From Oscillospiraceae bacterium (GTDB taxonomy: Bacteria; Bacillota; Clostridia; Oscillospirales; Acutalibacteraceae), in contig JAAYOC010000017.1 of assembly GCA_012520505.1 (NCBI GenBank), positions 124,001 to 188,000 on the forward strand: a stretch of DNA of 64,000 nucleotides, written 5' to 3'. Positions within the stretch are counted from its first letter, which is position 1, and each line of letters opens with the position of its first letter. The notes below the pieces were generated by a model. The model ran no database searches, was not told where the DNA came from, and worked only from the letters and a program-made list of their open reading frames with translations. Below are positions 1 through 64,000 of the stretch, in pieces. The position numbers were made by a program, and so were the translations under genes.

Positions 1-573
1 CTTGCAGCTGAACTTGGAAATGAAAAACTTACTAAAACTGCCGAACAATGTGGTTTTAATCAAACTATTACCGTTGATAATTTTAGATGTGCGCGAAGTC
101 GTTTTGATTTATCAAAAGCATATGATATTGACCGTGCTTGGGCCGGAATTGGGCAATATACAACAATGGTGAATCCTTGTCATATGGCAACTATGCTCGG
201 TGCAATTGCTAATCGTACCGGATACACACCGGAACCGACCCTTATAAAAGGGAAATATACATCAAAAATTAATTTTATGGGTTCCGTATCGGCAAAGCGT
301 CTCGACAATATGCTTAGGTCAAATGTTATGAATTACTATAAAGATTCTCGCTTCCCTAACCTTGATATGTGTGGTAAAACAGGAACTGCAGAAGTTTCAA
401 CAGGCAGACCACATGCTTGGTTCGTTGGTTATTCACAACGCCCTGATTTGCCTTTCGTAATCATTGTTGTTCTCGAAAACAGTGGAGGTACAGGAATTGG
501 AACCGCAGTTCCGGTAGCAAATCAGGTAATGCAAGAAGCTCTTAAACTTTATGTTACAAATTACATGCATTAA
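1..573 (+). CDS. Penicillin-binding protein transpeptidase, C-terminal part (5' truncated by window)
   Basis: The reading frame is open from base 1 and stops at 571-573, so only the last ~190 residues are present. The class B-type transpeptidase KTG box is visible as CGKTGTAE (bases ~370-390). It is preceded by a segment of the form GIGQYTTMVNPCHMATM, equivalent to the GQGxxxxTPLQMA segment of penicillin-binding proteins. The protein would cross-link peptidoglycan outside the membrane; the active-site serine and SxN motif lie upstream of the window. No membrane segment is seen in this part. Which PBP subclass it belongs to cannot be decided from the C-terminus alone. Confidence 0.9.
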   Translation, partial: LAAELGNEKLTKTAEQCGFNQTITVDNFRCARSRFDLSKAYDIDRAWAGIGQYTTMVNPCHMATMLGAIANRTGYTPEPTLIKGKYTSKINFMGSVSAKRLDNMLRSNVMNYYKDSRFPNLDMCGKTGTAEVSTGRPHAWFVGYSQRPDLPFVIIVVLENSGGTGIGTAVPVANQVMQEALKLYVTNYMH

Positions 574-641
574 TACAAACGCAAATAATCAAATGCGTAT
601 GTAATAAAAAATATTTATTCAAAAATTAAGGAGGCATAAAT

Positions 642-1484
642 ATGGCAAATATGAAAGCGGCAGATTATAGACAAATCGCCAGAAAAAATCTTGAAGGGAA
701 GTGGGGTGTTGCAGTTGTAACAACTATGCTTGCAGGTATAATGGGTGCTAGTAACAACTCTTCTGCTTCATCAATCACCTATAATTTTAATTCTATTTTT
801 CAAGACTTTAACTTAGAGGGAACTGAGGGTCTTGATGCAGAAGTTAATACCCTTATAGACGAAATCCTTTCTTCCCCCGGCTTACTTGCAACTATAAGCT
901 TTATTCTTATAATCGTAGCAATTTGGAGCTTTGCAATTTTTGTTATTGCAGGACCAACACGACTAGGTCTTTGTCAATTTAACAAAAACCTCTATTATAA
1001 TGAAGACCCTAAATTTTCTGACCTTTTTTCTCACTTCAACAACTTTAAAAAAGGGTTCTTAACTCTTCTCCTTATGAACATTTTTACATTTCTTTGGACT
1101 CTTCTTTTGATTATTCCGGGAATCATTAAAAGTTTTGCATATTCTATGTCTTTTTATATTCTTATGGAAGACCCTTCACTGGAGCCAAAAGAAGCTATCA
1201 AACGTTCCGAAGAATTAATGAAAGGTCAAAAACTTAACCTTTTCTTCCTTTTTATAAGTTTTATTGGTTGGCAAATTCTATCACTTTTAACATTGGGAAT
1301 TGGTTATTTTTTCCTTTCTCCTTATATGGAACAAGCAACTTATGCTTTCTATAAAAACATTTCAACCCCTGACATTATAGAACCAGACCAAAGCGATTTT
1401 ACAAATGATATGGATACTGAAATTGTAGACATTGAGGATACCGAAATTGTAGACATCAATTCAAGTACTGACGAATGGCCGTAA
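642..1484 (+). CDS. DUF975 family integral membrane protein
   Basis: 280 aa with an aaggagg ribosome site 8-10 bases before the ATG. The N-terminus (MKAADYRQIARKNLEGKWG) matches the start of DUF975 proteins, which have several membrane helices and no known activity. Hydrophobic segments are visible at about residues 22-40, 85-112, 135-170 and 198-228. The last ~35 residues are acidic and carry a doubled DTEIVDI motif, an oddity that looks like a short internal duplication in a cytoplasmic tail. It stands alone between the PBP and a small protein. Membrane location is certain; function is unknown. Confidence 0.8.
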   Translation: MANMKAADYRQIARKNLEGKWGVAVVTTMLAGIMGASNNSSASSITYNFNSIFQDFNLEGTEGLDAEVNTLIDEILSSPGLLATISFILIIVAIWSFAIFVIAGPTRLGLCQFNKNLYYNEDPKFSDLFSHFNNFKKGFLTLLLMNIFTFLWTLLLIIPGIIKSFAYSMSFYILMEDPSLEPKEAIKRSEELMKGQKLNLFFLFISFIGWQILSLLTLGIGYFFLSPYMEQATYAFYKNISTPDIIEPDQSDFTNDMDTEIVDIEDTEIVDINSSTDEWP

Positions 1485-1591
1485 TTTTATATTCACAGGC
1501 TTAGTTATGCTTACCCTATTGATAAAAACCCGTTCAATTGTTATAATTATTTCGTAGATGAATTGATTATTTGCAAGGGGGAGACACAAAA

Positions 1592-1756
1592 ATGAAAGTT
1601 CCACTTAATGAAATCCTCGGTGTTGTTGGTCGTGGAGTTGGAATACTTAGTGATAAACTTCAAAGGTTTATGCATAGCGGTAAAATAGCAGATTTTTGGG
1701 AGTGGGTAGACAAAAAATGGTATCGTTCTACCATGCATGACCCTCGCCATGATTAA
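1592..1756 (+). CDS. Small hypothetical protein (54 aa)
   Basis: 54 aa starting MKVPLNEILGVVGRG. The ATG at 1592 lies about 9 bases after an aagggggag ribosome site, which is why it is preferred to the in-frame TTG at 1571. The N-terminal half is a short amphipathic or hydrophobic stretch (LNEILGVVGRGVGILSDKL). The C-terminal half is rich in W, K, D and R (DFWEWVDKKWYRSTMHDPRHD). A hairpin follows directly, so it appears to be a self-contained transcription unit. No family is recognised; the ribosome site and following terminator support a real gene. Confidence 0.55.
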   Translation: MKVPLNEILGVVGRGVGILSDKLQRFMHSGKIADFWEWVDKKWYRSTMHDPRHD

Positions 1757-1768
1757 TAAATTAAATCA

Positions 1769-1800
1769 GGAGCAACCGCAAGGCTGCTCCTTTAATTCAA
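1769..1800 (+). terminator. Probable rho-independent terminator
   Basis: GGAGCA (1769-1774) pairs with TGCTCC (1785-1790), extended by a CC/GG pair around a GCAA tetraloop, then TTTAATT. The T tract is weak. It separates the 54-aa gene from thrH. Confidence 0.6.
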
Positions 1801-1813
1801 CAGGAGGATATTT

Positions 1814-2416
1814 ATGTATATAGTATGTTTAGACCTTGAAGGTGTATTAGTTCCTGAAATTTGGATTGCTGTTGCAGAAGCAACAAATATTCCAGAACTA
1901 AAAAAAACAACAAGAGATGAGCCTGATTATAACAAGCTCATGAACTACAGACTTGCAATACTAAAAGAACACGGTCTCGGTCTTAAAGAAATTCAAGATG
2001 TTATTGCAACAATTGATCCAATGCCGGGGGCACTGGAGTTTCTTAACAAACTTCGTGAACTTGGTCAGGTAATTATTATCAGCGATACTTTTGCTCAATT
2101 TGCAAAACCTCTTATGAAAAAACTTGGCTGGCCAACACTCCTTTGTAACGAACTTATAGTTGCTGACGATGGAGAAATCACAGGCTTTAAAATGCGTTGT
2201 GAACGTTCCAAATATACAACTGTTAGAGCTCTTCAATCTGCTGGTCTTGAAACAATTGCAAGCGGTGACAGCTTCAATGACCTTGAAATGATAAAAGCCA
2301 GCAAAGCAGGTTTTCTCTTCAAATCTACTGAACAAATTAAAGCTGACTATCCACAGTTCCCTGCCTTTGAAGAATATGATGATCTCTACGAAGCAATAAA
2401 GAACGCAATGGATTGA
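1814..2416 (+). CDS. thrH: ThrH: phosphoserine phosphatase / homoserine phosphotransferase
   Basis: 200 aa HAD-superfamily enzyme with an aggagg ribosome site before the ATG. The N-terminus CLDLEGVLVPEIW is the distinctive ThrH form of the HAD motif I, with DLEG in place of the DxDGT of SerB. Motif II is the ISDT segment, and GDSFNDLEM is the HAD metal-binding motif. Length and overall pattern match Pseudomonas ThrH (~205 aa). The enzyme removes phosphate from phosphoserine and can transfer it to homoserine, linking serine and threonine synthesis. No serine or threonine pathway gene is adjacent. Family assignment is firm; the second activity is inferred from the family. Confidence 0.92.
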   Translation: MYIVCLDLEGVLVPEIWIAVAEATNIPELKKTTRDEPDYNKLMNYRLAILKEHGLGLKEIQDVIATIDPMPGALEFLNKLRELGQVIIISDTFAQFAKPLMKKLGWPTLLCNELIVADDGEITGFKMRCERSKYTTVRALQSAGLETIASGDSFNDLEMIKASKAGFLFKSTEQIKADYPQFPAFEEYDDLYEAIKNAMD

Positions 2417-2517
2417 TTTGTTTTAAGTTTATTATCAATTAAGTCAAAAAACAAAAGCTCTTTGTTTTGAATAAGTGCACGCAAATAAAACATATGACAA
2501 AAGTAAGGAGGCTTTTT

Positions 2518-4068
2518 ATGAAAAAAACAAATGGACTGAAATTAGTAGGCATAACTCTAATATTGGCAATAATATTAGCTTTGCCGCTAAGTATAATCTC
2601 TGTCACTGCAGAAGAAGAAAGTCCTATTGAATCAATAATTGTAGAAAATGATGGATTTTCAATTATTGAAAATGACAGAAATTACGGGTATATGAAAAAA
2701 GATCAAACTGGTTATGATGGAGAAGGAAATCCCATTTTCTCTGAGGAATATTTTTATTATCCGTCTTCTCGCTTTACCCCAACAATCACCATAACTTACA
2801 AAGACCCTGAACTAGAGCCGGAAATTCTTACAAATAAAAATTACTACTCAGAAATCCTCCAAGAATCTGTTCAGTTTATACAAGAATTCCCACAAAAACA
2901 TGATAGTCCATGGACTGTGAATAATACATATCCAGTAAGAGCAGAAATAGGTGGTGCGTCCCAAACATTTAATATAAAAATAGTAGAAAGTCCCGTTGAA
3001 TCAATAACTGCAACAAATGTAATAATTATTGAAAACGACATAAGATATGGATCTCTAACTAAAGAAATCATTGGTTACGATGAAAACACAGGCGAACCCA
3101 TCTATTCCGACAACGAATATTTTCATTATGACCCATACGCTATTAAACCAAAAACAATCACAATAAAATACAAAGATGAAACTAATTTCGGTACAGAAAT
3201 TCTTACCGCAAGTAGTAATTACCGATCAGAAATTCTTAATCAGTTTATTCATTTTGAAGAAAAAGAAATACAGGACTATGAAAACCGATGGGTTTTAGGT
3301 GGAACATATCAATTACGAGCAGAAATAGTAGGCAAATTCGCTTATTTTGATGTGTCTATAATTGAAGGTACCGGTTGGCAAGAATTTGATGAAAAATGGT
3401 ATTATTTCGATGAAAATGGCGAAATGGCAACAAATAAATGGGTTGCTGATACAAAAGGTTGGTGCTATCTCGGAGAAGATGGCGCAATGGTAACAGATAA
3501 ATGGGTTGCAGATAAAGGATACTGGTACTACCTCGGATCTGATGGACGAATGGTAAAAAATAAGTGGGTTGAAGATTCAGTAACTTGGTGTTACCTTGGT
3601 GAAAATGGTGCAATGGTAACTAACCAATGGAAGCAAGATTCTAAAGGATATTGGTATTATCTCGGTGCAAACGGTAGAATCTTAATTAAAAAATGGTTTT
3701 ATTACAACGGATATTGGTATTATTTCGATGCGAACGGTGCAATGGCAACAAATAAATGGGTTGCTGACACTAAAGGGTGGTGCTATCTTGATGCAAAAGG
3801 CAAAATGGTAACCAACAAATGGGTTAGAGACACAGTGACTTGGTGCTATATTGGTGCAGATGGACGCGCTGTTAAGAACCAATGGCAGAAAGATCGTAAT
3901 GGTTGGTGCTACCTTGATGAGAATGCAAGACTTACAGTTGGTTGGAAACAAATTTCCGGTAAATGGTACTATTTCAATAGAAACGGTACTATGGTAACCG
4001 GAAGACAGGTTATTGATGGTGAGGTACACATATTTGATGCTAATGGTGCTTGGATTAGAAAGAACTAG
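2518..4068 (+). CDS. Secreted cell-wall-binding repeat protein (two N-terminal modules)
   Basis: 516 aa. The ATG at 2518 is chosen because aaggagg stands just before it; an in-frame TTG at 2467 has no ribosome site. Residues 1-32 form a signal peptide ending near SVTA-EEES. Two related modules of ~130 aa follow, each opening with a (E)SPxESI motif and ending with a G-x-x-F/Y-D/N-x-x-I segment, resembling bacterial Ig-like beta modules. The C-terminal ~220 residues hold 11 aromatic repeats of the WYYxxxxGxM / WCYLGxDGxM type, as in choline/cell-wall-binding repeat families. It is likely attached non-covalently to the wall. No catalytic domain is seen. It is a paralogue of the next gene. Confidence 0.85.
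   Translation: MKKTNGLKLVGITLILAIILALPLSIISVTAEEESPIESIIVENDGFSIIENDRNYGYMKKDQTGYDGEGNPIFSEEYFYYPSSRFTPTITITYKDPELEPEILTNKNYYSEILQESVQFIQEFPQKHDSPWTVNNTYPVRAEIGGASQTFNIKIVESPVESITATNVIIIENDIRYGSLTKEIIGYDENTGEPIYSDNEYFHYDPYAIKPKTITIKYKDETNFGTEILTASSNYRSEILNQFIHFEEKEIQDYENRWVLGGTYQLRAEIVGKFAYFDVSIIEGTGWQEFDEKWYYFDENGEMATNKWVADTKGWCYLGEDGAMVTDKWVADKGYWYYLGSDGRMVKNKWVEDSVTWCYLGENGAMVTNQWKQDSKGYWYYLGANGRILIKKWFYYNGYWYYFDANGAMATNKWVADTKGWCYLDAKGKMVTNKWVRDTVTWCYIGADGRAVKNQWQKDRNGWCYLDENARLTVGWKQISGKWYYFNRNGTMVTGRQVIDGEVHIFDANGAWIRKN
3370..4020 (+). repeat. Copy 1 of a 651-bp direct repeat encoding the wall-binding repeats
   Basis: Aligns without indels to 6326-6976 in the neighbouring paralogue and is nearly identical by eye, while the upstream modules of the two genes are much less similar. 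Suggests recent duplication or gene conversion of the wall-binding half. Confidence 0.85.
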
Positions 4069-4150
4069 ATAAATACGATTTTCTTAATTCCGATTGTGTT
4101 ATTGATAAGTTCATTGATAAGATGATAGAACAATAAAATACGTGTAAAAT

Positions 4151-4187
4151 GAAGGTGGCTCCATTATGAGAGCCACCTTCGTTATTT
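4151..4187 (+). terminator. Rho-independent terminator
   Basis: Eleven-base stem GAAGGTGGCTC (4151-4161) / GAGCCACCTTC (4170-4180), loop of 8, followed by GTTATTT. It ends the first cell-wall-binding gene. The rest of the 268-base gap to 4337 shows no gene. Confidence 0.8.
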
Positions 4188-4336
4188 AGGTATAATAACT
4201 TTATTTCATTTTCTCTCATAATTTAATCTACTAAAGTAAAAAAGGATTGCTTAATTGATGTTAAGAGGGTAAAATGAACTTTGTAAGGTGTTTTTATAAA
4301 AACACAAATAAAAACGCATAAAATAAGGAGGTCACT

Positions 4337-7018
4337 ATGAAAAGAACAAATAGATTAAAATTGGTAAGTCTAGTTTTAACGTTAGCAATGGTAATATCGT
4401 TTCTACCGCTAAGTGTAATCCCTGTCGCTGCAGAAGAAAGTCCTGTTGCTTCAATAACTGTAGAAAATATATCTCCACTTATTGAAAATTACCATGGCTT
4501 TATGGCGAGAGATGTTATTGGTCATGATGAAGAAGGATATCCCATCTGGTCAGACGAATTTTTTTATTATGACCCTAACTATTCCAAACCTGTAATTACA
4601 ATAGAATATGAGGATGGAACCGGTTTTGAAACAGAAATTCTTGATGGTGGATTTTATGCTTCCTATTACTCGGAAAATCTTGATGAATATGCCGTATTTG
4701 GAGTAAAGTCGCCACAAGACATTGAACATCAGTGGAGTGTAGGTAACACATATACGGCATACGTATTAATAGGTGGTGTATCTACAGAGTTTGATGTAGA
4801 AATAGTGGAAAATCCTATTGAATCAATAACTGTAGAAAATATATCTCCACTTATTGAAAATCACAGTCGCTATGGAATGATGACTCAAGACTGGCTTTAT
4901 TATGATGAGGAAACAGGAACTCATGTTTATTCCGAAGAATATTTTCGTTATTTCCCTAATTGTTCTTATCCTACAGTCACAATAACTTATAAAGAAGAAT
5001 CCGGTTTTGAAACAGAAACTTTTGATGGCAAAGATAATTCTTCTTATTACTCAGAACAGCTTAAAGCCCATGTTGACTTTGTTGAATTTGAAGGCGTGCA
5101 AAATCATGAAAATCCATGGATTGCAGGTAACACATATCAAGTAAGTGCATCGATATGTGGTGTATCCACAACATTTGATGTGGAAATAATAGAAAATCCT
5201 GTTAAATCAATAACTGTAACAGATATAACAGTTTATGAAAATGATAGATATCACGGGTACATGAATAGCAACTACCTTGGTTTCGATGAAAACACAGGCG
5301 AATCTATTTATTCCTCAGAATATTTTTACTACGACCCTGATTGGTTTGAACTAGAAATTGTAGTAGAGTATGAAGAAGATTCCGGTTTTGAAACAGAGAC
5401 TTTAGAAGCTTCTTGGGAAGGTTTTGGTTACTTATATCGCTCAAAACAGCTTGATGATTTTGTTGAGTTTGAAAACGTATCAGAACAAGATTATGACCAT
5501 CAGTGGACTAAAGATAACACATATCAAGTAAGTGCATCGATATGTGGTGTATCCACAACATTTGATGTAGCTATAGTAGAAAGTCCTGTCGAAAGTATAA
5601 CTGTAACAAACATAGAAATATACGAAAATGACAAAGACTATGGCTCTATGGTTGCAGATTACCTTTACTATGATGAAGAAGCAGAAACTGAAATTTTCTC
5701 CGACGAATATTTTTATTATGTGCCTTATTGGTTTGAACTAGAAATTGTAGTAGAGTACAAAGAAGAAACTGGTTTTGATCCAGAGATTTTAAAAGAAAAA
5801 TGGACAGGCGATATGCGCGATTACTACTCAGAAACTCTTGATAGACCTGTTTATTTTGAAGAAACACAAAACTTTTACAATCAATGGAGTGTAGGTACCC
5901 ACACAGTATATGCAGAGATAGCCGGTGTGTCCACAACATTTGATGTAACTATAACAGAAAGTCCTGTCGCTTCAATAACTGTAACAAATGTAGTAATTTT
6001 TGAAAGAGACAAAGAAAATTATGGAAGAATGATTAGGGATTGGCTTGGTTTTGATGAAGACGGAGAACCTATTTTCTCCGACGAATATTTTTGTTACGAT
6101 TTTATACCTTGCGAACCTACAGTTGTAATAACCTATAAAGAGGGAACTGGGTTTGAAACAGAAACTCTTACAGGATCACCTTATATCTCAGAAGAACTTG
6201 GAAAGCCTGTTTATTTTGATGATGAACAAAACTACTTTAATCAATGGACTGCGGGTAGCAAAAATCCGGTAAGGGCAGAAGTACTAGGTAAATATACCAC
6301 TTTCTATGTATTTATAATTGAAGATACCGGTTGGCAAAAATTTGATGAAAAATGGTATTATTTCGACGAAGATGGCAAAATGGCAATAAATAAATGGGTT
6401 AGAGACACTAAGGATTGGTGCTATCTTGGAGAAGATGGCGCAATGGTAACAGATAAATGGGTTGCAGATAAAGGATACTGGTACTACCTCGGATCTGATG
6501 GACGAATGGTAAGAAATAAGTGGGTTAGAGATTCAGTAACTTGGTGTTACCTTGGTGAAAATGGTGCAATGGTAACTAACCAATGGAAGCAAGATAAAGA
6601 AGGATATTGGTATTATCTCGGTGCAAACGGCAGAATCTTGATCAACAAATGGTTTTATTACGACGGATATTGGTATTATTTCGGTGAGAACGGTGCAATG
6701 GCAACAAATAAATGGGTTGCAGATTCTAAAGGTTGGTGCTATCTTGATGCAAAAGGCAAAATGGTAACTAACAAATGGGTTAGAGACACAGTGACTTGGT
6801 GCTATATTGGTGCAGATGGACGCGCTGTTAAGAACCAGTGGCAGAAAGACAGTAATGGTTGGTGCTACCTTGATGAGAATGCAAGACTCACAATTGGTTG
6901 GAAACAAATTTCCGGTAAATGGTACTATTTCAATAGAAACGGTACTATGGTAACCGGAAGACAGGTTATTGATGGTAAGGTGTACAGATTTAATTCTAAT
7001 GGCGTTTGGATCGGATAA
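4337..7018 (+). CDS. Secreted cell-wall-binding repeat protein (five N-terminal modules)
   Basis: 893 aa, ATG after an aaggagg site. Residues 1-31 are a signal peptide (KLVSLVLTLAMVISFLPLS core). Five successive modules of ~125-135 aa follow to about residue 655, each starting with ES/ENPVxSITV and ending with GVSTTFDVxI or similar; they look like Ig-like beta domains. The last ~230 residues carry 11 aromatic wall-binding repeats almost identical to those of the upstream paralogue. Compared with that protein, three extra modules have been gained here or lost there. A role as a surface protein or adhesin is an inference; no enzyme motif or sortase signal is present. Confidence 0.85.
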   Translation: MKRTNRLKLVSLVLTLAMVISFLPLSVIPVAAEESPVASITVENISPLIENYHGFMARDVIGHDEEGYPIWSDEFFYYDPNYSKPVITIEYEDGTGFETEILDGGFYASYYSENLDEYAVFGVKSPQDIEHQWSVGNTYTAYVLIGGVSTEFDVEIVENPIESITVENISPLIENHSRYGMMTQDWLYYDEETGTHVYSEEYFRYFPNCSYPTVTITYKEESGFETETFDGKDNSSYYSEQLKAHVDFVEFEGVQNHENPWIAGNTYQVSASICGVSTTFDVEIIENPVKSITVTDITVYENDRYHGYMNSNYLGFDENTGESIYSSEYFYYDPDWFELEIVVEYEEDSGFETETLEASWEGFGYLYRSKQLDDFVEFENVSEQDYDHQWTKDNTYQVSASICGVSTTFDVAIVESPVESITVTNIEIYENDKDYGSMVADYLYYDEEAETEIFSDEYFYYVPYWFELEIVVEYKEETGFDPEILKEKWTGDMRDYYSETLDRPVYFEETQNFYNQWSVGTHTVYAEIAGVSTTFDVTITESPVASITVTNVVIFERDKENYGRMIRDWLGFDEDGEPIFSDEYFCYDFIPCEPTVVITYKEGTGFETETLTGSPYISEELGKPVYFDDEQNYFNQWTAGSKNPVRAEVLGKYTTFYVFIIEDTGWQKFDEKWYYFDEDGKMAINKWVRDTKDWCYLGEDGAMVTDKWVADKGYWYYLGSDGRMVRNKWVRDSVTWCYLGENGAMVTNQWKQDKEGYWYYLGANGRILINKWFYYDGYWYYFGENGAMATNKWVADSKGWCYLDAKGKMVTNKWVRDTVTWCYIGADGRAVKNQWQKDSNGWCYLDENARLTIGWKQISGKWYYFNRNGTMVTGRQVIDGKVYRFNSNGVWIG
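6326..6976 (+). repeat. Copy 2 of the 651-bp direct repeat
   Basis: Co-linear with 3370-4020; see that entry. Crossing over between the copies would delete about 2.96 kb and fuse the two genes. Confidence 0.85.
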
Positions 7019-7069
7019 ATTAAAAACCCTATTCTAACAATTTAAAATCTAATCAATAAAATTGCATTG

Positions 7070-7112
7070 CTAAAGGGCTTCCGCTAAGAGGCCCTTTAGT
7101 TTTATTTTATTT
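7070..7112 (+). terminator. Rho-independent terminator
   Basis: CTAAAGGGC (7070-7078) pairs with GCCCTTTAG (7091-7099), followed by TTTTATTTTATTTTT. It ends the second cell-wall-binding gene and faces the end of the convergent tad operon. Confidence 0.85.
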
Positions 7113-7124
7113 TTCTTATCTTCT

Positions 7125-7673
7125 CTATTTTCTATAACTTGCTATTTTTTCTAAATTTGCAATGATAAATGCTTGAGCGTTGTTGTTATAGTAATTTGAC
7201 TTATAAACATTCTCACCTTTTATTTCTTTAATTGTACTAATACCAAGCATTTCTCCCTCTTCTGTCGCTACTCTATGTGCTCTTGAATTTTCCACTATCG
7301 TACTCAAATAACCCTGACTCTCAAGCCACTGCGCCATTAAAATACTATTTATTCCTTTTACATTATTTTCAAGTACTCTTTGAATACGATGAGAAATTGC
7401 CGTGAGTTTTACCGGTGTTTCAGAAATTTGAATATTGCTACGTTGTTCTTCCGTAATTCTAAAAGGAACCTTTTTACTGTTTGGAATAGTAATTTTACAA
7501 TCATTTCTAATTATTTGATCTAAAACATTTGCAAGAAAATTAAACATTCTACACATACAAACATCGTTTAAAAGACTGTCTTCCGGTACGGCTTGTCCAT
7601 CTAAAGGATTAATTCCATTCGCTAATTTATCCATATAAAGTTTTGCTGTATAATATTGTTCTTTTTCGTTCAT
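7125..7673 (-). CDS. Hypothetical protein at the end of the tad operon
   Basis: 182 aa. The ATG at 7673 (MNEKEQYYTAK) is preferred because AAAAGGAG lies just upstream; it sits 1 base past the stop of the TPR/WG gene, so translation is probably coupled. The sequence contains KLANGINPLDGQAVPEDS, a hydrophobic helix around FNFLANVLDQII and a late segment RVATEEGEMLGIS. No membrane segment or signal peptide is seen. Proteins with this N-terminal pattern seem to occur as conserved hypotheticals in Clostridia, but I do not recognise a function. Its position last in the operon does not prove a pilus role. Confidence 0.65.
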   Translation of the reverse strand: MNEKEQYYTAKLYMDKLANGINPLDGQAVPEDSLLNDVCMCRMFNFLANVLDQIIRNDCKITIPNSKKVPFRITEEQRSNIQISETPVKLTAISHRIQRVLENNVKGINSILMAQWLESQGYLSTIVENSRAHRVATEEGEMLGISTIKEIKGENVYKSNYYNNNAQAFIIANLEKIASYRK

Positions 7674-7674
7674 T

Positions 7675-8982
7675 TTATTCTCCTTTTCTAAAAGCACACA
7701 ATGTCATTAAAGCGGTACCTGCTTCATTTGAAACAAAAGCACTTCCTTTGCCTGATATTTCTCCTGCAAAGGTAAACTTTGCAGGGATAATTAAAGTTCC
7801 CTTTTCATCAATATATCCCCACTTGCCCCCCACTTTGACTGCTCCAAAACCATTTGAAAAAGATTTTGCTTCATAAAACTGCGGTTTTATTAATACTTTT
7901 CCTCCACTGCTCACATATCCCCATTTACCTTCCTTTTTAAAGGCTAACGGTTCATTTTTTGAATTAGGAAGACAAATATAGTCTGAATTAAAGTCTGAAA
8001 TTCTATTTCCTTTTTCATCACATATGTAATACTTGTCGTTCAAAATCATTATCATTCTTCCATGTTTATTTGTAAATCCATATTCATCAGAAACAATTCC
8101 CTCAAAGTCTGTACTATTTATCACATTAAATTCTTTATCTATTATTTGTATTTGTCCATTTAGTTTTACTACTGCAAAATCACCTGTAAAATTATAAGCA
8201 TTTTCATAAATAAAATTATATTGATTAAGCTCTTTATCTATATATCCATATTTACCATCTATTTTTGCTACCGCTAAACCTGAATAAAAAGGACCTAAAT
8301 ATTCATAATCTTCCTCTGGAACAAGTCTTCTTTGTCCACTTTTATCAATAAAACACCTTTTCCCTTCATGAATGCAAGGATAAAGATTTAAATCTTCACT
8401 TACCACTCCAATATATACTAGTTTTTCTTTTAGAACTCTGTTCCCGGAAGAATTATAAACTGCCATAAATTCTCCGTCTTTTACTACTGCTATTTCAAGA
8501 GTTTCTGTTTTATACCAACTTTTAGGCTCCTTTGCCACCATATATTTCAACGTATATTTAGAACAAAGCTTTAAAATTCGCTTTTTTACTTTCTCTGTTT
8601 GCTCCACTTTGCGTAAAATTTCAACAGCTTTTACATAATCTCCACCACTTTCATATATTTCTGCCAATAAAAGTGTGGTTTCAACATCCACTACATCATT
8701 TTTCAAGATTCTTTCACAAAAACCCTTTGCTTGTCCAAAATCTTCTAATTCAAAACAAATTCTTGCTGCAGAAAATAAAGCTTTTTTATCATTCGGTTTA
8801 ATTTTTAAAGCCTTTTTGTAATAATCTAAAGCTTCATCATAAATTTTCTTTTCATTTGCCTCTTCTGCAAAAACAATTAAACGATTAAAATCATTAGTTC
8901 CACTTTTATTTTTCTTAATTACAACAACCCAAGATGAAACACATAAAACAAATATTATTAACAAAACCACATATCTTTTCAT
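7675..8982 (-). CDS. Membrane-anchored TPR and WG-repeat protein
   Basis: 435 aa with ribosome site GGGAG before the ATG. Residues 4-23 are one hydrophobic anchor (VVLLIIFVLCVSSWVVVI). Residues ~30-130 carry tetratricopeptide-like helices (EALDYYKKALKIKPNDKKAL). The rest contains WG (KWGYI/V) repeats, clearest near the end as GKWGYVSSGGKVLIKP and GKWGYIDEKGTLIIPA. WG repeats form beta structures of unclear binding role. It overlaps the prepilin peptidase gene by 4 bases, placing it in the tad operon. It probably faces outside the membrane as an assembly or scaffold factor; this is inference. Confidence 0.8.
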   Translation of the reverse strand: MKRYVVLLIIFVLCVSSWVVVIKKNKSGTNDFNRLIVFAEEANEKKIYDEALDYYKKALKIKPNDKKALFSAARICFELEDFGQAKGFCERILKNDVVDVETTLLLAEIYESGGDYVKAVEILRKVEQTEKVKKRILKLCSKYTLKYMVAKEPKSWYKTETLEIAVVKDGEFMAVYNSSGNRVLKEKLVYIGVVSEDLNLYPCIHEGKRCFIDKSGQRRLVPEEDYEYLGPFYSGLAVAKIDGKYGYIDKELNQYNFIYENAYNFTGDFAVVKLNGQIQIIDKEFNVINSTDFEGIVSDEYGFTNKHGRMIMILNDKYYICDEKGNRISDFNSDYICLPNSKNEPLAFKKEGKWGYVSSGGKVLIKPQFYEAKSFSNGFGAVKVGGKWGYIDEKGTLIIPAKFTFAGEISGKGSAFVSNEAGTALMTLCAFRKGE

Positions 8983-9404
8983 ACCAATGTGCTCCCTATA
9001 AACCCGATTGCTATAAACGGCGCAAAAGGTAAAGTTGCTTTTTTATCAATCCTTCTAAATATAAGTAATCCCATTGCTGTCAAAAAAGCTGTTACAGAAA
9101 TTATCAGCATTGATATACAAAATTTTTTAATTCCGCAATAAAAAGCTAGAGCGATTAAAAGTTTTATATCTCCCATTCCAATGCCTTCTTTAGATAAAAC
9201 TTGACAAATGCCAATTATCAGCACTGCAATAATTGTCGCAATAAAGGTCTCTACATATGCTTTAATAAATAAAACCTTAATTGCTCCAACTACTACAATT
9301 AACACAACTAATTTATTTGGTATTCTTTTTTGCTTTATGTCTACTACGGCAATCCATATTAAAATTGCAATAACTATACAATTTAATATTATTTCACTCT
9401 TCAT
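8979..9404 (-). CDS. tadV: Type IV prepilin peptidase (TadV/CpaA-like, A24 family)
   Basis: 141 aa, almost wholly hydrophobic with about five membrane helices. The two aspartates of A24 leader peptidases are seen in VVDIKQKRIPN (residue ~22) and GMGDIKLL (residue ~77). The short form without the methylase domain is usual for TadV/CpaA. It would cleave the leader of the Flp prepilin encoded at 13958-14134 and perhaps the TadE-like pseudopilins. The start is supported by GAGGAAG before the ATG; it overlaps the upstream gene by 11 bases. Confidence 0.88.
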   Translation of the reverse strand: MKSEIILNCIVIAILIWIAVVDIKQKRIPNKLVVLIVVVGAIKVLFIKAYVETFIATIIAVLIIGICQVLSKEGIGMGDIKLLIALAFYCGIKKFCISMLIISVTAFLTAMGLLIFRRIDKKATLPFAPFIAIGFIGSTLV

Positions 9405-10455
9405 TTAATGCTTCCTCTAAATATACATATTTAATTGAAACTCCATATAAATTTTTTAACTCCTTTGAAATTACGAACAATGTTTTATTCATAGTCTCCA
9501 TTGTTTCTGCTTCTGCCGGAACAACGATTAGTATTTCTTTTTCAGGATTTGATATACGCCTAACAGATCCATCTACCATTACAACTTCACCACTTAATTT
9601 TTTAATGTCAGCATTTATATCCTTTACATATTTTTCAAGTTGCAAATAAATGTTTTCTTTCTTTGGATTAAAATCTTTATCTGAATAAGAAGTAGCAAAT
9701 ACATTCATTGAAAAAATTGATATTAACTTGTTTTCTTCTTCAAAAAACAAATCTACTCCTTGTCCGCTTTCTACTGCTTGCTTTAAATACATTTCTTTTA
9801 ACTGTGCAACAAAATATTTGCCTCTAATAAAATTTGTTTCTTGCCAAATACTTCCATGCTTATTTTCTTCTCCAATATTTGCAAATTCTACATTGCACGG
9901 GAGCCACGCGGCGGTTTTTGCTCGTTGACAAATAGTTAATGTCTTATCTATGAGTCCAAAAGCTTCTACCTGCACCTTATAAACTACGATTATATCTATA
10001 TCTTTTTCGTTTCCTAAAATATCGCTCAAGAAGAAATGTAGCCCATCATATCCGTCAACTACACCTTTTCTTTTAAGCCAATTATCTATATCTTCATCGC
10101 CAACATTTATTTTTTCCTTCACAATTTCTGAACAAATTATTTCATTTGCTCCCATTTTTATAATAGAGTCTGTCCCTTTCACAAAGGTATCACGAATAAA
10201 TAAAGGTAAATTCTCAAAGAGCTGTTCACCTATAGAAAAATCCATTTCCTCCGCCTTTGTCACGGCATATGAATATTGTGACAATTCAAGAGCCGCTTCA
10301 TTTAAGGCCTCACCCACCACGGATTCTATTTGCATAATTGTTATTATGGAAAGTAACATAATAAAAAACGCCGTAAAAATGGTTATTGTAAAGGCAGCTT
10401 CAATTGTATATAATCCTTCTTCACTTAAGAGGTTTAAATGACGCAAAGATTTCAT
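9394..10455 (-). CDS. TadE-like pseudopilin family protein
   Basis: 353 aa. The N-terminus has SEEGLYTIEAAFTITIFTAF and a single hydrophobic helix (residues ~19-45), the pattern of TadE-type pseudopilins with a Glu shortly after the predicted processing site. A long extracytoplasmic domain follows without recognised motifs. It is much longer than typical TadE (~170 aa). Start ATG follows GGAGAATAGTCG and overlaps the end of the upstream lipoprotein gene by 35 bases. Likely a minor pilus or assembly component; the exact role is inferred from context. Confidence 0.72.
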   Translation of the reverse strand: MKSLRHLNLLSEEGLYTIEAAFTITIFTAFFIMLLSIITIMQIESVVGEALNEAALELSQYSYAVTKAEEMDFSIGEQLFENLPLFIRDTFVKGTDSIIKMGANEIICSEIVKEKINVGDEDIDNWLKRKGVVDGYDGLHFFLSDILGNEKDIDIIVVYKVQVEAFGLIDKTLTICQRAKTAAWLPCNVEFANIGEENKHGSIWQETNFIRGKYFVAQLKEMYLKQAVESGQGVDLFFEEENKLISIFSMNVFATSYSDKDFNPKKENIYLQLEKYVKDINADIKKLSGEVVMVDGSVRRISNPEKEILIVVPAEAETMETMNKTLFVISKELKNLYGVSIKYVYLEEALNEE

Positions 10456-11029
10456 CGACTATTCTCCAAACTTCCTTATTATTAGTCTTTGAAACACATA
10501 TAATATATGCCTTCGGCGATTTAATTACATATCCATAAATAAACCATTTTTCATCTTTTCGCTCATTTAAAAGATTTCCTTTTATCAATTCTTCTCCTGA
10601 ACAACTAAAAGTAATCTTTTCTTCAAAAAACTCTGTACTTAAAAATAAAGCTAGAGTTTTTGCTATATCTTCCTCGTAATTATCTGCCGAATTTATAATT
10701 ATATACATGTCTTCAAAATCATTATTGCTATAAAATTGTGCTGTATTTCCTCTTCCAATCCAATCGCTTGGCACCTCAACTTCAAATGTCTGAAAGCTTT
10801 CAATTTTAATATTTGATTTGTTTTCTATTTTAGTTTTTGTGCTTTCCTTTATTTTTGCATGTTCTTCTCTTTCACATGCAGTAAATGTAAGAAAAGTAAG
10901 AAGCAAAAAAATTAAACCTTTAATTATTTTTTCTTTTCCTATTTTCCCCGTATATTTTATTTGTTTTTTATTGTTTTCTACGTAATTCTTATTATCTTCT
11001 ATATACTTTTTATTTTTATTATTTCCCAT
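10421..11029 (-). CDS. Putative lipoprotein of the tad locus
   Basis: 202 aa if started at the ATG at 11029, 4 bases after the upstream stop; a GTG at 11056 would add 9 residues and has no clear ribosome site. A lysine/asparagine-rich head of ~36 residues is followed by a hydrophobic run and lipobox LTFTAC, so the mature protein would be a lipid-anchored domain of ~145 aa. That domain contains FEVEVPSDWIGRGNTAQFYSN, a pattern reminiscent of PsbP/DUF1795-like lipoproteins, but the similarity is weak. The long positively charged head before the signal is unusual. Role in the pilus is inferred from position only. Confidence 0.65.
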   Translation of the reverse strand: MGNNKNKKYIEDNKNYVENNKKQIKYTGKIGKEKIIKGLIFLLLTFLTFTACEREEHAKIKESTKTKIENKSNIKIESFQTFEVEVPSDWIGRGNTAQFYSNNDFEDMYIIINSADNYEEDIAKTLALFLSTEFFEEKITFSCSGEELIKGNLLNERKDEKWFIYGYVIKSPKAYIICVSKTNNKEVWRIVDEIFASFKPLK

Positions 11030-11033
11030 TCTT

Positions 11034-13454
11034 CTAATAACTAAATGTCTCCTCACATTTTATAGTATGTAAACCAATTTTAGTTTTTGCTCCTATAGTC
11101 ACCGATGTATAACAATTTAAAATATTAAACTCTTCTGTTACATTGCTACAATTAATTTGCATTACAAGAGCACATCGCCTTAAAACATTTTTCTTTGTTG
11201 ATTCTCTAGATAAAGCAATCAATGAAAAGATTTTTAAATATTCGTTATATGTCATACCAAATCCTGCAAAAGCAGAAATGTTACCACTACCTGTTTCGCT
11301 GTTTGTTCCAGAAATACTGGAACTTAAATTTTTTGCATATTCATTTATAACTTTAACTGCATTATCTTTTACCTTTTCAGATGTAGAATCAAGTGCTTTT
11401 TCAAGGCTGTCCTTTGCTGTCTCTTCAAGTTTTTCAAGTTCATTAGAAACTTTTAAGAAAAGAGAAGAATATAAATTTTCTATTGCCTTTGTTATTTGCT
11501 CTGAAGCAGCCTGTGCGATTTTTTCGTCTAAAGAAAAGGCTGGTTCTAAATTTTCATATATAACATCTACGAGCTCCGGCAACAACTCCTTTTTAAATTG
11601 TTTTTTTGCATAAATTATTGCTTTTGAATCGTTCTCAACCGAATCTATTGCCTGTACTAATTTATTTGCTATATCTTCTTTTGAATAATTAATTCTTACT
11701 CCAAACAACATATTCATTATTGTATTCTCTACCGGTATAATTATCATACTTGTAACTGTTTCTGTAGCACTTTCTCCTGCTTGATTGATATAATTTAAAG
11801 CAACATCTTTTACAGACTCTATTTTTTCATCTGTAACTTCTTCTATTTCAAGAAACACATCATCTATTTTTCTTGATGCGTAATCTGCAACATCTGCTGC
11901 TAAAACATTTGGTATGTTTTCAATTCCTAAAGTCCACGTTGCAGCATTTTTATAAATGGGAACCGTTTCACCTTTACAAAGTGAAGCTACATCAAGCACC
12001 GATTCAGCTGTTGCCCACGTTAAAAGTAAAATGTTTTGAGCTAACGGCACACCTACTCCTGTAACTCCCGCAAGCGATGTAGCCACTACTAAAGCAGACT
12101 GTCTCATTTTTGCATTTGTAAAAACATAAGCTGAATTCATTACAAGTCGAAGTGCAAAAATAAGGTCACAACAAAGATTAAGATTAGTCAGAGAATTTTC
12201 TTTGCCAAATACTATATATTCCTGTTCACCCAAAAACAGTGCATGCCTTTTTGGGCTCGTAAGCGAATTAAAGTTTTCAGATATAAATTCCATTACGTAA
12301 CAGTTGGACACAATTTCCCAATCTGCCTTTGTAAGAGAGATTTCTTCATTTTCAAAAGTAAAATTAAAATATTCTAAAACCTCCTCTTCCACAAGAGCAG
12401 GAATATTTATATTTTCTTTTGGTACATATTCTTCAACTTTTGTATTAGATATTTTTTCCAAATCTGTTTTCGTGCTATTTTCGCTCTCATCGCTGTTTTG
12501 ATTGCCGAAAGATCTTATCAAAAAAGAATAAAAGGGGTCATCTATAAAAGATAAATCTTTAGCTGTAATTTGTTCCTCACTTGCGTTTGTTCGCTCAATA
12601 TCTGCTTTTACTTTTGCTTCAAATTTTGATAAAGCTTCCCTTCTGGTTTCAAAAACAACATTATCATATTCAGATTTTAAAATTCCTTTTATTTCTCCTT
12701 CTTTTATTTCCTCAATAGAATCTTTCCATTCCTTTGATTTTTTAGCAGATTCATTTATGCCTTCATAAAGCGAAGGTAAGGTTTCCAATACACTACCTAA
12801 ACTTTTTGAAATATCCTCATTAGTACTGTTTATATCAATTTCTTTTATGCCTTCATATGTTTTTTCAAAATCTTTACTGGATTTAGAAACTGACTTATAG
12901 TACTCCGAGCTTTTATCAAAAACATTTTTCATCTCTTTTGCTTGGGTAAAAACTGAAACTTTCTGCATTGTTCCTCTAACCCAATTATAAGGAGCCTTAT
13001 ATTTCATGCTTTTTTCTATTTGATTTTCTAGAATTGATATGTTTGCTAAAGATTTTTCTTTGTTATAAATTACATATAAATCTTCTGTTTTTGTATTTAT
13101 AGTATTTTCTATAGTTTCTGTAACTGTATTACCTATTAATCCTTTCAATCGTTCTTCATTTGAAAAAGAAATTTCAGATGCGTCGATCATACTGGAAAAA
13201 TATGAAAGCAAATTGTTTGATAAAGTTTCTTCATCATGAGATATTGCAAAAATCCCATAAAGTTCTTTTAAAGTCCTATCATAATCTGAAAGTGCAGTAT
13301 TACCACAAAGATTTAGTGCTCCATATGCTTTGTCCTTTGCAGCTGAATATCTTGCCGAATCTATAGCGAGATATGCACAAGTATACATAGGAAACAAAAC
13401 TAGTATCAAAAATATTGAAACTGAACCTTTTGTTTTTTCAAAAAAATTTATCAT
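11034..13454 (-). CDS. Large membrane-anchored Tad-locus protein (DUF5702-like)
   Basis: 806 aa. The N-terminus EKTKGSVSIFLILVLFPMYTCAYLAIDSAR is a TadE/TadG-like membrane anchor of the kind found in DUF5702 proteins of clostridial tad loci. Long helical, Glu/Lys/Ser-rich stretches (residues ~130-330 and ~600-720) suggest coiled coils. A less charged central part (~430-520) contains short hydrophobic stretches. The gene overlaps tadE by 17 bases. Probably a surface-exposed minor component of the pilus or its base. The DUF5702 assignment rests on the N-terminus and context, not on a profile search. Confidence 0.7.
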   Translation of the reverse strand: MINFFEKTKGSVSIFLILVLFPMYTCAYLAIDSARYSAAKDKAYGALNLCGNTALSDYDRTLKELYGIFAISHDEETLSNNLLSYFSSMIDASEISFSNEERLKGLIGNTVTETIENTINTKTEDLYVIYNKEKSLANISILENQIEKSMKYKAPYNWVRGTMQKVSVFTQAKEMKNVFDKSSEYYKSVSKSSKDFEKTYEGIKEIDINSTNEDISKSLGSVLETLPSLYEGINESAKKSKEWKDSIEEIKEGEIKGILKSEYDNVVFETRREALSKFEAKVKADIERTNASEEQITAKDLSFIDDPFYSFLIRSFGNQNSDESENSTKTDLEKISNTKVEEYVPKENINIPALVEEEVLEYFNFTFENEEISLTKADWEIVSNCYVMEFISENFNSLTSPKRHALFLGEQEYIVFGKENSLTNLNLCCDLIFALRLVMNSAYVFTNAKMRQSALVVATSLAGVTGVGVPLAQNILLLTWATAESVLDVASLCKGETVPIYKNAATWTLGIENIPNVLAADVADYASRKIDDVFLEIEEVTDEKIESVKDVALNYINQAGESATETVTSMIIIPVENTIMNMLFGVRINYSKEDIANKLVQAIDSVENDSKAIIYAKKQFKKELLPELVDVIYENLEPAFSLDEKIAQAASEQITKAIENLYSSLFLKVSNELEKLEETAKDSLEKALDSTSEKVKDNAVKVINEYAKNLSSSISGTNSETGSGNISAFAGFGMTYNEYLKIFSLIALSRESTKKNVLRRCALVMQINCSNVTEEFNILNCYTSVTIGAKTKIGLHTIKCEETFSY

Positions 13455-13938
13455 ATATTTCTTTTAATTCTCCACTATCTTTTTCTATCATTTTTCCAAA
13501 ATCTACGATTGCTGCAAACTCCACCGGTGTAGTAACAATTTGCGATGTAGTTACATCAAAAATCTCTTTTCCAAAATAAAAAGCTTTTATATTCACATTC
13601 AAAGTAGGTTGTCTGAATTTTGAAGTTACAAAAAATGAACCCTTTATTTTCATTCCCGGAAGAATTGAATATTTATCAACTGTTTTATTTAATTTTTCTG
13701 TCGTTTTATCAATATCTTCATCTGAAATAAAATTTCCAAATATTTTCCAATAAAGTCCTGCTCCGCCAATAAGAGAGCGGGACTCATTTATCGTAATTCT
13801 TGCAACATTTGTCGTATGCGAATATATAAACATTGCAAAAGATAAATATATAAGTGTCAAAACTACTATCATAGCGACAGGTAAAACTAAAGAAATCTCC
13901 ACTATTTGAACTGCGCCTTTTTCATCCTTTATTTTCAT
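13438..13938 (-). CDS. tadE: TadE-like pseudopilin
   Basis: 166 aa from the ATG at 13938; an in-frame GTG at 13947 is an alternative start. The head DEKGAVQIVEISLVLPVAM has the TadE signature: Gly before the processing point, Glu a few residues later and one hydrophobic helix. Length matches the family. The rest is a small extracytoplasmic domain. It sits directly after the Flp pilin gene, the usual place for tadE. Likely processed by the prepilin peptidase of this operon and required for pilus assembly. Confidence 0.82.
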   Translation of the reverse strand: MKIKDEKGAVQIVEISLVLPVAMIVVLTLIYLSFAMFIYSHTTNVARITINESRSLIGGAGLYWKIFGNFISDEDIDKTTEKLNKTVDKYSILPGMKIKGSFFVTSKFRQPTLNVNIKAFYFGKEIFDVTTSQIVTTPVEFAAIVDFGKMIEKDSGELKEIYDKFF

Positions 13939-13957
13939 TTTCAACACACCCGTTTAA

Positions 13958-14134
13958 CTACACACCCATAGCTTCGCGAATTCTATCAAACATCTTTGTA
14001 ACGACATCAGTCATTTCATTTTGAAAAATTGCAACAAGAGCAATAACTACAATAATAATTAAAACCATTGAGATAATATTAATTTCCCCCTTTTCTGATA
14101 CAAGTAACTCCATCGTTTTATTGAATATTTTCAT
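13958..14134 (-). CDS. flp: Flp-type IVb pilin (58 aa)
   Basis: A 58-codon gene between tadC and tadE, easily missed because of its length. It begins MKIFNKTMELLVSEKGEINI and continues with a hydrophobic helix ISMVLIIIVVIALVAIF, then QNEMTDVVTKMFDRIREAMGV. This is the layout of Flp1-like pilins: short basic leader, Gly-Glu near the cleavage point, one helix, short amphipathic tail. The ATG at 14134 is preceded by AGGGGGAAG. It is the only candidate for the major pilus subunit in the locus. Product and context agree well. Confidence 0.85.
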   Translation of the reverse strand: MKIFNKTMELLVSEKGEINIISMVLIIIVVIALVAIFQNEMTDVVTKMFDRIREAMGV

Positions 14135-14161
14135 CTTTTCTTCCCCCTGTAAACTTTTTAT

Positions 14162-15018
14162 CTATAAAAAACTATTAAACGCCGGAACAATTACCATAAG
14201 TAATATGCCGATGAACATCATCATTATTGGTATAAGTAACTTCTGTGATGCAACTCCTCCCGCAATTTTAGCCCTCCTTTTCCTTTCTTCCCATGCATTA
14301 GATGCCATTTCAGAAAGCAATAACGGAAATTCCGGACCTCCTTTTTCAAGGTTTTGTTTGTAAAGAGATATGAATTTTCTAACTTCCTTACAACCACTTC
14401 TAAAATTTAATTTATCAAGTGCTTCCTCATAGGAAACTCCATTTCTTATTTCTTTTATCGTCTGTTTCATTTCATCATAAAAAACACCTGAAGAAGAAGT
14501 AGCTACCAATTCAAAAGCCACTGTCGAAGTTACCCCTGCATTTATTAAAAGCGACATTTTTGAAAGTACGGTAGTAAACTCAGAAAGTATTTTTAAACGC
14601 CTATTTTTTAATTGATTTTCCAACCAAATATCAAAATAAAAACAAAGAAAAATAATAAGAAAAAATATTAATCCTACATAAACTATTTCTTGTGACAAAA
14701 TCAAAACAAATGATAAAATTGGAATAAATAAAAAAATATATGTAAATGGTGCGAAAGTCGCATTTCTTGCAATCTTACCGGCTATATTTTTATCATATAT
14801 TTCCTCAAGTTTTCGAACTCTTTTCCCGTATTTAATTGGTGAAAATTGAACATGTTTTGAAATATATTCACCAATAAAAAATACTTCTTCAAAAAGGAAA
14901 ACATTAAGACCTGTGTTAAAAACTTTCTTTTTTCTACAAATATAAAAAATTAATATATCAAAAATAAAAAAATGGTTCCCAAACCCAAAAGAACTGCTTG
15001 AACCCAAAAACTTAACAT
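14162..15018 (-). CDS. tadC: TadC-like type II/IV secretion system F protein (N-terminus apparently frameshifted)
   Basis: The main frame (residues after a TTG at 15007) encodes a T2SS-F domain protein with membrane segments near residues 90-130 and at the C-terminus (LLIPIMMMFIGILLMVIVPAF). The TTG has no ribosome site. An ATG at 15018, just after AAGGTG and 3 bases past the tadB stop, opens a different frame reading MLSFWVQAVLLGLGTIFLFLIY and then a stop, which looks like the true hydrophobic N-terminus. The frames could be joined by a -1 shift within a run of seven T (T TTT TTA) or by one missing T. TadC and TadB form the inner-membrane platform of the pilus. Confidence 0.8.
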
Positions 15019-15020
15019 TT

Positions 15021-15863
15021 CTACACCTTAATATTTACCAATTTTTGTCCCAAATAATATGAAGCTCCAAAAATTATTAAAGCTATTGTATTGATAAAAA
15101 AAGAGCTTCCTTCATCGCTATTATTTGAAATCATTTTTAATGCCATTACTATTGCGATAGGCATAGCAGACATTATATTTAGTTCATTTTTAGGTTCAGA
15201 AAGCATTGTCCTTATTTCAGATTCAATGCTTATCTTTTCAATTATTATATTTTTAGACTCAACTACTACTTTTTTAAGATTTCCACCTGTTTTATTACAA
15301 ATATCATATACATCGCCAAAAATTTTCACATCTTCGCATAAGGAATTTTCTGCCATTTCAAAAAGAAGTTCATTTATCCCTCTGCCTGTTTTAAGACCAT
15401 TTACAAGTTTTGCACTTTCTATACAGATTGGCGATTCCTTTGCATACAATCCCCGCATATCATAATCCGCTGAAACAAAAGATTCATATGTATTTTTCCC
15501 ACAAGAAAGCGAATTACATATTGAATCCAAATAATCACAAAATTCATGTGAAAACTCTTCTTTTCTTTTTTTAAAAAGATGATTTACATAAATAACTGAA
15601 CCAACAACTCCAAAACAAATTGCCAAAATAAGAGCTATCATCATTTTTTCATAAATTACATTTGCAACAACATAACCTAATACTGCACCTAATAAAAACC
15701 CTGTTCCATATTCAAACACACTATAATGCTTACCGCAGTACTCTACTCTTTTGAATTGCATCTTGTTTCCTTTTTTATTTTTACTGTCATTTTTATTATT
15801 ATTTTTATCATTATTCTTATTATTCTTACTATTCTTATTATTTTGCTTTTTCTTGATTTTCAT
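15021..15863 (-). CDS. tadB: TadB-like inner-membrane pilus platform protein
   Basis: About 280 aa. T2SS-F domain protein with two helices near the N-terminus (GTGFLLGAVLGYVVANVIY and MMIALILAICFGVVGSVIY) and a C-terminal pair. The conserved cytoplasmic part contains CDYLDSICNSLSCGKNTYESF. The start at 15863 has GGAG six bases before the ATG and overlaps tadA; 15759-15761 (MQFKRVEYC) is an alternative ATG with GGAAAC upstream. The stretch between them encodes only Lys and Asn with a few Ser/Asp, from AAT/AAG tandem repeats. Pairs with TadC and the ATPase TadA. Confidence 0.85.
   Translation of the reverse strand: MKIKKKQNNKNSKNNKNNDKNNNKNDSKNKKGNKMQFKRVEYCGKHYSVFEYGTGFLLGAVLGYVVANVIYEKMMIALILAICFGVVGSVIYVNHLFKKRKEEFSHEFCDYLDSICNSLSCGKNTYESFVSADYDMRGLYAKESPICIESAKLVNGLKTGRGINELLFEMAENSLCEDVKIFGDVYDICNKTGGNLKKVVVESKNIIIEKISIESEIRTMLSEPKNELNIMSAMPIAIVMALKMISNNSDEGSSFFINTIALIIFGASYYLGQKLVNIKV
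15763..15850 (-). repeat. AAT/AAG low-complexity tandem repeat at the tadA-tadB junction
   Basis: Short imperfect units such as AATAATAAG and AATAGTAAG are repeated over ~85 bases and translate to a Lys/Asn tract at the start of tadB. Units of 3 and 9 bases keep the frame, other slips would shift it. Confidence 0.7.
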
Positions 15864-17037
15864 CCTTTTCTCCATACATATTCAATTTTTCAATATTAAT
15901 TAACTTATTTTTCGTTTTTATAAGTTTCCCGCTTTCATTTTTATAAAGTGGATTTAATTTAATTTCACCATTTTCCATACCTACTATTTCACTTATTTCA
16001 ACTACCCGTCTTTTTCCTAACGAATCTCTTTGTAAATGAACAATAATGTCAATTGAAGAAGCTATGTGCTGTCTTATTGCAAGAAGTGGAAACGATACTC
16101 CACTTTGAAGTACCATTGTTTCAAGACGACAAATCATATCAAAACTACTATTTGCGTGACCGGTTGAAAGAGAACCATCATGTCCGGTATTCATAGCATT
16201 CAACATATCAAGGGCTTCTTCACCACGTACTTCTCCTACTATTATTCTGTCCGGACGCATACGAAGAGAAGTCCTTATTAATTCCTTGATGGTTATTTCT
16301 CCCGCTCCTGAGGTATTTGCATTTCTTGCTTCAAGCCTAATCAAATTTTTAATTCCAAAGATTTGAAGTTCCGCTGAATCCTCAATCGTAATTATGCGCT
16401 CATTTTTTGGAATGTAGTCTGATAAAGCATTCAAAAAAGTAGTTTTTCCTGAACTTGTTCCTCCACTAATAAAAATGTTATATTTCCTTTTTACCAACCG
16501 TTTTAAAAACTCTGCCGCTTCCGCCGTAATTGAACCAAATCTTATAAGATCCTCTAAAACAATCCGCTCTTTTGGAAATCGTCTTATTGTCACTACCGGT
16601 CCGGATAAAGAAATAGGAGGTAACACAACATTTACTCTTTCTCCGGAAAAAAGGCGCGTATCCACAATTGGATTAGCAGTGTTAACCTCTCTCCCTGATT
16701 TACCTACTATTCTTTGTATCACATCTAAAAGATGTTTTTCATTATCAAACCTTTTTTCGATTTGTTTTGTTTCTCCGTTTCTTTCTATATATATTTCATC
16801 AAATGAATTAATCATAATCTCAGATATGCTATCGTCATTTAACAATTCATCTAATATTCCCAAGCCTCTTATTGAACTGAAAATTTGCTCTATTGCTTCC
16901 TGTCTTTTTTCAACATTTATATTTCCCTCTAATTCTTGTCTGATAAAAACACTATTAATTAACCTGTATAGCTCTTCATCCTTCAAACTCGAAAGCGAAT
17001 GAAACGCATATAATTCTTTTTTTATCTGCTCATACAT
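15838..17037 (-). CDS. tadA: TadA/CpaF pilus assembly ATPase
   Basis: 399 aa secretion ATPase of the GspE/CpaF type. Walker A is GGTSSGKTT (residue ~190); the Asp box and Walker B region read RPDRIIVGEVRGEEALDML; the His box region has TGHDGSLSTGHANS. The N-terminal domain contains NDDSISEIMINSFDEIYIERNG, typical of CpaF. It powers assembly of Flp pili at the inner face of the membrane. The ATG overlaps the end of tadZ by 8 bases, with GGAG just upstream, so the two are translationally coupled. Length is normal for the family. Confidence 0.95.
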   Translation of the reverse strand: MYEQIKKELYAFHSLSSLKDEELYRLINSVFIRQELEGNINVEKRQEAIEQIFSSIRGLGILDELLNDDSISEIMINSFDEIYIERNGETKQIEKRFDNEKHLLDVIQRIVGKSGREVNTANPIVDTRLFSGERVNVVLPPISLSGPVVTIRRFPKERIVLEDLIRFGSITAEAAEFLKRLVKRKYNIFISGGTSSGKTTFLNALSDYIPKNERIITIEDSAELQIFGIKNLIRLEARNANTSGAGEITIKELIRTSLRMRPDRIIVGEVRGEEALDMLNAMNTGHDGSLSTGHANSSFDMICRLETMVLQSGVSFPLLAIRQHIASSIDIIVHLQRDSLGKRRVVEISEIVGMENGEIKLNPLYKNESGKLIKTKNKLINIEKLNMYGEKDENQEKAK

Positions 17038-17998
17038 TTAAGTTCTCCATTAATCTATAAAACGGAGCTACATCCGTCTTCAATATTTCTTCAATTAATT
17101 CATTTTCACTCTTTAACATACTCTTTTCATTAATTCCACCCAATCGTCCTATAGGCATCTTTATTTCAGAAATTGGAGCTGAGGCGATTGAGAATCTGTT
17201 ATACAAAAGAACTGTTTTTAAATTAAATTCTAAAACATTTTCCTCACATGCTTTTTTCAATTTGGAATAAAGCTTTAATGTTTTTAAATTAGAAATTTCT
17301 CTTCCGTCTGAAACAAGAATAAGTTTTGATGCGTTGATTATTGGCAAAACAATAATTTCATTATTATCTGGTTTTATATCAAAAACAAAGAGATCCGGAT
17401 TTTCTTCCTTTGCAATTTTGTCACAAAACAACATTATTTCTTCACCCGAAACTCCATTTTTATTAAAAGATAAAATTCCTTCATCCTTTAAAAAAGTTTT
17501 CTTTATAAAAATATAATCTGTGTTTATAAAAATACTTTTTTTGTTTTGCCTTGCCATAAAAACGCAAAATGCGGCGGCAGCGGTGGATGCACCCACTCCA
17601 CCGGCACCGGCTGTAAAAACACACATTTTCACTTTTTGCGAATAGTTAACAACGACTTCGTCCTTCAAAAAGTCATTATCTTCTATACAAAGTTTCGCAA
17701 AAAATTTATGCCATTCAGCTTTACTTTGATATTTACATACAGCCGCGCCAATATGTGCTTCCGCTTGAGCAATACTCTCACATATATACACTACTTTGCA
17801 TTGTGTTGGTATAATTTCAATATTATTTACAAGACCTTCGTCCTCGTTTATTAGCAATGCTTTCAGTTGTACCGTTGCCGCCGCTGTTTGGGCCTTATTT
17901 ATATTCGGAAACCATAAAACTTCAAAATCATCCGCCATCATTTTCCGAAATCTTTCAAGGAAATTTAAATCTCTGTCTACTATTCCTATGCGATTCAT
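17030..17998 (-). CDS. tadZ: TadZ/CpaE-like ParA-family ATPase
   Basis: 322 aa from the ATG at 17998, which follows AGGAGG; an in-frame upstream start lacks a site. The N-terminal ~110 residues look like an atypical receiver domain (MNRIGIVDRDLNFLERFRK). The C-terminal half is a MinD/ParA-type ATPase with the P-loop AGAGGVGASTAAAAF, where the usual Lys-Thr is replaced by Ala-Ser, and an FVFDIKP strand. TadZ proteins place the pilus machinery in the cell. First gene of the tad operon. The changed P-loop suggests weak or no ATP hydrolysis, as reported for some TadZ. Confidence 0.88.
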   Translation of the reverse strand: MNRIGIVDRDLNFLERFRKMMADDFEVLWFPNINKAQTAAATVQLKALLINEDEGLVNNIEIIPTQCKVVYICESIAQAEAHIGAAVCKYQSKAEWHKFFAKLCIEDNDFLKDEVVVNYSQKVKMCVFTAGAGGVGASTAAAAFCVFMARQNKKSIFINTDYIFIKKTFLKDEGILSFNKNGVSGEEIMLFCDKIAKEENPDLFVFDIKPDNNEIIVLPIINASKLILVSDGREISNLKTLKLYSKLKKACEENVLEFNLKTVLLYNRFSIASAPISEIKMPIGRLGGINEKSMLKSENELIEEILKTDVAPFYRLMENLNV

Positions 17999-18016
17999 AT
18001 AATTCCTCCTAACTAA

Positions 18017-18046
18017 TAAATACAAAAAATAAAAAATAAAGTGCAA
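18017..18046 (-). promoter_or_regulatory. Candidate tad operon promoter
   Basis: On the minus strand TTGCAC (18046-18041) and TATTTA (18022-18017) are 18 bases apart, directly after the terminator stem and ~20 bases before the tadZ ATG. The -10 is a poor match, so this is tentative. Confidence 0.35.
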
Positions 18047-18080
18047 AAAAAGAACGAACGGTCAATTTTGCCGTTCGTTC
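18045..18080 (-). terminator. Rho-independent terminator upstream of tadZ
   Basis: Perfect ten-base stem GAACGAACGG/CCGTTCGTTC with a nine-base loop, followed on the minus strand by seven T. It would stop transcription ~50 bases before tadZ, acting either as an insulator or as a leader attenuator of the tad operon. Confidence 0.8.
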
Positions 18081-18089
18081 GGTTACTAA

Positions 18090-18195
18090 TTCTTTTTTAG
18101 TTTTCTTTTTTTTCTATTTTTTCTGTTTTTTAATTTTCTTTATTTTTTCTATTTTTCTATTTTTCTATTTTCTTTATTTTTTTCTATTTCATAAA
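18090..18195. repeat. Polypyrimidine low-complexity tract
   Basis: T-rich on the plus strand with repeated TTTTCTATTTT units. No gene or hairpin is seen. It lies between the tad leader and the IS30 remnant. Confidence 0.6.
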
Positions 18196-18234
18196 TTGCA
18201 ATAATAAGTTGGACACTTCTCATGCAACATTCAG

Positions 18235-18400
18235 TTAATAGATTTTATCTGACCCTTCCTCAAATAATTCATTTGGAGTTTTGTACCCAAAAATCTTACG
18301 AGGAAGGCTATTGCACCGAGTTTCTATATTAGCAATTGCGCGAATTGAGTAGTTATCTTTTGAACGAAGTTGAATAATTACTCGCTCTTCATATAAAAAA
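18235..18400 (-). pseudogene. IS30-family transposase remnant with internal deletion
   Basis: The minus strand reads YEERVIIQLRSKDNYSIRAIAN, the N-terminal helix-turn-helix start of IS30 transposases. It is fused in frame to RCNSLPRKIFGYKTPNELF and a stop, the IS30 C-terminus (compare NNRPRKxLGFKTPxEVF). The catalytic DDE core between them is missing, so an internal deletion of most of the gene has occurred. It marks the left edge of the catechol island. The sequence past the stop (AGTTGGACACTTCT on plus, ~18207-18220) may be part of the old terminal repeat. Confidence 0.8.
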
Positions 18401-18421
18401 TATTAAAGGAAATAATAACTG

Positions 18422-18450
18422 TTGACAAAGACAAATCTAATCAGTATAAT
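18422..18450 (+). promoter_or_regulatory. SigA-type promoter of the hydrolase gene
   Basis: TTGACA (18422-18427) and TATAAT (18445-18450), both perfect, with a 17-base spacer. Transcription should begin near 18457, just before the operator palindrome. Confidence 0.88.
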
Positions 18451-18465
18451 AGCATTATCAAAAGT

Positions 18466-18482
18466 TTAGCACACTGTGCTAA
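18466..18482 (+). promoter_or_regulatory. 17-bp operator palindrome, left copy
   Basis: TTAGCACACTGTGCTAA is a perfect palindrome around a central C at about +10 to +26, followed by a further half site ACAGCAC (18486-18492). The right copy differs by a matched pair of changes that keep the symmetry. Likely the binding site of the IclR regulator at 23881-24630, or an RNA hairpin. Confidence 0.75.
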
Positions 18483-18533
18483 TATACAGCACAAAATAAA
18501 CAGACATTTTTAAAAAATAGCAGGAGGTATAAA

Positions 18534-19352
18534 ATGTCAAGACCGGAAATTGGAAAAAGTATACAAACAGGACGATTTATAACAAATTATTTAGAGCAAG
18601 GCGAAGGATATCCGCTTATATTTATTCACGGTTCAGGTCCCGGTGTTTCAGCTTATGCTAACTGGAGATTGGTGCTTCCGAAAGTTGCAGAAGTTTCTCA
18701 TTGTTATGCAATTGACATGATCGGATTTGGATATTCTTCAAAGCCGACCAATGTAACATACGGCAGAGAATTATGGACAAAGCAAATTGTTGATTTTATG
18801 GATGCAATGGGAATTGAAAAAGCCGACTTTGTAGGAAACTCATTTGGTGGTTCACTGGCATTATCGGTAGCTATTAATCATCCTAAAAAAGTAAGAAAGA
18901 TTGTAATGATGGGACCTATGGGCGTTGAATTTAATATTTCTTACGGACTTAATGAAGTGTGGGGTTATCAGCCATCACTTGAGAATATGTTACAGATGTT
19001 GGATTTGTTTACATTTAATAAAAAATTTGCTAATGAGGAACTTGCAAATGTTAGATATCAAGCTTCAATCGAGCCGGGCTTCCAAGAGGCATTCAGCTCT
19101 ATGTTCCCGGTACCGCGACAGAGAGGCGTTAACGACTTATCGTTCCCTGATGATGTGATAAAAACGGTTCAGAATGAGACTTTAATAGTTCATGGTAGAG
19201 AAGACTTGGTTATTCCTGTAGAAAATTCTTACAGACTGATTAATTTGCTTCCTAATTCGGAACTTCATATTTTCAGAGGTTGCGGTCACTGGACTCAAAT
19301 CGAGAAAGCAGATGAATTTGCAACACTTGTAAAAGGATTTATAACAAGATAA
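18534..19352 (+). CDS. dmpD: 2-hydroxymuconic semialdehyde hydrolase (XylF/DmpD family)
   Basis: 272 aa alpha/beta hydrolase with aggagg before the ATG. The oxyanion segment HGSGPGVSAYANWR and the nucleophile elbow GNSFGG (Ser ~103) are those of meta-cleavage-product hydrolases. The acid lies in HGREDLVIP and the histidine in GCGHWTQIE. It cleaves the C-C bond of the ring-fission product made by catechol 2,3-dioxygenase, giving 2-hydroxypenta-2,4-dienoate and a carboxylic acid (formate from catechol itself). It is transcribed toward the rest of the pathway, from its own copy of the shared promoter. Specificity between plain and alkyl-substituted products cannot be read from sequence. Confidence 0.9.
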   Translation: MSRPEIGKSIQTGRFITNYLEQGEGYPLIFIHGSGPGVSAYANWRLVLPKVAEVSHCYAIDMIGFGYSSKPTNVTYGRELWTKQIVDFMDAMGIEKADFVGNSFGGSLALSVAINHPKKVRKIVMMGPMGVEFNISYGLNEVWGYQPSLENMLQMLDLFTFNKKFANEELANVRYQASIEPGFQEAFSSMFPVPRQRGVNDLSFPDDVIKTVQNETLIVHGREDLVIPVENSYRLINLLPNSELHIFRGCGHWTQIEKADEFATLVKGFITR

Positions 19353-19365
19353 AAAACCGATTATA

Positions 19366-19530
19366 AGGTGACCCCAAAAGTTAAACTTTTACCGCAGCGA
19401 GAGATTGCTGCGGTTTTTCTATGCGACAGACATTTGTTTTCAATATTCTACCGAGCTTTTGTAACCGAGAGGTGCTTTAATACGCTTCTTGTTAATGTTA
19501 GAACATCGCTTTAGTATTTTGCCATAATTA
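19366..19530 (-). mobile_element. IS3-family remnant (transposase C-terminus and end)
   Basis: The minus strand at 19440-19530 encodes NINKKRIKAPLGYKSSVEY and a stop, the C-terminus of IS3-family OrfB (compare NxxRIKxxLGYxSPVEYR). The segment GTGACCCCAAAAGTTAAAC at ~19367-19385 resembles an IS3-type end. The rest of the element is absent. It lies at the point where the hydrolase and dioxygenase transcription units meet. Confidence 0.65.
19391..19419 (+). terminator. Rho-independent terminator
   Basis: ACCGCAGC (19391-19398) pairs with GCTGCGGT (19407-19414), then TTTT. It would end the hydrolase transcript; it may derive from the end of the IS3 element. Confidence 0.8.
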
Positions 19531-19581
19531 AACTGACCTCCCTATATTAGACTTCTTAGGTCTAATTTGCGGAGGTCAGTT
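19531..19581. repeat. 51-bp palindromic repeat, copy 1
   Basis: Outer arms AACTGACCTCC (19531-19541) and GGAGGTCAGTT (19571-19581) enclose inner arms TTAGAC (19547-19552) and GTCTAA (19560-19565). Related to the elements at 46833-46915 and 56036-56080. Could act as a bidirectional terminator between convergent units. Confidence 0.75.
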
Positions 19582-19619
19582 CATTCCGGGCAGGTTATTT
19601 TGTGTTTAAAAGCTATATT

Positions 19620-20540
19620 TTATGTCAAAACGGTTAAGAATCTTTCATTTAATTCTTTAGTGTAATAGAATATTCCCTCTCCTGCTCTATCTGCCGACCA
19701 CTCTCTAAGCGGAGCATCAGGAAAGTATTCGTATCCTCCCGCATATGTCTCTACTCTATTTCCTGACGGATCGAAGAAGTAAATGGTTTGTCCTCTTGTA
19801 ACACCGTGTCTCATCGGACCCGCATCAATTTTTATGTTATATCTTGCCATAATATCGGCAGCTCTTCCTATATCGTTCCAGCCCGAAAGTTGGAATGAGA
19901 AATGGTGAAGCTTGCCAGCGTCAGGAAAATTCAATAAAGCAACATCATGACCCCTTGTATTTGAGCTTAACCATGTGCATATATATCCGTTTTTATCTTC
20001 GGTATATAATACTTCAGTAATTGCCATTCCCATTACTTCCACAAACCAATTTACGCATTCTCCCTGATTAGGTCCTGCAAGCAGAGCATGGTCAAATAGG
20101 TTAGCTTCCATTCCGTGAGGTTCTTTGTCCCATATTTTGGGATTGCAAGTCATCGGTTTTTGCTCCGCCAACTCAACTTCACTATAAACCCCTATAGTAT
20201 GTCCGTTAGCGATTTTGAACATCTGAATTGTACCAAATCCCGGCTGATCTGTTACTTCATATCTTTCATAACCGAATTTTTCATTTTTTGCAATTACATC
20301 CTTTACAGTTTCTTCGTCTAATGCCTTAAAACACATAAAGTCAATTCCGGGTGAGTCAGCTTCCCTAAGTACAACTGAATGATGATCAAATTCATCATAC
20401 CCTTTCAACATAAATCTGTCATTGCCTAATTTTCCAACTTTTGTAAGACCTATTCTATCATGATAAAAGTCTACACTCTCCTCCAGATCCAATACTCTAA
20501 GTTGGATTAACCCTGATCTTAAAATACCCTTTAGTGCCAT
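19620..20540 (-). CDS. xylE: Catechol 2,3-dioxygenase (extradiol, XylE type)
   Basis: 306 aa from the ATG at 20540, preceded by aggagg; an upstream in-frame start adds 11 residues without a site. Length equals that of XylE (307 aa). Two vicinal-oxygen-chelate domains are present: the N-terminal one opens GLIQLRVLDLEESVDFY. The C-terminal one carries all three Fe(II) ligands: His in FDHALLAGPN, His in KLHHFSFQL and Glu in RVETYAGG. It opens the catechol ring between C2 and C3 using O2. It is the last gene of the minus-strand operon. O2 dependence makes it unusual in a presumed anaerobe. Confidence 0.93.
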   Translation of the reverse strand: MALKGILRSGLIQLRVLDLEESVDFYHDRIGLTKVGKLGNDRFMLKGYDEFDHHSVVLREADSPGIDFMCFKALDEETVKDVIAKNEKFGYERYEVTDQPGFGTIQMFKIANGHTIGVYSEVELAEQKPMTCNPKIWDKEPHGMEANLFDHALLAGPNQGECVNWFVEVMGMAITEVLYTEDKNGYICTWLSSNTRGHDVALLNFPDAGKLHHFSFQLSGWNDIGRAADIMARYNIKIDAGPMRHGVTRGQTIYFFDPSGNRVETYAGGYEYFPDAPLREWSADRAGEGIFYYTKELNERFLTVLT

Positions 20541-20642
20541 AATATCCTCCTGTTTTTTTGTTATAGTTTGCATAATAGATAATCATGTTACTCACTTCTC
20601 TAAAATTCTAAATTCTACCCTCCCTTTTTAATTATTTGTATT

Positions 20643-20939
20643 TTATTTTTTATTATTTTTACCTATGTACTCAATAACCATATCGCTTTTAGGAAAAACC
20701 CTGCACGCAAGCGCATATCCTTTTTCGAATTCCTCGTCGGATACTTGTTCCTTACTCCATTTTTTTACTTCAAATTCTCCACTGACAATTCTTATTTTAC
20801 AAACACCGCATCCGCCGTTCCTACAACCGTTCGCCTTATGACTACTGTTATAACGAGCAATTCCTTTTAAAATATGGTCTCCTTCATTAACGTTAACTGA
20901 AATATTTTCATTTAAAATTTTGACAATATATTTTTTCAT
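20643..20939 (-). CDS. xylT: XylT-type [2Fe-2S] ferredoxin
   Basis: 98 aa. Plant-type ferredoxin fold with the cluster motif GCRNGGCGVCKIRI and the fourth cysteine in YALACRVFP. The overall pattern, including the GEFEVKKWS stretch, matches XylT/DmpQ/NahT. Those proteins reduce oxidised iron in catechol 2,3-dioxygenase and so restore its activity. The gene directly precedes the dioxygenase gene on the same strand, as in Pseudomonas meta operons. An electron donor for it is not encoded in the window. Confidence 0.88.
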   Translation of the reverse strand: MKKYIVKILNENISVNVNEGDHILKGIARYNSSHKANGCRNGGCGVCKIRIVSGEFEVKKWSKEQVSDEEFEKGYALACRVFPKSDMVIEYIGKNNKK

Positions 20940-20967
20940 ATATACAAAATCCTAATCTCCGATTGAA

Positions 20968-21978
20968 CTATTTATTCTTGGCGAGTTCAGCCGCTATCTC
21001 ATATAGCCAGTCTTCCTGACCTCCGACAGCTTCTCTCTTTCCAGCTTCAAGAATTATTTCTCTATAATCTACACCGAATCTTTTCTCTGCTCTTTTTGCA
21101 TGAAGCATAAAACTCGAATATACTCCCGCGTAACCTAACATTAAAGGATCTTGAATTTTGGGAAGCTTTACTCCATATTTTTCTACTATAGGCTGAAGTA
21201 CCTGCGTAGCCGCATCCATAGATTTAAAGAAATCGGCATTTATTTCATAGCCGGACCTTTCCATTACACCGACAATCATTTCCGTTGCGGTATTACCCGC
21301 TCCTGCTCCCAGTCCTCCAAGTGAGCCGTCTATATATGTTGCTCCGGATTCCAGCGCAGCTAAAGAATTGCCTATCGCAAGACCCAGATTGTTATGAGAA
21401 TGAAAACCTACCGGTATCGAAAGATTCTCAACAAGTGCAGATATCTTTGCTCTTACATCATTAGGAACCATAGCACCTGCCGAGTCTGTAGTATACACTA
21501 CATCCGCCCCGTAGGATTCCATCTTCATAGCTTCTTCCACTACCCTTTCCACCGGCGCTCTATGTGCCATCATTAAGAAACCTACCGTAAAAAATCCTAT
21601 CTTTTTAGCTTCAGTAATATGCTCCATAGATATGTCGGCTTCAGTAACATGTGTAGCCACTCTGACTACTCTTGCTCCTGCTTCATATGCTTTTTTCATA
21701 TCAGGAACGGTTCCTATTCCGGGTAATAAAAGCACGGCTATTTTAGCTTTTTTTGCAACGCTTGCCGCCGCATTTACAAGATCTATGTCCGACTCTTTTG
21801 AAAAACCGTAGTTGATAGTTGAGCCTGTAAGTCCGTCACCATGACCTACTTCAACAATATCTATACCAGCTTCATCTAAAGCTTTAACTACATTTTTTAC
21901 ATCTTCTACGGAAAATTGATGTTTTACTGAATGATTTCCGTCTCTTAGCGAGGTATCCGTAATTTTTATTTTATTCAT
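20968..21978 (-). CDS. dmpG: 4-hydroxy-2-oxovalerate aldolase
   Basis: 336 aa. DmpG/BphI family with N-terminal metal site TDTSLRDGNHSVKHQ and the two metal-binding histidines in GFHSHNNLGLAIG, plus the C-terminal communication domain (ATQVLQPIVEKYGVKLP). It splits 4-hydroxy-2-oxovalerate into pyruvate and acetaldehyde. The start overlaps the stop of the acetaldehyde dehydrogenase gene by 1 base (TAATG), fitting the known complex in which acetaldehyde is channelled between the two enzymes. Length is normal. Confidence 0.95.
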   Translation of the reverse strand: MNKIKITDTSLRDGNHSVKHQFSVEDVKNVVKALDEAGIDIVEVGHGDGLTGSTINYGFSKESDIDLVNAAASVAKKAKIAVLLLPGIGTVPDMKKAYEAGARVVRVATHVTEADISMEHITEAKKIGFFTVGFLMMAHRAPVERVVEEAMKMESYGADVVYTTDSAGAMVPNDVRAKISALVENLSIPVGFHSHNNLGLAIGNSLAALESGATYIDGSLGGLGAGAGNTATEMIVGVMERSGYEINADFFKSMDAATQVLQPIVEKYGVKLPKIQDPLMLGYAGVYSSFMLHAKRAEKRFGVDYREIILEAGKREAVGGQEDWLYEIAAELAKNK

Positions 21979-22859
21979 TATTTATCCCTCCCTAAAATTT
22001 GCTTTGCTTTTCTCTCTGCTATTTCAATTGCTGCAGCATTTATAATGTCTAAATTTCCTGAATATACCGGCAAATAATCTCCTAATCCCGCAACTTCCAC
22101 AATCAGCATCACTATATCGTCATCTTCATACTTTAGAACCGGTTCCATTCTAAAGCTGATACCCGGTACATACTTGTGCATTTCTTCAAGTCTCTTATTA
22201 AGCGCCTCTTTAATCTTGTCCATATCTACATTTCTGACTCTTGTATAAATAGTGTTGGACATATAAATCGGGGGTTCCGCCGGATTTAATATAATCAAAA
22301 CTTTGGCTGTGTCCGCACCTGCCACATCTATAAGAGCATTTCTTGTAGTAATAGTAAATTCATCTATGTTTGCCCGTGTACCCGGTCCTGCTGATTTTGA
22401 TGAAATAGATGAAATAACTTCAGCATAATATACGTCCGCCACATCATTTATAGCGGCAACAAAAGGCGTCGTAGCCTGACCTGCACACGTAACAAGATTC
22501 ACATTATCCAAATTTAAAAGGTCATCATTAAGGTTAACCGCAGGCACACAATAAGGTCCTACTGCCGCAGGGGTTAAGTCAAGTGCAAACTTTCCCGCCG
22601 CTTTTAATTTCGGAGCATGCTCCAAGTGGGCACTCGCGCTTGTGCAATCAAATACTATCGGAATATCATTTCTTGATATTATGGCATCGGCTCCTTCTAT
22701 TGAAGTCGGGATGCCCATAGATCTTGCATGCTTGATTCCGTTTGATTCAAAAATATTTACAATCAGTTCCGGCTGTAGATAGTCACTTCTCATTACCTTA
22801 TAAAGAAGGTCCAAACCAATATTTCCCGGTCCTATTATTCCTACTTTAACTTTTTCCAT
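21978..22859 (-). CDS. dmpF: Acylating acetaldehyde dehydrogenase
   Basis: 293 aa, slightly shorter than DmpF/BphJ (~305-312). The Rossmann start reads VGIIGPGNIGLDLLYK. The catalytic cysteine is in NLVTCAGQATTP. CTSASAHLEHAP and the DLTPAAVGP stretch are typical of the family. It oxidises acetaldehyde (or propionaldehyde) with NAD and CoA to acyl-CoA, taking its substrate from the aldolase encoded next. Final step of the meta pathway in the cell. Confidence 0.95.
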   Translation of the reverse strand: MEKVKVGIIGPGNIGLDLLYKVMRSDYLQPELIVNIFESNGIKHARSMGIPTSIEGADAIISRNDIPIVFDCTSASAHLEHAPKLKAAGKFALDLTPAAVGPYCVPAVNLNDDLLNLDNVNLVTCAGQATTPFVAAINDVADVYYAEVISSISSKSAGPGTRANIDEFTITTRNALIDVAGADTAKVLIILNPAEPPIYMSNTIYTRVRNVDMDKIKEALNKRLEEMHKYVPGISFRMEPVLKYEDDDIVMLIVEVAGLGDYLPVYSGNLDIINAAAIEIAERKAKQILGRDK

Positions 22860-22871
22860 TTTTTCCCCTAC

Positions 22872-23642
22872 CTATTCAAAACATACTTCTAATATTCCCA
22901 AAGGTCCGTAATCTACTAAAAATTTATCACCGGGAAGAGCCGGTATAGCAGCGGACAAAGCTCCGGATAAAATTACATCACCGGCATTTAAGGCTACACC
23001 GTATTTGCTAAGACCATTTGCCAACCAAAGCACTGCATTGACAGGGTCTCCTAAAACCGCCGAACCCTTTCCGGAATTAATAAATTCGCCGTTTTTATAA
23101 AGTTTCAACTCGACTTCCTTAAGGTCTGTTTTTAAGGGATTAATTTTTGTGTCTGAGAGCAAATACATACCGCTAGAGGCATTATCAGATATCGTATCCA
23201 GAATTGTCACTTTCCAATCTTTTATTCTTGAACCGACTATTTCAAGAGCCGGTACTACATATTCTGTGGCTTGGTATATATCATCTATAGTGGCTCCGTC
23301 CTTTAAGTCTTCTTTGAGAATAAATGCAAGTTCACCCTCAACTCTTGGTTGAAGAATCTGACCTTTCTTTACAACATTATCCTTAACTTCCATAGAATCA
23401 CATAGAATACCAAAATCAGGTATATCAACACCAAGCGACTCTTGCATAGCCTTTGATGTAAGTCCTATTTTCTTACCTGTAATGATTTTCCCTTCAGTTA
23501 CTTTCCGGTCTATGTTTATCAGCTGTATTTCATAAGCATCATCTATCGTCAAACCGTCATAAATTTTACTAATTTGTTCTATCGGTTTGTTATTTGCCTC
23601 GGCTTTATAAAGAATTTCAGCTATTTCTTTGTTTCTTGACAT
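22872..23642 (-). CDS. dmpE: 2-oxopent-4-enoate (2-hydroxypentadienoate) hydratase
   Basis: 256 aa of the MhpD/DmpE fold. Family signatures are GKKIGLTSKAMQESLGVDIPDFG, QPRVEGELAFIL and the C-terminal SGALSAAIPALPGD. It adds water to 2-hydroxypenta-2,4-dienoate to give 4-hydroxy-2-oxovalerate. The related 4-oxalocrotonate decarboxylase is hard to separate by sequence. The hydratase reading is preferred because the island has the hydrolytic branch and lacks the semialdehyde dehydrogenase and tautomerase that the decarboxylase needs. First gene of the minus-strand operon, with aggagg before the ATG. Confidence 0.88.
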   Translation of the reverse strand: MSRNKEIAEILYKAEANNKPIEQISKIYDGLTIDDAYEIQLINIDRKVTEGKIITGKKIGLTSKAMQESLGVDIPDFGILCDSMEVKDNVVKKGQILQPRVEGELAFILKEDLKDGATIDDIYQATEYVVPALEIVGSRIKDWKVTILDTISDNASSGMYLLSDTKINPLKTDLKEVELKLYKNGEFINSGKGSAVLGDPVNAVLWLANGLSKYGVALNAGDVILSGALSAAIPALPGDKFLVDYGPLGILEVCFE

Positions 23643-23693
23643 TTTATACCTCCTGCTATTCTTTAATAATGTCTGCTCATCTTGTGCTGTATG

Positions 23694-23710
23694 TTAGCAC
23701 GGCGTGCTAA
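23694..23710 (-). promoter_or_regulatory. 17-bp operator palindrome, right copy
   Basis: TTAGCACGGCGTGCTAA (plus strand), perfect around its centre. Compared with the left copy, the positions flanking the centre have changed on both arms (A-T to G-C), so symmetry is kept. A third half site, ACAGCAC on the minus strand, follows. Confidence 0.75.
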
Positions 23711-23725
23711 ACTCTCGATAATGTT

Positions 23726-23754
23726 ATTGTACTGATTAGATTTATCTTTGTCAA
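23726..23754 (-). promoter_or_regulatory. SigA-type promoter of the dmpE-dmpF-dmpG-xylT-xylE operon
   Basis: On the minus strand TTGACA (23754-23749) and TACAAT (23731-23726) with a 17-base spacer. The -10 is one base weaker than in the left copy. Confidence 0.85.
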
Positions 23755-23819
23755 CAATTATTATTTTTTTGACATTTTTCTTTCTTATACATAAGAATTT
23801 TGTGTTTGATATGATTGTT

Positions 23820-23850
23820 AAAGTAAAAAAGACCTTTTTTCAAAGGTCTT
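23820..23850 (-). terminator. Rho-independent terminator of the IclR gene
   Basis: AAGACCTTT/AAAGGTCTT stem (23829-23837, 23842-23850) followed on the minus strand by TTTTACTTT. It separates the regulator from the operon promoter. Confidence 0.8.
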
Positions 23851-23880
23851 AAGCTTATTTTTTAATACTTTTTTCCAGTT

Positions 23881-24630
23881 TTAAAAATATTTTTCAATTT
23901 TATTTCTAACTTTTTTTAAATCATCTATCATTTCATCCAAATTATAATTATCTTTTCTAAATAAAGGCAGAGAAATACTTACAGCATGAGAACCTTGCCC
24001 TTGTTTGTTATGAATCGCTACTGCCAAGCAATATAAATCTTCGTGATTTTCTCCATTGTCTATTGCATATCCTCGTTTTTTAGTTTCAAAAATTTCTTTT
24101 GATAAATCTCCCTTGGCTGTTATCGTATTTTCTGTATATTTTTCCAATTTCGTTTTGTTCAAATAATTCATGATTTCTTCTTTAGATCTCGTAGCCAATA
24201 TGGCTTTGCCTACTCCGGTACAATATAAGGGCATCATACCTCCTATACCTGTATGAACCCTGATAGATTTTGTGGATTCTATTTTGTCGATATATAGAAC
24301 CACATCTTCTTCAGCTTGAACAAAATGGATTATCTCACCGTATTTCTTGGATAATTGTTCTAAATACGGTCTTGCAAATTCCAGTATTCCTATACCCGCA
24401 CTACCTTTTTCTCCGAGTTCTTTTAATTTAAAACTGGAATGATATTTATCAGTAGTTTCATCTTTAAATATGTAACCTAAATTATCCAGAGTCTTTATTA
24501 TACCGAAGGCTGTGGATTTATTAAGAGCAACTTCCCTTGCTATATCCGATACTCCGATTCCTTCATTATCAGCTATAGCCTCTAAAATTAAAAAAGCTCT
24601 TTCAACAGACTGATTGTTTTTTTGTGCCAT
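23881..24630 (-). CDS. IclR-family transcriptional regulator
   Basis: 249 aa. N-terminal winged helix-turn-helix (QSVERAFLILEAIADNEG, then DIAREVALNKSTAFGIIKTL) and the C-terminal IclR effector domain (IRVHTGIGGMMPLYCTGVGKAILA; ENHEDLYCLAVAIHN). IclR members often control aromatic catabolism (PcaU, PobR, MhpR types). The gene lies just upstream of the hydratase promoter and on the same strand, so it is the natural candidate for binding the repeated operator. The effector is unknown; a pathway intermediate is plausible. Confidence 0.92.
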   Translation of the reverse strand: MAQKNNQSVERAFLILEAIADNEGIGVSDIAREVALNKSTAFGIIKTLDNLGYIFKDETTDKYHSSFKLKELGEKGSAGIGILEFARPYLEQLSKKYGEIIHFVQAEEDVVLYIDKIESTKSIRVHTGIGGMMPLYCTGVGKAILATRSKEEIMNYLNKTKLEKYTENTITAKGDLSKEIFETKKRGYAIDNGENHEDLYCLAVAIHNKQGQGSHAVSISLPLFRKDNYNLDEMIDDLKKVRNKIEKYF

Positions 24631-24697
24631 TTTACATAACCTTTCAAATAAATTATTAACTTAACTTTGGAGATAACTAGTATAGCATAATATGTTA

Positions 24698-24871
24698 TCA
24701 ATTAAAAAACAACTGTAGAACAACTGTCCTGTCTTTTAAATCTTTTAAGACAGTTCCACTTCCATTTTTTGCCTCAAAAGCGGAATATTCTTCTTTATGC
24801 TCATCAAAAGCTTTCATAACCGTTTCAGCAGATTTATCGTTTTTAATTTTCTTTAGCTTTAGTTTTAGCAT
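24698..24871 (-). CDS. Possible small protein (57 aa)
   Basis: Frame from the ATG at 24871, which follows AAAGGAATAAAG, to a stop at 24698. It overlaps the end of the PrsA-like gene in another frame. The sequence is charged (MLKLKLKKIKNDKSAETVMK, then EHKEEYSAFEAKNGSG). No family is recognised. The ribosome site favours a real gene, but it could be a degraded fragment at the right edge of the island. Confidence 0.3.
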   Translation of the reverse strand: MLKLKLKKIKNDKSAETVMKAFDEHKEEYSAFEAKNGSGTVLKDLKDRTVVLQLFFN

Positions 24872-25844
24872 TCTTTATTCCTTTAATAGTGTCATAACAC
24901 TCTTTTTCAACCATATCTGTTGAAATTATTTTTACACCACTATATTTATCTGCCATATATTTCTCAAATTCTTTAGTTGCCATTTCTGAAAGAATCATTG
25001 CTGCATTATCAGAATAATACTCCGCACCATCTTTCTTTTGAACAAGAAAAATATATTTATCATATGCTAAAACGCTGATTGCGTCTTTTTCAAGAGCTTT
25101 TACTTCCTCAAAAAAGGGTTCCGGAAAAGTTTCACTTTTCTTTGAAGTTGAAAGAATTGGTAGCTCTGCTTCTGTACTACCGCCAAGACTTGTTACATAC
25201 TCTAAATTTACTGCATCAATTGTTACATCGCCTTTAATTTTTGCTTTCATATCTGCAAACTGCCCTTTTATTGCTGTAATTTCGTCGTCGTCGAGTGGTA
25301 CAGTTTCTCCTTTATCATTTACTGTGCAAAGATATGCACTAATTACTTTAAAGAAAACATAATTCTCTTCAAAATATGTTTCCTTTTCTTCTTTAGAGAT
25401 TGCTTTTTCTCCATCCTCACCATAAATTTTTTCAATAATTGCTTGGCGAAAAGCTTCACTTTCTTTAACCTTTGTTAATGTTTCTTTTGAAACACCAATC
25501 TTTTTATAATATCCGCTATAAACACCCCACAGATCGTTTACTGTTAATGAAACGTCTGCTTTATTAGATGAACTTAGTGACAATCCAAGTTCTTTAAATT
25601 CTGTATTGTATTTAACATAGTCGGCACACTTTTCTTCAGCTAGCTTTATTGCTTCTGATTTTTCTAAATCTGTGCCCTTCATTACTTCATCTAAATAATA
25701 ACTAAAGACATCTACATTTATTTTTACATCGTTTATTACAAGAGCCGTTTCATTTATTTTTGTTTCAGCTGAACAACCAAAAAATGAAAATAAAACAGTA
25801 AAAATTAACATTGCAACGACTACATTTTTGAAAAATCTTTTCAT
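24843..25844 (-). CDS. PrsA/SurA-like foldase lipoprotein
   Basis: 333 aa. Signal peptide with lipobox FSFFGC (Cys ~24), so the protein is lipid-anchored outside the membrane. The first half resembles the SurA/PrsA chaperone domain (ALVINDVKINVDVFSYYLDEV, as in 'VNGxxIxxxxF'). The later part keeps the layout of a parvulin-type domain (EEKETYFEENYVFFKVISAYL ... FFEEVKALEKDAISVL) but the usual isomerase residues are not obvious. Probably helps fold secreted proteins, such as the wall-binding proteins near the left end. The isomerase activity is uncertain. Confidence 0.7.
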   Translation of the reverse strand: MKRFFKNVVVAMLIFTVLFSFFGCSAETKINETALVINDVKINVDVFSYYLDEVMKGTDLEKSEAIKLAEEKCADYVKYNTEFKELGLSLSSSNKADVSLTVNDLWGVYSGYYKKIGVSKETLTKVKESEAFRQAIIEKIYGEDGEKAISKEEKETYFEENYVFFKVISAYLCTVNDKGETVPLDDDEITAIKGQFADMKAKIKGDVTIDAVNLEYVTSLGGSTEAELPILSTSKKSETFPEPFFEEVKALEKDAISVLAYDKYIFLVQKKDGAEYYSDNAAMILSEMATKEFEKYMADKYSGVKIISTDMVEKECYDTIKGIKNAKTKAKEN

Positions 25845-25994
25845 ATATTGCCTCTCATTAAAATATTGTTAAATTGTAAGAATATTACACGGGAATTATA
25901 CATTATCTTGACTAAAAAAACAAACATTTAAGATATCGTTTGAGATATACACTATAATATGCTAGAATACTGTTGTTAAAGGAAGGTGCACACA

Positions 25995-26141
25995 ATGAAA
26001 AAAGTAAAGGTTGCTTTAATAATCACATTTTCTATATTAACAGCTCTTGGCGGTGTATTTATCGGTCTTACTGTATGGGTCAACAAACCTCGTGGAGTTA
26101 CAATTAATTTTTCACCGTCAGACTTTGAACAAAGCATATAA
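25995..26141 (+). CDS. Small single-span membrane protein (48 aa)
   Basis: 48 aa beginning MKKVKVALIITFSILTALGG, one hydrophobic helix (residues ~6-28), then a short outside tail NKPRGVTINFSPSDFEQSI. AGGAAGG stands 8-10 bases before the ATG, and a strong terminator follows within 15 bases, so it is a complete transcription unit. No family is recognised. Could be a small regulatory membrane peptide. Confidence 0.6.
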   Translation: MKKVKVALIITFSILTALGGVFIGLTVWVNKPRGVTINFSPSDFEQSI

Positions 26142-26153
26142 AAACATATAAAT

Positions 26154-26188
26154 GACTCTCAAAGATTTCTTTGAGAGTCTGTTTTTAT
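26154..26188 (+). terminator. Rho-independent terminator
   Basis: GACTCTCAAAGA (26154-26165) pairs with TCTTTGAGAGTC (26168-26179), then TGTTTTTA. It ends the 48-aa gene; mnmA converges from the other side. Confidence 0.85.
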
Positions 26189-27207
26189 GCGATGTAACCC
26201 CCTCCCAAAACAATATCTCCATCATAAAAAACAGCTGATTGTCCCGGAGTTACTGCTCGTTGAGGTATTTCAAACTCAACTTCTACCTTATCTTCTAAAA
26301 CAAACGTAACTTTTGCGGGCATTGGTTTTGCTTGACATCTAATTTTTACATCCGCAAAAAACTCTTTGTCTGGCTCTTTAAAAAATCTTAAGTTTTCCAC
26401 AAAAAATTTTTTCGTTTCTTGAAAACCGTTTGGTGCTAAAACAACTTCATTTTTCAATGCATCTATTTTTGTCACAAACATAGGCTCTCCAAAAGCCCTT
26501 TCAAGACCTTTTCTTTGTCCTATTGTGTAATTTATTATTCCACTATGTTTGCCTAAAACATTTCCTTCTAAATCTACAAAATTTCCAGGCATCCCAAAAA
26601 CACCATTCTCATTTAAAAATCTCACATAATTATTATCTTTTATAAAACAAATTTCTTGGCTTTCTGATTTTTCAGCTACTGAAAGGTTCATTTGTTTTGC
26701 TATTTTCCTAATATCCTCTTTTTCAAGCTCATTTATCGGAAACATTATACGAGAGAGTGCTTCTTTTGGTATTCTATAAAGAAAATAACTTTGATCTTTT
26801 TTGCTAGGAGACTTTTTAAGAATAAAATCGTCTCCTTGCTTTTCTATTTTTGCATAATGTCCTGTTACTAAAAAATCACCGCCTAGTTCTTTTACCTTCT
26901 GTAAAAGAAAACCAAACTTGATTTTTTCATTACACACTATGCAAGGATTTGGAGTTCGCCCCTTTTTGTATTCGGCAATAAAATTTGCCATTACAGTATC
27001 GGCGAACTCTTTTTTCATATCAACTATTATAAACGGAATGTCAAGCTCTTTTGCCACAATTTCTGCATCGCAAAAGGAAAAAGGCTCATCTTCTGGTGTC
27101 AAAAGTACTGTTATTCCGTGAACATCATATCCTTTTTTCTTCAACAAAGCAGCTGTAACTGTCGAATCGACACCGCCACTTAAACCAACAAATACTTTTT
27201 CTTCCAT
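26185..27207 (-). CDS. mnmA: tRNA-uridine 2-sulfurtransferase MnmA
   Basis: 340 aa. PP-loop GLSGGVDSTVTAALL at the N-terminus. The catalytic cysteines are in NPCIVCNEKIKFG (residue ~92) and SESQEICFI (residue ~188); GHYAKIE and YTIGQRKGL are family signatures. It makes 2-thiouridine at the wobble base of Lys, Glu and Gln tRNAs, taking sulfur from a cysteine desulfurase system. GGAGGG precedes the ATG. Works in parallel with MnmE/MnmG (50978-54330) on the same base. Confidence 0.96.
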   Translation of the reverse strand: MEEKVFVGLSGGVDSTVTAALLKKKGYDVHGITVLLTPEDEPFSFCDAEIVAKELDIPFIIVDMKKEFADTVMANFIAEYKKGRTPNPCIVCNEKIKFGFLLQKVKELGGDFLVTGHYAKIEKQGDDFILKKSPSKKDQSYFLYRIPKEALSRIMFPINELEKEDIRKIAKQMNLSVAEKSESQEICFIKDNNYVRFLNENGVFGMPGNFVDLEGNVLGKHSGIINYTIGQRKGLERAFGEPMFVTKIDALKNEVVLAPNGFQETKKFFVENLRFFKEPDKEFFADVKIRCQAKPMPAKVTFVLEDKVEVEFEIPQRAVTPGQSAVFYDGDIVLGGGYIA

Positions 27208-27297
27208 AGCGACCCTCCTTCAAAATCAATATATTGCGTTATTTTTTAGTAAACGCAAATTATAACACAAGTCCATTATATATGCAATAGAAACGAC

Positions 27298-27327
27298 TTG
27301 CAAACCATCTGCCAAATATAGTATAAT
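27298..27327 (+). promoter_or_regulatory. Promoter of the PHP gene
   Basis: TTGCAA (27298-27303) and TATAAT (27322-27327) with an 18-base spacer, ~50 bases before the ribosome site of the PHP gene. Confidence 0.65.
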
Positions 27328-27382
27328 ATTTTTGTGTATATTGACACTTTTTTTATTTTATGCTTAATATGGAGGAATTACT

Positions 27383-28267
27383 TTGCCGGCAGATTTACAT
27401 TGTCATACTCGCCTTTCCGACGGTTCACTAGGTATTGAAGATCTTATTCTTCTCGCAAAACGTAGCGGTGTAAATACCATCGCAATTACAGATCACGATT
27501 GCCTTGCCGGTACTGTCAGAGGCAAAATCATTGGAGATCGCCATGGAGTAAATGTTATTCCAGGTGTAGAAATCTCAGCTTACGACGAAAAAAATGATAA
27601 AAAAGTTCATATTTTATGTTATCTTGCAGAAAATCCGGATAGGCTTGAAGGACTCTGCAGGAAAAATTCGCTGTCTCGCAGAAAAGCAAGTCAACTCATG
27701 GTAGTAAAGGCTTCCCAACGCTACCCAATTTCTTCAGAACTTGTTTTAAAATGTGCAGCGGGTTCAACAAATATTTATAAACAACACATTCTACATGCTT
27801 TTATGGAATGTGGTTATACAACTGAAATCTTCGGCAATATGTACGACGAATTATTCAACACTAAAAACCCGGATAATATCTGTGTTTTACCAAAATTTCC
27901 AGGTCCTATTGAAATAATCAAAGCAATTCACGAAGCCGGTGGCATTGCAGTTCTCGCACATCCTGGATTTTATGATAATTTTGATATTCTTCCAAACCTT
28001 ATTAAAAACGGACTCGATGGCGTTGAAGTTTGGCATCCGATGAATTCTGAAGAACAAATTGAAGAACTTAAAGCTATCGCAAAGAAACATGAACTTCTTA
28101 TGACCGGTGGTAGTGATTTTCACGGTATGTATGGTTCAAGTATTACACATCTCGCTTCTTGTACTACTCCGGAAGAAAACCTTGCAGCCCTCATGGGATA
28201 CCAAGCAAAGAAAAAACGGGCAAAGAAAAAAGCGGCAAAAGCAGCAGAAGCAAAAGGAGAAAAATAA
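27383..28267 (+). CDS. PHP-domain phosphoesterase
   Basis: 294 aa. The start is TTG at 27383, seven bases after a perfect GGAGG, and no ATG fits. PHP metal motifs are DLHCHTRLSDGS, ITDHDCLAGT, PGVEIS, LAHPG and SDFHG. The layout matches the YciV/RNase AM (3',5'-nucleoside bisphosphate phosphatase) group. The last ~20 residues are a Lys/Ala-rich tail (KKKRAKKKAAKAAEAKG). The next gene begins 2 bases after its stop, so they are one operon. Substrate is inferred from the family. Confidence 0.85.
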   Translation: MPADLHCHTRLSDGSLGIEDLILLAKRSGVNTIAITDHDCLAGTVRGKIIGDRHGVNVIPGVEISAYDEKNDKKVHILCYLAENPDRLEGLCRKNSLSRRKASQLMVVKASQRYPISSELVLKCAAGSTNIYKQHILHAFMECGYTTEIFGNMYDELFNTKNPDNICVLPKFPGPIEIIKAIHEAGGIAVLAHPGFYDNFDILPNLIKNGLDGVEVWHPMNSEEQIEELKAIAKKHELLMTGGSDFHGMYGSSITHLASCTTPEENLAALMGYQAKKKRAKKKAAKAAEAKGEK

Positions 28268-28269
28268 CT

Positions 28270-28833
28270 GTGACATTTCATGAAGATAGTGACATTAAAA
28301 TTTTTAAACCTGAAGAAAAAGCGGACCAAGATAGTGCTGTTCTCGCAATCGTAGAGAAAATGAATTATCATAGACAAAATGGTAATGTTGATAAAGCAAA
28401 AAAACTTGGTTCTGATATAGCTATGAATGCCTTTGATGCAACTCGAAAAGAAAAGTTTGTAGACGAAACTTTTCTTGTTCCAGACATCATCCCACAAGTT
28501 TGTGCGCTTATACTCTTCTCAGCTGAAGCAGCACTAAATTATTATTTGCCATTTCAGCAACTTTCAGCAATTGCAATCAATACTCTTCATGAAACATTAA
28601 TTTCAAATAATGCTCCTTTTTATGAGCCTGCAATAAATAGTACAGCATTTTCTTTCTACTACCTTAGTGTAAGAAAAGGTGGAACTGATATTCCAAAGGA
28701 TATTGGAGAAGCTTTTGCGATGCTTTGTAGAAGAGAAGAAGATGAGCTGTTTGTCAATCAAGGAAAGCAGCTCTATACACTCGTTTTAAAAACAATTGAA
28801 CAAATGATTTTAGACGCTAAATTTTCTAAATAA
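28270..28833 (+). CDS. Hypothetical helical protein
   Basis: 187 aa from a GTG at 28270, with AAGGAG ~11 bases upstream inside the end of the PHP gene; longer upstream readings overlap PHP. The sequence is mostly helical (DQDSAVLAIVEKMNYHRQNG, then ALILFSAEAALNYYLPFQQL) with no signal peptide and no catalytic motif I recognise. Tight coupling to the PHP phosphoesterase is the only functional hint. Confidence 0.65.
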   Translation: MTFHEDSDIKIFKPEEKADQDSAVLAIVEKMNYHRQNGNVDKAKKLGSDIAMNAFDATRKEKFVDETFLVPDIIPQVCALILFSAEAALNYYLPFQQLSAIAINTLHETLISNNAPFYEPAINSTAFSFYYLSVRKGGTDIPKDIGEAFAMLCRREEDELFVNQGKQLYTLVLKTIEQMILDAKFSK

Positions 28834-28846
28834 ATATGTGTTGGAA

Positions 28847-28882
28847 AGAGTTTGTCAATAATTTGACAAACTCTTTTTTATC
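28847..28882 (+). terminator. Rho-independent terminator
   Basis: AGAGTTTGTCAA (28847-28858) pairs with TTGACAAACTCT (28863-28874) around TAAT, then TTTTTAT. Ends the PHP operon. Confidence 0.9.
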
Positions 28883-28969
28883 TGTATACTCTATTATTAG
28901 AGAAAAATCATAACTTATACCTAATGTCTCCACCCAACATGTTCTTTTGATATATTTACTTTTAACCAT

Positions 28970-29012
28970 TATCATTTACATTTACATTTACATTTATCAT
29001 TTACATTCATTA
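28970..29012 (+). repeat. Short ATTTAC tandem repeat in a 5' leader
   Basis: Four to six copies of CATTTA/ATTTAC, partly as ATTATC or ATTCAT, end just before the aaaggagg ribosome site of the NifU-like gene. Confidence 0.6.
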
Positions 29013-29026
29013 AAGGAGGTCCCCTC

Positions 29027-29719
29027 ATGTTCTTCACACCAGAAGTTGAAAACATGTGCCTTGTTGCAAAAGGTCCAAATCATGGTCCTTCACCAATTCC
29101 TGAAGAAGGAAAATGGGTAAAACCATATGAAATAAAAGACATTTCCGCCTTCACACACGGAATTGGTTGGTGTGCACCACAACAAGGTGCTTGTAAGCTT
29201 ACACTTAATGTTAAAAATGGAATTATTGAAGAAGCCCTCGTTGAAACACTTGGTTGTTCAGGTATGACTCACTCTGCCGCTATGGCTTCTGAAATCCTTC
29301 CTGGAAAAACAATCCTTGAAGCTCTCAATACTGACCTTGTATGCGATGCAATCAACACTGCAATGAGAGAACTCTTTCTCCAAATAGTTTATGGACGCTC
29401 ACAATCTGCATTCTCTGAGAACGGACTCTCAATAGGTGCAGGTCTTGAAGACCTCGGAAAAGGTCTTCGTTCACAAATTGGGACAACATATGGTACAAAA
29501 AAGAAGGGTGTTCGCTATCTTGAAACAGCCGAAGGTTACATAACAAGACTTGCCCTTGATAAAAACAACGAAGTAATTGGTTATGAGTTTATAGCTCTTG
29601 GGATTATGCTTGATTTCATAAAAAAAGGCGATTCTCCAAACGAAGCTTATGAAAAAGCTCTCGGCACATATGGTAGATTTGCAGATGCTGTTAAGTATAT
29701 TGACCCAAGAAAAGAATAA
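29027..29719 (+). CDS. NifU/IscU-like scaffold-related protein
   Basis: 230 aa, ATG after aaaggagg. The region CAPQQGACKLTLNVKNG then ETLGCSGMTHSAAMASEILPG resembles the N-terminal domain of iron-sulfur scaffold proteins, with cysteines in GWCAPQQGAC and TLGCSG. It is longer than IscU and carries extra N- and C-terminal parts (e.g. LDFIKKGDSPNEAYEKALGTYGRF). It is followed 17 bases later by the GGGtGRT gene, a pairing that recurs in anaerobes. Whether it builds a cluster, and for what client, is unknown. Confidence 0.75.
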   Translation: MFFTPEVENMCLVAKGPNHGPSPIPEEGKWVKPYEIKDISAFTHGIGWCAPQQGACKLTLNVKNGIIEEALVETLGCSGMTHSAAMASEILPGKTILEALNTDLVCDAINTAMRELFLQIVYGRSQSAFSENGLSIGAGLEDLGKGLRSQIGTTYGTKKKGVRYLETAEGYITRLALDKNNEVIGYEFIALGIMLDFIKKGDSPNEAYEKALGTYGRFADAVKYIDPRKE

Positions 29720-29735
29720 GGAAGGAGTATAAACT

Positions 29736-30734
29736 ATGACATTGTTTGAAGGTTATGAACGTCGTATAGATAAAATCAACGGTGTACTTAAAGAATATGG
29801 AATCTCCTCAGTTGAAGAATGTAAAAAAATCACTCTTTCCAAAGGCATAGACATAGATAAAATTGTTAGAGAAACACAACCAATCTGTTTTGAAAATGCT
29901 ATTTGGGCATATACGGTTGGTTCAGCAATTGCAATAAAAAAAGGTTGCGTTAAAGCTGCAGATGCCGCTGCTGCAATTGGTATTGGTCTTCAAGCTTTCT
30001 GTATCCCAGGCTCAGTTGCTGAAAACAGAAAAGTAGGCATTGGCCACGGTAATCTCGGTAAAATGCTACTTTCTGAAGAAACTGAATGTTTCTGCTTCCT
30101 CGCCGGTCATGAAAGTTTTGCTGCTGCGGAAGGCGCAATTAAAATTGCTCTTAACGCCAACAAAGTTAGAACTACTCCTCTCAAGGTAATCCTTAATGGT
30201 CTTGGAAAAGATGCTGCAATGATTATCTCAAGAATTAACGGTTTTACGTATTGTAAAACAGAATTTGATCCATCTTCTGAAACAGTAAAAATTATTGAAG
30301 AAAAGCCTTATTCAGACAGTCCTCGTGCAGATGTGCGTTGCTATGGTGCCGATAATGTTCCTGAAGGTGTTGCAATCATGCAACTTGAACATGTTGGTGT
30401 ATCTATAACAGGAAACTCAACAAATCCAACCAGGTTCCAACATCCTGTTGCCGGAACGTATAAAAAATGGTGTGTTGAAAACGGTAAATCGTATTTTTCA
30501 GTTGCTTCCGGCGGAGGTACCGGTCGTACCCTTCATCCGGATAATATGGCAGCCGGTCCGGCATCTTATGGTATGACAGACACAATGGGACGTATGCATT
30601 CAGATGCTCAATTTGCAGGTTCGTCATCAGTACCTGCTCACGTTGAAATGATGGGACTTATAGGTATGGGTAACAACCCAATGGTTGGTGCAACCGTAGC
30701 TTGTGCCGTTGCGATTGAGCAACATTCAAAATAA
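29736..30734 (+). CDS. GGGtGRT family protein
   Basis: 332 aa, ATG after aaggaaggag. It contains the name-giving motif ASGGGTGRTLHPDNMAAG near residue 265 and the tail GMGNNPMVGATVACAVAIEQ. Other conserved stretches are IGHGNLGKMLLSEETECF and VMLEHVG-like VAIMQLEHVGVS. Members have no assigned biochemical function. The strict pairing with the NifU-like gene suggests a shared task, perhaps a metal- or cluster-dependent enzyme of anaerobes; this is inference. Cytoplasmic, no signal peptide. Confidence 0.85.
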   Translation: MTLFEGYERRIDKINGVLKEYGISSVEECKKITLSKGIDIDKIVRETQPICFENAIWAYTVGSAIAIKKGCVKAADAAAAIGIGLQAFCIPGSVAENRKVGIGHGNLGKMLLSEETECFCFLAGHESFAAAEGAIKIALNANKVRTTPLKVILNGLGKDAAMIISRINGFTYCKTEFDPSSETVKIIEEKPYSDSPRADVRCYGADNVPEGVAIMQLEHVGVSITGNSTNPTRFQHPVAGTYKKWCVENGKSYFSVASGGGTGRTLHPDNMAAGPASYGMTDTMGRMHSDAQFAGSSSVPAHVEMMGLIGMGNNPMVGATVACAVAIEQHSK

Positions 30735-30767
30735 AAGAATTCCTTAACACTCTAAGTAATATTAATC

Positions 30768-30797
30768 AAAAGCCGTCTCTTTTGAGACGGCTTTTAT
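30768..30797 (+). terminator. Rho-independent terminator
   Basis: AGCCGTCTC (30771-30779) pairs with GAGACGGCT (30784-30792), loop TTTT, then TTTATAG. Ends the GGGtGRT operon. Confidence 0.88.
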
Positions 30798-30819
30798 AGT
30801 CCTTTTAAAATCTTTCTTT

Positions 30820-30923
30820 TTTTATTTTGTTCTCTTTTGCATCCTTTTTAGACACTCTTTTTCTTCGCTATTTTTTATTTTGTTTTCTTTTACATCCTTT
30901 TTAAATAATCTTTTTTTTCGCTT
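30820..30923. repeat. T-rich ~51-bp imperfect tandem duplication
   Basis: 30820-30870 and 30873-30923 share the sequence TTTTATTTTGTTyTCTTTT and ATCCTTTTTA...TTCGCT. It lies after the terminator and before the end of the AI-2E family gene. No gene is seen. Confidence 0.6.
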
Positions 30924-30954
30924 TTTTATCTACATCTCTCATTTTCTTTAAATT

Positions 30955-32193
30955 TTATGTTTTTTTGACCTTGGTCTTTTCTTTTAATTTTTCTTTTTCT
31001 TTATTTTCATTTTCACTTATTGTAGTGTCTTCTATTTTAATTCCTTTTTTCTTAAGTCTGTTATTGACAAGCTCTCTGAAAAGTGAATAAAGAACTGAAC
31101 AAAGAGGAATAAAAATAATCATTCCTATAATTCCCATCAATCCGGCACCTACAGTAATTGCAACAAGCACCCAAATTGAAGGAAGGCCAACTGAACTTCC
31201 AACAACGTGTGGATAAATAAAGTTTCCTTCAATCTGTTGAAGAATAATAAACATAACCACAAAAATAATTGCCTGTTTAACATCTACAAAAAGAATTAAT
31301 AAAGCACCTACTCCGCATCCAATAAATGCACCAAAAATAGGTACAAGTGCTGTAATTGTGATAAGTACACTAATAAGCAATGCATAAGGAAATTTAAAAA
31401 TTGACATCATGATAAAGAACATTATTCCTAAAATACATGCTTCAAGACATTGCCCTGTTAAAAAATTTGAAAAAGTCTTACTTGAAAGATGTGCAACTGC
31501 TAAAATTTTTTCAGCTCCTTTCTCCGGGAAAAAAGCATAGAGAACTTTTCTAACATGTCTACCGAGATCCTCTTTTCTTGCAATTACATATATTGAAAAA
31601 GCAATCGCAATAAAGAAAGTTGCAAATCCGCCAATTACGCTAGAAATAAAACCCATTGTTGAATCTATAAGCTCTGAACCGCCAGATTCTAATCCTACAA
31701 GCTTGCTAATTTTACTAATTAGCGAGGTGTAATCAAGCTCCATATTTTCTGTTATTGCTTTTAAAGCAGGATATTCAACTGTTTTTTCACTAATAAATCC
31801 TTGAACTCTTTCAAAAACTGCCGGCAACTGATTTGTAAGTTGCTTTATAGTATTTATAAGTTCAGGAACGATACCGAACATAGCAAGAGTCAAAATCCCT
31901 ATTATCAAAACCACAGAGATAATGTAAGAAATTATACGTTTTCCCTTAAAAGAGGGTTTCTTTTTAAATAAAAATCCTTCTATCTTCTTCATTGGAACAT
32001 TTATGATAAAAGCAATTGCTCCACCTATAACAAACGGAAGCACTAAATCAAATATATATTTTAACCCTTTTAAAATTGTTCCTAAATTTAAAAATCCTGT
32101 AATCATAACTATTACAAGAAAACAAAGTAAAAGAATTTTTTTCATATCTTCTTTAGATAAAAACTCTTTTTTCTCATTTGTTGTTTCATTCAT
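30955..32193 (-). CDS. AI-2E family transporter (PF01594 type)
   Basis: 412 aa from the ATG at 32193, placed by GGAGGG. About eight membrane helices; conserved features are LPFVIGGAIAFIINVP near the N-terminus and IYPHVVGSSVGLPSIWVLVAITVGAGLMG near the C-terminus. Such proteins are permeases of mixed substrates; few actually export AI-2, and some act as Na+/H+ antiporters. A charged tail (NENKEKEKLKEKTKVKK) follows the last helix. Substrate cannot be predicted. Confidence 0.88.
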   Translation of the reverse strand: MNETTNEKKEFLSKEDMKKILLLCFLVIVMITGFLNLGTILKGLKYIFDLVLPFVIGGAIAFIINVPMKKIEGFLFKKKPSFKGKRIISYIISVVLIIGILTLAMFGIVPELINTIKQLTNQLPAVFERVQGFISEKTVEYPALKAITENMELDYTSLISKISKLVGLESGGSELIDSTMGFISSVIGGFATFFIAIAFSIYVIARKEDLGRHVRKVLYAFFPEKGAEKILAVAHLSSKTFSNFLTGQCLEACILGIMFFIMMSIFKFPYALLISVLITITALVPIFGAFIGCGVGALLILFVDVKQAIIFVVMFIILQQIEGNFIYPHVVGSSVGLPSIWVLVAITVGAGLMGIIGMIIFIPLCSVLYSLFRELVNNRLKKKGIKIEDTTISENENKEKEKLKEKTKVKKT

Positions 32194-32302
32194 ATGCAAC
32201 CCTCCACAAAAGTTATTTTAACATAAAAAAAGCGTTATTGCATTACAATATACGATTTGATAGAATTTATAATAGACATTATAAAAAAGGTAGGAAAAGC
32301 TC

Positions 32303-32800
32303 ATGTCAAAAAGAAACGATTATATTTCTTGGGATGAATATTTTATGGGAATTGCTCTTCTCTCAGCAATGAGAAGTAAAGATCCAAATACACAGGTTGG
32401 TGCATGTATTGTAAACAACAATAATAAAATTATGTCTGTAGGATATAACGGGTTTCCAATAGGTTGTAGTGATGACGACTTCCCTTGGGAAAAAAACGGG
32501 AGTTCAAATGAAACTAAATATCCATATGTGTGTCATGCAGAACTTAATGCTATTTTGAATAATGCCGGAGGAGATCTCCACGGTTGTAAACTTTATGTAG
32601 GTCTATTTCCTTGTAATGAATGTGCAAAAGCAATTATTCAAAGCGGTATTAAAGAAATTCTTTACATATCAGACAAATATGCATCGTTAGATAGTACAAT
32701 CGCTTCAAAAAGAATGCTTGAAGCTGCCGGTGTTAAGCTAACAAAACTTGAAAATCTCTGTGACAAACTCATAATAGATTTTAGAGAAAATAATGTTTAA
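32303..32800 (+). CDS. dCMP deaminase family protein (ComEB-like)
   Basis: 165 aa. Zinc-dependent cytidine/deoxycytidylate deaminase with CHAELNAILN (His and catalytic Glu) and FPCNECAKAIIQSG (two Cys). NTQVGACIV and GYNGFPIG are the dCMP deaminase substrate motifs. It converts dCMP to dUMP for thymidylate synthesis. AGGAAA stands before the ATG. Monocistronic, ended by a perfect palindrome. Confidence 0.92.
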   Translation: MSKRNDYISWDEYFMGIALLSAMRSKDPNTQVGACIVNNNNKIMSVGYNGFPIGCSDDDFPWEKNGSSNETKYPYVCHAELNAILNNAGGDLHGCKLYVGLFPCNECAKAIIQSGIKEILYISDKYASLDSTIASKRMLEAAGVKLTKLENLCDKLIIDFRENNV

Positions 32801-32830
32801 AAAAACGAGAGGAAATTTCCTCTCGTTTTT
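32801..32830. terminator. Bidirectional rho-independent terminator
   Basis: Perfect 30-base palindrome with arms AAAAACGAGAGGAAA and its complement, with T runs on both sides. It serves both dCMP deaminase (plus) and the LCP gene (minus). Confidence 0.9.
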
Positions 32831-32832
32831 AA

Positions 32833-34638
32833 TTACTTTTTCTTAATAAACGGTATTATATACTGCTCCCAATTTCCTAAAGTAGGTATCTCAGGAATTC
32901 CACCACTTCCACCGCCTCCATCTTCTGTTGTTGGTTCTTCAGAGGTCGGCTCCTCTGTTGACGGTTCTTCATCTGGCGGAATTTCTGTTGATGGTTCTTC
33001 ATCTGGTAATGGTTCCGGTAATTGTGGTAACGTTGTTGTAGTATTGCCATCCGTTATTGTAGTTGTAGGCTTTAAGCTTATAGGTGAAACTCTATTTGGA
33101 TCAATATTAATGTTTGATTTTCCATAAAGAAGCATCTGAAGCTGATATGCTGCTTTCTCATAGTCTGTAAGCCAAACCCAACCTACTGATTGAAGCATTG
33201 TTCCTTTTGCACATTCCGGAGTTGGCACTGAAATTTGATAAATCGTATATTTAAGCCATCCATCTGTTGCAGCTTTTGTTGTAAGTCCTATAATTTTACC
33301 TTTACTCATACTTGTCTTTACTTTTGGGAAAAGGCTATTTACTATGTCATTGAGCTGAGATGCCGATGCTCCCTTAAGACTTGAAATAATAGATATAACT
33401 ACTCTTCTCTGCCTTCCTGTTCTACCAATATCTGAGTCTAATTTTCTAACTCTACAGAACATCAAAGCTCTTTCACCATTTAATTTATTTATTCCTGCGT
33501 CAAAATGCACAGGATTTCCTGTTTTGGTATGATATTTCCAATTTGCATTTAGATATGCCGCCTCTTTTGAAGTAACATTTACACTTACCCCACCAAGTGT
33601 GTCAATAATACTTTGGAAAGCTGCATAATCAATCGTAACATAGTCATCAATTTCTATTTTAAAATTATTCTCAATAGTTTGAACTAAACATTTTGCTCCA
33701 CTACGGGAATACGCAGAGTTAATTTTACCAAAATATGGCTTTTTCCCTGGAGGTTCAATATAAACATAGCAATCTCTGTATATGGAAACTAAATTTATTG
33801 TCTTTTTTTCAGTGTCTATAGATACTAAAATCATTGAATCTGAAAGTCTTTGAGCTTTATCCATTCCTATAACAAGCACATTTTTAACATTATTCGATTT
33901 CATTTTTTTGCCACCATTGGTAGCCCATTTTTTAAGAAAATCATTAAGACTTTTAGCATCTGCTACACTATCGATTTCGCCCACATCAATTTCTTCTTCA
34001 ACTTCTCTTCCCTCATAATCATCTTTTTCAATAAGGTTAAGCTTTGAATAGATAAACCCTCCTACCATAAGGATTAACACCATTATTATTGAAGCAATTG
34101 AAAGTAAAATCTTTTGAACTTTGGTTCTATCTTTCCACCAATTCTTAACCTTTATAAATGGATTTGTCTTTTTTGCCGACCCTGAATTTGAAGAAATATC
34201 TTCATATTCTATATCTTCTTTAGTAACTTCTTCACTTTCTTCTATGCCTTCTTTAGTATCTTTAGTATCTTCAACATCTTTTTTGTCTTCTTCCTTATCT
34301 TCTTCTTTAATTTTAGCTTTATCTTCAACAGCAGATTCTTCTGTTGTTTTTTCTTTTTCTTCAGTTGTACTTCCTTCAGTTAAAATTTCTTCATTCTTCC
34401 CTTCAATAGAAGAATTCTCCACTATTGCCTTTTCTCCAGCAATAGTAGACTTCCCGGCAAAAACTTCTGCTTCTGCCGCAATCTCTTTTTCTAATTCATT
34501 TAGAAAACTATTTATATCTGCCTCATTTGAAAACTTTTTTGGCAACGGACTTTCCGAGTCTTTTTTATCTGACATATAATCAAGATAACTGTCGAAATCC
34601 ATTTGTCCATTATTGCCTTTTTCTTCTTTATTGGCCAT
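32833..34638 (-). CDS. LytR-CpsA-Psr (LCP) family protein
   Basis: 601 aa. A long acidic cytoplasmic head (residues ~1-165, Glu/Lys/Thr-rich, low complexity) precedes one membrane helix (ILLSIASIIMVLILMVGGFIY). The LCP domain follows: VLVIGMDKAQRLSDSMILVS, SIYRDCYVYIE, INSAYSRSG and the arginine-rich RVRKLDSDIGRTGRQRR. LCP enzymes attach teichoic acids or polysaccharides to peptidoglycan using lipid-linked donors. The C-terminus is a Ser/Thr/Pro/Glu-rich wall-spanning tail with EEPSTE repeats. The acidic head is unusually long. Monocistronic. Confidence 0.9.
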   Translation of the reverse strand: MANKEEKGNNGQMDFDSYLDYMSDKKDSESPLPKKFSNEADINSFLNELEKEIAAEAEVFAGKSTIAGEKAIVENSSIEGKNEEILTEGSTTEEKEKTTEESAVEDKAKIKEEDKEEDKKDVEDTKDTKEGIEESEEVTKEDIEYEDISSNSGSAKKTNPFIKVKNWWKDRTKVQKILLSIASIIMVLILMVGGFIYSKLNLIEKDDYEGREVEEEIDVGEIDSVADAKSLNDFLKKWATNGGKKMKSNNVKNVLVIGMDKAQRLSDSMILVSIDTEKKTINLVSIYRDCYVYIEPPGKKPYFGKINSAYSRSGAKCLVQTIENNFKIEIDDYVTIDYAAFQSIIDTLGGVSVNVTSKEAAYLNANWKYHTKTGNPVHFDAGINKLNGERALMFCRVRKLDSDIGRTGRQRRVVISIISSLKGASASQLNDIVNSLFPKVKTSMSKGKIIGLTTKAATDGWLKYTIYQISVPTPECAKGTMLQSVGWVWLTDYEKAAYQLQMLLYGKSNINIDPNRVSPISLKPTTTITDGNTTTTLPQLPEPLPDEEPSTEIPPDEEPSTEEPTSEEPTTEDGGGGSGGIPEIPTLGNWEQYIIPFIKKK

Positions 34639-34746
34639 TTTTTACCTCTGTCTTAAATTTTTAAACTTAAGTTTTCCTTTTTTATTTTTAGTCTTCTTTT
34701 ACTTCATTTTTTCTTCTATTAATTTAATTAATTCAGTCTTCTCTTT

Positions 34747-37353
34747 TTATTCTTCTCTTTCTATATCTTCTTCCATCTCTTCGAATTCTTCCATTTCTTC
34801 TAAATTTGAAAAAGTATCTTTATTTTCAATGTCTTCGTCATCTAATTCTTCTGTTTCATCATTAATATAAAATTCTTGATTTTCCCATTCTTCACGAATT
34901 GCTGCAAGAGTTATAAGTTTATCGTCACCAACAATTCTCATAACCTTAACTCCCTTTGCAGGACGTGTTACGCAGTTGATTTCCGCAGAAGATATTCTAA
35001 TAATTACACCATTTGAAGAAATCATAATAAGTTCATCTTCCGGTTCAACAAGTTTAATTGCTGCCACATTACCGTACTTATTAACACGATAGTTAAGGAG
35101 ACCTATACCGCCTCGTTTTTGAACTTTATAGTCTGATGGTTTTGATCTTCTTGCAAAACCTGTTTCTGAAACTGTAAGAACTGTAGCATTTTCATCAATA
35201 ACATCAAACCCAACAATATAGTCTTCCGGTGTTTTAAATGTAATTGCCTTAACTCCACGTGCAGTTCTTCCAAGTTCACGAGCATCTGTCTCATTAAAGC
35301 GAATACTCATTCCCTCATGCGTTGCAGCGATAAGATCATCTTTGCCACTTGTAAGTTTAACCCATGAAAGTTCATCATCTTCATCAAGATTAATTGCAAT
35401 AAGTCCACTCTTTCTAACATTTTTATATGCTGTTAAAGGAGTACGCTTGATAATACCATTCTTTGTCATCATACAAAGACGCTCTTCACCTTCAATTTCC
35501 GGAACTCTAAGAAGCGATGTAACCTTTTCTCCATCCATTAAAGGAAGTACGTTTACAATATTTGTTCCCCTTGCCTGTCTTGATGTTTCAGGAATTTCAT
35601 AGGCTTTTAGTCTATACGTTCTACCGAGATTTGTAAAGAACATTACAAAATCGTGAGTTGAACATGTAATCATTGTGGATGTAATATCATCCTCTCTTTG
35701 ATTCATACCTGAAACGCCACGTCCTCCACGACGCTGAATTTGATATTCAGTTGTAAGCATACGTTTAACATATCCCATTTCTGTAAGAGTTATTACTGAA
35801 GCTTCCTCAGGAATAAGATCTTCAATATCTACCTCACCGGAAATATTACAAATTTCTGTTCTACGATCATCACCAAATCTATCTGCAATGGCTTGTGCTT
35901 CTTCCTTGACAAGTTCAAGTATTTTACTTTCGTCAGCAAGAAGAATTTCAAACTCTGCAATTTTAATTTGAAGACTTTCGAGTTCATCCATAATTTTCTT
36001 AATTTCGAGTCCTGCAAGTTGACCTAAACGAAAAGCAACAATTGCAGCTGACTGTGGCTCATCAAAACCAAACTTTTCCATTAAAGCTTCTTTTGCTTCT
36101 GCTTGCCCGCCCTTACATGCACGAATTGTTGCAATAATATCATCAACGATATCAATCGCCCTAGCGAGCCCTTCCAAAATATGTGCTCGCTCTTTTGCTT
36201 TGTTAAGGTCAAAATGTGTACGTCTTATAATAATCTCTTTTTGGAAATTAATGTATTCCGTAAGAATTTCTTTAAGTGTTAAAATCTTTGGTTCTCCATC
36301 TACAATTGCGAGATTTATTACACCAAAAGTTGTTTGTAACTGTGTAAACTGATAAAGTTGATTTAAAATTACGTTAGGATTTGTTCCACGCTTCAAGTCA
36401 ATTGAAATATACATACCATCCATTGAAGAATAGTCATTTATATCTGAAATACCTTCTATTCGCTTCTCTTTTACCAAATTAGCAATATTTTCAATAAGTC
36501 TGGCCTTATTTACGCTATAAGGAATTTCAGTTACTTTAATTTCAAAACGATCGCCTGATTTTTCAACAATTTCTGCCCTTGCACGAAGTACTATTTTCCC
36601 TCTACCGGTAGCATAAGCTGCTCGAATTCCGGAGCGACCCATAATAATACCGTAAGTTGGAAAATCAGGACCTGGAATATGTTCCATAAGTTCTGCAAGT
36701 TCAATATTCGGATTATCAATAACTGCACACATTCCGTTTGTAACTTCTCTAAGATTGTGTGGTGGAATATTTGTAGCCATACCAACAGCAATACCCATTG
36801 AACCATTAACAAGCAAATTTGGATACCTAGAAGGTAAAACTTTAGGTTCTTTCAATCGATCATCATAGTTTGGCATAAAATCTACAGTGTCTTTATCTAT
36901 ATCAGAAAGCATTCTCGTAGCAATTCTGCTCATTCTTGACTCTGTATAACGATATGCTGCAGCTGGATCTCCGTCAACTGAACCGAAGTTTCCATGACCA
37001 TCGACAAGTATATATCTCATTGAAAAGTTCTGTGCAAGTCTAACCATTGCGTCATAAACAGATGCATCACCATGCGGGTGATATCTGCCAAGTACAGAAC
37101 CTACTGTATCTGCACATTTTCTATATGCCTTATCCGGAGTAAGACCATTTTCATGCATGGTGTAGAGAATTCTCCTATGTACCGGTTTTAATCCATCTCG
37201 CACGTCCGGTAATGCGCGCTGGATAATAACTGACATTGAATAGTCGAGGAATGATTTGCGCATTTCTTTATCAAGATCGACTGTAATAACTTTGGAATCT
37301 TCAAGATTTTCTACGAATTCTTGTTGTTTTTGTTTATGTAAATCATTTGCCAT
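34747..37353 (-). CDS. gyrA: DNA gyrase subunit A
   Basis: 868 aa. The catalytic tyrosine lies in [12 protein letters not shown] (residue ~125). The winged-helix quinolone region reads [17 protein letters not shown], so the position of E. coli Ser83 is Ala. C-terminal beta-pinwheel blades carry the GyrA box [10 protein letters not shown]. The last ~45 residues form an acidic tail ([14 protein letters not shown]..., [14 protein letters not shown]). With GyrB it introduces negative supercoils. 17 bases after gyrB, co-transcribed on the leading strand left of the origin. Confidence 0.97.
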
Positions 37354-37370
37354 TATTCATTCCCCTCCTC

Positions 37371-39635
<2,265 letters not shown>

Positions 39636-39651
<16 letters not shown>

Positions 39652-40736
39652 AATTCCCCGCCCTTTATTTCAAATACTTTTTTACTCTTTGATTTTAAAA
39701 TTGTAGACGGCTCACAACAGGTAATAAATACTTGCCATCCATCAATATGATTCAAAATATAATCTTGCCTGTTAACATCTAACTCACTCATTACATCATC
39801 AAGAAATGCAATTGGTTGTTTTCTAGTAATCTTTTTTATAACAGCTGCTTCCGATAATTTAAGTGCTAAAGCTGATGAACGCTGTTGCCCCTGCGATCCA
39901 TAAACTTTCGTAGGAAGCCCATCAAGTGAAAATAAAATATCATCTCTATGAGGGCCAATTCCTGTAATACCTGTTTTAAGGTCTTTTTTTCGATTTTCCT
40001 TCAATACAATTAAAAATTCTTCTTTAAGTTGTTCTATTTTTACACTTTCAAATTTAAATTCAGATTCATACTCTAAGGATATTTTTTCTTTACCTCTTGA
40101 AATTCCGGAATAAATATCTTCTATAAAAGGTTCAATTTCTTCTAAATACTTAAGTCTTTGATTAAGTATAGCGGCGCTCAAAAGTGCTAATTCATTATCC
40201 CAAATATCAAGTGTGTCATACAACTCAGAATGATAGTTAATGTCTTTAAGTAAAGAATTTCTTTGTTCTAAAACACGTTTATATCGAGCTAATACATTAG
40301 AATATTTTGGTCGAAGTTGACAGAGAGCCATATTTATAAATCGTCTTCTCTCAGCTGGAGCACCTTTTATTAAATTTAAATGATTTGGAGCAAAAATTAT
40401 TCCAAGAAATTCAGAAAAAAGCGGCGTAGTACTTGTATATTCAATGCCATCTATTATTACTTTCTTTTTTTCGTCAATTATTATTGATGCTTCCCTATTA
40501 CGAAATTCATCATTAAACTGTAACTCTATTTTTGTAAATTCTTTACCAAACTTTATAAATTCCTTATCTTTTGATCCTCTAAAAGAGCGACAACCGGTAA
40601 AAAGCCATAAGCTTTCAAGTAAATTTGTTTTTCCTTGTGCATTTTCTCCATAAATTATGTTTACTCCATCACAAGGATTAATTTCCATATTCTCTATATT
40701 TCTAAAATTTTGAATTTTTAGAGAATTTACTATCAT
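39636..40736 (-). CDS. recF: DNA replication and repair protein RecF
   Basis: 366 aa SMC-like ATPase. Walker A is IYGENAQGKTNLLESLW; signature GSQGQQRSSALALKLSEA; Walker B PIAFLDDVMSELD. It loads RecA at gaps with RecO and RecR. The ATG overlaps the yaaA stop (ATGA) and follows GAGGT, so translation is coupled. Standard position downstream of dnaN. Confidence 0.96.
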
Positions 40737-40981
40737 TTATTTTTTACCTCAAAAATTTCTCTTTCAAAAGAAAATACATCTCCATCGCGTAGTTTTTTGC
40801 CACGCATTGTACACACTTCTTTATTTACAAAAATTAAACCTTCATTTATAAGCATTTTTGCTTCTCCTCCGGTTCCAACAATTCCTGCAAATTTAAGTGC
40901 ACTATCAAGAGTTATAAAATCAGAATTAATAAAAAGAGGTTTTTTTTCTTTAATTACAGCTTTAATTTTTTTAATTTTCAT
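40733..40981 (-). CDS. yaaA: S4-domain RNA-binding protein YaaA
   Basis: 82 aa. S4 domain seen in LDSALKFAGIVGTGGEAKMLINEGLIFVNKEVC followed by RGKKLRDGDVF. Small S4 proteins of this type lie between dnaN and recF in most Firmicutes and are linked to ribosome assembly. Overlaps the end of dnaN by 11 bases. Confidence 0.9.
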   Translation of the reverse strand: MKIKKIKAVIKEKKPLFINSDFITLDSALKFAGIVGTGGEAKMLINEGLIFVNKEVCTMRGKKLRDGDVFSFEREIFEVKNK

Positions 40982-42077
40982 TTTTAAGTCTCACTGGAAG
41001 TACTAAAAATAAAAAATTATCTCCTTCTGGCGGAACTATTGTAATTGGTGATAAAGAACCATTAAGATTTATTTTCACATTTTCAATATTACATGCTTTA
41101 AGTGCATCAAGAAGAAAAATATTATTAAATCCGATTTCTACTCTATTTCCTTCTGTTTGACATGGAATTCTATCTGTTGCTGTACCAAGAGATGTAATAG
41201 TTGAAATTCTTATAATATTTTCATCAAAAACACAACGCAAAGGACTTTTTACTCTATCTGTGATAAGAAGAGAGGTTCTTTCAATACTGTCCATAAACAA
41301 TTTAGTATTCACTTTTACTTCAGTTGTAAGACTTTTTGGAATTGCAGAATTATAATCAAGAAATTCTCCATCAAGAAGTCTTGAAATAATTTTATAATTT
41401 TCAATTTCAAAAAGAATATGACGTTTTGCAATATTCATAGATACAACATCTGTGTTATCTACAAGTTTTAATACTTCGTTAAGTGTTTTTGCAGGAACAA
41501 TAAATGATATTTCTTCTCCTGTATACTTAATATTTTCTTTTCTAATTGCAAGACGAAATCCATCAACAGCAATAAGTTTAATTTCTCCATTTTTTATTTC
41601 AAATTTTATGCCTGTATGAACTATTTTCGCATCATTTTTCGAAACAGCAAAATTTGTTTGACGAATCATTTCACGAAGAATTTCACTTTCTACTATAATT
41701 GGATATCCTCCGGTTACTGTTGGTGTTTCCGGATATTCTTCTGCAGCAATTCCTACTATTTTATATTTAACATCACCACTTCTTATAATACAAAGTTGTC
41801 TTTCATCTGCTTCAATATGAACTATTTCAGATGGAAGCTTACGAAGAATATCACAAAGAATTCTTGCATTAAGAATGATTGCTCCTTCTTTTTCTATTTT
41901 TGCATCAATAGATGTATCTATTCCTACTTCAAGGTCATAACCTGTCAGCATTAGTTTGTTTCCTAACGCTTTCATATATATACCTTCAATTGCTGGAATT
42001 GATGTTTTAGTAGAAACTACTCTTTGAACATTTTGACAAGCTTCACTAAGTAGTTCTGTGTTACAAATTATTTTCAT
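40971..42077 (-). CDS. dnaN: DNA polymerase III sliding clamp (beta subunit)
   Basis: 368 aa from the ATG at 42077; GGAGG lies 8 bases upstream, inside a longer TTG-initiated frame that is rejected. Three repeated clamp domains: N-terminal MKIICNTELLSEACQNVQRVVSTKT, middle IVESEILREMIRQTNFAVS, and C-terminal ending in the typical FLVLPVRLKNEN (compare MPMR(L)). It holds the replicase on DNA. Separated from dnaA by a 218-base AT-rich gap with DnaA-box-like sites. Confidence 0.96.
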   Translation of the reverse strand: MKIICNTELLSEACQNVQRVVSTKTSIPAIEGIYMKALGNKLMLTGYDLEVGIDTSIDAKIEKEGAIILNARILCDILRKLPSEIVHIEADERQLCIIRSGDVKYKIVGIAAEEYPETPTVTGGYPIIVESEILREMIRQTNFAVSKNDAKIVHTGIKFEIKNGEIKLIAVDGFRLAIRKENIKYTGEEISFIVPAKTLNEVLKLVDNTDVVSMNIAKRHILFEIENYKIISRLLDGEFLDYNSAIPKSLTTEVKVNTKLFMDSIERTSLLITDRVKSPLRCVFDENIIRISTITSLGTATDRIPCQTEGNRVEIGFNNIFLLDALKACNIENVKINLNGSLSPITIVPPEGDNFLFLVLPVRLKNEN

Positions 42078-42295
42078 TATTAGTACCTCCAAAATTATAG
42101 AAAATTGTTAAAATATTTTAGAATTATTAGTAGAGAGTGTGTAAAACTCTTAAAAGTGTTAAAAGGTTATTGTTTATGCAAAAATTGAGATAAAGTTTTT
42201 ATTTTTTATTTGTGTAAAAATTGTGTAAAAAAATAAAAAGATTACTTTAATTTGTAAAAGTGTTGAAAAGTAGTTGTTAACTTTTGAAAAAAATG
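42078..42295. other. Part of the replication origin (dnaA-dnaN intergenic)
   Basis: Very AT-rich. TTTTACACA, fitting the DnaA box TTWTNCACA, occurs three times on the minus strand: 42138-42146, 42211-42219 and 42222-42230. A TTTTCAACA near-match is at ~42259. The location between dnaA and dnaN matches the downstream half of the Bacillus-type bipartite origin. Not proven functionally. Confidence 0.65.
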
Positions 42296-43630
42296 TTAAA
42301 AATTTAAATTATCAGCGTTTATATTATTTATTATGCTTTGAATTGTAGATTTGACTGAAGAATAAGTTTCCATATCTTTTTCTATTTCATTTATTCCATA
42401 AATAACAGTCGAATGATGTTTACCACCAAATTCTTCTCCTATTTTTTCCATTGAAAGATTTGTTATTTCACGAATTACATACATTGCAGCTTGACGAGCT
42501 TTAGAAATATTTGCATTTCTTTTTTTAGAAAGAATATTATCTACTGATACGCCATATGATCTAGCAACTTCACTTAATATTTTTTCAATTGTAACTTGAA
42601 TTGGTTGTTCATTTGAAATAATGTCATTAGTCGCTTTTTTTGCAATTATTACCGTAGGTTCATGTCCACTTATTGTACAAAGAGCATTAATTTTTTTGAC
42701 AGTTCCTTCAAGTTGACGAACGTTACTTTTAATATTTTCCGCTATAAATTGAACTACATCGTCTGGTAGATAAAGATTAAGCATTTCTGCTTTTTTCTTA
42801 ATGATTGCCATTCTGGTTTCAATTGAAGGAGGTTGAATATCGACCATAAGACCACTTTCAAAACGAGATTTTAATCTCTCTTCAAGAAGAGTAATATCTT
42901 TTGGTGGTCTATCTGATGAAATAACAATTTGTTTTTTATCATCCTTTAAAGCATTAAAAGTATGAAAAAATTCTTCTTGTGTTGTAGTTTTTCCTGCAAT
43001 AAATTGAACATCATCAATAATGAGAATATCTGCTTTCCTATATTTGTTATGAAAAGCATGCATTGAATTTTTTTGAATATTTTCAACTATTTCGTTTGTA
43101 AAATCATCTCCACTTAAAAATGCAATTTTTGTATTTGCATCATTTTTCCTTATCTCATGAGCAATAGATTTAAGAAGATGCGTTTTTCCAATGCCAGGAG
43201 GACCATAAATAAAAAGAGGATTGTAAGCTTCACCTGGTGTAGCAGCAACTGCTCGAGCGGCATTATGTGCTAAATCATTAGATGGACCAACTATGAAAGA
43301 TTCAAAAGTTAGTTCATGATTATAATAATTTTTAAAGTTTTCTTCTAAATTTTTACGAACAGTCTCTTTGTTTTCTTTAGTTGGTAAATTTTCATAAACT
43401 ATTTCTATTTCAACTTCGAAACCAATTGTTTCTTTAAAAGCCTCATTTAGAAGATCCATAAATTTAGTTCTTACAATGTTTGCTTTAAATTCACTAGTCA
43501 ATAAAACAATTTTGTTATTTTCAAAAGAAATCATTGTAAGAGGGTCAAGCCACAAAGAATAGATGGTGTCTGTAACTTTAGATTTACAATACTCTTTTAC
43601 TAGTGTCCATACTTCTGAATAGGACTCCAT
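42296..43630 (-). CDS. dnaA: Chromosomal replication initiator DnaA
   Basis: 444 aa. Domain I starts at VWTLVKEYCKSKVTDTIYSLW. AAA+ domain: Walker A YGPPGIGKTHLLKSIA, Walker B DILIIDDVQFIAGK, arginine finger region LKSRFESGLMVDI. Domain IV DNA-binding signature GEEFGGKHHSTVIYG. It melts the origin and recruits the replisome. Divergent from rpmH. Length typical. Confidence 0.97.
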   Translation of the reverse strand: MESYSEVWTLVKEYCKSKVTDTIYSLWLDPLTMISFENNKIVLLTSEFKANIVRTKFMDLLNEAFKETIGFEVEIEIVYENLPTKENKETVRKNLEENFKNYYNHELTFESFIVGPSNDLAHNAARAVAATPGEAYNPLFIYGPPGIGKTHLLKSIAHEIRKNDANTKIAFLSGDDFTNEIVENIQKNSMHAFHNKYRKADILIIDDVQFIAGKTTTQEEFFHTFNALKDDKKQIVISSDRPPKDITLLEERLKSRFESGLMVDIQPPSIETRMAIIKKKAEMLNLYLPDDVVQFIAENIKSNVRQLEGTVKKINALCTISGHEPTVIIAKKATNDIISNEQPIQVTIEKILSEVARSYGVSVDNILSKKRNANISKARQAAMYVIREITNLSMEKIGEEFGGKHHSTVIYGINEIEKDMETYSSVKSTIQSIINNINADNLNF

Positions 43631-43942
43631 AAAGTCTCTCCTCTCGTGATGTTTATGTTAATTAGCTATTTAAAGAAATTATAAGGTAAAACTATAAAAT
43701 AGCTATGAATTTTGAACATATTTTTAGAGCAATTTTAAGTGCATTTCCAGAACATATATTAATTTATATAATAATACATATTAACTACAAAATTCTATCA
43801 TAATAGCGCCAAGTTTTCAACAATAAATGGGAACATTGTTGATAAGAATATGTAATGTTACCGGAACATAATTCTTGACATTATTATATCGATTATTATA
43901 TAATAACCCTCTGCAAGTTGTAATTGAACGGAGGGAAATGAT
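43631..43942. other. dnaA-rpmH intergenic region (upstream origin half)
   Basis: 312 bases without a gene. It holds the dnaA leader, the rpmH promoter, and an inverted pair TTTTCAACA (~43813-43821) and TTATCAACA (minus, ~43836-43844), each a near-match to the DnaA box. No perfect TTATCCACA is present. Confidence 0.5.
43875..43904 (+). promoter_or_regulatory. Promoter of the rpmH-rnpA operon
   Basis: TTGACA (43875-43880) and TATAAT (43899-43904) with an 18-base spacer, 38 bases before the rpmH ATG. Confidence 0.8.
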
Positions 43943-44077
43943 ATGAAAAGAACATTCCAGCCTAAAAAACGTAAAAGAGCTAAAGTTCATGGATTTAGAA
44001 AAAGAATGTCTGATAGAAATGGACGTAAAATTCTTAGCCGTCGCAGAGCGAAGGGAAGAAAAAATCTTACTGCATAA
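43943..44077 (+). CDS. rpmH: 50S ribosomal protein L34
   Basis: 44 aa: [18 protein letters not shown], then [19 protein letters not shown]. Fits L34 end to end. GGAGGG precedes the ATG. First gene of the rpmH-rnpA-yidD-yidC-khpB series rightward from the origin. Confidence 0.97.
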
Positions 44078-44093
44078 ATAGAGGACGATTATC

Positions 44094-44435
44094 TTGTCTA
44101 AAGTAGTAATAATAAACAAGAACAACGACTTTAAAAGACTTTATAAAAGAGGTAATGTTTATACGAATCCTGCACTAGTTACATATATAATGAGAAACAG
44201 TGCGGGAGTTTGTCGTGTAGGAATAACATCTAGCAAAAAAATAGGTAATGCAGTACAAAGAAATAGATCTAGAAGAGTTGTAAGGGCAGCTTTCCATGAA
44301 ATTAATAAAACATATGCAACAAAACTCAAAGGTTATGATATAATCTTTGTATGCAGAGTAAAGACACGCTTTAAAAAAAGTACAGAAATTGAAAAAATAA
44401 TAGTTTCTCATCTAAGAGAAGCAAAAATAATTTAA
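44094..44435 (+). CDS. rnpA: Ribonuclease P protein component
   Basis: 113 aa. TTG start at 44094 after AGAGGA; no closer ATG exists. Family signature [23 protein letters not shown] is complete (the RNR motif). It binds RNase P RNA and helps process tRNA 5' ends. 16 bases after rpmH. Confidence 0.95.
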
Positions 44436-44436
44436 T

Positions 44437-44655
44437 ATGAAGACATTATTAATCAATTCGATTAAGTTTTATAGAAAATATATATCGCCAAGGTTTCCAA
44501 CAATGTGCAAATTTTATCCAACATGTTCGGAATACGGAATTATTGCAATTGAAAGGTTTGGACCGCTTAAAGGTTCTTTTCTTACACTTTGGCGTGTTAT
44601 AAGGTGCAGTCCTTTGACTTCTGGCGGATATGATCCTGTTCCAGAGAAAAAATAA
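44437..44655 (+). CDS. yidD: Membrane protein insertion efficiency factor YidD
   Basis: 72 aa. Conserved core [25 protein letters not shown] and [18 protein letters not shown] with the three usual cysteines. Begins 1 base after rnpA. Supports YidC-dependent insertion at the membrane. Confidence 0.95.
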
Positions 44656-44676
44656 CGTATAAAATGAGGTAAATAC

Positions 44677-45630
44677 ATGCAGTGGATATATGACATTTTA
44701 TCTTATCCTTTTGGATGGATACTGTGGTTACTTTATCAGGTGTTTGGCAATAATTATGCTTTTGCACTTATTGCGTTTACTGTACTTACTAAAATTTTAC
44801 TATTACCTACATCAATAAGTACACAGAAAAATCAAGCTAAATCATTTCGAACTAGGGCAAAAATTGAAAAAATACGCAAAAAATATGCCGGAGATCAAGC
44901 TAAACTGAATGAGGAGCTTCAGGCATTTTATCAAAAAGAAGGATATGGCTCGATGACAGCAGGTTGCGGTACCCTGCTCATTCAAATGCCTATTATTATG
45001 GGCCTTTATGGTGCTATTTATAAACCATTATCTTATATTCTTCGCTTAGATAAAGAAACTGTAGCAATACTTACTGAAAAGGTTAAAGAATTAAATTTAG
45101 TTGGGAAAAACGTAAGACTTTCGGAAATGGGAGTTTTGTCAAATGTTGATGTTTTAGAGGAAGCTTTGCCGGAAATTCCAGCGAAAGTGTTTGCAAAGAT
45201 TTCTGCTTTTGATTTTACAATCTTGGGGTTTGATTTAGGCGCAATTCCAAAGCAGTCAATGGATATTTATGGAAAAAAGATTTTAATGGTTCCATTATTT
45301 GCTTTTGCTGCTGCAATGCTTACTTCAATTTATAGCTTTTTTAGAACAAAAACACAGACCACAGACCCTACATCTAAAATGTCTATGGGAGGTATGTTGT
45401 TATTTATGCCTTTCATGTCTCTTTTGCTTGCTTATGGATTTCCAATCGGTATAGGTATTTATTGGGGTTTAAACAGTTTTTTAGCTTTTATTCAAATGAT
45501 TATTTTGAATAAAATTTATGAACCAAAGAAAGTGATTGCAAAGATGATGGTTGAAGAAACTGTTTTCCGTCGCTCAAAAGAAGAGGCTGTAAAAGTTAAT
45601 ACAAAACTTTTACGAGAAAATAAAATTTAA
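44677..45630 (+). CDS. yidC: Membrane protein insertase YidC/OxaA
   Basis: 317 aa. Gram-positive type YidC: helix NYAFALIAFTVLTKILLLP, then KIRKKYAGDQAKLNEE and AGCGTLLIQMPIIMGLYGAIY, and C-terminal helices (MLLFMPFMSLLLAYGFPIGIG). No lipobox at the N-terminus. Inserts small membrane proteins alone or with Sec. A central region of ~70 residues (LDKETVAILTEKVKELNLVG) is charged and probably cytoplasmic. Confidence 0.95.
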   Translation: MQWIYDILSYPFGWILWLLYQVFGNNYAFALIAFTVLTKILLLPTSISTQKNQAKSFRTRAKIEKIRKKYAGDQAKLNEELQAFYQKEGYGSMTAGCGTLLIQMPIIMGLYGAIYKPLSYILRLDKETVAILTEKVKELNLVGKNVRLSEMGVLSNVDVLEEALPEIPAKVFAKISAFDFTILGFDLGAIPKQSMDIYGKKILMVPLFAFAAAMLTSIYSFFRTKTQTTDPTSKMSMGGMLLFMPFMSLLLAYGFPIGIGIYWGLNSFLAFIQMIILNKIYEPKKVIAKMMVEETVFRRSKEEAVKVNTKLLRENKI

Positions 45631-45653
45631 AAAGAAATAACTGTTGAAATCAA

Positions 45654-45690
45654 AACCGCCGCATTGTATAGATATGCGACGGTTTTTTGA
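45654..45690 (+). terminator. Terminator-like hairpin between yidC and khpB
   Basis: AACCG-C-CGCAT (45654-45664) pairs with ATGCG-A-CGGTT (45674-45684) with one mismatch, then TTTTTT. It may partly stop transcription before khpB. Confidence 0.65.
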
Positions 45691-45727
45691 TAAAAAGTAC
45701 GGACATGCGTACAATGGAGGAAGAAAG

Positions 45728-46738
45728 ATGATAAAAGAAGCAGTAGCTTTTGGCGCAACAATAGAAGAGGCGCAACAAGCAGCATTGGAAGAACTAGCAG
45801 CTCCAATGAGTGCAGAAGTTAAATTTGAAGTGATTACAATGCCGGAAAAAAAGGTGTTTGGTCTTTTTGGAGGAAAACAAGCAGAAGTTCGAGCTTATTA
45901 CGAAGCGCCGGATAAACCAGAAGCTGACAAAGAAAAGAAAGAACAAACAAAAGTTAAAAAGGAAGTAAAGGAAGAAGTAAAGAAAAAAACAAAAAGGGAA
46001 ATAAAAGAAGAGATAAAAGAAACATCTAAAACAGAAAAAATAAAAGAAGATAAGAAAAAAGAAACCTCTATAGAAGTTTCGTCATTGGAAATTATTTCAA
46101 TTGAAGAATGTCCACCATCAATCAAAAAGGCATATGATTATGTGAAAGCAATTACTTCTGGCATAGGTGTACCAAATGTAAATATTGAAATTAAAAGAAG
46201 AGGAATGGATTATTTCTTTAATATTACGTCGGAAGAAGATTATAGTATTTTAATTGGAAGACGTGGCGAAACACTTGATTCAATACAGTATTTGACACGT
46301 CTTGCTGCAAACAGAGGAAAAATGGAAAATGAATTTTCAAAAATTTCAATTAATATAGGAAATTACAGAGAAAAACGAGAAGGTACATTAAAAGATATTG
46401 CAAAACGTACAGCTGTTAAGGTTAAAAGATATGGACGATCAATTGCTCTCGATCCAATGAATCCGTTTGAACGTAGAATTATTCATACAGAAGTCGCAAC
46501 CATTGAAGATGTGGTTTCATACTCAGTGGGTGCAAATGCTGATAGAAAAGTAATTATTGCTTTAGAAGAAGGTGTAAAGGCTTCCAACAATCCTGGTAAA
46601 GGCGGAAATCGCGGGTATGACGGGAAAGATAGAGATTCTCGTGAAGAGAATGCAGTTGAAGAAACTCCATCAAGAGCTCCACGTTCGGATGCTGAAGGTC
46701 TTTCTCGTTATGGAAAGATTGTGCCAAAAGAAGAGTAA
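45728..46738 (+). CDS. khpB: RNA-binding protein KhpB (Jag/EloR)
   Basis: 336 aa from the ATG at 45728 after GGAGG; an upstream frame overlapping the hairpin is rejected. Jag-N domain: MIKEAVAFGATIEEAQQAALEEL and EKKVFGLFGGKQAEV. A Lys/Glu-rich linker (~residues 60-115) is followed by KH (YSILIGRRGETLDSIQYLTRLAAN) and R3H (RTAVKVKRYGRSIALDPMNPFERRIIH) domains. It partners KhpA in control of cell elongation and division mRNAs. Basic tail with GKGGNRGYDGKDRDSREE. Last gene of the rightward leading-strand run. Confidence 0.93.
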   Translation: MIKEAVAFGATIEEAQQAALEELAAPMSAEVKFEVITMPEKKVFGLFGGKQAEVRAYYEAPDKPEADKEKKEQTKVKKEVKEEVKKKTKREIKEEIKETSKTEKIKEDKKKETSIEVSSLEIISIEECPPSIKKAYDYVKAITSGIGVPNVNIEIKRRGMDYFFNITSEEDYSILIGRRGETLDSIQYLTRLAANRGKMENEFSKISINIGNYREKREGTLKDIAKRTAVKVKRYGRSIALDPMNPFERRIIHTEVATIEDVVSYSVGANADRKVIIALEEGVKASNNPGKGGNRGYDGKDRDSREENAVEETPSRAPRSDAEGLSRYGKIVPKEE

Positions 46739-46832
46739 TTGGGAAAAAGTTATTTGACGTATTGTAGAAAAAATAAATTATTAGCAAATAGAATAAAAAA
46801 ATAAAAAAATAAAACAATAAAATAAAACAAAG

Positions 46833-46915
46833 AACCCTAGGTTACTTGAACTGATTCCTTTAAAGTTAGACCTAAATCTAACAGTTGGGGAGGTTTATGT
46901 TCTAACCCTAGGGTT
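46833..46915. repeat. Palindromic repeat, copy 2 (inverted relative to copy 3), inside a larger hairpin
   Basis: Outer arms AACCCTAGG (46833-46841) and CCTAGGGTT (46907-46915) enclose GTTAGA/TCTAAC (46865-46870, 46877-46882) and AGTTGGGGAGGT. The reverse complement of the inner part matches copy 3 at 56040. Lies between convergent khpB and serS, where it may terminate both. Confidence 0.7.
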
Positions 46916-47002
46916 TTGGTTTATTAATTTATTTGGCTTATTTGCCTTTCATATTATTATCTAAATGCGTTTTTACTTAAATATGTTCCTCAATTTACTA
47001 AA

Positions 47003-48289
47003 TTACTTAGTTGGAACAAGATTATCTTTTCCACCCATGTATACTCTAAGTGGTTTTGGAATATTTACGCTTCCGTCTGCTTGAAGATTGTTTTCAAGGA
47101 AAGCTATAAGCATTCTTGGTGGAGCGACAACAGTATTGTTAAGAGTGTGAGCAAAATAATTGCCGTTCTCACCTTTAATTCTAATTCGAAGCCTTCTGGC
47201 TTGTGCGTCTGAAAGATTTGAGCAAGAACCAACTTCAAAGTATTTCTTTTGGCGTGGCGACCAAGCTTCAACGTCAATGGATTTAACTTTAAGGTCAGCA
47301 AGGTCACCGGAGCAACATTCAAGGGTTCTTACAGGGATATCAAGAGTTCGGAAGAAATCAACTGTATTTTGCCAAAGTTTATCAAACCACATTTTTGAAT
47401 CTTCCGGTTTACAAACGACTATCATTTCTTGCTTTTCAAATTGATGAATTCTGTAAACCCCTCGTTCCTCTATTCCGTGCGCTCCTTTTTCTTTTCTAAA
47501 GCAAGGAGAATAAGAAGTGAGAGTTTGTGGAAGGTCTTCTTCATTTGTAAATGTGTCAATAAATTTACCAATCATTGAATGTTCTGATGTTCCGATAAGA
47601 TAAAGGTCTTCACCTTCAATTTTGTACATCATAGCATCCATTTCAGCAAAGCTCATAACACCTTCAACTACAGCACTTCTAATCATAAAAGGAGGAATAT
47701 AGTATGTAAAACCTCTATCTATCATGAAATCTCTTGCATAAGTGAGAATTGCTGAATGAAGTCTTGCTATATCGCCCATTAAATAGTAAAAGCCGCTACC
47801 TGCAACTCTACCTGCAGCATCGAGGTCAATACCATTGAACGAAGCCATGATATCTGTATGGTAAGGAATTTCGTATTCCGGAACAACAGGGTCGCCAAAT
47901 TTTTCTATTTCAACATTTTCACTATCATCTTTCCCTATTGGAACAGAAGGATCAATGATGTTTGGAAGAATCATCATTATTTGTGTTACTCTTTCAGTAA
48001 CTTTCGCATTTTCTTTTTCAATTTTTTCCAGTTCTTTCGCTTGAGCAGTTACTTGTTCACGAAGAGCCATTCCCTCTTCTTTTTTTCCATGTGCCATAAG
48101 ATTACCAATCTCTTTTGAGAGCGAATTCCTATTTGCACGAAGCTCATCAGCTCTAACCTGAGTACTTCTTCTTTTTTCATCAAGAGCTATAACTTCATCT
48201 ACTAAAGGAAGCTTGTCATCTTGAAATTTTTTTCGTATATTTTCTTTTACAATGTCGGGATTTTCCCTGACAAATTTAATATCTAGCAT
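47003..48289 (-). CDS. serS: Seryl-tRNA synthetase
   Basis: 428 aa class II synthetase. N-terminal coiled-coil tRNA-binding arm (residues ~30-105, RADELRANRNSLSKEIG). Motif 2 SYSPCFRKEKGAHGIEERGVYRIHQFEKQE and motif 3 near NNTVVAPPRMLIAFLEN. Charges tRNA-Ser. On the minus strand, hence opposite to the fork on the right arm. No T-box leader is seen in the 112-base gap upstream. Confidence 0.96.
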   Translation of the reverse strand: MLDIKFVRENPDIVKENIRKKFQDDKLPLVDEVIALDEKRRSTQVRADELRANRNSLSKEIGNLMAHGKKEEGMALREQVTAQAKELEKIEKENAKVTERVTQIMMILPNIIDPSVPIGKDDSENVEIEKFGDPVVPEYEIPYHTDIMASFNGIDLDAAGRVAGSGFYYLMGDIARLHSAILTYARDFMIDRGFTYYIPPFMIRSAVVEGVMSFAEMDAMMYKIEGEDLYLIGTSEHSMIGKFIDTFTNEEDLPQTLTSYSPCFRKEKGAHGIEERGVYRIHQFEKQEMIVVCKPEDSKMWFDKLWQNTVDFFRTLDIPVRTLECCSGDLADLKVKSIDVEAWSPRQKKYFEVGSCSNLSDAQARRLRIRIKGENGNYFAHTLNNTVVAPPRMLIAFLENNLQADGSVNIPKPLRVYMGGKDNLVPTK

Positions 48290-48401
48290 TTAGATTCTCC
48301 TTCTTATATCTAATTGCTTTGTTCTTTTGCAATGTTTTTAGTGTTTTATCATTCTTATTTGTTTTTATATTTTTGAAATGTTTTCTATGGCGATTTAGTT
48401 T

Positions 48402-49265
48402 TTATTCTACATCCAATTGTTTTGCAAGTTGTGCAAGGTCTTCTTTTCCAAAAAATTCAAGTTCAATTGTGCCGCCCGTTTTAGTAACAACAACTCGTAC
48501 TTTTCTACCAAGAGTTTCCGTAAGTGCAAGTTCAACTTCATCATAAAAAGTATCTCTACCTGCTTTAAGTCTAGGCTTTTTAGGAGTAGTTGGTGTAGGA
48601 TTTGACAGTTTTGCAAGTTTTTCTACATCACGTACAGAAAGATCTCTTTTTAGGATATCTTCAGCTGTTTTAAGCATTTCTTTTTTATTTTCAAAACTTA
48701 AAAGAGCTCTTGCGTGACCGGCAGAAATCTTGCCATCCCTTGTAATATCAAGGATTTTTTCAGGAAGAGCTAAAAGTCGAAGAGAATTTGCGATTGCTGA
48801 ACGAGAACGTCCTATTCTTGCGGCTGCTTCTTCTTGGGTTAGGTTATATCTTTCAATGAGAAGATTAAGTCCTTCGGCTTCTTCAATTGGATTAAGGTCT
48901 TCACGTTGCAAGTTTTCAATGAGTGAAATTTCCATTGCTTGCTCATCAGACATTTCTTTTATTACAACAGGAACTTCAGTAAGTCCTGCCATACGTGAGG
49001 CTCTCCATCTGCGTTCGCCGGCAACGAGTTGGTAACTACCATCTGTCATAGGACGAACTAGAAGTGGCTGAAGTACGCCGTTTCTTTCAATACTTGTAGC
49101 AAGTTCAGCTAAAGACTTTTGGTCAAAAGTCTTTCTTGGTTGCTCTTTATTTGGTTCAATATCATTTAGTTTAAGTTTAACAGAAGCTCCTGTTGTTATA
49201 TCGTCTACTGCGTTGTCAGTAAATAAAGCATCAAGACCTCTACCAAGACCACCTTTTTTAGCCAT
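48402..49265 (-). CDS. parB: Chromosome partitioning protein ParB (Spo0J)
   Basis: 287 aa. CTP-binding ParB/Sulfiredoxin fold: LLVRPMTDGSYQLVAGERRWRASRMAG, with the GERRWRA box, then ENLQREDLNPIEEAEG. Helix-turn-helix: LTQEEAAARIGRSRSAIANSLRLLALP. Binds and spreads from parS sites, two of which lie at 50158 and 51350. Follows parA by 4 bases; GAGGTGATG precedes the ATG. Confidence 0.96.
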   Translation of the reverse strand: MAKKGGLGRGLDALFTDNAVDDITTGASVKLKLNDIEPNKEQPRKTFDQKSLAELATSIERNGVLQPLLVRPMTDGSYQLVAGERRWRASRMAGLTEVPVVIKEMSDEQAMEISLIENLQREDLNPIEEAEGLNLLIERYNLTQEEAAARIGRSRSAIANSLRLLALPEKILDITRDGKISAGHARALLSFENKKEMLKTAEDILKRDLSVRDVEKLAKLSNPTPTTPKKPRLKAGRDTFYDEVELALTETLGRKVRVVVTKTGGTIELEFFGKEDLAQLAKQLDVE

Positions 49266-49269
49266 ATCA

Positions 49270-50037
49270 TCACCTCTTGTTTTGTTTCAAGAATTCAGTT
49301 GCAAGATTTTCATATGCAATACTGCCTTTTGAACTGTTGTCATAATACATAATTGGTTCTCCAAAGCTTGGAGCCTCAGAAAGACGTACATTTCTTGGTA
49401 TTACCGAAGAAAAAACTTTTTTTGGGAAGAATTTTTTAACTTCATTTACAACCTGCTGTGTGAGGTTGAGTCTGCCGTCATACATAGTAAGCACAACGCC
49501 TTCAAGTTCAATTAATGGATTATAAAGCCTTTTAATTTGACGCACAGTGGACATAAGTTGTGAAAGTCCTTCAAGAGCATAATATTCGCATTGGATTGGA
49601 ACAATAAATGTATCGGAAGCACACAGAGCATTAAGAGTAAGTAGTCCAAGCGATGGAGGACAATCAAGAAAGATGAAGTCATAATCATTGTAAAGAAGAA
49701 GTAATGCTCTTTTTAAACGATTCTCTCTTTCAGGTATATCTACAAGTTCAAGCTCTGCACCGGCAAGATTCATGTTTGCCGGTAGTATGTCTACATTTTT
49801 AAATTTTGTAGGAATAATAGCTTCTTTTGCGGGTATATTGTTTATAAGCACATCATAACAAGAATTCATTAAAGAACGCTTATCTATACCGAAACCTGAG
49901 GTTGAATTACCTTGAGGGTCTATATCTACAAGTAGAGTTTTTCTATTTTTTGCTCCAATTGCAGCTACTAAGTTTACAGCAGTGGTCGTTTTCCCAACAC
50001 CACCTTTTTGATTTACTATAGAGATTATTTTAGCCAT
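49270..50037 (-). CDS. parA: Chromosome partitioning ATPase ParA (Soj)
   Basis: 255 aa from the ATG at 50037, six bases after AGGGG; the longer upstream frame overlaps a hairpin and is rejected. Deviant Walker A NQKGGVGKTTTAVNLVAA; switch DIDPQGNSTSGFG; Walker B FIFLDCPPSLGLLTLNAL. Acts with ParB in origin segregation and may control DnaA. Full length for chromosomal Soj. Confidence 0.96.
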   Translation of the reverse strand: MAKIISIVNQKGGVGKTTTAVNLVAAIGAKNRKTLLVDIDPQGNSTSGFGIDKRSLMNSCYDVLINNIPAKEAIIPTKFKNVDILPANMNLAGAELELVDIPERENRLKRALLLLYNDYDFIFLDCPPSLGLLTLNALCASDTFIVPIQCEYYALEGLSQLMSTVRQIKRLYNPLIELEGVVLTMYDGRLNLTQQVVNEVKKFFPKKVFSSVIPRNVRLSEAPSFGEPIMYYDNSSKGSIAYENLATEFLKQNKR

Positions 50038-50059
50038 AGGATTCCCCTTTTTATAGTTT

Positions 50060-50095
50060 ATAAAAAACGCAAAACTGGAAGATTTGCGTTTTTCT
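50060..50095 (-). terminator. Terminator-like hairpin in the parA leader
   Basis: On the minus strand AAAACGCAAA pairs with TTTTGCGTTTT, followed by T-rich sequence. Lies ~25 bases before parA and after rsmG; could limit read-through from rsmG into parA. Confidence 0.6.
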
Positions 50096-50157
50096 TTGTC
50101 GCCCATATTATATTAACACAAACCTATATATAATAAAAGGGCAAATATTCAGTTACA

Positions 50158-50173
50158 TGTTTCACGTGAAACA
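50158..50173. promoter_or_regulatory. parS site 1
   Basis: TGTTTCACGTGAAACA, a perfect 16-bp parS, in the rsmG-parA gap. Confidence 0.97.
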
Positions 50174-50261
50174 TATGAAAAGTTGAGAGAATTATACATA
50201 AATTTGAGGGAATCATATAAAAATTCGAGATAATTGAAATGTTTAAAATGACCGAAACTCT

Positions 50262-50975
50262 TTAAATGAGTGGAGTTCTAGCTATCTTTGCTGAAGGTCT
50301 TGGATATTTTTTAGGGGTGTTTTTAATTTTTTTAATTTTAATTATACTTCTTTCACTTCCATCCGGAAGTTTAAAAGTATAAAAACCTTGAGTTTTACCT
50401 CCGAGAAGTGTAATTGCGGCTTTACCTTCATTTAATTCATCTTTTCCGCTGGATCCTTTTAGTGCTATGAACTCTCCGTGCAGCTTTACAAAGGGCAAAC
50501 AATATTCAGATAAGTCTCGAAGGTTTGCAACGGCTCTTGCGGTTGAATAGTCATACTTTTCTCTAAATTCAGGATTTTGTCCTGCTTCTTCTGCCCTCAT
50601 ATGTATTAGGTTAGCAGAAAGATGAAGCTCATTTAAAATATTTTCAATTACATTTAGCTTTTTCTTTGTACTATCAAGAAGGGTTATTTTAAGGTCCGGA
50701 CGTGCTATTAACAGAGCAAGTCCGGGAAATCCGGCTCCTGTTCCTATGTCTATTAAGGAAGAATTTTTTGTTGGAGATGTATATTTTAGAAAAGCAAGGC
50801 TGTCAAGAAAATGTTTTTCTTCAATTTCTCGAGGTTCGGTAATTGTGGTGAGGTTTATGCGTTTATTCCAAAAAACAAGAAGTTCTGCATATCTATCAAA
50901 GCGCTCAAGAGCTGTATCATCTAGCATTACATTAAACTGTAGAGCAGAAGATTTAAGGTGATTTTTATTAATCAT
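50262..50975 (-). CDS. rsmG: 16S rRNA (guanine-N7) methyltransferase RsmG
   Basis: 237 aa. SAM-binding motif LIDIGTGAGFPGLALLIARP; family segments NKRINLTTITEPREIEEKHFLDSL and YSTARAVANLRDLSEYCLPF; the ARAVA motif is complete. Methylates G527 of 16S rRNA. Starts 2 bases after mnmG, with GGAAAG upstream. The C-terminus is basic (KIKKIKNTPKKYPRPSAKIAR) like other Firmicutes. Confidence 0.96.
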   Translation of the reverse strand: MINKNHLKSSALQFNVMLDDTALERFDRYAELLVFWNKRINLTTITEPREIEEKHFLDSLAFLKYTSPTKNSSLIDIGTGAGFPGLALLIARPDLKITLLDSTKKKLNVIENILNELHLSANLIHMRAEEAGQNPEFREKYDYSTARAVANLRDLSEYCLPFVKLHGEFIALKGSSGKDELNEGKAAITLLGGKTQGFYTFKLPDGSERSIIKIKKIKNTPKKYPRPSAKIARTPLI

Positions 50976-50977
50976 AA

Positions 50978-52849
50978 TTACATGCTTTCCTTTTCAAGAT
51001 AAATGAGAAGTACTGAAATATCGGCAGGGCTAACCCCGGAAATTCTGCTTGCCTGTCCTACATTTGCAGGCTTTACGTTGTTGAGTTTTTCTTGTGCTTC
51101 AAGTCGAAGTCCTGTAATTTGTGTATAATCAAGGGATTCCGGGAGCTTTTTAACTTCAAGGCGACGCATTTCATTTATTTGAGCTTGTTGACGCTTGATA
51201 TAACCTTCATATTTGATTTCGGTTTCAACCTGTTCAAATATTTCTTTTGGAAGTTCTGGTCTAGTTTTATCAAAAGGTGCTAGAACTTCGTAGTTTAGTT
51301 GTGGTCTCTTAATAAGTTCAACAAGTTTAGTTCCGGTTTTAAGCGGAGATGTTTCACGTGAAACAAGCATCTCGTTGAGCTCATCTGAAGGTGCTATTGG
51401 CGCTTTCTTTACTCTTTTAAGCTCTTTAGTGATGAGCTTTTCCTTTTCAAGTAGTCTTTCATAACGCTCTTTAGAAATGAGACCATACTTGTAGCCATAT
51501 TTGGTAAGTCTAAGATCTGCATTGTCTTGTCTAAGGATTAATCTATATTCAGAACGAGATGTCATCATACGGTAAGGATCTAGGCAACCTTTGGTAATAA
51601 GGTCATCTATTAAAGTTCCTATGTAGGAACTTGCTCTATCTAAAATGAAAGGCTCTTCACCTTTAATGTAAAGAACAGCATTAATACCGGCAATAAGTCC
51701 TTGTGCTGCGGCTTCTTCATATCCTGAAGACCCATTAAATTGCCCTGCACCAAAAAGTCCGGGAAAATCAAAGAATTCAAGAGATGCTTTTAAAGCAATA
51801 GGATCTATACAATCATATTCAATTGCATAAGCAGTTCTAATTACTTGTAAGTTTTCAAGACCGGGAACTGTTTTAAGAAATTCAAGTTGAACATCTTCAG
51901 GGAGAGAGGAAGAAAGCCCTTGTAAGTACATTTCTTGGGTATTTAGTCCACAAGGTTCAATGAAGACTTGATGGCGTTCCTTTTCAGAAAAACGCACTAT
52001 TTTATCTTCAATACTTGGGCAGTATCTAGTTCCTGTCCCTTCAATTTCTCCACTGTAAAGAGGAGAGCGATGTATATTTTCTTGGATGATTTTTTTAGTT
52101 TCCTCGGTTGTATATGTTATGTGGCATACAGTTTGATTTTTTGGAACAATAGAGTTGTCAAATGAAAATTTAACAATTTCCTTGTCTGCTTCTTGAACTT
52201 CAAGATTTTCAAAATTTATACTTCTTTTATTAACTCGAGAAGGTGTGCCGGTTTTAAATCTTCTGGTTTTAATTCCTAGTTTATTTAAAGCAATTGAGAG
52301 TTCGTTGGCAGGAAATAGACCATCAGGACCAGAGGAAAAAGAGACATCTCCTACATAAATTTTTCCTCCTAAGAATGTGCCAGTCGCTATAATTACGGCT
52401 TTTGCCGTATAAAGAGCTTCAAGTTTTGTTTTCAGTTCCCAAAGGTTGTTTTTAAGTTGTTTAATATCAACAATTTCTGCCTGCCTGAAATCTAAATTCT
52501 CTGTACTCTCAAGCACATTTTTCATATAAGCGGAATAATTTCTTCTATCAATTTGTGCGCGTGGAGAATGTATTGCCGGACCTTTTCCAAGATTCAGCAT
52601 ACGAATTTGTATGGTATTGTGGTCAGCAGCAAGACCCATTTCACCACCAAGGGCATCTATTTCACGTACGAGATGTCCTTTTGAAGAACCGCCAATTGAA
52701 GGGTTACAAGGTAAATCGGCAACCCAATCGGCAGAAATGGTGAATATGCATGTGTTCATTCCCATGCGGGCTGATGCTAAAGCTGCTTCAATTCCTGCAT
52801 GCCCTGCGCCTATTACAGCGACATCATATTCTTTTGCAAAATACTCCAT
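50978..52849 (-). CDS. mnmG: tRNA uridine-5-carboxymethylaminomethyl synthesis enzyme MnmG (GidA)
   Basis: 623 aa. FAD-binding start DVAVIGAGHAGIEAALASARMG; PCNPSIGGSSKGHLVREIDALGGEMG; C-terminal SRISGVSPADISVLLIYLEK. Forms a complex with MnmE to modify wobble U34. Codons for VSRET near residue 500 carry a perfect parS site, a constraint unrelated to the enzyme. Minus strand, in the reversed block. Confidence 0.96.
   Translation of the reverse strand: MEYFAKEYDVAVIGAGHAGIEAALASARMGMNTCIFTISADWVADLPCNPSIGGSSKGHLVREIDALGGEMGLAADHNTIQIRMLNLGKGPAIHSPRAQIDRRNYSAYMKNVLESTENLDFRQAEIVDIKQLKNNLWELKTKLEALYTAKAVIIATGTFLGGKIYVGDVSFSSGPDGLFPANELSIALNKLGIKTRRFKTGTPSRVNKRSINFENLEVQEADKEIVKFSFDNSIVPKNQTVCHITYTTEETKKIIQENIHRSPLYSGEIEGTGTRYCPSIEDKIVRFSEKERHQVFIEPCGLNTQEMYLQGLSSSLPEDVQLEFLKTVPGLENLQVIRTAYAIEYDCIDPIALKASLEFFDFPGLFGAGQFNGSSGYEEAAAQGLIAGINAVLYIKGEEPFILDRASSYIGTLIDDLITKGCLDPYRMMTSRSEYRLILRQDNADLRLTKYGYKYGLISKERYERLLEKEKLITKELKRVKKAPIAPSDELNEMLVSRETSPLKTGTKLVELIKRPQLNYEVLAPFDKTRPELPKEIFEQVETEIKYEGYIKRQQAQINEMRRLEVKKLPESLDYTQITGLRLEAQEKLNNVKPANVGQASRISGVSPADISVLLIYLEKESM
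51350..51365. promoter_or_regulatory. parS site 2, inside mnmG
   Basis: A second perfect TGTTTCACGTGAAACA, 1.2 kb from site 1, within coding sequence. Confidence 0.97.
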
Positions 52850-52914
52850 TTTTTTACCTACATATAATTCATCTGTTCGTTTTTCTATTTGCTTGATTTA
52901 TTTGTTTATTCATC

Positions 52915-52998
52915 TATCTGTTTTTATCTACCTACGTAAAATTTTCTAAAAACTTCTATCTGTTTTTATTTACCTACGCAAAATTCTTTAAAAACTTC
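52915..52998 (-). repeat. 42-bp tandem duplication of the mnmE 3' end
   Basis: 52957-52998 is the end of mnmE plus its stop; 52915-52956 is a second copy with 38 of 42 bases the same. The second copy would read EVFRKFYVGR and a stop in the same frame after the true stop. Confidence 0.85.
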
Positions 52999-54330
52999 AT
53001 TTACAACAGCTTCTGAAACTTTTTCACCTGTGAGTTCAATTAAAGGTTCAATAGCTGCATCAACACTTACGTTTACAGCATCCATAGTAAGACCAAGTTC
53101 AATGGCTGAGATTGCTTCATCTATACAGACAAGAGCTCTTTTACAACAATCTAGTTGTCTCTCATTTTGGAGCATTGCTGCAGAGGAATCAAAGTTAGCT
53201 GTCCCGAGCATATCTTCAATAGTATCTTTCAGAGTTTCATAACAAGCTGTGTCCGTTGCTGAAATAACAACATAATTTTTTATGTATTTTGTTATGTCCT
53301 CCGGATCTATAAAAAGTCCTTTGTCTTCCTTGTTTATGATTGCAATAGCAGCTTTATCAGCACATGCTTTTAAAATTTCAAGATCTTCATTTGAAAGAGG
53401 GGAACTACCATCAATAACTACAAGCACTAAAGAAGAATGTAAAAGTTTTGTTTTTGCGTATTCTATGCCAATTGATTCAACAATATCTTCAGAAGAGCGA
53501 ATACCTGCTGTGTCGGAAAGTCTAAGTACTACGTTACCTATTCTAGCTGTTTCTTCTACTATATCTCTCGTAGTTCCGGCAATTTCAGTTACAATTGAGC
53601 GGTCCTTTTGAAGAAGAAGGTTCATAAGTGTAGATTTACCAACATTAGGCTTACCTACAATGGCAGTTTCTACGCCTTCAGTAATGGCTTGACCTGCGTC
53701 GAACTTGGAAATAAGAGATATTAGTCTTTCTTTTGCTCCTTTAAACTGAATCAAAAGGTTGGAAAAGTCAAGTTCCTTAATGTCTTCATCCGGATAATCT
53801 ACCCAAGCAGCCATATGTGCTGAAGCAGAAATAAAAATTTCAGATATTTCTTTTATTTCCTTTGAAAGTGCACCGGATAAAGCATTGTATGCTGCATCGG
53901 CAGCTTGTTTTCCGTGTGCAGAGATAAGACTCATTACGGATTCGGCTTCTGTTAAATCTATTTTTCCATTTAAAAATGCACGTTTTGTAAATTCACCTGC
54001 TTCGGCTGGTTTTGCTCCACTTTCAAGTACTAAACGGAGAATTTGTTGCATCAAAAAGAGACCACCGTGGCACTGGAGCTCCACTACATCTTCGCCGGTG
54101 TAGCTTTTTGGTGCTTTATAACGGACAGCAACCGCTTGGTCAAGCGGTGTGTTGCCGTCGTAGATTTTACCAAAACGCACAGAATAACCGGGAAGGCTTG
54201 AAAGCGTAGAGCCACCAGCCGACTTAAATACTTTGTCAGCAATTTCAGCAGCTTCAGGACCAGATATTTTAATTATTCCAATTCCACCTGCGGCAGCAGG
54301 TGTTGAAATTGCAGCAATCGTGGTCTGCAT
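52966..54330 (-). CDS. mnmE: tRNA modification GTPase MnmE (TrmE)
   Basis: 454 aa. N-terminal tetrahydrofolate-binding domain (IAAISTPAAAGGIGIIKISGP). G domain inserted at residues ~215-375: G1 VGKPNVGKSTLMN, G2/G3 TTRDIVEE and SDTAGIR, G4 as INKED, a slight change from NKxD. C-terminal catalytic motif FCVGK. With MnmG it adds the aminomethyl-type group to U34. Head of the reversed mnmE-mnmG-rsmG-parA-parB-serS block. Confidence 0.96.
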   Translation of the reverse strand: MQTTIAAISTPAAAGGIGIIKISGPEAAEIADKVFKSAGGSTLSSLPGYSVRFGKIYDGNTPLDQAVAVRYKAPKSYTGEDVVELQCHGGLFLMQQILRLVLESGAKPAEAGEFTKRAFLNGKIDLTEAESVMSLISAHGKQAADAAYNALSGALSKEIKEISEIFISASAHMAAWVDYPDEDIKELDFSNLLIQFKGAKERLISLISKFDAGQAITEGVETAIVGKPNVGKSTLMNLLLQKDRSIVTEIAGTTRDIVEETARIGNVVLRLSDTAGIRSSEDIVESIGIEYAKTKLLHSSLVLVVIDGSSPLSNEDLEILKACADKAAIAIINKEDKGLFIDPEDITKYIKNYVVISATDTACYETLKDTIEDMLGTANFDSSAAMLQNERQLDCCKRALVCIDEAISAIELGLTMDAVNVSVDAAIEPLIELTGEKVSEAVVNEVFKEFCVGK

Positions 54331-54405
54331 AAGGTAACCTCCCCGTGTTTTTATAAAACATGATAAATCGCTCCAAATTCTAACACATAAGCTTTATAAA
54401 ATCAA

Positions 54406-54434
54406 TTGACTTTTAGAAGGTATTATACTAATAT
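54406..54434 (+). promoter_or_regulatory. Promoter of glyS
   Basis: TTGACT (54406-54411) and TAATAT (54429-54434) with a 17-base spacer. Confidence 0.6.
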
Positions 54435-54455
54435 CATAAACGTTAAAGTATCTTT

Positions 54456-54474
54456 GCGCAAAAGCCATTTGCGC
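54456..54474 (+). promoter_or_regulatory. Hairpin abutting the glyS ribosome site
   Basis: GCGCAAA (54456-54462) pairs with TTTGCGC (54468-54474), followed at once by GGAAGGAG and the ATG. Could affect initiation. It is not a T-box. Confidence 0.45.
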
Positions 54475-54487
54475 GGAAGGAGTAAAA

Positions 54488-55894
54488 ATGGATAACAAAC
54501 AGAAAACGATGGAAAAAATTGTAGCACTTTGTAAAAACAGAGGCTTTATTTTTGCCGGTTCAGAAATTTATGGCGGTCTTGCAAACAGTTGGGATTATGG
54601 TCCACTTGGTGTTGAGCTTAAGAACAACGTAAAGAAGGCTTGGTGGCAGAAATTTGTTCAAGAGAGTGAATATAATGTTGGACTTGATTCTGCAATCATT
54701 ATGAATAAGGAAACTTGGGTGGCATCCGGTCACCTTGGAGGTTTTTCAGATCCTTTGATGGACTGTAAACAGTGTAAAACAAGGCATAGAGCCGATAATC
54801 TTATTGAAGATTACGTTGCTGAAAATGGTTTGACAGATAATCCGGCAGGTTGGGATGAGACGACTTTACTTCAGTATATCAGGGCACATAACATTTCTTG
54901 TCCTAATTGCGGAGCACATGATTTTACAGATATTCGTAAATTTAATTTAATGTTTAAGACAACTCAAGGAGTAACAGAGGATTCTACTAACACACTTTAT
55001 CTTCGTCCTGAAACAGCACAAGGAATTTTTGTAAATTTTAAAAATATTCAGAGAACTACGAGAAGAAAAGTACCTTTTGGTGTTTGCCAGATTGGTAAAT
55101 CTTTTAGAAATGAAATCACTCCGGGTAATTTTATTTTCCGTACTCGTGAATTCGAACAGATGGAACTTGAATTTTTCTGTAAACCGGGTACAGATCTTGA
55201 ATGGTTCAATTATTGGCGAGATTATTGTAGGGATTGGCTTTATAGTCTTAATTTAAAATCTGAAAATTTACGCCTTCGAGACCATGGACCAGATGAACTC
55301 AGCTTCTATTCAAAGGCAACAACGGATTTTGAATATCTTTTTCCGTTCGGATGGGGCGAACTTTGGGGCGTTGCTGATCGTACCGATTACGATTTAAAGC
55401 AGCACCAAGATCATTCAGGCGAACCAATGGAATATTTTGACCCTGAAACAAATGAGAAATATATTCCTTATGTAGTAGAACCTTCTCTCGGTGTTGACCG
55501 TGTTCTTCTTGCACTCATTGTTGAAGCTTATGATGAGGAAGACCTTTCAGATAAGGAAACAGGTAAAGAGGATTCACGTATAGTTTTGCGTTTTCATCCT
55601 GCACTCGCTCCTTTCAAGGTTGCTGTTCTTCCACTTTCAAAGAAGTTAAATGATGGTGCGAGCGATGTATATGTTGAGCTTTCGAAACATTTTATGGTAG
55701 ACTATGATGACGCAGGTTCTATCGGTAAACGTTACAGACGAGAAGATGAAATTGGAACACCATTTTGTGTTACATATGACTTTGAATCTGAAGAGGACAA
55801 ATGCGTAACAGTACGTGATAGAGATGCAATGGAACAAGTACGTATTCCAATTACAGAACTTGTAGACTACATCAAAGAAAGAGTACAGTTTTAA
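54488..55894 (+). CDS. glyS: Glycyl-tRNA synthetase (homodimeric type)
   Basis: 468 aa class II enzyme. [24 protein letters not shown] opens the catalytic domain; zinc-ribbon-like cysteines at CKQCKTRH and CPNCGAH; motif 2 [32 protein letters not shown] near the end of the core; anticodon domain at the C-terminus. Charges tRNA-Gly. Usually named glyQS or glyS in Firmicutes with the single-chain form. Plus strand between the reversed block and lexA. Confidence 0.96.
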
Positions 55895-55916
55895 TAGTAA
55901 AGTAAAATACAAAATA

Positions 55917-55979
55917 GAAAGCAGAAAAAAGAAAGTAGAAAGCAGAAAAAAGAAAGTAGAAAGTAGAAAAAAGAAAGTA
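55917..55979 (+). repeat. Three 21-bp tandem repeats
   Basis: Units GAAAGCAGAAAAAAGAAAGTA at 55917, 55938 and 55959 (third with one change), followed by shorter GAAAGTA/GAAACTA units to ~56010. Purine-only in most positions. No gene is seen in the 275-base gap besides this and the palindrome. Confidence 0.85.
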
Positions 55980-56035
55980 GAAAGTAGAAAGTAGAAACTA
56001 GAAACTAGAATAAAATAAAAGAGAACATAAAAATA

Positions 56036-56080
56036 CCGACCTCCAACTGTCAGATTTAAGTCTAACTTTTGGGGGTCGGA
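56036..56080. repeat. Palindromic repeat, copy 3
   Basis: CCGACCTCCAA (56036-56046) pairs with TTGGGGGTCGG; inner sequence CTGTCAGATTTAAGTCTAAC matches copy 2 in reverse. Lies between convergent glyS and lexA. Confidence 0.75.
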
Positions 56081-56169
56081 TTAATGAAAAACCAAGTCAG
56101 GAGCAAGTCAGGAGAACTTTATATACTTATATACGAAAACATTGGCAAATTAAATTTGTTGATATAAGT

Positions 56170-56772
56170 TTAGTAATTGCGCATAAGACCGATTACTTTG
56201 CCAAGAATTACCAGTTCATCACAGACGATAGGATCCATATAGTCGTTTTCAGGTTGAAGTCTAAAATGGTCATTTTCCTTATAAAAAGTTTTAACTGTTG
56301 CTTCTTCATCAATTAAAGCAACTACAATATCTTTATTTTTTGCAACAGGTGTTTGTTCGGCAATAATGATGTCTCCATCAAGGATCCCGGCATTAATCAT
56401 ACTGTCTCCCTTAACACGAAGGGCAAAGAGATTTTTGCCGGAAGATGCGTATCCACTAAAAGGAATATACCCTTCGATTTGTTCAACAGCTAAGATTGGC
56501 GCACCGGCTGTAACTGTTCCAACGAGTGGTACCTGCGCAACTTGAGCTATAGAATCTTCCATAATATTTACACGAATTGAACGTTTTAAAAGCGGGTCTC
56601 TTGTAATATAACCGGCTTCTTCAAGAGCATTTAGGCATGCTTGAACTGAAGAAGTTGATTTAAGCCCTACAGCTGCACCAATTTCTCTAACTGATGGCGG
56701 TACAGCCGTTTTTTGGGAACGTTTAAGAAGATATTCATAAACTTTCTTTTGAGTTTCATTTATGTTTTCCAT
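56170..56772 (-). CDS. lexA: LexA repressor
   Basis: 200 aa. Winged helix-turn-helix (PSVREIGAAVGLKSTSSVQACLNAL), cleavage site Ala-Gly in VTAGAPI (residue ~90), catalytic Ser in RVKGDSMINAG and Lys in ATVKTFYKE. Represses SOS genes and cuts itself when RecA is active. Three box-like sites in its leader point to self-control. Confidence 0.95.
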   Translation of the reverse strand: MENINETQKKVYEYLLKRSQKTAVPPSVREIGAAVGLKSTSSVQACLNALEEAGYITRDPLLKRSIRVNIMEDSIAQVAQVPLVGTVTAGAPILAVEQIEGYIPFSGYASSGKNLFALRVKGDSMINAGILDGDIIIAEQTPVAKNKDIVVALIDEEATVKTFYKENDHFRLQPENDYMDPIVCDELVILGKVIGLMRNY

Positions 56773-56800
56773 AATATGACTCCTTTCAAAAGTCTTTTTT

Positions 56801-56859
56801 GTACAAATGTTCGAGTTTAGTATAACAAATGTTCACCTAAAATGCAAACATTTGTTTTG
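56801..56859. promoter_or_regulatory. Three LexA-box-like sites
   Basis: Sites with a shared ACAAATGT core: GTACAAATGTTCG (56801-56813), ATAACAAATGTTCAC (~56822-56836) and CAAACATTTGTTTTG (56845-56859, symmetric). They approach the firmicute SOS box GAAC-N4-GTTC. They lie just upstream of lexA. Confidence 0.7.
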
Positions 56860-57041
56860 TGCTTTGTTATTTGATTGCTATTTATATATGTGTTGTGGTA
56901 GAATACACTTAGGTTTTTATTGAAAAAGTAGGAGAAAAAATAAAGGAGTACATACTTGAAAATGAGTTTGAAACAATAGATGAAATTGGTGAAATTGTAT
57001 ATAAACTTTTACCAGTTTTTGGTCTGAAGGGGAGTGGTTAA

Positions 57042-57668
57042 ATGAATTTTATTGATATTTCAACAAATTTGCTTACAGCAGAAGTTTTTCCGGGCGACCC
57101 AGAACCTCGTCTTCAAAGAGTTAATAGAATGGAATTTGATGATGAGTATAATCTAACGGCACTGTATGCATCGCTCCATACGGGAACGCATGTTGATGCC
57201 CCTTCGCATGTTTACGACGAAGAGGATGCTTTGACTGTTACGGATATACCACTCTCAAAATTTATCGGTCCGGTACAGGTAATTACACTACCAACTGGAC
57301 CAATAACTGGTGAGATTATTGAAGATTTCTTCCCAAGAGATGCTAAAAAGGTTATAATCCGCACAAGTGCATCCTCTGAATTTCTCGGTGGAGCAGCGGA
57401 AGACCTTGCAAACTTAGGATATGACCTTATAGGCTATGATAAACTTTCCCTCGGAGGTAGTAGCGAAGTGGCTGCACATCGTTCCCTACTTGGAGCGGGT
57501 ACTGTTCTTCTTGAAGGCCTTGACCTTTCAAAAGTGCCGCACGATGGAGAGTATTTCCTTATAGCACAGCCGATAAAGATAGAAGGTATGGAAGCTTCTT
57601 TTGTGAGAGCAGTGCTTATAGACGATTACATATTCTGGTCGGCTAAAAAGGATAATCCGATTATATGA
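57042..57668 (+). CDS. Cyclase-family metal-dependent hydrolase
   Basis: 208 aa. The cyclase/kynurenine formamidase signature LHTGTHVDAPSHV (residue ~46-58) supplies the metal ligands; GYDKLSLGGSSEVAAHRSLL and EGLDLSKVPHDGEYFL follow the family pattern. Members hydrolyse formyl-kynurenine, isatin or similar amides and lactams. No tryptophan pathway gene is near, so substrate is open. AGGGGAG precedes the ATG. Own terminator follows. Confidence 0.85.
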   Translation: MNFIDISTNLLTAEVFPGDPEPRLQRVNRMEFDDEYNLTALYASLHTGTHVDAPSHVYDEEDALTVTDIPLSKFIGPVQVITLPTGPITGEIIEDFFPRDAKKVIIRTSASSEFLGGAAEDLANLGYDLIGYDKLSLGGSSEVAAHRSLLGAGTVLLEGLDLSKVPHDGEYFLIAQPIKIEGMEASFVRAVLIDDYIFWSAKKDNPII

Positions 57669-57756
57669 GAATATAAAGAGGATGATCCGGTTATAGTTGT
57701 ACGAAAAAAGTTTGGTTGGAATAGGAATAGAAAGATAGAAAAGAAACGTAGAAAAT

Positions 57757-57795
57757 AAAGCAGAAAGCGGGGCTTTCTGCTTTATAATTTTTTTA
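57757..57795 (+). terminator. Rho-independent terminator
   Basis: AAAGCAGAAAG (57757-57767) pairs with CTTTCTGCTTT (57773-57783), then ATAATTTTTTT. Confidence 0.88.
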
Positions 57796-57879
57796 ATTAA
57801 ACTACTTAAACTACCAAATCGAATTTTAAACTATCAAATTTTATTTTGTTTAATTTGTTTTAAATATGTGCTTTACACC

Positions 57880-58656
57880 TCATACTCGCACTAAATCTAT
57901 TCCTTTTTTTAAGAAAGCTTGTGCTTCTTTTTCGGAGAGACCATCATCTGTTACAATTACATGCGCATTCTCACAAGCCATAAATGAAACAAATGATTGG
58001 TGATTAAATTTGTCGGAATGAGCGACAATTACTGCGTGTTTTGAGTGAGCTAGAAGAGGGTCTATGAATCTTATAGTATCAAAATCATAGGTCATAATGC
58101 CTCGTTCAAGAGAGATACTTTCACAACCTATGATTGAGTAATCAAAACGAATATTTTTAAGTGCTTGTTCTGAAAGATAGCCATAAAGACATTTTTTTGC
58201 AGGATGGTAAACTCCACCGAGCAAAGAAACTTCACAGAAGTTACCTAGTACATCGAGGATTGGTAAGAAATTCGTAAAAACTCGTAATTTTTTTAGTTTT
58301 CCTTTTTGAATTTGCTCGCTTATAGCCATAGCACATTTTAAAGTTGTAGTTCCTGTTTCCAAAAAAATACTATCGCCATCGTTTAACATGGAAGCAATAT
58401 ATTCTGCAATTCTATGTTTTTCAGCATGACCTATACCCATAGCTTTTTTAAAGTCATAGTCTTTATTCGGTGTGTCAAGGATTTCAATACTTCCATGCAA
58501 TCTTTTAACTTTACCTTCTTTGGCAAGCTCGTTGCAAAGTCTCCTGGCGGTTGCAGGTGAGATGTTAAATCTATTACTGATTGAGCTGACATTAAGCTTT
58601 TCTTTGTCAGCCAACCATAAAAGTACTTCTTCTTTTCTAAGTTGTGTTTTTGTCAT
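57880..58656 (-). CDS. DeoR/GlpR-family transcriptional regulator
   Basis: 258 aa from the ATG at 58656 after GGAGG; a longer upstream frame is rejected. N-terminal DeoR helix-turn-helix (LNVSSISNRFNISPATARRLCNEL, then LHGSIEILD). C-terminal sugar-phosphate sensor domain (DGDSIFLETGTTTLKCA; DYSIIGCESISLERGI). Such regulators respond to phosphorylated sugars. Divergent from the aldolase-kinase-aminotransferase cluster, with repeated TGAGCGA sites between, so it most likely controls that cluster. Confidence 0.9.
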   Translation of the reverse strand: MTKTQLRKEEVLLWLADKEKLNVSSISNRFNISPATARRLCNELAKEGKVKRLHGSIEILDTPNKDYDFKKAMGIGHAEKHRIAEYIASMLNDGDSIFLETGTTTLKCAMAISEQIQKGKLKKLRVFTNFLPILDVLGNFCEVSLLGGVYHPAKKCLYGYLSEQALKNIRFDYSIIGCESISLERGIMTYDFDTIRFIDPLLAHSKHAVIVAHSDKFNHQSFVSFMACENAHVIVTDDGLSEKEAQAFLKKGIDLVRV

Positions 58657-58693
58657 ACTGCCTCCAAAATTAATATAAAGTTTACAAATAAAA

Positions 58694-58760
58694 TGAGCGA
58701 AAAAACGATATATGAGCGATTTTAACAGAAAGAACAAATAAAATCAAGCGAATATCGCTC
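58694..58760. promoter_or_regulatory. Candidate DeoR operators
   Basis: TGAGCGA at 58694-58700 and 58713-58719 (19 bases apart), then AAGCGA (58746-58751) and TCGCTC (58755-58760) as an inverted pair. They lie between the divergent regulator and the aldolase gene. Confidence 0.55.
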
Positions 58761-58900
58761 ACTTTAATTTGTAATTATAAGAATAGAATGGTAGAATTAA
58801 ACCTGCACACTGAACATATAAGACTGAAGTTCAAAAATATAGTGTAAGTCTTGTATATAAATTTTCATAAGCTTTGTGTAAGCACGCAGGAGGAATGCGG

Positions 58901-59728
58901 ATGTTTGTAAATACTAAAGAAATGCTTGTAAAAGCAAGAGAAGAACATTATATGGTAATCGGTGCTCAATGTTGGAGTTTAAATACTGCACAAGCTTTAA
59001 TCAATACCGCAACAGAGTTAAATATGCCCTTAATTCTTATGTTATGGGAAGGTGCTCCTGAACCTATGGCAGATTTAGAAGTTATTGCTAATTTTGTTAA
59101 AGTTCACGCAGGTAAAACTCACGTGCCAATTGCTTTACATTTAGACCATGCACATAACATTGATACTATTTACCAAGCTATTCATGCCGGATTTAGTTCT
59201 GTGATGTTTGATGGATCAGAGCTTCCTTTTGATGAGAATGTTGCTGCTACTTGTGAAGTAGTTAAAATGGCTCATGCTTGTGGAGTTACGGTTGAAGCTG
59301 AACTCGGCCATGTGGGAGGAATGTCTGGTGTTGCTGCCGGCGATGATAACAACAGTACGCTGACAGTTCCGGAAGAAGCTAGAAAGTTTGTTGAACTTAC
59401 AGGAGTTGATTCTTTAGCAGTATCAATTGGAACAGTTCACGGAGTATATGCCGGTGAGCCGCATATTGACATGGAAAGATTAAAGAAAATTTATAACGAG
59501 GTTGATGTACCATTAGTTTTACACGGGGGATCTGGTACAGGAATAGAATTATTACAAGAAACAATGCAATACGGAATTAGCAAACTTAATGTTATGACTG
59601 ACCTTATGAATGCTACAAGTGTTGCTGTGAGCGATGGAAGTTTTCTTCCGGACTTAGATATTTACGCTGCAGTTGCGGATTGCGTTAAGGGTTATATGGA
59701 ACCTTTAACGAAGCCAATGTTAAAATGA
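58901..59728 (+). CDS. Class II (zinc) aldolase, FbaA/GatY/KbaY family
   Basis: 275 aa from the ATG at 58901, seven bases after AGGAGG. Metal-binding and catalytic motifs: LHLDHAHNID, EAELGHVGG, GTVHGVYAGEPH and VLHGGSGTG. It joins or cleaves dihydroxyacetone phosphate and an aldehyde. The sequence is closer in layout to tagatose/fructose bisphosphate aldolases of catabolic clusters than to the glycolytic enzyme, but specificity is not readable. First gene of a cluster with an FGGY kinase, which fits breakdown of a ketose or polyol. Confidence 0.88.
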   Translation: MFVNTKEMLVKAREEHYMVIGAQCWSLNTAQALINTATELNMPLILMLWEGAPEPMADLEVIANFVKVHAGKTHVPIALHLDHAHNIDTIYQAIHAGFSSVMFDGSELPFDENVAATCEVVKMAHACGVTVEAELGHVGGMSGVAAGDDNNSTLTVPEEARKFVELTGVDSLAVSIGTVHGVYAGEPHIDMERLKKIYNEVDVPLVLHGGSGTGIELLQETMQYGISKLNVMTDLMNATSVAVSDGSFLPDLDIYAAVADCVKGYMEPLTKPMLK

Positions 59729-59775
59729 AAAATTAAAAAGAGGAAATAAAAACTTTTTATGGTAAGAAAGGAGAA

Positions 59776-61269
59776 ATGAAAGTGCCTAAATATTCAATAA
59801 CCTATGATTTTGGTACAGGAAGTGTAAAAGGTGCGATAATCAATGCTAAGCACGAACCAATCGCATCTACAACAGAAGCTTATCCAATGTATACACCGGA
59901 ACCAGGATTTGCTGAACAGAAAGTGGAAGATTATTTATCAAGTTTTGTTAAAGTAACAAAAAGACTCCTTCTCCAGACAAATTTAACTGGTGAGGACATT
60001 AAGGGAATTGTAATCAGTCAAACTTCAAGTTCTTTGCTTTTTGCGGATGAAAAAGGTAAAGCTCTTTGCGATTGTGTAACTTGGGTTGATAGTCGTGCAG
60101 CTGAACAAGCTAAGAATTTGAACGAGATGTCAGGACTTGACGAATTGGCAACAAGTAAGCGTGTATCTGCAAAGATTGCATGGTTCTTAGAAAAGAGACC
60201 AAAGGTAGTTGCAAAAGCTAAATATTTGCTTGATGTTTCTGCATATATGTATCTTATGCTTACAGGAACAACCGCAATGGACTTAACTGCTGCGTATGCT
60301 ACAGGTCTTATTTTCCCTATTGATAAAGAGTGGAATGAGGCTATTGTTGAGATGGTAGGAGTAGATCCTGCACTTTTACCTGAGCGTATTATAGATTCAT
60401 TTGAAATTGTTGGTTACACAAACACTGACTATGCACTTGAAGCAGGTCTTGTTCATGGAATTCCTGTTTTTGGCGGGTGCTCAGATAATGCAAACGGACA
60501 TTTAGGAACAGCTTGTATTAATCCGGGCGATGCTCATATTTATATGGGTTCAAGTGGTTGGCTTTCAGTTACCACTCCTATTGATGATGAGTCTGCAAGC
60601 TTTAATCAGCTTCCATCTGCTATTCCTGGAATTGGATATGAATATTTTTGTACAGACTCTGTCGGTACAACAATTGACTATTTGATTAGCACTCTTTACA
60701 AAGAAGAGGCTGATAGAGAAGATATTTATCAGCTTATTCAAGATGAAGTGAAGGCTATTGAAGATGATGAGAAACAAGTTCTCTTCTTACCTTACATTTT
60801 TGGTGAAGAAGCACCTATTGACGATCCAAACGTTCGTGGTACTTTACTTAACGTTGATTCTAATGTAACTCGTGCTCATATAATGAGAGCAGCTATGGAA
60901 GGCATTGGATTTAATTATCGTTGGATTAAAGAAAATTTAAAAGAATTAGATATGTGGAAAGTTAATTTTGTTCGTGTTATCGGTGGTGGAGCTCAATCTG
61001 ATGCTCATGTACAAATAATTGCCGATATTATGGATGAACCTATTATAAGACTTGATAACACAAGGTTTGCCGGTAACATTGGACTTTCTATGTGCATTCA
61101 TATAGGACTTGGAGAGGCGAAAGATTTCTCAGAATTAAATAAATTCATACGTGAAGAAAAAACTTTCCATCCACGTAAAAAGTATAGAAAACGTTATGAT
61201 GAAATGTTTGAATATTTCAAACGCTCGTATTTCTCGTTAAAGGATCTCTATACTGACATGAATGGTTAA
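59776..61269 (+). CDS. FGGY-family carbohydrate kinase
   Basis: 497 aa. N-terminal ATPase fold start YSITYDFGTGSVKGAIIN; GGCSDNANGHLGT in the middle; C-terminal FVRVIGGGAQSDAHVQIIADIMD, the FGGY signature. Length and motifs are like xylulokinases and related ketose or polyol kinases. It would phosphorylate the substrate later cut by the aldolase. AAGGAG before the ATG; 47 bases after the aldolase gene. Substrate unknown. Confidence 0.88.
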   Translation: MKVPKYSITYDFGTGSVKGAIINAKHEPIASTTEAYPMYTPEPGFAEQKVEDYLSSFVKVTKRLLLQTNLTGEDIKGIVISQTSSSLLFADEKGKALCDCVTWVDSRAAEQAKNLNEMSGLDELATSKRVSAKIAWFLEKRPKVVAKAKYLLDVSAYMYLMLTGTTAMDLTAAYATGLIFPIDKEWNEAIVEMVGVDPALLPERIIDSFEIVGYTNTDYALEAGLVHGIPVFGGCSDNANGHLGTACINPGDAHIYMGSSGWLSVTTPIDDESASFNQLPSAIPGIGYEYFCTDSVGTTIDYLISTLYKEEADREDIYQLIQDEVKAIEDDEKQVLFLPYIFGEEAPIDDPNVRGTLLNVDSNVTRAHIMRAAMEGIGFNYRWIKENLKELDMWKVNFVRVIGGGAQSDAHVQIIADIMDEPIIRLDNTRFAGNIGLSMCIHIGLGEAKDFSELNKFIREEKTFHPRKKYRKRYDEMFEYFKRSYFSLKDLYTDMNG

Positions 61270-61313
61270 CAGTATAAAATATAGCTCTAATAGACGAAGG
61301 AGGAATAAATTTT

Positions 61314-62756
61314 ATGAGTTCATATTTCGACGGGTTTGATTTTAAAGGAATTCATGAAAAATCAAAAGAACTTTTACTCAATCCCAAAAATTTAACTGAT
61401 GAAGCAAGAGCAAAATATTTAAATTATTTTGAAACTAAATGCGCTAAATCTAAAGCATCAGTAGAAGCCGCAAAAGACCATATTCCTGGCGGAATTCAGC
61501 ATAACCTTGCAAACAGTTATCCTTTTGGAATTAACTGTGTAAAGGCTGAAGGTCCTTATCTTTACGATATAGACGGTAATCGTTATATTGATTTTTTACA
61601 GGCAGGTGGACCTACCATCCTAGGTAATAATTATCGTCCTATTACAGACGCAGCTATCAATATGCTTAACACAACGGGAAACTTGACAGGTTTATATGGT
61701 GAATTTGAAGTTGATTTAGCTAAAAAAATAAAACAACATTATCCGGCAGTTGATTTATTTAGAATGCTGGCTTCCGGTACGGAAGCAGGAATGATTGCAA
61801 TCAGAATGGCTCGTGCTTTTACGGGTAAGAGTGAAATTATTAAGATTAACGGTTGTTATCATGGTTGGGCTGATCAGTTGCTTTATGATATGCGTTCAGT
61901 TGATTCAAGAAACATGTTCGCAATAGGTGTACCGGATGATTGTCTTAACCATATGTGTTCTGTATATCCAAATGATATCGAAGAATTAGAACAAAGATTC
62001 ATTGAAAATGAAGAAAAAGGTGGAACAGCTGCCTTTATTATGGAACCAATAGGACAAGATAGTGGTGCATTACCAATAGTTAAAGAATTCCATCAAAAAG
62101 CTCGTGAGCTTTGTGATAAATATGGTGCTTTACTCATTTATGATGAAGTTGTTACTGCTTTCCGTTTAGGAATGGGTGGAGCATCCGCATATTTTGGAAT
62201 TAAACCTGACCTTATTATGTTTGGTAAAGCTATTGCTGGTGGTTTCCCGGCAGCCGGTGGTATTGGCGGACGAGCAGATGTTATGGGTTGTCTTTCTGCC
62301 GGTATTGCAAGTAGTGGTGCAAAAGTAATGGTAGGCGGAACACTATCTGCTAACCCTGTAAGTTGTATTGCAGGTTATACAGCAATTTGTGAAATGGAAA
62401 AAACAAATGCTCATGCAAAACTTAAAGAAGCATCTGACCGCTTTACTCGTCAAATTGCAGACCTTGCCGATAAGTACAAACTTCCGGCAGCAATTTTTAA
62501 CCAGCACTCAATTCTTCACTTTGATCTTTGCGGAATTCAACATTTAACAAGTCATCGTGACGATGATGAAATTATTGAAAACTGTTTTGGTCTCCTTCCG
62601 GGTGCAAACACACGTATGAAGGAATTTGCTATGGCGCTTGCTGCTGAAGGTTTAATTGTTGCAGGTGGAAATAAAGCATTTATTAGTCTTGCTACAATTC
62701 CTGTGCTTGATGAAGCTTTAGAAATTTTTGAAAGAGTATTTGCAAATTACGCTTAA
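61314..62756 (+). CDS. Class III aminotransferase (glutamate-1-semialdehyde aminomutase-like)
   Basis: 480 aa PLP enzyme. IPGGIQHNLANSYPFG and the fold start match the HemL-like subgroup; PLP motifs ASGTEAGMIAIRMARAFTG, GCYHGWAD, LLIYDEVVTAFR and the Schiff-base lysine in LIMFGKAIAGGFPAAG. It is ~50 aa longer than HemL and has an N-terminal extension (residues ~1-50). No haem genes are near; grouping with a kinase and aldolase points to an amino-sugar or aldehyde-amination role. Substrate unknown. Confidence 0.85.
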   Translation: MSSYFDGFDFKGIHEKSKELLLNPKNLTDEARAKYLNYFETKCAKSKASVEAAKDHIPGGIQHNLANSYPFGINCVKAEGPYLYDIDGNRYIDFLQAGGPTILGNNYRPITDAAINMLNTTGNLTGLYGEFEVDLAKKIKQHYPAVDLFRMLASGTEAGMIAIRMARAFTGKSEIIKINGCYHGWADQLLYDMRSVDSRNMFAIGVPDDCLNHMCSVYPNDIEELEQRFIENEEKGGTAAFIMEPIGQDSGALPIVKEFHQKARELCDKYGALLIYDEVVTAFRLGMGGASAYFGIKPDLIMFGKAIAGGFPAAGGIGGRADVMGCLSAGIASSGAKVMVGGTLSANPVSCIAGYTAICEMEKTNAHAKLKEASDRFTRQIADLADKYKLPAAIFNQHSILHFDLCGIQHLTSHRDDDEIIENCFGLLPGANTRMKEFAMALAAEGLIVAGGNKAFISLATIPVLDEALEIFERVFANYA

Positions 62757-62799
62757 AAAATTAGCGTTAAAATTTAACCAAAAAAGGAGGGAAATGTAA

Positions 62800-63012
62800 A
62801 TGAATAACGGTATAGAAATGAAAGTTAAGGAAATCGTTCAAAACGAGGCTTACAAAGCAGTTATCGAAAAGCACGTTCCTGGTCTTACAAAGGATCCTCG
62901 TGCAAAGATGGCTATGGGTATGGTATTTAAGTCTATCGCTCCTTACGTAGGCGGAAAGCTTACACCGGAAGTTCTTGAAGCTATTGATGCTGACTTAAAG
63001 GCTATCGACTAA
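62800..63012 (+). CDS. Small conserved-looking protein (70 aa)
   Basis: 70 aa, helical and charged: MNNGIEMKVKEIVQNEAYKA ... MAMGMVFKSIAPYVGGKLTPEVLEAIDADL. aaaaaggagg stands before the ATG. It follows the aminotransferase by 43 bases and is ended by a perfect terminator. Codons are richer in AAG, ATC, TAC and GAG than in neighbours, suggesting high expression. No family recognised. Confidence 0.65.
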   Translation: MNNGIEMKVKEIVQNEAYKAVIEKHVPGLTKDPRAKMAMGMVFKSIAPYVGGKLTPEVLEAIDADLKAID

Positions 63013-63055
63013 GATTCAAAACTCTATGCATAGAATTAAATAGCTAAGCAAACAA

Positions 63056-63090
63056 AATAACCACCCTAGGTCAACCTAGGGTGGTTATTT
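63056..63090 (+). terminator. Rho-independent terminator
   Basis: AATAACCACCCTAGGT pairs with ACCTAGGGTGGTTATT around CA, then TTCTTC. Ends the aldolase-kinase-aminotransferase operon and may also serve the convergent gene. Confidence 0.9.
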
Positions 63091-63124
63091 TCTTCAGGTA
63101 TGATTGCATTAATGGTGTGTTTTG

Positions 63125-63664
63125 CTATATCTCTTCATATATTGTTCCATCTAAAGTTTTAGTTTTTAAGAAGGCTAAGGTGTCTTCTACATCGTCAATT
63201 TCAAAAAATATGAAGAGATTATCTTCAAAACGAAATAGACCGCCGTTCATAAAGACAAATTTTACAAGATCTTTATTAGTTTTTGGAAAATTAAAATAAA
63301 TTGTACCTTCACCATTTTTTCTTATTGAATAGCCTACATATTTGATGTTTTCAAAAGCAAGTGTGCGAATTGAGAGGTCTTTTTTTAGAGTTTGTACAAT
63401 TATGATATCTTTTTCAGTCATCTCGTAAGAAAGTTTTTTTCTTCTTCGTTTTTTTGAAGAATTTCTAATGAAGAGTAGATAGATACCTAAAAGAACAAGT
63501 GCATAGGAAAGAGATTTTAATGGAAAAGAAGCATAAGTTAATGCTATTCTCCAGAATATTCCTGCACAGAAAATAAAAAGAGAGAGAGGGATAAAAAGAA
63601 AATCAAATTTTGTTCTCGTGTTTTTCGGGTTTGGTTGTCCGTGCCAAATAGCTTTTTCTTCCAT
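63125..63664 (-). CDS. PH-domain-like membrane protein
   Basis: 179 aa. Starts MEEKAIWHGQPNPKNT, the IWxGxP pattern of bacterial PH-like (DUF304-type) membrane proteins. Two membrane helices (DFLFIPLSLFIFCAGIFWRI; LSYALVLLGIYLLFI) precede a basic turn and a beta-rich domain (SYEMTEKDIIIVQTLKKDL, then NIKYVGYSIRKNGEGTIYF). Function unknown. Its start overlaps the stop of the upstream MOSC gene by 1 base. Confidence 0.7.
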   Translation of the reverse strand: MEEKAIWHGQPNPKNTRTKFDFLFIPLSLFIFCAGIFWRIALTYASFPLKSLSYALVLLGIYLLFIRNSSKKRRRKKLSYEMTEKDIIIVQTLKKDLSIRTLAFENIKYVGYSIRKNGEGTIYFNFPKTNKDLVKFVFMNGGLFRFEDNLFIFFEIDDVEDTLAFLKTKTLDGTIYEEI

Positions 63665-64000
63665 TATTTCACCTCAATGCTACCGCTTTTAGTAACTTTT
63701 GCAAAAGCGCAATTAAATTTGATATTACAAACAGTTTTATTTTGAACGAAAACGCATTCCGGAAAGCATCTCTTTTTTAAATCTAGAATTTCTATTTCTG
63801 CGGAACCAATTTGAAGTTTTGTTCCGGGTTTTAAAGTTTTGTAATCAAGGTCTTTTGTGGCGATGTGAGGGAAAAATCTTTTTGCACAAAGGCCTTCACT
63901 TGTTTCTTTATAAACTTTAAATTCATCTGTATCGCAGAGGATAATTTGTTTATCTTTACCCTTAGATGTAGAAGCCTTTTTATCGTTTTCTATTCCAAAG
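63664..64000 (-). CDS. MOSC-domain protein, C-terminal part (truncated by window)
   Basis: 112 codons open to the right edge, read on the minus strand. GLCAKRFFPHIATKDLDYKT, KPGTKLQIGSAEIEI, KKRCFPEC and NCAFAKVTKSGSIEV match the MOSC fold of small clostridial members (compare GRDCHxxCxIxxxxGxCxMxxxGxFAxVxxGG). MOSC domains bind sulfur or molybdenum cofactor. The N-terminus is outside the window. Confidence 0.7.
   Translation of the reverse strand, partial: FGIENDKKASTSKGKDKQIILCDTDEFKVYKETSEGLCAKRFFPHIATKDLDYKTLKPGTKLQIGSAEIEILDLKKRCFPECVFVQNKTVCNIKFNCAFAKVTKSGSIEVK

Follow-up and report, generated by a model that had tools for sequence, protein, structure and literature searches.

A duplicated promoter and three-box operator, probably under IclR control, in a rearranged catechol meta-cleavage cluster

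Why should a single catabolic gene cluster carry the same control region twice, in opposite orientations? The window analysed here (the whole stretch of 64,000 nucleotides from an Oscillospiraceae bacterium) raises this question because an inverted-repeat search returned two arms at 18397-18542 and 23634-23779 (146 nt, 86%), within which lie two 132-base copies of a promoter-operator-leader region, one ahead of each of two convergent catechol meta-cleavage units. The inverted duplicate described in the earlier note is thus real. Of the 14 differences between the 132-base copies, 13 are transitions, the longest exact run common to both is 27 nt, and each copy carries a promoter, palindrome, leader, RBS and ATGTCAAGA. 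One unit consists of a hydrolase gene alone, while the other runs from hydratase through acetaldehyde dehydrogenase, aldolase and ferredoxin to catechol 2,3-dioxygenase (C23O), as follows.

18411..18542, + strand: control region copy 1, running from ahead of −35 as far as the third codon, 118/132 identical to copy 2
23634..23765, − strand: control region copy 2, 118/132 identical to copy 1
18422..18450, + strand: hydrolase-unit promoter-like site TTGACA-17-TATAAT, 12/12 consensus, best of 29 matches in 18200-24900
23726..23754, − strand: hydratase-unit promoter-like site TTGACA-17-TACAAT, 11/12 consensus
18534..19352, + strand: alpha/beta hydrolase, probably a meta-pathway ring-fission-product hydrolase (HsaD/BphD-like); Abhydrolase_1, 9.5e-30
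19391..19414, + strand: terminator-like stem of 10 pairs plus T tail, after the hydrolase gene and between the convergent units
19620..20537, − strand: C23O; TIGR03211, 325.6 bits (cut-off 320.2)
20643..20939, − strand: [2Fe-2S] ferredoxin adjoining the dioxygenase; Fer2, 6.2e-14
20968..21978, − strand: 4-hydroxy-2-oxovalerate aldolase; TIGR03217, 469 bits, above cut-off
21978..22859, − strand: acetaldehyde dehydrogenase (acetylating); TIGR03215, 379 bits, above cut-off
22872..23642, − strand: 2-oxopent-4-enoate hydratase family protein, encoded first in the long unit; TIGR03220, 5.5e-81, 272 bits (under the equivalog cut-off of 409)

The hydrolase also matches the HsaD model NF045632 (1.4e-52), at 178 bits and under its equivalog cut-off of 400. 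The two control-region promoters are the top two of the 29 sigma-70-like matches in 18200-24900, where shuffles average 24.3. We suggest, with a probability of roughly 0.8, that the two inverted copies represent a duplicated promoter under control of an IclR-family regulator, that the second copy came from relocation of the hydrolase gene, and that both units stay in one regulon. The two copies, a conserved 25-bp site with an IclR gene adjacent in relatives, and the rearranged gene order can be read directly from the sequence; from these we infer that IclR binds and represses, which kind of effector it answers to, and how the rearrangement came about.

The site itself was recognised by eye in six relatives with these genes (L007, L008, L054, L055, L056 and L061), as a 25-bp element AG[A/C]AC-RNY-GTGCTA-N5-YAGCAC in the promoter gap before the first gene. 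In the window it is found at two places, both centred 54 nt ahead of ATG; each begins 17 bases downstream of the −10 box.

18468..18492, + strand: three-box operator copy 1, AGCAC-ACT-GTGCTA-ATATA-CAGCAC, aligned without gaps over 25 bp with the six relatives
23684..23708, − strand: three-box operator copy 2, AGCAC-GCC-GTGCTA-ACATA-CAGCAC

The box limits were set by aligning the eight sites (two from the window and six from relatives), which align ungapped over 25 bp with a mean identity of 0.65, compared with 0.35 and 0.31 in the 25-bp flanks (27 pairs, with the pair of the two window copies omitted). When each relative's site was withheld from the matrix in turn, it still came first in its own locus in 6/6 cases, among 11218 positions ranked in L007, 13342 in L008 and 37954 in each of L054, L055, L056 and L061, with the L055 site barely ahead of the next-best position (14.7 vs 13.8) and the third box poor in L008. 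A matrix built from the relatives only ranked window copy 2 first and copy 1 second of 127952 positions. With the window box letters alone, the site is the best match of the locus in L007, L054, L061 and L056 and not in L008 and L055. The distance from −10 to site, as read from the sequences, spans 14-17 nt in the window as well as in four relatives, and 29-30 nt in L055 and L056.

These comparisons come from 16 neighbourhoods whose C23O is at least about 39% identical, weaker C23O matches lying outside the sample; 14 of them were scanned for the site, L018 and L021 being left out. No such site turned up in a promoter gap of the eight more distant neighbourhoods, where the best matches share 11-13 of the 17 box letters. 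All six best matches checked from these neighbourhoods lie within frames or genes (L062 6525, L023 4343 and 14787, L017 6249, L063 17280 and L020 5854), the 13/17 match at L062 6525 falling within a 502-aa frame and that at L020 5854 within C23O.

The palindromes originally noticed in the window (18466-18482 and 23694-23710) are part of this element, the one at 18466-18482 representing the first two boxes, or two thirds, of the longer three-box site. On its own coding strand the copy 2 palindrome reads TTAGCACGCCGTGCTAA, the earlier note having given the plus-strand letters. Allowing at most 2 mismatches, TTAGCACNNNGTGCTAA matched the window only at these two palindromes, while 100 window shuffles gave a mean of 0.18 matches and two or more matches in 2 shuffles. 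The two are also its only perfect matches in the 1.69-Mb genome, where a reversed-pattern control gave 0. Among 200 family genomes, exact TTAGCACNNNGTGCTAA occurs in 2, the own genome included and the other being G047 (L005), and the reversed-pattern control matches 1. Since C23O is rare in this lineage and its gene was found in only one of the 200, the own one, this exact search speaks neither for nor against conservation. The comparison with relatives carrying the same genes did find the 25-bp site in six of them; the palindrome's left half reads AGAAC in 6/6. The outer half-site letters of the window palindrome, TTAGCAC...GTGCTAA, resemble the CIRCE element, the HrcA target that controls heat-shock genes with a much longer spacing; this identity was dropped on the spacing, which is 3 bases in the window.

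The gene next to the site points to the likely regulator of both operators.

23881..24630, − strand: IclR-family regulator that probably binds both operators; IclR_C, 9.2e-46, and HTH_IclR, 1e-10

In 5/6 relatives that have the site, the first gene upstream of it encodes an IclR protein (the L007 copy is cut by the contig end); in L008 the aldolase gene occupies that place. No site stands before the window's own IclR gene among the top 8 matrix matches. Each copy would combine a strong sigma-70-like promoter with a 25-bp operator whose half-sites alternate in direction (AGCAC> RNY <GTGCTA N5 CAGCAC>), and the IclR protein encoded nearby would most likely occupy it, as one dimer or two. Given that the operator sits inside the predicted transcribed leader, bound IclR would most likely block promoter escape or elongation, with release most likely by an aromatic or ring-cleavage intermediate.

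The position within the predicted leader also bears on a different reading, in which the inverted half-sites pair at the 5’ end of the mRNA into a hairpin that stabilises the transcript or attenuates it. We folded six leaders (copy 1, copy 2, L007, L054, L061 and L008, with L055 and L056 left out). The copy 1 fold beat 199/200 shuffles (z −2.8), but the z values were unremarkable for copy 2 (−0.8), L007 (−0.9), L054 (−1.3), L061 (+0.9) and L008 (+1.9). A stem between boxes 2 and 3 was predicted in 4/6 leaders (copy 1, L007, L054 and L061) and its double changes were slightly above shuffles, a weak excess in that 67/500 shuffles reach the count; in the predicted fold of copy 2, however, box 1 pairs with box 2, and that of L008 has neither stem. 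Because any DNA palindrome folds as RNA, such stems alone do not discriminate between the two readings. Moreover, the AGAAC form of box 1 in 6/6 relatives breaks one pair of the 1-2 stem, boxes 1-2 show no covariation over shuffles, and Rfam gave no match in the window at gathering scores. No conserved covarying stem was found, boxes 1-2 being predicted to pair in 1/6 leaders and boxes 2-3 in 4/6, and we regard a structured RNA leader as unlikely. Where the earlier note had left the choice between a dimeric IclR regulator and an RNA hairpin of the palindrome, these comparisons argue for a DNA operator, most likely of IclR, and against the hairpin.

That both palindromes are perfect despite a change between them was correctly observed, and it had been taken as a sign of selection for symmetry where the pair changed. 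When 14 differences of the observed kind were scattered randomly over the 132 bases, a changed yet perfect palindrome arose in 1.8% of placements, but the palindrome stayed perfect by chance in 16.7%. The change affects the R and Y positions of the RNY spacer, a form present in 7/8 sites; all four R/Y combinations occur there, symmetric in 3 sites and asymmetric in 4. The outer spacer pair takes five forms in the eight sites, A..T (1), G..C (2), G..T (2), A..C (2) and G..A (1), and two-sided changes in boxes 1-2 are in no excess over shuffles (395/500 at least as high). Because the spacer pair varies across the eight sites, the matched change is poor evidence for maintained symmetry, and we consider coevolution of palindrome and regulator that preserves symmetry at this pair very unlikely. 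A symmetric change in a palindrome can thus resemble coevolution until relatives show the other combinations.

Duplicated control by IclR is further supported by the gene order. Meta-cleavage catechol clusters of the dmp/xyl type offer a reference: like them, the window has C23O, ferredoxin, hydrolase, hydratase, aldolase and acetylating acetaldehyde dehydrogenase, whereas its hydrolase gene is inverted and has its own copy of the control region. The relatives have one operator with genes all on one strand, and the hydrolase lies on the C23O strand in 9/9 other loci with a full hydrolase match, in contrast to its inversion in the window. The hydrolase gene most likely left an ancestrally collinear operon for the far end, inverted and together with a control-region copy; because that copy would have travelled along, both convergent units would remain in one regulon. 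The comparison supports the earlier proposal that two convergent transcripts of one pathway form one regulon, and suggests a way for a gene leaving an operon to keep its regulation, by carrying the control region with it. A transposase remnant abuts copy 1.

18238..18402, − strand: IS30-type transposase remnant; tblastn 9e-10, 55% over 49 aa, to annotated plasmid IS30 transposases

Against HTH_38 this remnant gave E 0.0037, below the cut-off. An IS3-type remnant suspected from sequence after the hydrolase gene (19443-19541) was rejected, having no plasmid match and no transposase model. The control region gave no DNA-level match in plasmids and, in phage, one weak partial match (E 9e-3, 51/135 bases). 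It is conceivable, at long odds, that one IclR tetramer bridges the operators 5.2 kb apart and couples the convergent transcripts through a DNA loop, in which case the duplicated operator would have been selected for looping and not be a by-product of rearrangement. Least probable of all is that recombination between the inverted repeats, 118/132 identical and 5.1 kb apart, flips 18.4-23.7 kb, given that their common exact run is at most 27 nt, that a Pfam scan of 37 proteins or fragments from the window gave no site-specific recombinase match, and that, the promoters and operators being equivalent at the two ends, a flip should switch no promoter and leave every gene's control unchanged.

Three-box operators with alternating box directions are known for the IclR family, with PcaU, PobR and HmgR as earlier examples and predictions in 32 orthologous groups (Suvorova & Gelfand 2021, PMC8222616). 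As described there, such a site combines a group 2 palindrome with 1-2 spacer bases and a group 1 palindrome with a W3-4 spacer, one box being common to both, and site centres lie mostly 20-80 nt ahead of the start codon. The window site resembles this description in its N1-spaced palindrome sharing one box with a 17-bp W3-type palindrome, in its aromatic catabolism genes and in a centre within 20-80 nt of the start codon; an IclR-family gene is linked, and in the aligned boxes the alternating directions and the N1-2 and W3-4 spacings are found. We infer that it is a three-box IclR-type operator, of an architecture already described, placed in a rearranged cluster. It differs from the described operators in occurring twice, inverted, in one cluster, and its IclR binding is predicted from sequence; a narrow literature search found no report of operator duplication with IclR. 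In an unusual host lineage, the site offers an IclR regulator of the catechol meta-pathway a candidate operator whose box letters (GTGCTA/TAGCAC) deviate from the published ones (GKTYC/GRAMC and TGRAACA/TGTTYCA). Against the family-wide consensus taken from there, the window boxes fit in part, matching 20-23 of 32 letters combined, with one letter free, which places them in the top 0.05-1.2% of positions: copy 1 is equalled or outscored by 70 of the 127950 window positions and copy 2 by 1522.

The control region ahead of the catechol genes is indeed duplicated in inverted orientation, as the earlier note had claimed: a repeat search of the window gave inverted arms of 146 nt with 86% identity (18397-18542 and 23634-23779), and from 18411/23765 onward the two copies are identical at 118 of 132 positions, with a longest exact run of 27 nt and transitions making up 13 of the 14 differences. 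Both copies contain, in order, a promoter-like site, a palindrome, a leader, AGGAGG and ATGTCAAGA. The promoter-like sites (12/12 consensus positions in copy 1 and 11/12 in copy 2) are the top two of 29 within 18200-24900, and the only perfect matches to the palindrome in the 1.69-Mb genome are those in the two copies. Gene order and profile matches place the copies at the heads of two convergent units, as listed below.

18084-18200: T/C-rich low-complexity tract with 8-9-nt quasi-repeats, adjoining the IS30 remnant
18238-18402: IS30-type transposase remnant (tblastn 9e-10)
18411-18542 (+): copy 1 of the control region; three-box site at 18468-18492
18534-19352 (+): alpha/beta hydrolase, sole gene of its unit
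19391-19414: terminator-like stem
19520-19592: imperfect 33-nt inverted repeat (76%, arms GACCTCC...GGAGGTC) in the gap where the two units converge; it may be a bidirectional terminator or mark one end of a mobile element since lost
19620-23642 (-): unit downstream of copy 2, in the order hydratase (22872-23642), acetylating acetaldehyde dehydrogenase (acDH), 4-hydroxy-2-oxovalerate aldolase, [2Fe-2S] ferredoxin and catechol 2,3-dioxygenase (C23O, 19620-20537)
23634-23765 (-): copy 2; three-box site at 23684-23708
23881-24630 (-): IclR-family gene, upstream of the copy 2 unit on the same strand

In six C23O neighbourhoods from other genomes (L007, L008, L054, L055, L056 and L061), the gap ahead of the first gene carries a promoter-like sequence followed by a 25-bp site, which aligns without gaps to both window copies with the consensus AG[A/C]AC-RNY-GTGCTA-N5-YAGCAC, from which all of these relatives except L007 depart. 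The 17-bp palindrome described earlier corresponds to boxes 1 and 2; box 3 (CAGCAC) was absent from that description. Box 1 is a perfect AGCAC in the window only and AGAAC in all six relatives. Mean pairwise identity (27 pairs) is 0.65 within the site versus 0.35 and 0.31 in the adjoining 25-bp flanks. A leave-one-out matrix ranked the site first in 6/6 relatives' loci, these having been picked because the site was recognised in them by eye, and a matrix from the relatives alone placed the window copies at ranks 1 and 2 among 127952 positions. Scanning with the window's box letters alone made the site the top match in four of the six relatives and missed it in two. In eight more distant neighbourhoods the best matches reached 11-13/17, the highest (L062) lying inside a long frame.

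Suvorova and Gelfand (PMC8222616) describe IclR-family operators with three boxes in alternating direction, and their sites are in most cases centred 20-80 nt ahead of the start codon; the window sites, centred 54 nt ahead of both start codons, fall inside this range and share the N1 and W3 spacings. The letter fit to the published consensus is partial (20-23/32 across the eight sites), and of 127950 window positions scored with it, 70 equal or exceed copy 1 and 1522 equal or exceed copy 2. By architecture and linkage, we file the window site as a predicted three-box IclR-type operator. Given the position of the site and the protein family, the IclR protein would most likely occupy DNA just inside the transcribed region, over its first turns, and keep both convergent units repressed until it is released by a compound of the catechol pathway.

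Alternatively, boxes 2-3 may act as an RNA element in the leader, and they are predicted to pair in four of six folded leaders (copy 1, L007, L054 and L061); however, the same folding is expected of any dyad. Folding z-scores were -2.8 (copy 1), -0.8 (copy 2), -0.9 (L007), -1.3 (L054), +0.9 (L061) and +1.9 (L008). Pair counts for boxes 2-3 showed a weak excess, with the double-change count reached by 67 of 500 shuffles. The hairpin proposed earlier from boxes 1-2 was predicted in copy 2 alone, and in the eight-site alignment covariation of boxes 1-2 was no higher than in shuffles. Reading by eye, the -10 box lies 14-17 nt from the site in the window and four relatives (29-30 nt in L055 and L056), and the distance from site to start codon is more variable. 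Because the former distance is the steadier, the comparison favours a DNA element tied to the promoter.

The two palindromes differ at spacer positions 1 and 3, a symmetric change that had been taken as covariation kept by selection. That reading is not supported by the spacers of relatives or by the shuffle-level covariation of boxes 1-2. The outer spacer bases are A..T in copy 1, G..C in copy 2 and L007, G..T in L061 and L056, A..C in L054 and L008, and G..A in L055. Seven of eight sites have a purine-N-pyrimidine spacer, and all four combinations occur (three symmetric sites, four asymmetric); the most economical reading is two transitions tolerated independently. When the observed differences were placed at random, the palindrome remained perfect in 16.7% of trials and was symmetrically changed in 1.8%.

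As to the origin of the second copy, L007, L054, L055, L056 and L061 have one strand and one operator, in the order IclR, (ferredoxin), C23O, hydrolase, hydratase, acDH, aldolase, with no ferredoxin match in the L061 cluster; L017, L019 and L023 run IclR, hydrolase, hydratase, acDH, aldolase, ferredoxin, C23O. Hydrolase and C23O are co-stranded in 9/9 loci with a full hydrolase match and likewise in L063 (partial match). Because the inverted hydrolase and second control region occur only in the window among the loci compared, and the IS30 remnant abuts copy 1, the duplicate was most likely carried along when the hydrolase gene moved in a rearrangement whose steps we infer. A switch by flipping of the 5-kb segment is unlikely, since a flip would swap equivalent promoters between the two units and should leave control unchanged; no site-specific recombinase was found among 37 window proteins or fragments in a Pfam scan covering part of the window ORFs.

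L008, a Tissierellia MAG, is nearest to the window in sequence: hydratase, acDH, aldolase and the available part of C23O match at 75-87%, ferredoxin at 57%. Its order is hydratase, TRAP-transporter-like genes, acDH, aldolase, operator, ferredoxin, C23O, the contig ending at both sides, and no close hydrolase was found in its possibly incomplete genome (best matches 25-33%). The TRAP-type genes (841-3745; a binding protein and two membrane subunits, by translation) have no counterpart in the window's cluster. Right where that contig starts (1-42), directly 5' of the hydratase gene, lies a hairpin-like palindrome, GGGGCAC-TAAAT-GTGCCCC, that differs from the three-box site.

Catechol meta-cleavage dioxygenase requires oxygen. 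The meta-cleavage cluster at 18534-24630 belongs to a lineage with C23O nearly absent from sampled relatives: counting the own genome, C23O occurs in 1/11 genomes of the genus, 1/200 of the family, 6/295 of the order, 4/391 of the class (one at E 6e-4) and 9/398 of the phylum (mostly 25-41% identity). The corresponding family counts are 5/130 for L007, an uncultured Clostridia MAG, and 2/308 for L008, each included. The cluster was perhaps gained by horizontal transfer. Elsewhere in the window, gyrA, gyrB, a RecF/SMC-like ATPase, dnaN and dnaA are consecutive at 34747-43630, with parB, gidB and mnmE within ~10 kb beyond, and this gene content marks a likely replication-origin region ~18-24 kb from the catechol cluster. 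Two large proteins encoded side by side at 2467-7018 carry repeats of the choline-binding (cell-wall binding) type.
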